Shown: positions 1 to 33,388 of the stretch, in pieces | Position numbering within the stretch: position 1 is the first letter of the stretch | Layout of the letters: each line of letters opens with the position of its first letter | Virus record (IMG/VR): IMGVR_UViG_3300020190_000210 | Location: 1 to 33,388 of that record | DNA: 33,388 nt | Origin: a virus | Strand: one strand, 5' to 3' | Made by a program: the position numbers and the translations under genes | Notes under the pieces: generated by a model | What the model was told of the DNA's origin: nothing | What the model saw: only the letters and a program-made list of their open reading frames with translations | Databases searched by the model: none

Positions 1-223
1 GTTTTGTTTTTTCTGTTTGCATCGGATGCAAACCATTATACTTTTGAATGTGAGTTTTCTTTTGAGATTCACGTATTTTGTTTAAAACATCAATATTTGT
101 ATTTGAACATTTTTTGCTACAATAAGTTGATTTGTTTCTCTTATAAAAAGAAACTTTATAATCTGTATTACAATTTTTACATACTTTAACAATATAATCC
201 GGATTATTTTTTGGTCTACTCAT
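1..223 (-). CDS. Zinc-ribbon homing-endonuclease-like protein, 3' end outside window
   Basis: Reading the minus strand from the ATG at 223 gives 74 codons without a stop to the window edge, so the C-terminal part is missing. The N-terminus starts MSRPKNNPDY and contains Cys15-x2-Cys18 and Cys35-x3-Cys39, a probable zinc ribbon, followed by a basic stretch and the segment IQKYNGLHPMQTEKTK. That last segment resembles the 'K-Y-G-x-x-(H/N)-P-x-Q' repeats seen in many phage homing-endonuclease-like proteins; this is family recall, not a search. The gene lies against the tail tube gene in divergent orientation. An octamer TATAAATA, identical to the T4 late -10 element, reads on the minus strand at 306-299 and could drive it. 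The catalytic domain is not in the window, so nuclease function is an inference. Confidence 0.55.
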   Translation of the reverse strand, partial: MSRPKNNPDYIVKVCKNCNTDYKVSFYKRNKSTYCSKKCSNTNIDVLNKIRESQKKTHIQKYNGLHPMQTEKTK

Positions 224-298
224 AATTTACTTTTGGCTCGTACATTGATAAATATTAATTATTTTTACTAGAATATAAAAATAATTTGTTTTTTGTTA

Positions 299-306
299 TA
301 TTTATA
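299..306. promoter_or_regulatory. TATTTATA/TATAAATA octamer between divergent genes
   Basis: The octamer reads TATTTATA on the plus strand, before the tail tube gene, and TATAAATA on the minus strand, before the homing-endonuclease-like gene. TATAAATA is the T4 late -10 sequence, so the correctly oriented use would be on the minus strand. Confidence 0.35.
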
Positions 307-326
307 AAAAAAGAAAGGCTTAAATT

Positions 327-818
327 ATGGCAGAATTACTAAATCCATCGGAAATATTTTATACTTCGTTTGAACCGAAGGTAAAAAATCGTTTTATCCT
401 TTATGTTGACGGTATACCTTCTTTCATTGTAAAGAAGGTTAATCGTCCTAAGATCACTCAAGCCAAAAAAGAACTTGATCATATCAATGTCAAGTCATAC
501 TACAAAGGTAAGAGTGTATGGGATGACATCTCAATGGAACTTTATGATCCAATCGTTCCTAGCGGCGCACAAGCTGTGATGGAATGGGTTCGTCTTCACC
601 ACGAATCTGTAACTGGTCGTGACGGTTATCAAGATTTCTATAAGAAGGATATTACGATCAATGTACTCGGGCCCGTGGGTGATAAGGTAGAAGAATGGCA
701 ATTAAAAGGTGCTTTTATTACCAATGCAGATTTCACAGATATGGACTGGAGTGATGACGGTGCTGCTCAAATGATCACTATTGGTATAGCATACGATTAC
801 GCAATTCTTCAATACTAA
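327..818 (+). CDS. Tail tube protein, T4 gp19-like
   Basis: This 163-residue protein is the same length as T4 gp19 and reads like that family throughout: MAELLNPSEIFYTSFEPKVK at the N-terminus, then KNRFILYVDGIPSFIVKKV, a central segment with YDPIVPSGAQAVMEWV, and a C-terminus with TDMDWSDDGAAQMITIGI. Family members polymerise as hexameric rings to make the inner tube through which DNA passes. The start follows AGAAAGG, one of the few purine-rich ribosome-binding sites in the window, after an AT-rich leader containing TATTTATA at 299-306. A strong intrinsic terminator follows 19 bases after the stop, so it is a single-gene unit, fitting a protein needed in many copies. Codon choice includes more C-ending codons than the neighbouring unknown genes. 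Confidence 0.93.
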   Translation: MAELLNPSEIFYTSFEPKVKNRFILYVDGIPSFIVKKVNRPKITQAKKELDHINVKSYYKGKSVWDDISMELYDPIVPSGAQAVMEWVRLHHESVTGRDGYQDFYKKDITINVLGPVGDKVEEWQLKGAFITNADFTDMDWSDDGAAQMITIGIAYDYAILQY

Positions 819-836
819 TCAATATTTATCAAAAAG

Positions 837-861
837 AACCCCAGCAAACGCTGGGGTTTTT
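837..861 (+). terminator. Intrinsic terminator after the tail tube gene
   Basis: AACCCCAGC (837-845) pairs perfectly with GCTGGGGTT (850-858) around a four-base loop, and the run of T continues to 861. It is GC-rich against a very AT-rich background and sits between the tail tube stop codon and the next start. Confidence 0.92.
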
Positions 862-875
862 CTATTTATTATTAT

Positions 876-1772
876 ATGCAAATGGGCAAAAAAATATTCG
901 TAATATACCCCGGAAGATTTCATCCATTCCACAAAGGTCATAAGAGTGTATACGATTATTTAAGTACAAAATATGGTGGTAGCAATGTTTATATAACAAC
1001 TACCGATAAAATAGAATTGCCAAAATCGCCGTTTAATTTTGATGAAAAATCCACAATGATGTCACTAACAGGCATACCTTTATCCAAAATAATTAAAGTT
1101 GTTTCAAATTACAACGTAAATAACTTAATGGGTCAAATACCTATTGATTTAGATAGAGACTCATTAATATTTGCTGTAAGTGAAAAAGACATGACCGAGG
1201 ATCCTAGATTCAGTAAATTTACTAAAAAAGATGGATCTCCTTCTTATTTACAACCCCTTACAAAAAAATTGGATAAGTTAGAACCTGCTATTAAACACGG
1301 TTATATAGATACAACACCTACTACAGATTTCACGGTTTTAGGTAAACAAGTAAGAAGTGCAAGTGAATTGAGAAAACAATATGTCACTCTTACTCCCAAA
1401 CAAAAGAAACTGTTTATTACAGATTTATTTGGTAAATATAGTGATGTAGTAAAACAAATTTTGGATACTAAATTACGCGCAATTGCAAATCAACTTACTG
1501 AAAAACAAAAACAAACATTAAAAAGAATTATTGTTGGTATAATAAAAGAAGACGAAGCTAAGATAAATGCAGCCAAACAAGAAGTGGATAAAATAACAGT
1601 TGATCTAAAAAATGCAACGGAAAATCTTAAAAAGATAGAACTTGCAGCAGCAGAAGAATCACTTAAACAAGCACAAGAAGCACTTAAAAGTGCAAAAACT
1701 CCTGAAGAAAAAAAAACAAAAGAAATTGATGTAAAATTAAAGCAATCTGCTGTAGATAATTTAAAAGATTAA
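876..1772 (+). CDS. Cytidylyltransferase-like nucleotidyltransferase with coiled-coil tail
   Basis: The 298-residue protein starts with a Rossmann-type strand (KKIFVIYPGRFHPFHKGH) that contains the HxGH signature of the cytidylyl/adenylyltransferase superfamily at residues 19-22. The second signature, the (I/V)SSxxxR-type loop, appears as VRSASELR at 159-166. Both catalytic motifs are present, so an active transferase of a nucleotidyl group is likely; the substrate cannot be read from the sequence. From about residue 205 the protein becomes a long charged Lys/Glu/Ala coiled coil ending at 298, which is not part of the catalytic fold. There is no Shine-Dalgarno sequence; a second in-frame ATG lies two codons later. 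It is embedded in the tail cassette between tail tube and gp26-like genes, so it might act on or in the virion, but that is only inference. Confidence 0.72.
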   Translation: MQMGKKIFVIYPGRFHPFHKGHKSVYDYLSTKYGGSNVYITTTDKIELPKSPFNFDEKSTMMSLTGIPLSKIIKVVSNYNVNNLMGQIPIDLDRDSLIFAVSEKDMTEDPRFSKFTKKDGSPSYLQPLTKKLDKLEPAIKHGYIDTTPTTDFTVLGKQVRSASELRKQYVTLTPKQKKLFITDLFGKYSDVVKQILDTKLRAIANQLTEKQKQTLKRIIVGIIKEDEAKINAAKQEVDKITVDLKNATENLKKIELAAAEESLKQAQEALKSAKTPEEKKTKEIDVKLKQSAVDNLKD

Positions 1773-1851
1773 TTAAATAATGTATAGTTGCTTTAGTATA
1801 AAATATAATAACTAAAAAGTTATATAAAGCACTATATATTGTTATAAAGTT

Positions 1852-2682
1852 ATGAGTGACGAAATTTTTATTCAACATTTAAAACAACAACACGAAGCTT
1901 CTACTACAAAGTCTTCAAACAACACCCCAACTTATCCTGCTGAAACAGTGTCATTGCCGTCAAAAGGATATTTTTATGAAGAAACAACTCCACTCAGCAA
2001 AGGTAGTGTTGAAATGAAGATGATGACTGCTAGAGAAGAAGATATTTTAACCAATGAAAATTATATTAAGAAAGGTATTGTTCTTGATAAACTTCTTGAA
2101 AGTCTAATTGTTACTCCAGGAATAAATGTAAGTGATTTGTTGATGATTGATAAAAATGCACTTTTTATTGCTGCCAGACGATTAGCATATGGTGACAATT
2201 ACGGTCCTGTCAAAATAGAATGTAAGAAGTGTAATTTTGAAAACAAAACTAATATTGATTTATCACAACTAGTTGAAAAAGAAATTGATTTTTCTAACTT
2301 TGAAAGAGGAGTTAATGAATTTGAATTTGAGTTTCCGTTTTCTAAGAGAAAAATTACTTTTAAATTAATAACATCCGGCGATGAAGAAATTATTGATCGT
2401 GATCTAAAATCAATTAATAAAATCAAAAAAAATTCCAGTGCAGAAGTTACTACACGATTGAAGAGACTCATCACTAGTATAGATGGTAAAAAAGATCTCG
2501 CTGCTGTAAATAAATTCGTTGACAATGAATTACTTTCAAAAGATAGTATGGCGTTGAGAGGTTATATTAAAACCGTGGCACCAGAACTTGATTTAGGTTT
2601 TAACTTTGTATGTGAAAACTGTAATCACGAAGAAAGGATGGATGTACCGATGACGGTACAGTTTTTTTGGCCTGAATCCTGA
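1852..2682 (+). CDS. T4 gp26-family baseplate hub assembly protein, frame 0 part
   Basis: The 276-residue product matches the T4 baseplate gp26/gp51-type family: an N-terminal disordered segment, then the conserved ETVSLPSKGYFY, a helical region with KMMTAREEDILTNENYIKKG, and a zinc-binding module with Cys124-x2-Cys127 and Cys254-x2-Cys257. It ends DVPMTVQFFWPES. It lies immediately upstream of the tape measure gene, the place where many phages encode tail assembly chaperones. The stop TGA at 2680-2682 is followed by a reading frame in +1 that has no start codon and continues to 2881 (separate entry), so a longer product of about 342 residues is likely. No ribosome-binding site is visible before the ATG. 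Confidence 0.8.
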   Translation: MSDEIFIQHLKQQHEASTTKSSNNTPTYPAETVSLPSKGYFYEETTPLSKGSVEMKMMTAREEDILTNENYIKKGIVLDKLLESLIVTPGINVSDLLMIDKNALFIAARRLAYGDNYGPVKIECKKCNFENKTNIDLSQLVEKEIDFSNFERGVNEFEFEFPFSKRKITFKLITSGDEEIIDRDLKSINKIKKNSSAEVTTRLKRLITSIDGKKDLAAVNKFVDNELLSKDSMALRGYIKTVAPELDLGFNFVCENCNHEERMDVPMTVQFFWPES

Positions 2683-2881
2683 ATACAAGGTTTTCCTACA
2701 CAAACAAATATTTGAACTGAGTTATTTCTCCGAAGGTGCGATAAACGTTGATGTTGCATATAAATTGCCTGTTTTCTTACGTAATTTCTACTATAGACAA
2801 TTAGTAGAGATTAAAAACAAAGAAAATGATAGTTACAAACAGCCCAACAAAAAATCCGGTAAAATAGATAAACCATTTTAA
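2654..2881 (+). CDS. +1-frame extension of the gp26-family gene (tail assembly chaperone-like)
   Basis: In the +1 frame relative to the upstream gene, an open frame runs from just after a TGA at 2651-2653 to a TAA at 2879-2881. It encodes FFGLNPEYKVFLHKQIF, then ELSYFSEGAINVDVAYKLP and VFLRNFYYRQLVEIKNKE, with a basic tail. The segment has the look of a conserved folded domain (Y-x-x-x-L-H-x-Q-I-F, then Y-x-L-P-x-x-L-R-x-F-Y-Y), but there is no ATG, GTG or TTG before the core of it. Two places allow entry: the T7 run at 2662-2668 (CAG TTT TTT TGG) and the sense/stop pair TCC TGA at 2677-2682. Shifting +1 at either gives a 342-residue fusion. A sequencing indel is the alternative; the genomic position favours a programmed frameshift. 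Confidence 0.62.
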   Translation, partial: RYSFFGLNPEYKVFLHKQIFELSYFSEGAINVDVAYKLPVFLRNFYYRQLVEIKNKENDSYKQPNKKSGKIDKPF

Positions 2882-2903
2882 TATAAAAACTAATAATTTG
2901 GTA

Positions 2904-2911
2904 TATTTATA
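2904..2911 (+). promoter_or_regulatory. TATTTATA octamer before the tape measure gene
   Basis: TATTTATA lies six bases before the ATG at 2918. No Shine-Dalgarno sequence is present between. Confidence 0.35.
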
Positions 2912-2917
2912 TTAGAT

Positions 2918-5900
2918 ATGGCAGCATCATTTGATCCATCAAAATTAGCCGAGGCTCTTTCACGTTACGGTACGGAGTCTAAAGAAACTTTATCAAATTT
3001 AGAAAATGCTAAAAAAGTTGAGTCAGAAATGGTGGATTTGGCTAAACAATTGGGTCAAGTATATAAAACTAACAATGATAAATTTAAAGAATCTTTAAAA
3101 AATAAAACGCTTGAAGAAAAAATAACTGCGCAGTTAGAGAAAACGACTGAAAAAATTGGTGCATTAGAAAGTGCCAGAATGAACAGCTTAGCACAAATAA
3201 AAGATAACACTAATTTAGTTTCTGCGCTTGAAAGTAAATTGTTGGCACACCACGCTGGTATCGTTACTTTATCAAAAGAAGAATATGATATTACACAAAA
3301 AGGGGTTGTTGATATAAAACGACAAATTAATTTAGAAGAAAAGTTACTTGAACAATCAAACCGAGAACTTAAAAACATAAAAATTAAAAATGAATTTTTA
3401 AAGACGACGAAAGGAATATTCGAGGGAATAAATAAGAGTGTTGATTTTTCAGTTAAACTTTTGGATAAAGCAGGTGACTCTGCAAATAATTTGGCAGGTA
3501 AATTAAATATACCAACTACATTTTCAGGTGTATTAGATAAATTGGTTAGCACATTTAATCAGATTGATACTGCTGCTACAAGCGTAAGACAAAAATTTGG
3601 ACTTTTAAGAAGTGAAGGTCAATTATTTGAAAAAAATATAAGAGAAACTGCTACAGAACTGGCAGATTTTGGAGTAACGGCTGAACAAGCTGGTGTTACG
3701 ATGAAAGATATTGGTTCTACATTTACATCTTTACAAGCTGCTGAAAAAAGCTTAGTTAAAGACGTTTCGTTGATGTCTGCTCAATTTGGTATCGCTTCCG
3801 CAACCAGTGCAAAGTTTTTACAAACGATGAGTGGTATTACCGGTAAAAGTGCAATGTCAAATAAAAATATGATGGGATTTGCCAAAATGGCATCTACCGC
3901 TTATGGTGTTGGACTTGATGATGTAATGAATGACGTTGCTAATGCAAGTGATGAAGCAAGAATGTTTGCTGGTAAAAATGCAAATGAAATGGTAAGAGCA
4001 GCTGCTCAAGCAAGACAAATGGGAACTAGTCTTGATAATATGGCAAAGACTGCTAAAGGTTTATTAGATTTTGAAAGTAGTATACAAAACGAACTTAAAG
4101 CTAGTGCTTTGATTGGTAAAAATATTAATTTTAATGAAGCTCGTAGATTGGCTTTCCAAGGAAAAGTAGTTGAAGCAAATAAATTGATATTAGATCAAGC
4201 AAAGAAGATTAAGTTTAATCAATTGAATCCAATTGCTCAAGAAGCATTTGCGCAAGCAGCAGGTAAGAGTGTTAAAGAGTTGCAAGATATGTTGGGTGCC
4301 GAACAGAATTTAAACGATGCACTTAAATCTCAAGATCCTGAAGTAAGAAAATTAGCTGAGAATCGTAAGAAAATGGCACAAACAATGGAAAAAGGATCCG
4401 CGGCGGAAAAAGCTGCGCAGCAAAAAGCATTTGAAGATGGTATTAAACGAGAACATAATCAAGAGAGAATTAAAACAATTCAAAACCAAATAAATCAATT
4501 GTTTATGGAATTGGCAGGCCCAATTTTAGAAGCTATCGGTCCAATATTGGAAGGAGTTATTAATTATCTAAAAGAAAATAAAGAACAAGTTAAATCAATT
4601 GCTATGGAAATTGGTAAATGGTTTGTTGCGGTAAAATCATTCGCAATACTTTTTTCTTCAAGTGTCGTTGGACCAATTGGAAGTACTTTAACTGGTATAG
4701 GTAAATTAACAAATGGAATTTTTAAATTTACACAGAGTTTGTTTAAACCGGTGGAAAGATTAACCGATATTGCTTATGGGTTTGAAAAAATTTCCAGTAA
4801 AATAAAGTTAATTTCTACTGAAATATCAAGCTTCGGAAAGGGCTTTAGAACTATATCTGGGTTTGTTGGTGGTGTAGGAAATCAATTTTTAAAATTATCC
4901 GATACAATTTTTAATATAGGCGTGAAAGTTGAGAATTTACTTTTAAAATTTCCTAAAATTACAAAAATAGGATCTTTATTTTCAAAAGTGTTTGGTGGTG
5001 TAGGAAATATAATAAGCGGAACTTTCGGAAAGTTGGGTGGATTTTTTACAAGAGCAAGTGGAAGTGTTGGATTGATATCAAAAATAGGACCACTTTTTGG
5101 TGCAGTTTCTAAATTTCTAGGTCCAATTGGCCTCGTAATTACCGTTATACAAGGCGCGACTGCATTTATTAAAACATTCACAACCACTACAGGTACATTT
5201 TCAGATAAAATTAAAGCTGGATTAAAAGGAGTATTTGAAACCGTAATATTGGAGCCGCTGAAAATGGTTGGGGATTTAATTAAAAAAATACCCAGTTTAC
5301 TTGCAGAAATAGATTTCGGTGCCATTTTTAAAGATGTAACTACATATCTACTAGACGCTTTAGTAAGTTTGCCTGATATGATTGAAAAATTATTTACGGG
5401 ATCTGGAGGCGGAGGAGTAGAATGGGGTAAAATTTTTATGAATATTGGAAATCTTTTTCTACAAATATTTATGTTTAATGTAATTAAACTTCCAATTGCA
5501 GTAGCTACTTTAGTAGGAAAATTGGGATTATTGATACTTAAAGGAATCGCTTCATTAGGAATAACGCTTTTAGAATTAATATTTTCACCTTTCAAATTAG
5601 CTTTTGATAAAATCGTGGAATTTTTTGGAGGTAAATCTCCTTCTCTGTTGGGACTGTTGATTGTAAATGGAATTAAATCGGTTACTGATATGGTTTTTGA
5701 ATCTCTAACGTATCCATTTAAAAAATCACAAGAAATTATACCTGAAATAATAAACATTTTAAAAACAACTTTTGTAGATGCATTTAAATCTATTGTAGAA
5801 ATATTATATGAGATAATAACATTTCCATTTAAAAAAGCCTTTAATTACATAAAGACATCACTATCAGAAGTAGGAATTGTTTTTAAAGATATATTTTCTG

Positions 5901-6265
5901 TAGCATTTGATTTTGTAATAAACGGCTTAGGAAAAATTGTAGATAAAATAAAAGGAATTGGTGGTACCGTAATGAATTTAGCAGGCAAAGCTGTTTCTTT
6001 TGTATCTGGTATATTTGGCGGTGGCGACGGCGAAGAAACGAATTCGGCTGAAAAATCTGCTGGTAAATCAGAACCCGTTAAAAATGAACTTGTAGATGCA
6101 ATAATAAATTCCAATAGATTAGTAGTAGAAAGATTGGATAAGCTGACACAACTTATGACATCCGGTCAAATAGCTGTCTATATAGACGGTCAAAAAGCAA
6201 ATCAGTTATTAGCAGCATCTTCTACAAAATTCGGTTCATTAGGTCAATTAACAACTTTGTTCTAA
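2918..6265 (+). CDS. Tail tape measure protein
   Basis: This 1115-residue protein is the longest gene of the window and lies downstream of the tail tube and gp26-family genes, as expected for a tape measure. The first 190 residues form a charged heptad-rich coiled coil (Lys/Glu/Leu). Residues around 220-480 are alanine-rich helices with typical tape-measure wording such as TATELADFGVTAEQAG and MSNKNMMGFAKMASTAYGVG. From about 560 onwards there are repeated hydrophobic glycine/isoleucine/phenylalanine stretches, alternating with basic linkers, which may insert in or contact the host membrane during ejection. A hydrophilic linker rich in Glu and Ser leads to a C-terminal domain ending GSLGQLTTLF. 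By the usual rule of about 0.15 nm per residue the tail would be near 165 nm, longer than T4. TATTTATA sits seven bases before the ATG region. Confidence 0.88.
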   Translation: MAASFDPSKLAEALSRYGTESKETLSNLENAKKVESEMVDLAKQLGQVYKTNNDKFKESLKNKTLEEKITAQLEKTTEKIGALESARMNSLAQIKDNTNLVSALESKLLAHHAGIVTLSKEEYDITQKGVVDIKRQINLEEKLLEQSNRELKNIKIKNEFLKTTKGIFEGINKSVDFSVKLLDKAGDSANNLAGKLNIPTTFSGVLDKLVSTFNQIDTAATSVRQKFGLLRSEGQLFEKNIRETATELADFGVTAEQAGVTMKDIGSTFTSLQAAEKSLVKDVSLMSAQFGIASATSAKFLQTMSGITGKSAMSNKNMMGFAKMASTAYGVGLDDVMNDVANASDEARMFAGKNANEMVRAAAQARQMGTSLDNMAKTAKGLLDFESSIQNELKASALIGKNINFNEARRLAFQGKVVEANKLILDQAKKIKFNQLNPIAQEAFAQAAGKSVKELQDMLGAEQNLNDALKSQDPEVRKLAENRKKMAQTMEKGSAAEKAAQQKAFEDGIKREHNQERIKTIQNQINQLFMELAGPILEAIGPILEGVINYLKENKEQVKSIAMEIGKWFVAVKSFAILFSSSVVGPIGSTLTGIGKLTNGIFKFTQSLFKPVERLTDIAYGFEKISSKIKLISTEISSFGKGFRTISGFVGGVGNQFLKLSDTIFNIGVKVENLLLKFPKITKIGSLFSKVFGGVGNIISGTFGKLGGFFTRASGSVGLISKIGPLFGAVSKFLGPIGLVITVIQGATAFIKTFTTTTGTFSDKIKAGLKGVFETVILEPLKMVGDLIKKIPSLLAEIDFGAIFKDVTTYLLDALVSLPDMIEKLFTGSGGGGVEWGKIFMNIGNLFLQIFMFNVIKLPIAVATLVGKLGLLILKGIASLGITLLELIFSPFKLAFDKIVEFFGGKSPSLLGLLIVNGIKSVTDMVFESLTYPFKKSQEIIPEIINILKTTFVDAFKSIVEILYEIITFPFKKAFNYIKTSLSEVGIVFKDIFSVAFDFVINGLGKIVDKIKGIGGTVMNLAGKAVSFVSGIFGGGDGEETNSAEKSAGKSEPVKNELVDAIINSNRLVVERLDKLTQLMTSGQIAVYIDGQKANQLLAASSTKFGSLGQLTTLF

Positions 6266-6270
6266 TTTGA

Positions 6271-6278
6271 TATTTATA
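6271..6278 (+). promoter_or_regulatory. TATTTATA octamer before the baseplate gene
   Basis: TATTTATA lies four bases before the ATG at 6283 in the 17-base gap after the tape measure gene. Confidence 0.35.
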
Positions 6279-6282
6279 ATCA

Positions 6283-8856
6283 ATGGCAAATAGCAATACA
6301 TATATAGCCGGTCTTCAACCAGGTGGTACTGAAGTGAGTACATTGAGCCAAGTACAATCAAATGGATTGTTACTGCCTGTACCTACAGGTCGGTATATAG
6401 ACACAAGAGCTCCCGGTAAATTAGAAATATTATTTAACACTGGAAATAACAGCGAAGTACTTTATAGCAAAAATAAACCACAAGATCTTTATTTAAAAGG
6501 ACTTGTACAGTCTCAATTGGCTCCTCCTTTTTATGTTAATCCAAATCAAGGACAAAGACAAAAAATAGGCACTAATCGTATATTTCCAGTAGAAGCTGCT
6601 TTAAGAGATACTACTAGAGTAACGCGATTTTTAGGTACAGGTAAAGGCGTTGGATTTTTAACTAAACAGATTATTTTACAAGGTTTTCAAACATTTGATG
6701 AAACTAAAGTGTATAATCCTGCCAGTCCAATATTAGCCGCTTTTTGGCCAGCAACATTTGGTTTATTAAATAGACCACAAAGATTTATTGATACCAGTAA
6801 TCTAATAGGAGGATTGGTAGGCGCAACAGGTTTAGGTGGAATTATAAGTACAGTCGGTAGTTTTTTTGGAGCAACTGCTGGTAATCCACCTCCACCAAGA
6901 AGTTCAGTAGCTAGCGCCGACAGCGAACCAAAATCTGGACTGGGTGGATTTTTTAATATTGGTGGTATATTTGGAGGTGGAGATAGAAGTGATAAAGTTT
7001 TACCTATTATAGGACAAGATGGTGCTAAGGGTCTCATAAGAGGTAATACGGCAACAAATGCTTATAACGGTCCTCGGTATTCAACATTATTACCGCCGCC
7101 AAGTGGTGGATTTTTTGGTAATTTATTAAAAGCAGCTGGATCATTTTTAAAGAATAATACTTTGTTAGGAGGTTTACTTCCACCAACTCAACCAATTGCT
7201 GGTTTAAAATATCGTGCCGATGAAAACACATATCAATATATGTTATTATCGGATAGATGGAGTGCTTTTGTTACACAAGCTACTGATAACGATCCAAATT
7301 TAAGTGCAGGCGTTAATCAAGGCAATTATTTACTTTATACAGGTACTCAATCAACATCCAAAGGCGGTTTTTTTGGTACATTGTTAAAGGGTTTAGGATT
7401 TAATACTAAAAGTGTAACTAACGCCGGTTCGGTCGCAATTAGATTTTATAATGGTGGTAATTCAAATAATAAACTAAGATTGTATGTTAGTAACAATAAC
7501 AGTGGTAGAACTAATAGCAAACTTACAACCAAATTTGATACTACCAACAATGTAGGCAAACTTGATTTGACGGATACCAGTAAAATTACTCAAGAAAGCA
7601 TAGATTCAGTAAATGAGGGTAATATTTCCAATGGAAATAATCGTTATGGAGATGTTGTTAAAGTAACACCTGATTACGAATATAGTGATCAATTAACTAA
7701 TTATACAATTTTTTCCGATCAAAAACTCTCACAAAATTATAAAACTACTTTTACCGATAAAACTTCACAGTTAGTTACAGAGTTAAAAAATATATTTGAA
7801 TCTACTCAAACCGATGTCAGCAAGGCAGGATATAGTTATTCAATGGCATTAGGTAAACCACAACAATTTTTAGATGATGATATCGGATTTAATTATATAG
7901 CAAAGGTAAAGTCTGCTAGAAGTAAAACTACACCGGCTAACGATCCAAATAGCTTAACCTATCAAGGTAAATTTAGAAAAAATCAAGATGTCATAAAATA
8001 TCCAAGCAGATTGGGTCAGAAGAAAGATAAAGACAGATTCATCAGACCAACAAATGATACCGATTATGTAAATTCGTTGGGTGTAATGAACGATACTGAA
8101 TTTACAAATTTATACGATTCAAAAGAAAAATGGAATGGATTGGGCCCTGACTTTATAAAGTTTTATTTTTACGATATTGTAAATAATAGATTTATACCTT
8201 TTAACGCTACTATAAAAGGAATACAAGAAAACAATACTGCAAACTGGGAACCTGTTGAATATTTAGGTCGTCCTGATAAATTATATTACTATAAGAATTT
8301 TTCTAGAGACTTAAATCTTAGTTTTAAAGTTGTAGCACATAGTGTCAATGAATTGATGCCAATGTGGCAAAGAATTAATTATTTAGTAGGATTAACCCGT
8401 CCCGCTAATTATACATCAACTACAAATGGAGGATTTATGATACCGTCTATGGTTCAATTAACACTCGGCGATTTTTATAAAAAACATTTTGTTGTAATTA
8501 CCAGTGCAAACATAACAATACCAGACGACGCTTCGTGGGAATTGTTAAATGAAGATTATATAAAGAATAATCTGTGGAGTTTTAATGTTGGTAGGATATA
8601 TAAAGATATGAAAGGAAAAGTAGCTCAATTTCCAAGAGAAGCTGACATTAGCTTGCAAATGTTTATTATGGAAAAAGATAGAGCAAAAACTGGAAGAGCT
8701 CTTTGGGGAGATGCGCCTGTTAAAACATTTAGTGCTACCGATGTTGATCAAGAAGGAGTGCTTGCAATTGATAATTACGGTGACAAATCTACTGATATTA
8801 AAGAAAATTCATTCTCATTAAATATGAGATATGACACTGATGTACAAGGTCAATAA
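6283..8856 (+). CDS. Baseplate protein, gp48/gp54-like C-terminal domain
   Basis: The 857-residue protein begins MANSNTYIAGLQPGGTEVST and is separated from the tape measure by 17 bases. Its C-terminal third (roughly residues 630-800) resembles baseplate tube-initiator or tube-cap proteins: a hydrophobic segment IKFYFYDIVNNRFIPFNATI, a NFSRDLNLSFKVVAHSVNEL segment, LVGLTRPANY, then FMIPSMVQLTLGDFY and a 'SANITIPDDASWE' motif. The central region (about 180-390) is rich in glycine and phenylalanine, with three GGFF-containing copies near residues 221, 275 and 361. Position between the tape measure and the LysM protein agrees with a baseplate-centre role. It is far longer than T4 gp48 or gp54, so the identification applies to the C-terminal domain and the rest is unassigned. 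Confidence 0.6.
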   Translation: MANSNTYIAGLQPGGTEVSTLSQVQSNGLLLPVPTGRYIDTRAPGKLEILFNTGNNSEVLYSKNKPQDLYLKGLVQSQLAPPFYVNPNQGQRQKIGTNRIFPVEAALRDTTRVTRFLGTGKGVGFLTKQIILQGFQTFDETKVYNPASPILAAFWPATFGLLNRPQRFIDTSNLIGGLVGATGLGGIISTVGSFFGATAGNPPPPRSSVASADSEPKSGLGGFFNIGGIFGGGDRSDKVLPIIGQDGAKGLIRGNTATNAYNGPRYSTLLPPPSGGFFGNLLKAAGSFLKNNTLLGGLLPPTQPIAGLKYRADENTYQYMLLSDRWSAFVTQATDNDPNLSAGVNQGNYLLYTGTQSTSKGGFFGTLLKGLGFNTKSVTNAGSVAIRFYNGGNSNNKLRLYVSNNNSGRTNSKLTTKFDTTNNVGKLDLTDTSKITQESIDSVNEGNISNGNNRYGDVVKVTPDYEYSDQLTNYTIFSDQKLSQNYKTTFTDKTSQLVTELKNIFESTQTDVSKAGYSYSMALGKPQQFLDDDIGFNYIAKVKSARSKTTPANDPNSLTYQGKFRKNQDVIKYPSRLGQKKDKDRFIRPTNDTDYVNSLGVMNDTEFTNLYDSKEKWNGLGPDFIKFYFYDIVNNRFIPFNATIKGIQENNTANWEPVEYLGRPDKLYYYKNFSRDLNLSFKVVAHSVNELMPMWQRINYLVGLTRPANYTSTTNGGFMIPSMVQLTLGDFYKKHFVVITSANITIPDDASWELLNEDYIKNNLWSFNVGRIYKDMKGKVAQFPREADISLQMFIMEKDRAKTGRALWGDAPVKTFSATDVDQEGVLAIDNYGDKSTDIKENSFSLNMRYDTDVQGQ

Positions 8857-8858
8857 AC

Positions 8859-9152
8859 ATGAGATATCAATTTACACCAACCGAAAAACGTTACGATGGT
8901 AAAATTGTTTATAAAACAACATTTTATCCAACTATACCGGAAAGTGAAGATGACATTTACGTCACTATATCGGAAGATAATTATCTAGATTCGATTGCAA
9001 AAAAATATTATGGCGATGAAAGTTATTGGTGGGTTATAGCTGTTGCTAACAATATATCGGATGGAAAGTTATCGGTCAAAGCTGAAAAACAATTAAGAAT
9101 TCCAGGCAATTTATCTTTAATATTGCAAAATTTAAAACAGATTAATAGTTAA
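8859..9152 (+). CDS. LysM/gp53-like small baseplate protein
   Basis: The 97-residue protein holds a LysM-like core at about residues 37-90: ISEDNYLDSIAKKYYGDESY followed by WWVIAVANNISDGKL and a C-terminal RIPG. The 'Y-Y-G-D-x-x-Y-W-W-V-I-A-x-x-N' pattern is characteristic of LysM domains in myovirus baseplate wedge proteins such as T4 gp53 and in P2 gpX-like tail proteins, where it works as a structural clip rather than a free peptidoglycan binder. Its ATG lies two bases beyond the previous stop codon, and the next gene begins five bases after its stop, so all three are translationally linked. It is shorter than T4 gp53, containing little beyond the LysM module. Confidence 0.75.
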   Translation: MRYQFTPTEKRYDGKIVYKTTFYPTIPESEDDIYVTISEDNYLDSIAKKYYGDESYWWVIAVANNISDGKLSVKAEKQLRIPGNLSLILQNLKQINS

Positions 9153-9157
9153 GTTAT

Positions 9158-12046
9158 ATGGCAAACGAACCGGAAATAGAAGAAGCGCCACAGTGGTGGG
9201 AAGTACAAAATATTCCAGTAGCACTTGTAAGAGAATTACGAAGAAGAAAAAATTCAAATAATATTGGAATGGAGTTTCCTACACCAGGCAGTCCGTCTTC
9301 ATTAACATATAACTTTTTTAAAAATCATTCAAAATATAAAGGGCCTATGACACCGTGGGTTCGTATATTTTCAAACGGCACCGGATTGGCTGGAAATGGA
9401 CTTGTTCCTCGTTCTAGAATTTTAGATAAAAACGGCAAAGAAAAAGAATATAAAGGTTTTATAATGTTTCCTGGCGAGGGATTTTATGACGCATTTGGAT
9501 ATAGACAAGAAGGAAATATTCTAAAACAAAGCAAAGCAATTATCGGTTATGAGGCAGATGGTACACCCCATTATATAGACCCATCATATAGATCACAATA
9601 TGTGACTCAATGGCCTAGTAATTATTTAGCTGCTGAAACAAAAAACGGGCAAACCGAATATGTTGAAAAATTTTCTTCACAAAAAACTCAAGTATCACCG
9701 ATATTACCACCGCCAGCTTTGGAAAGTGTTGAAATTAAAACGAGTAAAGATATGTTGGCATTTGGCAGTTTTAAGTTCAAATGTTTTAGTCTAGCTCAAG
9801 TGGAATATTTAGCTCCATTTTTCCTTACACCGAGAATAAATGTATTTATTGAAATAGGATGGAATCTCTTCAATGTAGAATCACTAATAAATTTAAATGA
9901 TGAACAAGAATGTTGGAATTTAATACAAACACCACAGACTGTAGTAGATAGATGGTACAAGTCTTACGGTAATTATGGATGTATTACCGGTATAATTACA
10001 AAGTATGATTTTTCTACTCAAGACGGCATGATATATAGTTGCAATGTTGAATTAACATCTCGTCAAGCTTTATATGCAGGTATGCCTGCAGAAAACAATG
10101 TAAGTACTACTACATCCACTACAAAAGATAAAAGTGGACAGGATGTTCCAAATGGAACCAAAGAATATACGGGGTTAAAAACATTTATTAAAACCGCGTT
10201 TCCTAAAATAAGGGAAGCTGTACTTCGTAGAAAAAATTTCATGGATTATGTTGCTTCTACAGTAGGCGGAACAAAATTAAATGATGGTTATGAAGGTGAA
10301 GTAATAAATCATGTTACAAAAAGTACATTTTATGGTGGTAAAATTGAAAACAGAGTGTTCATAGGAAGAACAAATGTTCCCGACATTTACAAACGAGCTG
10401 CAATACCAGACGGTGATAATTTCATTCCATATAGTTCTCCACCTGGTGTAAAAGCAATTTCTTTTTTAAACGATAAAGATTTTGATAGCAAAAACAATGA
10501 TGATGTTTGGATTCAATTGGATTTTTTATTTGAAGTTGTAAATAAATTTTGTTCGGTTGAAAAAAATAAAACATTTACAATTGATGTAGATAAGATAATT
10601 AATGCACATCCAAATCTTGTCTCCTGTGACCCAAATGTTTTAATACCGAATGGTATTGCTCCAAAGTTTAATATTGGAAGAATCGCACCTTCTCCTGAAG
10701 TCGTAAAATCTTTAAACGAAGAAACTACTGATAATGATACTAGACAAGAAGCTGAAAAAAAAATATCCACATTAAACGGGTATGTACCACAAGAGAGTAT
10801 AAACGATCCATTTTTTTCTTCGAAATACGATCTTGAAGTGGATAATTCCAGTCAAATATTTAAAGCTGCTAAAAAAGTAGAAACTGTGTTTAAAACTACG
10901 GGTGCGTATAGAGATAATTTAGATACAATCATAAATCGTTTATATTATGATATAGGCGTTGAAGCTGGAATGAATATTTCTGAAAATGATCCACAAACAA
11001 ATATTTCTTTTCCGTTTATTTTTGATAAGACTGTTAATTTATCAGGTGACAAACTTATATTAATAGATCCAGCAAAAGGAAGGCCTGATGTAGTTCAAAG
11101 AACTTTTGAAAAATATAAATTTGGAAATCTTAAAAACATATATGTAAAACATAAAAAAATAATGGAAATTAGTGAAAGTTCTGAAGTAACTACACTTCAA
11201 CAATTTGCTACTGCAATTTTAAATCTAATTAATGATGCTGTAGACGGTTTTTGGAAATTTCAAGTTTCTCAATCAGATGACGGTGGATTGTCAATTGTAG
11301 ATAACAACTATGCTAATTTAGGTGAAAAAGCACCTACATTAAGTAAAGTATATGTTTTTGATATCGCAAGTACTGAATCTTTTATTAAATCTGTATCATT
11401 AAATACGTCTCTTACATCCGAACAAGCGACTCTCACATTATTTCAAGCAGGTCAAAATAAACCGATTGATAGTGATACAAGTATGTCTGCTAGAAATTCT
11501 AGTCAACCCGCAATTGCATATATTGACAGATTAGAAAAATTTAATCCATCTGAAGATGGCACAGGTGAAAGTAATGAAGTACCTTCAAAAAGCGAAATAA
11601 CAGTAGATCAAAATCCGTTAATTGCTGGTATACAAACTTACGGTAAATCTGATAACGTTTTAATGGTTACCAGCGCTTATGTTAAAGATGGACAAAAACC
11701 AGAGGACGCTGATAAAAATTATAAGCAACTTAATTTACCACCTGATTTAAAAGACAAATTGTCACAAATTATAGATGACGGCGATGTAGAAGGCAATTTA
11801 CCACTTTATAGTGGAATTTCACCTAACTTCCAAATAACAGTAACTTTTGACGGTATATTTGGATTTAGAATGTTTCAACATTTTGGAATTACAAATTTAC
11901 CAAAACCATATATACCGGAAAATGTCATATTTATGATAACGGATGTCACACATAATATAACTGAAGGTGGTGGTAAATGGGAAACTGTAGTCGGTTGTCT
12001 AGCTAGATGTGTGGCTGGGCAAAATATTGAACTTGTACCAATTTGA
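9158..12046 (+). CDS. Baseplate hub protein, gp27-like
   Basis: A 962-residue structural protein. The region 185-300 (VEIKTSKDMLAFGSFKFKCF, PFFLTPRINVFIEIGW, then GCITGIITKYDFSTQDGMIY) reads like the hub fold that adapts sixfold tube to threefold spike. The C-terminal segment includes NFQITVTFDGIFGFRMFQHF, then VIFMITDVTHNITEGGGKWE and a final 'TVVGCLARC', matching the 'TGxxHxIxxgxWxT' end of many hub proteins. Neighbours are the LysM protein upstream and a small unknown protein whose ATG follows one base after this stop, supporting a baseplate operon. It is more than twice as long as T4 gp27, with long insertions, so extra functions such as spike or fibre attachment are possible. Confidence 0.6.
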   Translation: MANEPEIEEAPQWWEVQNIPVALVRELRRRKNSNNIGMEFPTPGSPSSLTYNFFKNHSKYKGPMTPWVRIFSNGTGLAGNGLVPRSRILDKNGKEKEYKGFIMFPGEGFYDAFGYRQEGNILKQSKAIIGYEADGTPHYIDPSYRSQYVTQWPSNYLAAETKNGQTEYVEKFSSQKTQVSPILPPPALESVEIKTSKDMLAFGSFKFKCFSLAQVEYLAPFFLTPRINVFIEIGWNLFNVESLINLNDEQECWNLIQTPQTVVDRWYKSYGNYGCITGIITKYDFSTQDGMIYSCNVELTSRQALYAGMPAENNVSTTTSTTKDKSGQDVPNGTKEYTGLKTFIKTAFPKIREAVLRRKNFMDYVASTVGGTKLNDGYEGEVINHVTKSTFYGGKIENRVFIGRTNVPDIYKRAAIPDGDNFIPYSSPPGVKAISFLNDKDFDSKNNDDVWIQLDFLFEVVNKFCSVEKNKTFTIDVDKIINAHPNLVSCDPNVLIPNGIAPKFNIGRIAPSPEVVKSLNEETTDNDTRQEAEKKISTLNGYVPQESINDPFFSSKYDLEVDNSSQIFKAAKKVETVFKTTGAYRDNLDTIINRLYYDIGVEAGMNISENDPQTNISFPFIFDKTVNLSGDKLILIDPAKGRPDVVQRTFEKYKFGNLKNIYVKHKKIMEISESSEVTTLQQFATAILNLINDAVDGFWKFQVSQSDDGGLSIVDNNYANLGEKAPTLSKVYVFDIASTESFIKSVSLNTSLTSEQATLTLFQAGQNKPIDSDTSMSARNSSQPAIAYIDRLEKFNPSEDGTGESNEVPSKSEITVDQNPLIAGIQTYGKSDNVLMVTSAYVKDGQKPEDADKNYKQLNLPPDLKDKLSQIIDDGDVEGNLPLYSGISPNFQITVTFDGIFGFRMFQHFGITNLPKPYIPENVIFMITDVTHNITEGGGKWETVVGCLARCVAGQNIELVPI

Positions 12047-12047
12047 T

Positions 12048-12431
12048 ATGAAAGATACACCGGATAATGTCAAGGTTAAGTTAGATTTAGGTACTTTTAA
12101 TCTAAATCTACCTATAGCATTTTTGCCAAAACCTACACAAAATGATTATAAAATTGGATATGTTGACAGATACGTTGTAGGAAGAATAAATTCAAATGAA
12201 ATAATAGAAGTGTCAAAAGACAATTACAATTTAGTTTCTACATTGCTTTATAAAAGAATTAAATTCAAATGGAAAATTGTAGGTACACTAAATAACAAAT
12301 ACGAAGGCAAAATGTTGACACAACAAGGAGTTATAGATTTTAATCGCAAACAGATTAATGACATAGATAAAGAAATTCCAGGTGTCAAAGATATTTTTAC
12401 AAATTATACTCAATTTTATAAACCAAGTTGA
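12048..12431 (+). CDS. Unknown protein, last gene of baseplate operon
   Basis: I do not recognise this 127-residue protein. The start at 12048 (MKDTPDNVKVKLDLGTFNLN) is chosen because it follows the hub stop by a single base; an in-frame ATG at 12009 would overlap the hub gene and adds an unconvincing leader. The predicted product is beta-rich at the N-terminus with a short Pro-rich loop (IAFLPKPTQND) and helical towards the C-terminus (VIDFNRKQINDIDKEIPGVK). It has no signal peptide or membrane segment. The tight coupling to the hub gene suggests a virion or baseplate assembly role. Its stop codon overlaps the -35 element of the next promoter. Confidence 0.7.
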   Translation: MKDTPDNVKVKLDLGTFNLNLPIAFLPKPTQNDYKIGYVDRYVVGRINSNEIIEVSKDNYNLVSTLLYKRIKFKWKIVGTLNNKYEGKMLTQQGVIDFNRKQINDIDKEIPGVKDIFTNYTQFYKPS

Positions 12432-12456
12432 CAAATTTGTTTTTTTGAGTTATAGT
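12428..12456 (+). promoter_or_regulatory. Sigma70-like promoter for the Pol A-like gene
   Basis: TTGACA at 12428-12433 and TATAGT at 12451-12456 are separated by 17 bases. The -10 box ends six bases before the GTG start at 12463, so transcription should begin at the start codon itself and the mRNA would be leaderless. Confidence 0.75.
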
Positions 12457-12462
12457 TAGTAT

Positions 12463-13743
12463 GTGCAGTTTTCCAAGAAAATATATTTAAAGTTTATTAT
12501 ACAAGACAATAATCGTCATAACATATGTAATAAACCTATTGCTGCATTTGTATACGATTATCATTCGGGAGATAAACACTATTACAACTTTGAACATAAA
12601 GATTTACCTCAAGATATATCATTTGATAAATTCAAAAAGTCTTTGAGTGGTAAAAGTGTTTATGTTAATAATAAAAAGACTTACAAGTATTGGTTAAATT
12701 GTGATTTGTATGATGTCAACTTGTTTGGTTTTATAAAGAATAATGAAACATTGTCGGAACCGAATAATACTTGTAAAAATACATTTTCAATATCACATAA
12801 TAATCTAAAAGACTTTAATTTGATTGTACCTTATGTGGTACATCAAAATGTGTTTGATAATGAAGTAGAACAAATAAAAGAGTTAGGTAAAGAAAAGACT
12901 GACACTTATTGTTATAAATTCTTTAATAATATCATCAGTGAAACTCTGTATAAAGTTGAAAAAAATGGTATAAAGATTGATAATGAAATATACAGCAAGT
13001 ACTTTGAAGCACGAACCACCAACGGATTTGTATATACCGATTATCACATTTACAATCCAACTGGTAGACCAAGTAATTGTTATGATGGTATAAATTATGT
13101 AGCACTAAAGAGAGATGATGGTTCTAGAGCTAGTTTTGTATCTAGATACGAAGATGGTTATTTATTGATGGTAGACTTTACCGGATTTCATCCATATATT
13201 GTTGCTAACCTAATTGATTATAAAGTTCCTGAAAAAGAGACGATTTATGAACATTTAGCTAAACAATATTATGATGTGGATGAAGTGACCTCCGATTTAC
13301 TGGCAAAAAGTAAGAAATTAACAATGGTAAATCTATATGGACAGATACCTAAACAATATTGCGGTATACCATACTTTGCTGAGGTAGAAAAATTAAAAGA
13401 AGAATATTGGAAAAAGTTTGAATCAAAAGGATATGTAACGACTCCTATTTATAAACGAAAGATAACCAATAAACATGTATTAGACGCAAATAAAAATAAA
13501 CTATTTGCATATATTATACAGGCTACTGAGACTGAGTATGGTATTGACAGATTAAACGCTTGTTTAAAGTATGTAAGCGGTAAAGAGATATTACCTATAT
13601 TATATAATTATGATGCTATATTGTTTGATGTAGGTAATGTAGAACAGTCTGAAATAGATGATTTAATCAATATTATTAAGAACAACCGGTTTAAAGTAAA
13701 GGTTTATAAAGGTAAGAATTACAATGATTTAGTAATAGTTTAA
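12463..13743 (+). CDS. Family A DNA polymerase, polymerase domain only
   Basis: The 426-residue protein carries the Pol I-type palm and fingers in order: a TGRPS segment with INYVALKRDDGSRASFV near 205-225, motif A as LLMVDFTGFHPYIVANL with the catalytic Asp at 238, a divergent O-helix LAKSKKLTMVNLYGQI near 282-297, a LFAYIIQATETEYGIDRLN helix, and motif C as YNYDAILFDV with Asp384. No 3'-5' exonuclease domain is present; the N-terminal 170 residues are unassigned. Motif C lacks the usual His before Asp and the Glu after it (NYDA instead of VHDE), and the O-helix lacks the canonical Arg, so it is a divergent member. The start is GTG with no ribosome-binding site, directly at the predicted transcription start. 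A stand-alone polymerase domain implies a separately encoded proofreading nuclease. Confidence 0.8.
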   Translation: MQFSKKIYLKFIIQDNNRHNICNKPIAAFVYDYHSGDKHYYNFEHKDLPQDISFDKFKKSLSGKSVYVNNKKTYKYWLNCDLYDVNLFGFIKNNETLSEPNNTCKNTFSISHNNLKDFNLIVPYVVHQNVFDNEVEQIKELGKEKTDTYCYKFFNNIISETLYKVEKNGIKIDNEIYSKYFEARTTNGFVYTDYHIYNPTGRPSNCYDGINYVALKRDDGSRASFVSRYEDGYLLMVDFTGFHPYIVANLIDYKVPEKETIYEHLAKQYYDVDEVTSDLLAKSKKLTMVNLYGQIPKQYCGIPYFAEVEKLKEEYWKKFESKGYVTTPIYKRKITNKHVLDANKNKLFAYIIQATETEYGIDRLNACLKYVSGKEILPILYNYDAILFDVGNVEQSEIDDLINIIKNNRFKVKVYKGKNYNDLVIV

Positions 13744-13746
13744 TTA

Positions 13747-13754
13747 TATTTATA
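13747..13754 (+). promoter_or_regulatory. TATTTATA octamer before the 765-residue unknown gene
   Basis: TATTTATA, followed by an overlapping TATTTATT, lies upstream of the ATG at 13772. Confidence 0.35.
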
Positions 13755-13771
13755 TTTATTAACTATACTAA

Positions 13772-16069
13772 ATGAACTTTAAATCAGTATTAAACGATGT
13801 TTGTTGCGATTATCGTATAAAAAACGGTACAATAAATCTAAAGAATGAAGATCATGTTTTTGTGCTTCAAGAGTATCTTGAAAAAGCAGGATTTGATATT
13901 GAAACTATTGTAGATAAAACCGCTAAGTTATTTGAAACCGGTAGATTTCCAGAAAGACAAGCTTATAATAAGGATGGTATTTTGGTAACATTTCCAAGCA
14001 AAGAATATCGTGATAGAGCTATAAATAAGGGTACACATTTTGCTGAAAATCCAAAGAAAGCTCAAGCTAATATATTTACACAACCTCCGATTGATATACA
14101 ACCTGAAGAACCAAAAGGAAGTGTACCTGTAGATACTGAGTTGGATAAAGATCTAGAAGATGAAAAAGAAGATGGTTATGAAGATAGAACTCCAAAAGAA
14201 AAAGTAGTTGATGCTCAAGCCGTTGATGCTATATTAACCGGCGAAACACCGTTAGTAAATTATAGTGTAGATGAAGTTAAAAGATATGGCTTTTATAACA
14301 AAGGAATGTTGTGGTATGATACTGAAGGTAATTTAATCGGCGAACAAATATTTGATGAAAAAGTCGGTACAAAAGTCGTTGCAAAAAAAATTAATTCCAA
14401 TTTTTTAAAATTAATTGATGAAACAAAAAGAAATGCTGAAGTATTAGAAACTTTACCACTGTTAAAATGTTTTGGTGTTAATACATACCAAGATTTGGTA
14501 AATTTTGTTACAAGTGGTAATATAGATAAATACGATTTTACCGATAAAGGTAAAATGTGGCTTAAAAAGGTTATTTCAAATTTAAATGACGAAGAATCAA
14601 AAAATAGTTTTATAGATTTTTACAATCAGACAGCAGGTACTTCACAAACTCTAAATAATATTACGAATCAACCAGTCACATCGTTTATACATAAAAACAT
14701 AATTAACTATAGAAAAATTTTAAAACAAAAAACTAATACAGATGATGAATCAAAAGCAAATACATCTGATATTATATTAATTTATGGTGGTAGTAAAGAG
14801 GATTTGATTTCTAATTTATCAAAAATAACAAGTGAACAAGATTTGTTAATAAACGACGATGGTACAATTTCATTTAAAAAAAATCCTAGCTTAAAATTCT
14901 CACAAGTTTCTTTGAAAAAGGGAGATGCTAAATTAGGAAAAATTACAAAGAAGTTTTTTTCTATGATCGGAGACAAACCAAATGAAACTCCGATAAAAGA
15001 AATTATAAATGAAGGACTTGTTACAGATTTTTTGACGGGATTAAAAAACAAAATTAATACTGCCGGACAAAATTTGTCTAAAAAAATGTCTAATATTTAT
15101 AATTGGTTTTCTTCAAAAATAAATGCCTTTTATGAAAGTGTTATAACCATATTTCGTTCTATACCGATGAACGAAATAGAACAAGAGGATAAAAATCTAG
15201 AGAAATTTACAGCTGAGTTAGAACAATCAAATATTGACTCTAATCAAAGTATTAAAGAATTATCGGACAATGAAATACCTATAACAAATTGTAATTACTT
15301 AGCAATGACACAATTTTATGATTTTTATAAAAAAATAGGTTTTAAAAATTTAATACAACAATATAAAATTTTGTCAATACTTGAAAAATCAGGTGGGTTT
15401 TCTTTACATATTGGTAAAATAGATGAAAATCATTACAATCAAATTGATTTAGCAATTAAAAAAATATATGATATATTTTATACCGCCGCAAAATCAAAAA
15501 ACTTTTTTAAAATACAAGAATTAAATGAAGCTAAGGAATGTATTTACACCGGTAAAAATATTACTAGAGAACAAATAGAACCTGCTTTAAAGTTGAGAGC
15601 TAATCATATAGCGTTAAGAAAAATAGACGAACTAATAAAAAGTGTTCAAAATAATAGTAAATCTACCGAAATTGATGTGAAAGATTTACCATCATTAGCT
15701 GCTACTTTAAGTGCAGAAGCAGTTTTTGGTGATAACAACACATTGCCTCTTTTTAAATTTACAGGCAGTCAATTAATTGATTTAGGAAATAAACAAAGTT
15801 ATATTACTAAAAAAAGAGAACAGTTTAAAAAGTTGGATATTAAAGATATAAATCTTGGATACATAAACATTTATCCAACACTTAAAGAAGACGCATTGCA
15901 TTTTCAAGTTTATATGTATTTGCTTTTTGATTTGGACGGAGATGAACTAACTTTGAGTCCTATGTATAGCGAAATTGCATTTACTGTTGGTAGTGGAAGT
16001 AAATTTGCTTTTAATATAGAAATGAACGGCGTTGTTTCACATAATGAAATAAAATCTAAATTGAAATAA
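13772..16069 (+). CDS. Large unknown protein with possible nuclease-like core
   Basis: I do not recognise this 765-residue protein. The N-terminus includes GRFPERQAYNKDGILVTFPS and INKGTHFAENPKKAQANIF, followed by an acidic Pro/Glu/Asp-rich linker (about 108-145). The middle has a segment TSDIILIYGG near residues 335-345 and FSQVSLKKGDAKLGKITKKF near 375-395; the order 'SD-hydrophobic strand ... Q-x-S-x-K-K' resembles the core of PD-(D/E)xK nucleases, but this is a weak pattern match. The C-terminal part (about 510-765) is helical then beta-rich, ending FNIEMNGVVSHNEIKSKLK. TATTTATA at 13747-13754 lies upstream and the following small gene starts three bases after the stop. A virion protein is an equally possible role. 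Confidence 0.75.
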   Translation: MNFKSVLNDVCCDYRIKNGTINLKNEDHVFVLQEYLEKAGFDIETIVDKTAKLFETGRFPERQAYNKDGILVTFPSKEYRDRAINKGTHFAENPKKAQANIFTQPPIDIQPEEPKGSVPVDTELDKDLEDEKEDGYEDRTPKEKVVDAQAVDAILTGETPLVNYSVDEVKRYGFYNKGMLWYDTEGNLIGEQIFDEKVGTKVVAKKINSNFLKLIDETKRNAEVLETLPLLKCFGVNTYQDLVNFVTSGNIDKYDFTDKGKMWLKKVISNLNDEESKNSFIDFYNQTAGTSQTLNNITNQPVTSFIHKNIINYRKILKQKTNTDDESKANTSDIILIYGGSKEDLISNLSKITSEQDLLINDDGTISFKKNPSLKFSQVSLKKGDAKLGKITKKFFSMIGDKPNETPIKEIINEGLVTDFLTGLKNKINTAGQNLSKKMSNIYNWFSSKINAFYESVITIFRSIPMNEIEQEDKNLEKFTAELEQSNIDSNQSIKELSDNEIPITNCNYLAMTQFYDFYKKIGFKNLIQQYKILSILEKSGGFSLHIGKIDENHYNQIDLAIKKIYDIFYTAAKSKNFFKIQELNEAKECIYTGKNITREQIEPALKLRANHIALRKIDELIKSVQNNSKSTEIDVKDLPSLAATLSAEAVFGDNNTLPLFKFTGSQLIDLGNKQSYITKKREQFKKLDIKDINLGYINIYPTLKEDALHFQVYMYLLFDLDGDELTLSPMYSEIAFTVGSGSKFAFNIEMNGVVSHNEIKSKLK

Positions 16070-16072
16070 ATC

Positions 16073-24235: not shown

Positions 24236-24625
24236 ATGAAAAAATCATTAATTCTATCAATATTGACACTCGTATTCTCACTTACTGATGTAAATGCGGG
24301 AAGTTTTAGTTGGGGAATATCTTTTGGCTTCGGAGGAGGATTTTGTGCTCCTGTATATTATCCTCCTGTAGTTTGTGCGCCGGTTGTATGTGCTACGCCA
24401 GTGGTATATACTCAACCAGTTGTACACCACATAGTTTACACTCAACCAGTTGTGTATACACCGCCTGTAGTTTATACTCAACCAGTATGTACTGTACCGG
24501 TTGTAAATTATTATCGTCCAGATTGTTATCGTTCTCCAGTGACAGGCACCGTATGGGTAGGCGGCGCATCAAGTAGTCATCGTCCCGTTGTACATCGTCC
24601 CGTTGTACAACGTAGAAACCGTTGA
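24236..24625 (+). CDS. Secreted Val/Pro/Tyr-rich repeat protein
   Basis: The 129-residue product begins MKKSLILSILTLVFSLTDVN, a clear Sec signal peptide with a probable cleavage after NA at residue 21. The mature part starts GSFSWGISFGFGGGF and continues as imperfect repeats of VVYTQPVV/VVCAPVV units with six cysteines after the signal, then a basic C-terminus with two copies of HRPVV. Such low-complexity Tyr/Pro/Val proteins are common among bacterial envelope proteins and rare in phages. Flanking promoter-like and terminator sequences make it an independent unit, typical of a 'moron' gene carried for a benefit to the infected cell or for surface exclusion. Periplasmic or outer-surface location is likely; function is unknown. 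Confidence 0.75.
   Translation: MKKSLILSILTLVFSLTDVNAGSFSWGISFGFGGGFCAPVYYPPVVCAPVVCATPVVYTQPVVHHIVYTQPVVYTPPVVYTQPVCTVPVVNYYRPDCYRSPVTGTVWVGGASSSHRPVVHRPVVQRRNR
24411..24608 (+). repeat. Imperfect tandem repeats within the secreted protein gene
   Basis: ACTCAACCAGT recurs three times between about 24411 and 24488, coding for TQPV units. CATCGTCCCGTTGTA is repeated directly in tandem near 24579-24608, coding for HRPVV. Such DNA repeats allow length variation by slippage. Confidence 0.7.
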
Positions 24626-24643
24626 ATTTCAACAACTTATACG

Positions 24644-24676
24644 AAAAAACCGCTAGGAAACTGGCGGTTTTTTTTA
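24644..24676 (+). terminator. Intrinsic terminator after the secreted protein gene
   Basis: AAAAAACCGCTA (24644-24655) pairs with TGGCGGTTTTTT (24662-24673), with one G-U, around the six-base loop GGAAAC, and ends in a long T run. Confidence 0.9.
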
Positions 24677-24685
24677 TTTTGACGG

Positions 24686-24713
24686 TTGACTTTATTTAAA
24701 TGTGTGGTAATAT
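24686..24713 (+). promoter_or_regulatory. Sigma70-like promoter for the AAA+/VWA operon
   Basis: TTGACT (24686-24691) and TAATAT (24708-24713) are 16 bases apart, directly after the preceding terminator. The leader (24720-24739) ends AATTAAATAATAAAT before the ATG, with no Shine-Dalgarno sequence. Confidence 0.6.
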
Positions 24714-24739
24714 TGTCTTATAACAATTAAATAATAAAT

Positions 24740-25714
24740 ATGAAGAACAATAAAACTACTATTAACCTCCTCACATCTAAGAACTTCAACATGAAGGATT
24801 ATCTTGACAAGTGTATTAGTTTGCGTCCTACCTCATTGATTATGGGTGATTTGAAATGGAAGTACATGGTTCGTAGCGCCATTCGCGGTAAGAACATTTT
24901 ACTTCTTGGTCCTACTGGATGTGGTAAGACTCTTGCTGCTCAGACAGTTGCGAAGGTGCTTGGTAAAGAGTCTAGTTTTTATTATTTCAATCTCGGTGCT
25001 ACACAAGATGCTCGTAGTGCTCTAATTGGTAATACCCACTTTGATAAGGGTACTGGTACACTTTTTAAGGAATCTAGCTTTGTCAAGGCAATTCGTACTC
25101 CAAGTGCAATTATTCTTCTTGATGAGATCAGCCGGGCTCATCATGACGGTGTAAATATTTTGATGACTGTACTTGATGATCTTCAACGTTATCTACGATT
25201 GGATGAAAAGGAAGACAGTGAGATTGTAAAGGTTGCTGAAGGCGTTACTTTTATTGCTACCGCTAATGTTGGTAATGAATATACCGCAACTAGAGTTATG
25301 GACCGCGCTCTTCTCAGTCGTTTTCCAGTTAAGATTGAGATGAGTCCACTTGATGTTGACAGTGAATATAATTTGCTTAAAACTCGTTTTGATATTAACG
25401 ATGATAAACAACTCGGAATTCTCAAGAGTGTTTGTGAGATTGCTGACCATACTCGTAAGCAAGTCAAGACAGAAGATAGTAAGTTGACCAATTTTATTCC
25501 TACTCGTAGTACGGTTGAAATCGCTGAACTTATTGTTGATGGATTTAATTTGCTTGAAATTGCTGAGTCTACCATCTATCCTAATTTCACTGAGGACGGC
25601 GGTGTTGATAGCGAACGAACCTATATGAAGCAGCTTGTACAAAAGTATGTACCTAGTGAAAGTAAAGAGAATTTGTTCAATGATCCTCTGAAGAGCGATC
25701 AACCTCCGTTCTAA
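24740..25714 (+). CDS. MoxR/CobS-like AAA+ ATPase
   Basis: The 324-residue protein is a single AAA+ module of the MoxR/CobS branch: Walker A GPTGCGKT at 57-64, Walker B AIILLDEISRA near 123-133, sensor-1 FIATANVGNEYTATRV, and an arginine-finger segment DRALLSRFPVKIEM. The C-terminal lid (SVCEIADHTRKQVKTED to RSTVEIAELIVDGFNLLEI) completes the fold. MoxR-type ATPases act as hexameric chaperones that pair with VWA-domain proteins to remodel or insert metals in targets; the next gene encodes such a partner 18 bases downstream. CobS itself belongs to aerobic cobaltochelatase, so a cobalt-insertion role linked to the B12-dependent reductase is conceivable, but the sequence alone cannot separate it from a general MoxR chaperone. 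GC-ending codons suggest good expression. Confidence 0.85.
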   Translation: MKNNKTTINLLTSKNFNMKDYLDKCISLRPTSLIMGDLKWKYMVRSAIRGKNILLLGPTGCGKTLAAQTVAKVLGKESSFYYFNLGATQDARSALIGNTHFDKGTGTLFKESSFVKAIRTPSAIILLDEISRAHHDGVNILMTVLDDLQRYLRLDEKEDSEIVKVAEGVTFIATANVGNEYTATRVMDRALLSRFPVKIEMSPLDVDSEYNLLKTRFDINDDKQLGILKSVCEIADHTRKQVKTEDSKLTNFIPTRSTVEIAELIVDGFNLLEIAESTIYPNFTEDGGVDSERTYMKQLVQKYVPSESKENLFNDPLKSDQPPF

Positions 25715-25732
25715 TTTTAACAAAATATTATT

Positions 25733-27796
25733 ATGGGTAGTCTAAGTGATTTCTGGCTAACAGAACATGACGAGTGGGATTTTATTGAAGAAGCAAAAGC
25801 TGATAATGAGGCTGTTGCTTTAACGGATGAAATGATTGAAACTCGTCAGAGTGAACACACTCGTCAGTTGATTAGGCTGTCGTCTGCTCGTCGTGCGATT
25901 GCTAACTATGTTAGTATTTTGACTAATCAAAATATTCCGGTTACATTTAATGATAACAATATTAATTGTACCGATGGAACTCATGTTTACTTAAGTAGTG
26001 ATATCACCAAAAAGGATAATTTTGATGTTGCTGTAGGACTTTCTCTACATGAGGCTAGTCATATCAAGTATAGCGATTTTGAATTGTTCAAGAGTATTTG
26101 GATGAAAGTTCCTCGTAGTATTTACGATATAACTGAACCGCTTAATATTAGTAAGAATGTTGTAAGCAATATTTGTAAGGATCTTCTTAATTATGTGGAG
26201 GATCGTTATATTGACTACATGGTACACACAAATGCGCCTGGTTACCGTGGTTATTACGATGCTTTATATGATAAGTATTTTAATGCCAAAGTTATTAATG
26301 ATGCTTTGGACAGTGAACTATATAAGGTGCCTGGTGTAGAGTCTTATATGTTTCGTATCATTAATCTTACGAATCCCAATACAAATTTGCGAGCATTGCC
26401 TGGTTTGATCGATATTGCTAAGGCTTTGGATTTGAGTAACATTATTCGTCTGTCTAAGCCGGAAGATCGATTAAATGTTGCTTTTACTATTGCTGAGATT
26501 TTATTTAAAAATATTACTGAAGTAGATGAGACCAAAACTGTTAAATCTGTTGACGAAAAATCCGGTGAAGGCGATGGTGAATTACAAGAATCTAATAAAA
26601 ATGATGAAAACAATGTAGCTGTTACTGGTAGTGTGGAAGATATTCTTGGTGGAGAACAAACGGCGGTTAATTCAACCAATGATGTTGTTACCAATATCGG
26701 ACAAGATAGTACTATTAGTAAAGCAAAGTTGGAAAAGATTAAGAAGGCTTTTAATAGACAAAAAGATTTTATCAAAGGAACTCTTAAGAAAAAGAAAGTT
26801 TCTAAGAAAGAGAAACAGATTCTTGATACTCTTGAAAAGAGCAAGGTTGAATTGGTTGATGTTGCACATGACTATACAAAAAAATTTAATGGTGGTGCTA
26901 TCGAATGTATCGTTGTTAAAAACATGACTAAAGATTTGCTTTTTTCTGATCAGTGTCCTCTATACATTGGTGATGGTAATGACATTTCTTACAAGAAGAA
27001 TTTGGATTCCATCAACCAAGGTATTATTATGGGCACTAAACTTGGCCGTCGTCTACAAATTCGTAATGAAGTTAATACTTTCAAGTTTTCTCGTAGATAT
27101 ACTGGAAAGTTAGATAAACGTTTGATTCATGAACTCGGATTTAGTGACGAGAATATTTTTTATACTACTCTTACCGAAAAGTATAAGAAAATTAATTTTC
27201 ACATTAGCGTTGATGCTAGTGCTAGTATGCATGGGTCCAAGTGGAATCGTGCTATTAAATTGTGTGTATCTCTTGCTAAGGCTGCAAGTATGTTGGACAA
27301 TGTTAATCTAACTATTAGTTTTAGAACTACTACCAATCGTAATCCATATATTCTTGTTGCTTATAATAGTAAGGTAGATAAGTTTAGTAAGATTCGTAAC
27401 TTGTTTCCGTATTTGAGTGCTAGGGGTACTACGCCCGAAGGACTGTGTTTTGAGGCTATTATGAAGTATCTACCTGTGGCAGACGATAATACTAATAGTT
27501 ACTTTGTGAATATGAGCGATGGCGAACCATATTTTACTGCTTATGTTGATAATCAGAGCGTTATTTCATATTCTAATGAGGAAGCTGCCAAACATACTCA
27601 AACCCAAGTAAAAAAGATCCGTAATAATGGTTATACTGTAATCAGTTATTTTATTACAGACCATTACATTAATCCTAACAGCAAAGAGTTGTTTAAGATT
27701 ATGTATGGAGTTGACGCAAATTATATCAATGTAGAGAACTATGTACAGATAGCCAATACTCTTAATAAAAAGATGATGGAATCACTTGACATATAA
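25733..27796 (+). CDS. VWA-domain protein with HExxH metallopeptidase-like domain (CobT/COG3864-like)
   Basis: The 687-residue protein is the partner of the AAA+ ATPase. Its N-terminal domain has VAVGLSLHEASHIKYSDFEL, with HEASH at 106-110 forming an HExxH zinc motif as in predicted metallopeptidase/VWA proteins. A central acidic and Ser/Asn-rich linker (about 265-320) leads to a basic helical region KKAFNRQKDFIKGTLKKKK. The C-terminal VWA domain has the MIDAS residues: DASAS at 494-498, the Thr of ARGTTPEG near 565, and Asp in MSDGEPYF near 594, so a metal-dependent binding site is complete. CobT and the MoxR-associated VWA proteins share this layout. Whether HEASH is proteolytically active is not known. 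There is no ribosome-binding site. The promoter of the next gene overlaps its last codons. Confidence 0.82.
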   Translation: MGSLSDFWLTEHDEWDFIEEAKADNEAVALTDEMIETRQSEHTRQLIRLSSARRAIANYVSILTNQNIPVTFNDNNINCTDGTHVYLSSDITKKDNFDVAVGLSLHEASHIKYSDFELFKSIWMKVPRSIYDITEPLNISKNVVSNICKDLLNYVEDRYIDYMVHTNAPGYRGYYDALYDKYFNAKVINDALDSELYKVPGVESYMFRIINLTNPNTNLRALPGLIDIAKALDLSNIIRLSKPEDRLNVAFTIAEILFKNITEVDETKTVKSVDEKSGEGDGELQESNKNDENNVAVTGSVEDILGGEQTAVNSTNDVVTNIGQDSTISKAKLEKIKKAFNRQKDFIKGTLKKKKVSKKEKQILDTLEKSKVELVDVAHDYTKKFNGGAIECIVVKNMTKDLLFSDQCPLYIGDGNDISYKKNLDSINQGIIMGTKLGRRLQIRNEVNTFKFSRRYTGKLDKRLIHELGFSDENIFYTTLTEKYKKINFHISVDASASMHGSKWNRAIKLCVSLAKAASMLDNVNLTISFRTTTNRNPYILVAYNSKVDKFSKIRNLFPYLSARGTTPEGLCFEAIMKYLPVADDNTNSYFVNMSDGEPYFTAYVDNQSVISYSNEEAAKHTQTQVKKIRNNGYTVISYFITDHYINPNSKELFKIMYGVDANYINVENYVQIANTLNKKMMESLDI

Positions 27797-27813
27797 TATA
27801 ACAATGATATAAT
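27786..27813 (+). promoter_or_regulatory. Consensus sigma70 promoter for the winged-helix gene
   Basis: TTGACA (27786-27791) and TATAAT (27808-27813), both perfect consensus, are 16 bases apart. It overlaps the stop codon of the VWA gene and is the strongest-looking promoter of the window. Confidence 0.8.
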
Positions 27814-27822
27814 ATAATTTAT

Positions 27823-27835
27823 GGTATAGTATACC
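27823..27835. promoter_or_regulatory. Palindromic operator-like site GGTATAGTATACC
   Basis: A 13-base perfect odd palindrome lies ten bases after the -10 element, near the predicted transcription start. The longer sequence ATGGTATAGTATAC (27821-27834) is repeated exactly at 28484-28497, where it forms the -10 region of the DruA-like gene. It could also act as a second -10 box (TATAGT). Confidence 0.5.
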
Positions 27836-27871
27836 AATTAACATAAACAAAAATAATAAGGAGAAATAAAA

Positions 27872-28237
27872 ATGAAAAAGACTGATCGTAAGAACAAGAC
27901 CAACCTAACCGTTAAGTGGCCTACCAACGCTTTTACAATTAAGGAGTTGAATCAGGCTAATCCAGACTTTGTAGAGATTACTCTACGAGTTCGCCTTAAG
28001 AAGGCTATCGAGACTGGCGAGGTTAATGAGATGGGAGTACTTCACAACGGTAAGGGTCGTCCAACAATTGTGTTTGTACATGGTACACCGACACAGGCTC
28101 ATATTGATGAGGCTAAGTCTAGAGAAGTTATTCTCAAAGATAGTATGACTTTCAATATTTTGGCAGTTGATACTACTAAGCCATCTACAAATGATAAGGT
28201 AATTGTTCTGAATGTAGACAGTAAGATTACGGCTTAA
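27872..28237 (+). CDS. Probable winged-helix DNA-binding protein
   Basis: The 121-residue protein begins with a basic tail MKKTDRKNKTNLTVKWPTN and continues FTIKELNQANPDFVEITLRV, RLKKAIETGEV, then GVLHNGKGRPTIVFVHG. The order 'start helix, recognition helix T-L-R-x-R-L, turn, G-x-G-R-P wing' is that of small winged-helix proteins common in phages. The C-terminal 45 residues are an added beta-type extension. It has the best Shine-Dalgarno sequence of the window (AAGGAG seven bases before ATG) and a consensus promoter, so early and strong expression is expected. The palindrome at its transcription start, copied in the next promoter, is a natural candidate binding site for this protein, which would make it an autoregulator; that is inference. 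Confidence 0.62.
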   Translation: MKKTDRKNKTNLTVKWPTNAFTIKELNQANPDFVEITLRVRLKKAIETGEVNEMGVLHNGKGRPTIVFVHGTPTQAHIDEAKSREVILKDSMTFNILAVDTTKPSTNDKVIVLNVDSKITA

Positions 28238-28245
28238 GTATATAA

Positions 28246-28485
28246 TTATATATTATAAGACCACTGGCGGTTCAATGTTAATGGACCGCCTTTTTCTTTT
28301 ACATAATAGTAAATTGAAGCGTTCTTGTTATATTGTTTAATATTTTTAATTATACCCTCAATCATATTCCATTTACCATAATATATAGGAATATCAAATT
28401 TATTATCATATATAACAAATTCGGTTGTAGATAATTCTAATATGTAGAATATATTCTCTTTTATATTGAGTTTCTTGAAAGTCAT
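28246..28485 (-). CDS. Possible small unknown protein, convergent
   Basis: A minus-strand frame of 79 codons starts with ATG at 28485 (MTFKKLNIKENIFYILELST) and ends at TAA 28248-28246; an in-frame ATG at 28509 would overlap the start of the plus-strand neighbour. The product reads like a small alpha/beta protein (FVIYDNKFDIPIYYGKWNMI, then EGIIKNIKQYNKNASIYYYV) and fills an otherwise empty 262-base gap. Because the promoter region here is palindromic, TATACT also reads on the minus strand five bases before this ATG. Against it: the last codons coincide with the plus-strand terminator and no family is recognised. Confidence 0.42.
   Translation of the reverse strand: MTFKKLNIKENIFYILELSTTEFVIYDNKFDIPIYYGKWNMIEGIIKNIKQYNKNASIYYYVKEKGGPLTLNRQWSYNI
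28266..28295 (+). terminator. Intrinsic terminator after the winged-helix gene
   Basis: GGCGGTTC (28266-28273) pairs with GGACCGCC (28283-28290), with one G-U, around a nine-base loop, followed by TTTTTCTTTT. It lies inside the 3' end of the convergent minus-strand reading frame. Confidence 0.85.
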
Positions 28486-28493
28486 GGTATAGT
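28466..28493 (+). promoter_or_regulatory. Promoter for the DruA-like gene, overlapping the palindromic 14-mer
   Basis: TTGAGT (28466-28471) and TATAGT (28488-28493) are 16 bases apart. The -10 is inside the repeated ATGGTATAGTATAC and ends six bases before the ATG at 28500, predicting a leaderless mRNA. Confidence 0.65.
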
Positions 28494-28499
28494 ATACAT

Positions 28500-29684
28500 A
28501 TGGAACCATTTGAAAAATTTTTTGGAGTGAAGAAATTTAATTTTGATTTTAACAAAAAGAGATTAGTTGATAATCTAAATTTCTTAAAAGCTATGTCTGT
28601 AGAAGAACAGACTTTCTACAAGAAATGGTTAGAAGTACAAAATTATAGAGATATAGCTAGTAAACTTAATACTATTAAAGCTAAGATATGGACTCCAACC
28701 GACATCAATGATGAATTACTTACAATAAAAGAAATAGAAAACTGTCAACCTGAATTATTGTATGTAGAAACTAAACAACAAAATGAAGATTGGACTCTAT
28801 TGAGAGTATTTGTAAGCACATTTGAGTTCAGTCAAACTCCTGGCAGATTTCTTAAATTTCTCGTTATAGATAAAAGTAAACCAGAAACTCCTTATATTGG
28901 CGTACTAGCAGTAAGTAGCGATGTTATTACTATTACTGATCGTGATAACTATATTGGTTGGAATAAAAATAATAAGATTGAGGATAAGAAATTAGCACAT
29001 AGCGCAATTGGTAGTAGTATTATTAGTACACAACCATTTGGTTATAATTTCTTGGGTGGTAAGTTAGCAGCTGCGATGGTAGTTAGTAAAAGTGTACAAG
29101 ATAAGTGGAGAGAACTATACAATCAAACTCTTGTAGGTATGACAACAACTAGTTTGTATGGTAGTTACAGTATGTATAATAGTCTAAAGTGGTGGCATAA
29201 GTGTGGTACTAGCGCTGGTAAAATTGCAATTAAACCTGATGATGATATTTACAAAATTTGGCATGACTGGTTGAAAGTTGAATGTAAAGAAAAGTATGAA
29301 AACGCTATGACTCAAAAAGAAGGTGTATCAGGTCCAGTTACAGGTGCTAAAAGTAGAGTATTATCTATGTTGTTTAGTAAATGTGATTTAAAACAAAGTC
29401 ATTATCAACATGGATATGAGAGAGGAGTATACTATAGTTGTTTTTATGAAAACACCAAAGAGTATCTTCAAAATAAAATTGGTGATAATGATTTGAGGAT
29501 AAAAGAACTTTTTAAACGTGATATAAACGGAATAATGGATTGGTGGAGACCCAAAGCTGTAGATAGGTATAAAAAGTTAAAGAATGAGGACAATTTAAAG
29601 CCTGACATACATTATTATAATAAAATGATAGGTATGACGTATGATGAAGCTAAATCTGCTTACTTTAATGAAGTGGGAAGATAA
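28500..29684 (+). CDS. DUF4338/DruA-like protein
   Basis: The 394-residue protein has the layout of the DUF4338 family, best known as DruA of the Druantia defence system. Seen in order: an N-terminal helical segment, the strand pair RFLKFLVIDKSKPETPYIGV, LAVSSDVITITDRDNYIGWN, a polar segment with LAHSAIGSSIISTQPFGYN, FLGGKLAAAMVVSKSVQDKW and LVGMTTTSLYGSYSMYNSLK. The C-terminal half contains a HYQHGYERGVYYSCFYENT segment and GIMDWWRPKAVDRYKKL. The 'I-G-W' and 'G-G-K-L' features are those I associate with the family; the match is from memory. Function in phages is unknown. It is a stand-alone gene with its own leaderless promoter; none of the other Druantia components is nearby. Confidence 0.5.
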   Translation: MEPFEKFFGVKKFNFDFNKKRLVDNLNFLKAMSVEEQTFYKKWLEVQNYRDIASKLNTIKAKIWTPTDINDELLTIKEIENCQPELLYVETKQQNEDWTLLRVFVSTFEFSQTPGRFLKFLVIDKSKPETPYIGVLAVSSDVITITDRDNYIGWNKNNKIEDKKLAHSAIGSSIISTQPFGYNFLGGKLAAAMVVSKSVQDKWRELYNQTLVGMTTTSLYGSYSMYNSLKWWHKCGTSAGKIAIKPDDDIYKIWHDWLKVECKEKYENAMTQKEGVSGPVTGAKSRVLSMLFSKCDLKQSHYQHGYERGVYYSCFYENTKEYLQNKIGDNDLRIKELFKRDINGIMDWWRPKAVDRYKKLKNEDNLKPDIHYYNKMIGMTYDEAKSAYFNEVGR

Positions 29685-29688
29685 CTAC

Positions 29689-29716
29689 TTGACATTTTAT
29701 AAATAAATAATATAAT
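29689..29716 (+). promoter_or_regulatory. Consensus sigma70 promoter for the UvdE-like gene
   Basis: TTGACA (29689-29694) and TATAAT (29711-29716), both consensus, are 16 bases apart. The -10 ends six bases before the ATG at 29723. A TATAAATA lies in the spacer. Confidence 0.8.
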
Positions 29717-29722
29717 ATAAAA

Positions 29723-30634
29723 ATGAATAAATCTCTTTGTTGTATTTCTCTTAAGTTGCAAGAACAGGGTATTAAAGCGTCCACAATGACAAAGACTCGA
29801 TTTTTATCACTTAATCGTAAAGAAGCTGAAAAAATTGTAGCTGATAGAACACTAAATAACGTATATGTTACTCGTAAAACGCTGGAGTTTTGCGCTTTAC
29901 GTAAATGGAACTACCGAGTAACAAGTGGTATGATGCCACTAGAAACGCTTCCTGAAGCTAATTTGTTGTTAGAAAACACATACAATTATAAAGCAATACA
30001 AAATGAGTTTGGTTTGTGTGCTAAAATTATTAAACAAAACAAAATACGGTGTAGCACTCATCCTGACCAATTTGTTGTACCTGCAAGTGCAAATCCTACT
30101 GTAGTTAATAAATCTATTGAGGAATTGAACATGCATGCTAAAATGATGGATATGTTGGAACTACCTCAAAGTTATGAAGCTCCTATTAATATTCACATTA
30201 ACTGTTATAAAGGTAATGTAAAAGACATCGCCTTGCGCTTTATTGATGTATATAACACACTTTCACACAATGTGAGGTCTAGGCTAGTACTTGAGAACGA
30301 AGACAAACCTAATAGTTGGAATGTTCAAGAATTGTATGATATTATTTACTGTAAGACTGGTATTCCTATTACTTACGACAATCTTCATTTTCGTTGTAAT
30401 AGTGGCAAGTTAACGGCTAAAGAGGCTGTAAACCTAGCTTGTAGCACTTGGCAAAATTATCGACCGTTGTTTCACTTTAGTGACAATGACCCAAGTAATC
30501 GCAATCCTAGAGCACACGGTGATTATGTTCGTGAACTACCTAGTGAATATCTAAATTTAGATGTTGATTTTGAATTTGAGTTCAAGGCAAAAGACTATGC
30601 AATTGAACGATTTGAGACTGAATATAAAATTTAA
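29723..30634 (+). CDS. UV damage endonuclease, UvdE/UvsE-like
   Basis: The 303-residue protein has the UvdE TIM-barrel signatures: KSLCCISLKLQEQGIKASTM with TKTRFLSLNRKEAEKI at the start, a NYRVTSGMMPLETLPE segment, CSTHPDQFVVPASANP with the metal-ligand His, PINIHINCYKGN, RLVLENEDKPNSWNVQELYD with the conserved Glu of the active site, ITYDNLHFRCNSG, and LFHFSDNDPSNRNPRAHGDY towards the end. Such enzymes nick DNA 5' to UV photoproducts and use divalent metals (usually Mn). It would repair phage DNA after light exposure, which fits a phage from sunlit environments, although that is inference. There is no Shine-Dalgarno sequence; the mRNA is predicted to be leaderless. Confidence 0.85.
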   Translation: MNKSLCCISLKLQEQGIKASTMTKTRFLSLNRKEAEKIVADRTLNNVYVTRKTLEFCALRKWNYRVTSGMMPLETLPEANLLLENTYNYKAIQNEFGLCAKIIKQNKIRCSTHPDQFVVPASANPTVVNKSIEELNMHAKMMDMLELPQSYEAPINIHINCYKGNVKDIALRFIDVYNTLSHNVRSRLVLENEDKPNSWNVQELYDIIYCKTGIPITYDNLHFRCNSGKLTAKEAVNLACSTWQNYRPLFHFSDNDPSNRNPRAHGDYVRELPSEYLNLDVDFEFEFKAKDYAIERFETEYKI

Positions 30635-30645
30635 TGAAAAAGATG

Positions 30646-30674
30646 TTGACGGATTGATAAAGATGGTGTAATAT
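30646..30674 (+). promoter_or_regulatory. Sigma70-like promoter for the 70-residue basic protein gene
   Basis: TTGACG (30646-30651) and TAATAT (30669-30674) are separated by 17 bases, starting just after the stop of the UvdE-like gene. Confidence 0.6.
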
Positions 30675-30682
30675 AAATTTAA

Positions 30683-30700
30683 GTTAGTGACGTAACTAAC
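30683..30700 (+). promoter_or_regulatory. 5'-leader hairpin and A/C-rich translation leader
   Basis: GTTAGT and ACTAAC (30683-30688 and 30695-30700) can pair around GACGTA close to the predicted transcript start; the following 40 bases are an unstructured A/C-rich tract with purine runs before the ATG at 30743. A 5' hairpin plus an open leader is a common design for stable, well-translated phage mRNAs. Confidence 0.5.
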
Positions 30701-30742
30701 GAAACAAAAACAAACAAACAAAAAAAGAAAGAAAACATAAAT

Positions 30743-30955
30743 ATGTATACTCGTAAGAATGCTCGTAACAAGACTAACTTCGTCGGCCATAACAGCACTG
30801 GCGTTGAGATTTATCTCTCTACTCCATTTCCAAAGGCTAAGAAGGCTTCTCGTTTGACCCTCCGCGCTGGTAATGCTCGTGTTGATCTCACTGGTCGCCA
30901 GATTAACGCTCTCCGTGAGGTTCTCGCTGCTGGTACCCGTACTGCTCGCGCCTAA
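30743..30955 (+). CDS. Small basic protein of unknown function, probably highly expressed
   Basis: The 70-residue protein (MYTRKNARNKTNFVGHNSTG at the start, then VEIYLSTPFPKAKKASRLTL and a C-terminal helix GRQINALREVLAAGTRTARA) is rich in Arg and Lys with only a few acidic residues. It might bind nucleic acid, but no known fold is evident. Its codon use stands out: CGT/CGC, CTC, GTC and GGT dominate and the gene is visibly far richer in G and C than the genes on both sides. With its own promoter, leader hairpin and A/C-rich initiation region it appears built for very high expression soon after infection. A host-takeover or packaging-like abundant factor is possible. Confidence 0.75.
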   Translation: MYTRKNARNKTNFVGHNSTGVEIYLSTPFPKAKKASRLTLRAGNARVDLTGRQINALREVLAAGTRTARA

Positions 30956-30964
30956 TCGTTACGA

Positions 30965-31222
30965 ATGAACGAAAACCATAATTTGGTTTGGATGTGGTTG
31001 CTGGCTAGTCTGGCAACCACATTTTCTTTAATTAATATCTATTTGTTCTATAGATTGTTAAAGAAATTAGATGACAATATGCTTGTAGTGTCTGAAGCAC
31101 TAGAAGTATATAACGAACAACTATCTCGTATTGTAAAAGATGTTGAGTTGCTAAAAAAGAGTGTTAGAATGATGAATAATGAAGTCAAAGAAAACATTCG
31201 ATATCGAAAAGACAAAGAGTAA
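30965..31222 (+). CDS. Single-pass membrane protein with coiled coil
   Basis: The 85-residue protein has a short polar N-terminus, a membrane helix at about 8-30 (LVWMWLLASLATTFSLINIY) and then a charged coiled coil to the end (LLKKLDDNMLVVSEALEVYN, IVKDVELLKKSVRMMNNEVK). The coiled coil would probably lie in the cytoplasm, because its start is basic. The last 44 bases overlap the start of the clamp-loader gene in another frame, which suggests translational coupling. Function is unknown; no lysis gene motif is visible. Confidence 0.65.
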   Translation: MNENHNLVWMWLLASLATTFSLINIYLFYRLLKKLDDNMLVVSEALEVYNEQLSRIVKDVELLKKSVRMMNNEVKENIRYRKDKE

Positions 31223-31655
31223 GGGATTATTTGATCACGTAAATCATATTCGTGAGATTAAAGATCCTAATTATTATGTTAACTTGACTGATGAAGAAAA
31301 GAAGTCATTTAACAAATATATGCTTGTACGCATATTGAGTATGGATAATGATGTGATTGAAGAAATGGCGATAATATCAAAGTATTTTCAGGTAATACCT
31401 GAAGCACAATTTTATAAGGTATTAATTGATGTAATTCCAAGAGGAAGAAAGTTTTGTAAGTATATCAAGAAAAGTACTGAAAATGTAAACGAAACTATAT
31501 TAGAATGCATTTGTAATAAGTTTACTGTAGGGAAAAGAGATGCTACGGATTATTACAACATACTTATGTCAAACGATACTGGTATTCAAGAACTTGTATC
31601 TTTAATTGAAGGATATGGATATAGTGAAAAAGAGGTAGAAAAGTTATTTAAATAA
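31179..31655 (+). CDS. Clamp-loader small subunit, T4 gp62-like
   Basis: The 158-residue protein matches the gp62 pattern: an N-terminal segment (KSKGLFDHVNHIREIKDPNY), a helical part FNKYMLVRILSMDNDVIEEM, then the conserved EAQFYKVLIDVIPRGRKFCK (T4 gp62 has a comparable 'HFNYLMAAVPRGKRYGKW') and CNKFTVGKRDATDYYNILMS, equivalent to the gp62 'RY-x-V-N-x-x-D-A-x-x-Y-x-x-I-L' element. The gp44 ATPase and the gp45 clamp are not in the window. With gp44 it would load the sliding clamp for the replicase and late transcription. The ATG at 31179 overlaps the upstream gene; this start is chosen because the product then begins with a family-like N-terminus. The dNMP kinase gene follows one base after its stop. 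Confidence 0.7.
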   Translation: MKSKKTFDIEKTKSKGLFDHVNHIREIKDPNYYVNLTDEEKKSFNKYMLVRILSMDNDVIEEMAIISKYFQVIPEAQFYKVLIDVIPRGRKFCKYIKKSTENVNETILECICNKFTVGKRDATDYYNILMSNDTGIQELVSLIEGYGYSEKEVEKLFK

Positions 31656-31656
31656 T

Positions 31657-32298
31657 ATGAAAATTATAGGAATAAGTGGAATTGCTCGTAGTGGTAAAGA
31701 TTTATTTACTACAGTTGCACAAAACATCTTAAAAGATAAAGGATTTAAAACTGATCGTTGTGCATTGGCGTATGAATTAAAGAATGATTTAAAAGATCTT
31801 ATTAAAGATAAGACCGGTATAAATGTTTTTACTGAAGATACTAATGAAAAGAATATTATTCGACCATTACTTGTTGCTTATGGTGACGTGATGCGAAAGA
31901 TTAGTGAGGGTACGTACTGGACATCCAAAGTTGAGACTCGTATAAGTACATTAAAATCCGATGTAATTTTTATTACTGATATACGGTATGATGTTTATCC
32001 AGAAGATGAGTGTAATTGGCTTCAAAGAAAAATGAATGGTAAATTGATTCATTTAACTAAATATCAAATGTCCCCCGCGCCTTCTAAACGAAGAATTACT
32101 ACGTCTAAGCCGGTTAAAATATATGAAGCCGCGCCCAATGAACATGAATTGTTTAATAGTCCTAAACTAAGAGCTAAATCGGATTATGCGTTTGAATGGG
32201 AAGATCAGAGTAATAAATTAGGAGAATATAAGCTAGAAGAACATCCTTATATTGTTGAAAATGTTACTAAAGCACTTCAAAAAATCAGCGTAATTTAA
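31657..32298 (+). CDS. Deoxynucleoside monophosphate kinase, T4 gp1-like
   Basis: The 213-residue protein starts MKIIGISGIARSGKDLFTTV, with a P-loop GIARSGKD at 8-15, the exact type found in phage dNMP kinases. ALAYELKNDLKDLI, a substrate-loop TGINVFTEDTNEKNIIRPLL, LVAYGDVMRKI with the conserved Asp, and SDVIFITDIRYDVYPED, giving a second acidic strand, follow as in the family. It phosphorylates dNMPs to dNDPs, recycling nucleotides from host DNA breakdown and feeding dNTP pools together with the phage reductase. It begins one base after the clamp-loader stop, so both form an operon. The 3' end overlaps the convergent minus-strand gene by 14 bases. Confidence 0.85.
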   Translation: MKIIGISGIARSGKDLFTTVAQNILKDKGFKTDRCALAYELKNDLKDLIKDKTGINVFTEDTNEKNIIRPLLVAYGDVMRKISEGTYWTSKVETRISTLKSDVIFITDIRYDVYPEDECNWLQRKMNGKLIHLTKYQMSPAPSKRRITTSKPVKIYEAAPNEHELFNSPKLRAKSDYAFEWEDQSNKLGEYKLEEHPYIVENVTKALQKISVI

Positions 32299-32566
32299 TT
32301 CGTTTGATTTCATGTGATCCATTATGATAGAATACTATTTCTGGATCTGTTGTTTTTGTTTTAAAATACTCTACTAAGTTACTGACAGAAGAATTAATTG
32401 TGTTAATGTATAAGTTGTTACATTCTTCTGATTTAAGAGCTTTTCTTTGTTTTTGACAATTACAAATTTTATTTAAAACAGACTGACAATTTTTTAAAGG
32501 ATTAAAAAATGAGATGTTATCGTTGCCAAATTTATTTATAAAATCTTGATATCCTCCTACATTCAT
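32285..32566 (-). CDS. Unknown protein, last gene of minus-strand cluster
   Basis: The 93-residue product (MNVGGYQDFINKFGNDNISF at the start) is not recognised. It has four cysteines (C at about 27, 35, 37 and 49) and a Lys/Glu-rich middle (QKQRKALKSEECNNL). Its ATG overlaps the TGA of the upstream membrane protein gene (ATGA), the arrangement of translationally coupled genes, which supports both as real. It ends 14 bases inside the convergent dNMP kinase gene. Confidence 0.6.
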   Translation of the reverse strand: MNVGGYQDFINKFGNDNISFFNPLKNCQSVLNKICNCQKQRKALKSEECNNLYINTINSSVSNLVEYFKTKTTDPEIVFYHNGSHEIKRIKLR

Positions 32567-32952
32567 AATAATTTTCTTATTATTAAATATATAAATAAAC
32601 TAAAAATGTAATTAATAGGAAATAATATTAACGAATATTCGACTGGATACCCCAAATAACTAACAAAGCTACTTATACTGAGTAAAGTACTCCAAAAACA
32701 GAGACATATAGGGCAACTAATTAATTTTGTTAAATAACCTGGGTATTTTTCATACAAAAAATTTGGGTAATTACTCATTACGTCTTCCTCTAGTTTGTAC
32801 TTTTCAAACTCAGGTAATTTTAATAAATTTCGAGTGTTTGTTAACTTACCGATAGTTTGTACAATATCACTTTCAAACCAAATTAATAGTAGAAATGAAA
32901 TTTCACAGATAGCTGCCAAATCTAATATTAGATGTATAAACATATTAAACAT
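32563..32952 (-). CDS. Multi-pass membrane protein with CPxC motif (DUF1360-like)
   Basis: The 129-residue protein has an N-terminal membrane segment (MFIHLILDLAAICEISFLLL), a charged loop (about 36-72) and two more hydrophobic segments at about 80-126 (CFWSTLLSISSFVSYLGYPV, then YSLILFPINYIFSLFIYLII). The motif KLISCPICLCFW just before the second helix, with CPxC, recalls small bacterial and phage membrane proteins of the DUF1360 type; function is unknown. Its stop overlaps the next start, and it lies two bases after the stop of the upstream 134-residue gene. Confidence 0.65.
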   Translation of the reverse strand: MFNMFIHLILDLAAICEISFLLLIWFESDIVQTIGKLTNTRNLLKLPEFEKYKLEEDVMSNYPNFLYEKYPGYLTKLISCPICLCFWSTLLSISSFVSYLGYPVEYSLILFPINYIFSLFIYLIIRKLL

Positions 32953-32954
32953 AA

Positions 32955-33359
32955 TTAAAGAAGTTTACTTGTATACCATTTATCATTAATATCTATTAAT
33001 CCACGATTATAATCGATTAAATTTTTAATTTTTAATATAAATATATCGAATTCGGCCTCACCAATTTGTCCGCTATCTTCTAACATCAACTGTAACATAT
33101 TAAAGAATTCAAAACTTTCATTTGTTAATTTATTGGCGTCAAATTCTAGAGTAACATTGTTTACTTTGGGATCTTCATAACGTTTTAATTTTTTAGATAG
33201 ATCAAATTTAGTATTTTTTTGTTCAATATTAATGTATTGATCATATGGAACGTCTGTATAAATGTTATCACACCAAGGTTCCAATAACGCTAATTTATAA
33301 GCATCACAATTTTTAACCACAAATCCCACATCATATCGTTTAGGAACAATTGGTTTCAT
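32955..33359 (-). CDS. Unknown protein, start possibly outside window
   Basis: The product (MKPIVPKRYDVGFVVKNCDA from the ATG at 33359) is not recognised. It is 134 residues, mixed alpha/beta, with a C-terminal helix-rich part (EFFNMLQLMLEDSGQIGEAE). The frame stays open upstream to the window edge and would add GHFVKHNDT before this Met, so the true start may be outside. Positions 33360-33388 hold nothing else I can call. It is followed closely by the membrane protein gene, forming a minus-strand cluster. Confidence 0.6.
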   Translation of the reverse strand: MKPIVPKRYDVGFVVKNCDAYKLALLEPWCDNIYTDVPYDQYINIEQKNTKFDLSKKLKRYEDPKVNNVTLEFDANKLTNESFEFFNMLQLMLEDSGQIGEAEFDIFILKIKNLIDYNRGLIDINDKWYTSKLL

Positions 33360-33388
33360 AGTATCATTATGTTTTACAAAATGTCCCA

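Follow-up and report, generated by a model that had tools for sequence, protein, structure and literature searches.

A conserved +1 frame layout at UUU UUU UGG in the gp26/gp51-family gene preceding the tape measure gene of uncultured T4-like phages

In an uncultured, T4-like phage, a gene of the gp26/gp51 family is followed directly, in the +1 frame, by a conserved coding domain that lacks a start codon of its own. Hundreds of related phages share this layout, and we therefore regard it as a real production switch. The sequence analysed, referred to here as the window, comprises the 33,388 nucleotides of IMG/VR record IMGVR_UViG_3300020190_000210. Judging from comparison with relatives, it is likely that a conserved ribosomal +1 slip at UUU UUU UGG makes a long protein, TAC-NC, beside the short TAC-N, in a manner resembling lambda G/GT. 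Under such a mechanism, the majority of ribosomes would terminate at the zero-frame UGA and release the 276-aa TAC-N. In a minority, the P-site tRNAPhe, accompanied by a second tRNAPhe in the E site, would re-pair by +1 on UUU UUU U with UGG in the A site. These slipped ribosomes would then continue on GGC CUG AAU and yield a 342-aa TAC-NC whose C-terminal domain is predicted to be helical. If the parallel with lambda G/GT holds, the tape measure protein may be coated by many short copies, and tail tube subunits may be recruited by a few long ones.

Gene order and the second reading frame

Upon re-reading, all coordinates of the preliminary description, among them those of the U7 run and UCC UGA, were correct (Table 1). 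The zero frame ends in ...GTA CAG TTT TTT TGG CCT GAA TCC TGA, and the +1 frame reads TTT TTT GGC CTG AAT CCT GAA TAC ..., with an open stretch of FFGLNPEYKVFLHKQIF...DKPF. A slip at U7 reproduces the 342-residue product proposed earlier, and the -1 frame does meet a stop after two codons (TTG GCC TGA). The +1 frame opens just three codons ahead of FF, and its first ATG, GTG or TTG is a TTG in the middle of the domain.

Table 1. Features of the chaperone region of the window
Feature	Position	Strand	Evidence
Tail tube protein (gp19), upstream neighbour	327..818	+	PF06841 E 5.1e-7; phrog_4542 E 5e-28
Short form TAC-N, gp26/gp51-family, 276 aa	1852..2682	+	PF12322 E 2.8e-12; phrog_150 E 6.8e-16
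Stem-loop UGUACCG-AUGA-CGGUACA, ending one base 5' of the U-run	2643..2660	+	terminator-like scan, shuffles, covariation
U7 run	2662..2668	+	
Shift site UUU UUU UGG C (codons in the E, P and A sites, plus the next base)	2662..2671	+	UUU UGG in 96/97 clusters; fused paralogs
+1-frame extension TAC-C, FFGLNPEY...DKPF, 72 codons and stop	2663..2881	+	pN/pS 0.135
Last zero-frame sense codon, UCC	2677..2679	+	
UGA ending the short form in the zero frame; neither its position nor its context is conserved	2680..2682	+	cluster comparison
Stop codon TAA of the +1 frame	2879..2881	+	
Tape measure protein, immediately 3'	2918..6265	+	phrog_58 E 1.2e-14

The short form contains two CxxC motifs and belongs to PF12322 (T4_baseplate), scoring 47.2 bits against a gathering cut-off of 24.5. 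Its gene lies after the tail tube gene and before the tape measure gene, where a tail assembly chaperone is expected. One additional ORF (876-1772), nucleotidyltransferase-like by eye, separates the tube gene from TAC-N. Elsewhere in the window, a small ORF (24236-24625) carries a Pro/Val/Thr-rich repeat (VVYTQPVV...), and its N-terminus resembles a signal sequence.

A sequence search of solved structures found no relative. Because the model of a natural fusion, L061, had a poor core (pLDDT 58), fold searches used the AlphaFold core model of the window protein alone (276 aa, pLDDT 90). The two best PDB matches, covering residues of about 22-119, were the HK97 tail assembly chaperone (2OB9) and YqbN (3KLU), which we take to be a tail assembly chaperone as well. 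Both matches are weak (Foldseek E 1.1 and 1.4; Z 4.8 and 5.3), and that two such chaperones head a list of 350,542 PDB chains is suggestive for the modelled fold, not proof.

Relatives were surveyed for the most part with queries that do not contain the junction. The downstream domain alone matched 71 loci, and a gp26-like ORF lies directly 5' in every one. Two more searches used the domains of relatives with the junction residues trimmed; each matched at least 600 stretches, of which 80 loci per search were taken. Among the loci taken, 235 have both parts readable, and the +1-frame extension reported for the window recurs in 227 of these, with four loci in the -1 layout and four in frame. At 85% nucleotide identity, these 227 loci fall into 97 clusters. 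Scanning for the U7 motif together with a permissive pattern 3' of it gave 80 readable loci, all with the same gene pair; as these were chosen by the site itself, they are left out of the counts above. A scan of genome contigs for relatives found none.

The downstream frame after the overlap has a pN/pS of 0.135 versus 1.0 and 2.7 for the other two frames, and its 3880 codons hold no stop versus 213 and 394 stops in the others. The downstream frame is thus under purifying selection as a protein, and the conserved domain of about 70 residues without a start codon, as first described, is borne out. A one-base sequencing error, which had been named as a possible source of the layout, is ruled out by its recurrence in independent metagenomes and in the isolate genomes Mel-JY01, immuto and RM378.

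The probable shift site and the stem-loop upstream

The U7 run first proposed as a shift site is strongly conserved. At the junction, the zero-frame codons are UUU UGG in 96 of the 97 clusters, preceded by a further UUU in 92 and by UUC in 4/97; the sole exception is L269 (UUU CUU UUC). Outside the site, the phenylalanine codons of the same genes are TTT and TTC in a ratio of 708 : 158. UUU is found above this codon use in both the P site (96/97, P about 7e-8) and the E site (93/97, P about 3e-5), where the clusters are treated as independent though they are related. The first codon read beyond the slip encodes glycine in every cluster except L269. Four further T7 runs lie within ORFs of the window, at 6861, 7368, 10811 and 14954; at the first two, GG is next and the frame encodes Phe-Phe-Gly.

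Trp UGG was also considered as a 'hungry' codon and set aside. No other Trp codon is located ahead of the site in 88 of the 97 genes, and TGG, with 86 codons, is not rare in the window. Since TGG necessarily arises where a T7 run precedes GGC, the conserved Gly codon, a slow UGG would provide no independent evidence for the slip.

Stable structure was found on one side of the site. In 24-nt windows across the relatives there is no peak of folding after the site, and the complete window segment 2640-2760 is no more stable than its shuffles. In the relatives, the stretch of 24 nt that runs up to the site has a mean folding energy of -5.1 kcal/mol versus -1.4 elsewhere in the gene. The clusters were divided into group A (that of the window, n 17), group B (n 33) and the marine group C (n 46). 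In 65% of group A, 85% of group C and 24% of group B, the site window is more stable than 95% of synonymous-codon shuffles, compared with 0-15% of clusters for 14 upstream control windows. In 14 distinct sequences from the wider group of the window, the 7-pair stem has 70% of its cells paired and at most 50% when slid, and its covariation score is reached by none of 500 shuffles. As judged by these comparisons, the stem-loop is selected in groups A and C. In group B, the hairpin is weaker than -4 kcal/mol in 27/34 clusters and U7 is mostly kept. It is probable that the stem-loop tunes the slip rate in some lineages. GGAGG is found 22 bases 5' of the slip site in all 46 clusters of group C (e.g., L300 and L305). 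The hairpin and T7 together (2643-2668) are terminator-like and located inside an operon, where they could also lower transcription of the tape measure gene.

The resemblance of this stem-loop to an intrinsic terminator raises the main rival explanation, transcriptional slippage, in which RNA polymerase, aided by the nascent stem-loop, would drop one U, so that the part of the mRNA carrying U6 encodes the long form. Stem-loop-mediated slippage of this kind was reportedly described in a Roseburia IS element by Penno and colleagues in 2015. The placement of the stem-loop one base 5' of U7, its selection and covariation, the excess conservation of UUU in the E site, and the exactly six T's carried by the long paralog of L060 (see below) are all compatible with this explanation. 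Against it, the homopolymer is broken in the UUC UUU UGG clusters, in L269 and in immuto (UUU CUU UGG), most group B clusters retain U7 with no stable hairpin, and T7 occurs at four other places in window ORFs. Because of the broken U-runs and the retention of U7 in group B, slippage on the ribosome is favoured on the sequence evidence, and slippage by the polymerase is considered unlikely.

Natural fusions and the T4 gene pair

Alignment of homologs, which had been suggested as a check for fusions in a single frame, revealed such fusions in four relatives (L060-L063). These carry two tandem chaperone copies (1312-3225), a short one followed by a long one in frame. The first copy ends in ...FWPNA(K/N)V without the extension, and the long copy has one base fewer at the site (TTT TTT GGA TTA AAT in L060, TTT TTC GGA CTA AAT in L061). 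The fused product reads FF/GLNPEY, with the slash marking the junction, which is the exact product of a +1 slip at UUU UUU U; the junction is thus fixed and a later one excluded. In the fused copies, which are free of overlap, the codons of the site are variable (TTC, GGA, TTA). From these sequences, gene duplication appears to replace the frameshift in L060-L063, as in T4 gp26/gp51.

The same junction bears on the remaining rivals. A -2 ribosomal slip, as used by phage Mu (PMC5009743), is allowed by U7 and would reach the same frame with one extra residue (FFFGL). Such a slip is very improbable here, given that UUC UUU UGG and UUU CUU UGG re-pair worse at -2 than at +1 and that the natural fusion is FF-GL with no additional residue. 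The second site put forward in the preliminary description, a stop-dependent +1 shift at UCC UGA by antizyme- or prfB-like logic, can be dismissed with near certainty: this sense-stop pair, present in the window and 8/97 clusters, is absent from 89/97, the zero-frame stop falls at site codon 5, 6 or 8 (3, 65 and 29 clusters), and the fusion junction is upstream. It is just as implausible that the domain is a separate protein made from its own start or by reinitiation, even though in 41/97 clusters, mainly of group C, its first start is at codon 9, soon after the zero-frame stop. In the window no ATG, GTG or TTG occurs before or within the conserved N-terminus, the GLxPEY motif upstream of codon 9 is conserved, the domain is fused in frame in L060-L063, and T4 gp51 is one long ORF. 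CTG is not a conserved start either, since Leu4 is CTA, CTC or CTT in 18/97 clusters. An independent or CTG start is therefore rejected for the window and, more generally, for the conserved N-terminal motif. The codon-9 start of the 41 clusters (group C, e.g., L300 and L305) could permit reinitiation.

Both T4 proteins, gp26 and gp51, match PF12322 and phrog_150, and gp51 has the longer C-terminus. When the frameshift product is used as a profile, its alignment with gp51 extends into the C-terminal extension of the latter (hhalign E 1.6e-4, probability 50), and no significant match was obtained when the downstream domain was compared directly, as a profile, with that extension by itself. T4 has two PF12322 genes; six other matching records, of the frameshift type and some of them possibly incomplete, have one each. 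T4 gp26 and gp51 have been listed as hub assembly chaperones, with gp51 absent from virions (PMC3004832). In the T4 record (L087, 7803-8429), an internal gene 26' is annotated within gene 26, and the T4 short form may thus have a shorter product of its own. The tandem fusion, the short and long family members of T4 and the weak matches of the core fold are the grounds on which the two products are assigned as a TAC-N/TAC-NC pair.

Direction of shift and comparison with known systems

Among named phages, the domain lies in the +1 frame in Microcystis phage Mel-JY01 and RM378 (both UUU UUU UGG) and in Flavobacterium phage immuto, and at other sites in Listeria phage LIS04 and Streptococcus phage GXN1. 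In the latter two (L080 and L081), CGA is found near 4700, shortly before the short form ends (ACC CGA, CCC CGA), and perhaps marks a different +1 site. A -1 layout is seen in XacN1 and RAS14 (U UUU UUU), in PA5oct and one huge phage (U UUU UUC), and in L055-L058, whose junction, located near 2998 in L055, has the canonical heptamer A AAU UUC. The domain profile supports the assignments of Mel-JY01, immuto, L055-L058, LIS04, the huge phage and RAS14, and weakly that of GXN1; RM378, XacN1 and PA5oct were assigned from the open frame as read by eye. In a tree of the core, no fewer than three changes are required to account for the -1 label, and L055 and L058 fall inside the +1 part, though the deep branches are long and placement is unsure, above all for T4. 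These sequences indicate that the direction of the shift can change within one family with the product pair kept. It is conceivable, though we hold it only tentatively, that a U7-abutting stem-loop was the driver, either of a one-base deletion by the polymerase or as a 5' stimulator of +1 slippage on the ribosome, and that the family then moved several times among +1, -1 and duplication, always keeping the pair.

The likeness to lambda gpG/gpGT claimed in the preliminary description is well founded: the gene is directly 5' of the tape measure gene, short and long forms share an N-domain, and the frameshift is at the 3' end. The shift in lambda, however, is -1 and here it is +1, on a 276-aa core with two CxxC motifs. 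T4-like TACs share PF12322 and the two forms, but T4 uses two genes, whereas here one gene is used with a +1 shift at UUU UUU UGG and a 5' stem-loop. Vladimirov, Gautam and Davidson are said to have reported, in Virology in 2022, that T4-like phages encode TAC-N and TAC-NC, with separate genes in T4. The connection between gp26 and tail assembly chaperones, which the preliminary description had expected, is supported and is not new, as citing papers attribute the idea to Vladimirov et al. (2022) (PMC10885494, PMC12846349). In one of these, the poly-T signals of T4-like phages are described as -1 (PMC12846349).

Phage tail genes use shifts of -1, -2 and +1, and a +1 shift is very likely in the TAC of the haloarchaeal myovirus HSTV-2 (PMC5009743). 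HSTV-2 is comparable in gene function and direction, but its host is an archaeon. Escherichia coli prfB (CUU UGA C) resembles the present site in the slip of the P-site tRNA onto the next U (YUU U), and immuto has CUU UGG C; yet prfB has a stop in the A site and an SD-like element 3 nt upstream, where here a sense UGG stands and no SD-like motif adjoins the shift site. In Listeria phage PSA, +1 recoding also occurs in structural genes, but at CCC U proline sites and in different genes.

A recoded tail assembly chaperone pair is a known kind of system. In the published work consulted, we found no description of the UUU UUU UGG +1 class in uncultured phages, of the 5' stem-loop, or of changes in direction within the family. 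In citing papers, T4-like TACs are described with -1 signals or duplicated genes, and the +1 class, spread over hundreds of uncultured phage contigs, joins them. Current records overlook the joined product, listing unjoined ORFs for Mel-JY01 and immuto. T4 gp51 has long been an essential assembly protein of unknown function. The natural fusions show what protein the recoding has to yield, and the findings support the view that T4 gp26/gp51 is the duplicated form of the same device.

Follow-up and report, generated by a model that had tools for sequence, protein, structure and literature searches.

Transcription usually starts 6-7 nt after the -10 box. Protein synthesis from an mRNA that begins at or very near its first codon is known but uncommon. 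According to Zheng et al. (2011, PMC3160421), a TANNNT element about 12 bp before a start codon is a -10 box giving leaderless mRNA, the TA-led genes described there belonging to bacterial and archaeal genomes. In Deinococcus-Thermus, -10 motifs are reported directly before open reading frames, in one case before a GTG, and about one third of the genes of D. radiodurans are given as leaderless (PMC12340547). Among phages, lambda is named as a leaderless case (PMC3160421, PMC9031893), and most of the middle and late transcripts of phiYS40, a phage of Thermus, are leaderless as summarised in a review (PMC3594737). A 5'-terminal GUG is, in another review's account, poorly used in E. coli and better used in mycobacteria and streptomycetes.

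The phage considered here belongs to a T4-like lineage and was analysed in a window of 33,388 nucleotides (the whole stretch of DNA at hand) together with its relatives. Leaderless phage transcripts in number are already known, phiYS40 being the precedent, and the original prediction, which named them for individual phage genes like lambda cI, understated this. Many leaderless transcripts, as in phiYS40, are predicted here from sequence, unlike the cellular and experimentally tested adjacency of -10 motif and reading frame in Deinococcus-Thermus. By their descriptions, the two phages differ: phiYS40 has a Thermus host, middle and late leaderless genes and changed expression of IF2/IF3, whereas in the T4-like phage both host-type and late-type promoters adjoin start codons. 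Lambda cI shares the 5'-terminal start codon predicted here, but it is a single repressor gene, whereas the genes in question here form a class that spans replication, repair, modification and virion structure. The start-adjoining promoters are conserved across relatives and are seemingly of two kinds.

In the window, a polymerase, a helicase, a DruA-like gene and a UvdE gene had been noticed because their -10 boxes end exactly 6 nt before the start codons at 12463, 19761, 28500 and 29723, with -35 boxes 16-17 bases upstream. Direct reading and scoring bear this out (Table 1), and all four have TANNNT beginning about 12 bp upstream of the start codon, now in a phage genome and with a clear -35 box at several sites. 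Under a rule of TATANT plus a TTG-like -35 box at 16-17, 4 of the 28 plus-strand genes examined have a site at gap 6, in comparison to an average of 0.034 at the remaining 59 gaps; upstream regions regenerated by a Markov model gave a mean of 0.019 sites at this gap, and none of 4000 runs had at least three sites at any single gap from 0 to 25. Since this rule was drawn up after the sites had been seen, the relatives provide the cleaner tests. The names given to the helicase, DruA and UvdE genes agree with Pfam (Table 1). That of the polymerase is supported by its likeness to the immuto "DNA polymerase family A" (25.5%, E 2e-31) and by matches of an 8-sequence profile to Klenow-fragment entries (E 3.4e-6), with no match in Pfam or PHROG. 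The clamp-loader gene at 31179 is an extra case which the original prediction did not contain.

Table 1. Promoter-like sites, TATTTAT motifs and associated genes in the window
Feature	Coordinates	Strand	Details
Polymerase promoter, sigma70-type	12428..12456	+	TTGACA (12428-12433), 17, TATAGT (12451-12456), 6 nt, GTG 12463
Helicase promoter	19727..19754	+	TTGTAA (19727-19732), 16, TATACT (19749-19754), 6 nt, ATG 19761
DruA-like gene promoter	28466..28493	+	TTGAGT (28466-28471), 16, TATAGT (28488-28493), 6 nt, ATG 28500
UvdE promoter	29689..29716	+	TTGACA (29689-29694), 16, TATAAT (29711-29716), 6 nt, ATG 29723
Promoter-like site of clamp-loader gene	31143..31170	+	TTGAGT-16-TAGAAT, 8 nt before ATG 31179, inside upstream reading frame
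Consensus promoter, contrast case	27786..27813	+	TTGACA-16-TATAAT, 58-nt gap to ATG 27872
TATTTAT	863..869	+	6 nt before ATG 876, cytidyltransferase-like gene
TATTTAT	2904..2910	+	7 nt before ATG 2918, tape-measure gene
TATTTAT	6271..6277	+	5 nt before ATG 6283, gene of 857 aa located between the tape-measure and polymerase genes
TATTTAT, contrast case	299..305	+	21 nt before tail-tube start 327; SD-like AAAGG in leader
Short family-A DNA polymerase gene	12463..13743	+	conserved GTG start
DnaB-like replicative helicase gene	19761..21146	+	Pfam DnaB_C, E 1.7e-21; phrog_19
DruA-family gene	28500..29684	+	PF14236, E 6.7e-20
UV-endonuclease UvdE gene	29723..30634	+	PF03851, E 2.4e-40
Clamp-loader gene, predicted near-leaderless	31179..31655	+	phrog_225, E 8.2e-15

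Genes were taken as simple open reading frame calls, and promoters were scored with E. coli-like weights chosen for this analysis. A first, loose promoter scan gave no clear shared peak, and a stricter score, checked with wrong-spacer controls, was then used. Among 463 genes of four long relatives, 18 promoters were found at gap 6-8 at a score of 9.8, against 1, 1, 1 and 0 in the controls; at a score of 9.0 there were 30 against 10, 9, 5 and 5. When nine sites orthologous to those of window genes are removed, 15 against 0.75 (score 9.8) and 24 against 7 (score 9.0) are left. At the higher score the first 50 kb of T4 and 100 kb each of Mel-JY01 and immuto had none at this gap, and at the lower one the same stretches gave 0, 2 and 1, respectively. 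The scan for -10-like boxes at a fixed distance before starts, which had been proposed as a check, reveals an excess in the window and in the four long relatives; summed over five records, host-type start-adjoining promoters precede 33 of 489 genes (score 9.0), a part of them by chance.

Conservation was followed gene by gene in orthologues, after removal of upstream regions at least 80% alike, of hits aligned from beyond residue 5, and of those with less than 90 nt upstream or with an aligned start other than ATG, GTG or TTG (as seen at L122 in the polymerase set and at L066 in that of UvdE). The polymerase has a promoter at gap 6-8 in all 22 non-redundant upstream regions (block shuffles: mean 0.28, maximum 3), the best gap being 6 in 14, 7 in 4, 8 in 3 and 5 in 1, and the spacer 16 in 15/22. 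Its N-terminus is conserved at the protein level, an in-frame stop lies at most 21 nt upstream of the start in 17/22, and GTG is the start codon in 28 of the 29 distinct upstream regions aligned. The ATG of UvdE is preceded by a promoter at the same distance in 15/15 (shuffles: mean 0.29, maximum 3), with a TTATAAA-like stretch in the spacer visible by eye in most orthologues, and that of the clamp-loader gene in 8/8 (mean 0.17, maximum 2), to which protein constraint contributes because the motif is located within coding sequence. Alternative filters gave 23/23, 14/14 and 8/8, respectively. A Mom-like DNA-modification gene has a gap of exactly 6 in 14 of 16 non-redundant upstream regions; one of the other two has this gap when counted from an in-frame ATG 3 bases earlier and one fails (loci were the best 80 of 158, with 4 short or unclear upstream regions dropped and 2 long-relative records added). 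In these genes the position is conserved amid diverging surroundings. The helicase has the promoter at gap 6-8 in only 4/22 (gap 11 in 5/22, no promoter above threshold in 9/22) and the DruA gene in 3/11, with gaps of about 10 seen by eye in several relatives, so that the six-base spacing of these two is, as judged from the upstream sequences, lineage-specific and not conserved. The comparison supports the prediction of leaderless mRNAs, strongly so for the polymerase and UvdE. A T at position -1 before the polymerase GTG (20/22) was considered as a signature of the transcription start and rejected, a pyrimidine being equally frequent there in several other gene sets.

No Shine-Dalgarno (SD)-like 4-mer is seen by eye at the four noticed genes, in agreement with the original prediction, and in orthologues one occurs in 0/22 upstream regions of the polymerase, 1/15 of UvdE and 0/8 of the clamp loader. 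SD-like 4-mers are, however, rare phage-wide (4/29 window genes, 28/192 in the closest long relative), therefore their absence is not diagnostic and has little weight. The gene at 27872, behind a consensus promoter, is the leadered contrast: it has SD-like AAGGAG at 27858-27863, and an SD-like 4-mer was present in 14/14 orthologue upstream regions. Weak 5' folding was rejected as a mark of leaderless genes because this leadered gene folds equally weakly. In the search for the host, no relative was confirmed in a helicase scan of GTDB genomes and no match was obtained with the tmRNA tag pattern. Neither psbA nor, as signs of a phage-altered ribosome like that suggested in the original prediction, genes of IF3 and bS21 were found in the records of ten relatives, which for the latter two are possibly fragments. 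The tRNA-Met of the closest long relative is probably not an initiator, its first base being paired by eye (G1-C72).

A second motif, resembling a late promoter, adjoins starts in the structural region. The T4-type late promoter is TATAAATA. In gene orientation this sequence forms no peak near starts, and TATTTATA does so instead; like T4 late promoters, it is an AT-only -10-like element before late genes, with no -35 visible. TATTTAT is located 4-7 nt before the start of 60 of 489 genes summed over five records (shuffles: mean 2.5, maximum 8), and its position is kept in orthologue groups, for example 6/6, 4/4, 8/11 and down to 3/7 (13 groups with at least two hits among those listed, listing being limited to groups with at least three members and two hits). 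The proposed set among replication and repair genes is upheld and is widened by the clamp loader, the Mom-like gene and others, but the mode is not limited to this function, as structural-region genes have it with a different motif. TATTTAT precedes the tail-tube start by 21 nt or more in 5/5 family records and that of the tape measure by 17-18 nt in 2/5; at window gene 13772 it lies 12 and 18 nt upstream, yet it adjoins the start in 8/11 relatives of this gene. It is unlikely that TATTTAT is a translation signal and not a promoter, in which case the late class would be uninformative on leaderless mRNAs. The motif occupies the usual place of the SD and shows no -35 box, but a fixed ribosome-binding element does not agree with its distance from the tail-tube start or with its placement in immuto, where it occurs within 60 nt of 14/30 genes and 13 of 14 occurrences lie 12-31 nt upstream, and in Mel-JY01 (8/21 genes, 13-37 nt), the genes of both being hand-picked from the annotated structural region. 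A candidate late sigma protein, encoded at 112688-113689 in record G004, is found in 5/8 records, with a sub-threshold Sigma70_r2 match in 4/6; its profile comparison with T4 gp55 is weak (E 0.064, probability 0.9%), gp55 as a query had no match in 6 records, and a model of the candidate was too poor for use.

These observations point, with a probability of about 0.8, to leaderless or near-leaderless mRNAs as a widespread mode in this lineage, with host-type and late-type promoters, beside leadered genes. The promoters would fire at the start codon or at most about 2 bases from it, and translation would begin at a 5'-terminal AUG or GUG without SD. Sigma70-type promoters with the -10 box at 6-8 nt would serve the polymerase, clamp loader, UvdE, Mom-like gene and others, TATTTAT at 4-7 nt many structural-region genes, and the remaining genes would retain leaders, some with SD. 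Points against this reading are the E. coli-like promoter weights and simple gene calls, the unconserved gap of helicase and DruA, the failure to find the only late sigma candidate in the closest long relative (G001), the TATTTAT distances of tail tube, tape measure and window gene 13772, and the poor use of 5'-terminal GUG described for E. coli.

Quite unlikely is the alternative in which the promoters are real but minor or driven by compactness, the main transcripts arising by read-through and being translated from internal SD-less starts. Such starts are frequent in the phage, no terminator-like site is listed in 12009-12463 or 29684-29723, and the intergenic gap is 31-46 nt for three of the four genes; nevertheless, compactness alone does not demand the 6-8 nt held in diverged orthologues, and the DruA gene is separated from the preceding gene by 262 nt and lies behind a terminator-like hairpin (28266-28290). 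Short leaders of 4-10 nt, the true start lying several bases before the codon, would suit the gaps of 11 and about 10 of helicase and DruA, but they are improbable given that gap 6 is the commonest for the polymerase and the Mom-like gene and that the usual start is 6-7 nt past the -10 box. For Lactococcus cremoris it is reported that no leaders of 4-14 nt were found. That an AT-rich phage (window GC 32%, 130 promoter-like matches against 97.9 in shuffles) gives TATA-like boxes before starts, of which four aligned ones were picked, is very improbable in view of the chance expectation in the window, the wrong-spacer controls and the complete polymerase and UvdE sets.

Beyond a widespread leaderless mode, a genome-wide leaderless programme of the T4-like lineage is possible though doubtful, in which host-type and late promoters have been moved to starts and the genome is split. 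The leaderless set would comprise the polymerase, clamp loader, repair, modification and some virion parts, and the leadered set, some with SD, the tail tube, probably the capsid and others. Since a start without a leader would be usable at the 5' end of an mRNA and nowhere else, late read-through would yield no early proteins; if true, translation would be gated by the promoter used. TATTTAT is close to many starts here and, where it occurs, mostly 12-37 nt away in the relatives of Flavobacterium and Microcystis, which may make gain and loss of leaders traceable. If transcripts agree, hosts with ribosomes accepting leaderless mRNAs would be indicated, start-codon annotation of such phages should consider promoters, and the lineage would be a natural comparison for the evolution of mRNA leaders.

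The window, a viral record 33,388 bases long with 32% GC, carries a T4-like gene set (tail tube, baseplate hub, tape measure, gp32-like protein, RecA, 5'-3' exonuclease, DnaB-like helicase, class II RNR, DruA, UvdE and clamp loader). It had been predicted that its polymerase, helicase, DruA-like and UvdE genes (starts at 12463, 19761, 28500 and 29723) give leaderless mRNAs as a class among replication and repair genes, and the four promoters proved to be where they had been noted, each -10 box ending six bases short of its start codon, both on direct reading and by score. A strict promoter rule gave 4 matches at gap 6 (bases between motif and start codon) among 28 plus-strand genes versus a mean of 0.034 at other gaps; regenerated upstreams averaged 0.019 matches at gap 6, and 0 of 4000 regenerated runs had at least three matches at any single gap from 0 to 25. 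This rule was written after the sites were known, therefore relatives were taken as a further test.

The best 80 of 230 relatives found through the helicase were used, more were added through polymerase, UvdE and DruA, and counts were made after removal of similar upstreams. A promoter over threshold at gap 6-8 was present in 22/22 non-redundant upstreams of the polymerase, 15/15 of UvdE and 8/8 of the clamp-loader gene 31179, and in only 4/22 of the helicase and 3/11 of DruA (block-shuffled upstreams: means 0.17-0.43, maxima 2-3). In 14/22 polymerase upstreams the best gap was 6, and in 12/15 of UvdE it was 6 or 7. The UvdE promoters have an extended -10 (TGn) in 11/15 and, by eye, a TTATAAA-like stretch in the spacer of most orthologues. 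The polymerase begins with GTG in 28/29 distinct aligned upstreams. A wrongly annotated start is unlikely, because 17/22 have an in-frame stop no more than 21 nt before it and protein conservation begins at the first residues. Among helicase upstreams three had their best gap at 6, five at 11 and others at values from 8 to 38, and 9/22 had no promoter above threshold; in several relatives the DruA gap is, by eye, near 10.

Several features were noticed beside these sites. The polymerase gene (12463-13743) encodes a short family-A enzyme and may not be the main replicase, since the related phages immuto (Flavobacterium) and Mel-JY01 (Microcystis) carry, by annotation, a second, larger polymerase elsewhere. 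A TATAA-rich stretch, possibly an operator or overlapping promoter, stands just 3' of TTGACA in the UvdE (29695-29710) and 27872 (27792-27807) promoters and, by eye, in many relatives. Six relatives (L056, L052, L064, L066, L069, L077) show by eye a short hairpin-like inverted repeat about 20-60 nt upstream of the helicase start; the repeats differ in sequence and their carriers have no start-abutting helicase promoter. The clamp-loader promoter-like sequence (31143-31178) is embedded in the upstream reading frame, and codon third positions within its TTGA and TAGAAT are T in 8/8 upstreams (by eye).

The same arrangement was met at a Mom-family DNA-modification gene (E 1.2e-44), for which the best 80 of 158 IMG/VR stretches were kept: of 16 non-redundant upstreams, 14 have the promoter, in many cases near-perfect consensus, at a gap of exactly 6, a fifteenth has this gap if an ATG three bases further upstream is taken as the start, and one has no gap-6 promoter. 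Four long relatives (173, 132, 100 and 99 kb, possibly fragments) were scanned with simple gene calls and our own E. coli-like weights, and at score >=9.8 yielded 18 promoters at gap 6-8 versus 1, 1, 1 and 0 in four controls with a wrong -35 spacing; a cut-off of 9.0 gave 30 versus 10, 9, 5 and 5. Without nine sites of window-gene orthologues, 15 versus 0.75 were left at 9.8, 9 versus 0.25 at 10.4 and 24 versus 7 at 9.0. By eye only, the genes behind them include ThyX-, ligase-, primase- and nuclease-like products. At 9.8 none was found in T4 (first 50 kb), Mel-JY01 (100 kb) or immuto (100 kb), and at 9.0 these had 0, 2 and 1 versus 0.5, 0.5 and 1.25 in controls.

Shine-Dalgarno sequences appear to be in use by a minority of genes, SD-like 4-mers standing at -17 to -5 in 28/192, 13/109, 10/77, 10/82 and 4/29 genes of five records, the corresponding counts for a background stretch being 9, 10, 5, 8 and 0. 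A clear contrast is gene 27872, with an SD-like 4-mer in 14/14 upstreams and the best promoter at gaps 21-55 in 13/14 (the search reached gap 55 at most); in the window its gap is 58. A tmRNA was also seen in relatives, its tag pattern occurring in 46 IMG/VR stretches and in none of the GTDB contigs searched.

Coordinates of features in the window and in relatives' records (L and G handles)
Feature	Location	Family
Window genes with start-abutting TATTTAT	876, 2918, 6283	
Mom-family gene	L094:4468-5238; also L211-L290	PF25680
One-piece tmRNA, tags AEDNVVSYDFSYDDVVALAA and AEENVVSYDFSYENVGAVAA	L097:9653-10037 (-); L098:757-1144 (+)	RF00023
Candidate late sigma, conserved basic protein	L206:1111-2115 (-); G004 112688-113689	

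TATTTAT/ATTTATA are words enriched upstream of starts in this phage family, TATTTAT being close to the start in 107 upstreams versus 13 farther away. The eight-base TATTTATA has its maximum four bases upstream of the start (25 genes versus a background of 0.18 per position), its reverse complement was not found at gap 3-7, and TATTTAT occupies gap 4-7 in 60/489 genes (shuffles: mean 2.5, maximum 8). Among the 13 orthologue groups with at least 3 members and at least 2 matches, the start-abutting position is kept in 6/6, 4/4, 5/6, 8/11, 7/10 and 7/9 members, down to 4/7 and 3/7. Window gene 13772 has the word 12 and 18 nt upstream. In immuto it lies within 60 nt of 14/30 hand-listed genes (13 at 12-31 nt, one at 5), and in Mel-JY01 of 8/21, at 13-37 nt and in some cases with a GGAG-type SD; that related phages have this element at differing distances speaks for a promoter. 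The late class, too, seems to be a predicted mix of leaderless and leadered genes, because the tail-tube gene keeps TATTTAT at least 21 nt upstream in 5/5 family records (SD-like stretches by eye) and the tape measure has it abutting in 3/5. Directly before the ATG of the baseplate-hub gene 1852 stands another stretch, TATATATTGTTATAAAGTT (1833-1851), identical in the relatives G001 and G004.

A conserved basic protein is a weak candidate for a late sigma factor. It was found in 5 of eight family records searched, G001, the closest long relative, being among those without it, and in the same six named phage records as the polymerase (Mel-JY01, four immuto entries, LR756508). In 4/6 records a Pfam sigma match lies below threshold; a separate search gave no Pfam match, no PHROG function was found, profile comparison with T4 gp55 gave E 0.064 (probability 0.9%), and the model obtained is poor.

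Leaderless genes have been called from TANNNT some 12 bp upstream of the start (Zheng 2011, PMC3160421), the same signal as seen here; wide use of a -10 motif adjoining the ORF is described for Deinococcus-Thermus (PMC12340547), most middle and late phiYS40 transcripts are leaderless according to a review (PMC3594737), and the AR9 paper calls leaderless phage transcripts frequent. With these precedents, and with no title on this lineage among the matches listed for leaderless phage transcripts, the start-abutting promoters are probably a variant of known leaderless genes, the lineage's own case being apparently new; no paper was found for 'late promoter' with TATTTAT, most subscription papers lying outside the coverage of both searches. 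Host-type RNA polymerase would bind the TTGACA/TATAAT-type promoters and start 6-8 bp past the -10 box, at the start codon itself, and the ribosome would then initiate on the AUG or GUG at the 5' end; TATTTAT would serve a phage-directed polymerase likewise in late infection. We infer that such a 5'-terminal start would shut off translation from read-through mRNAs.
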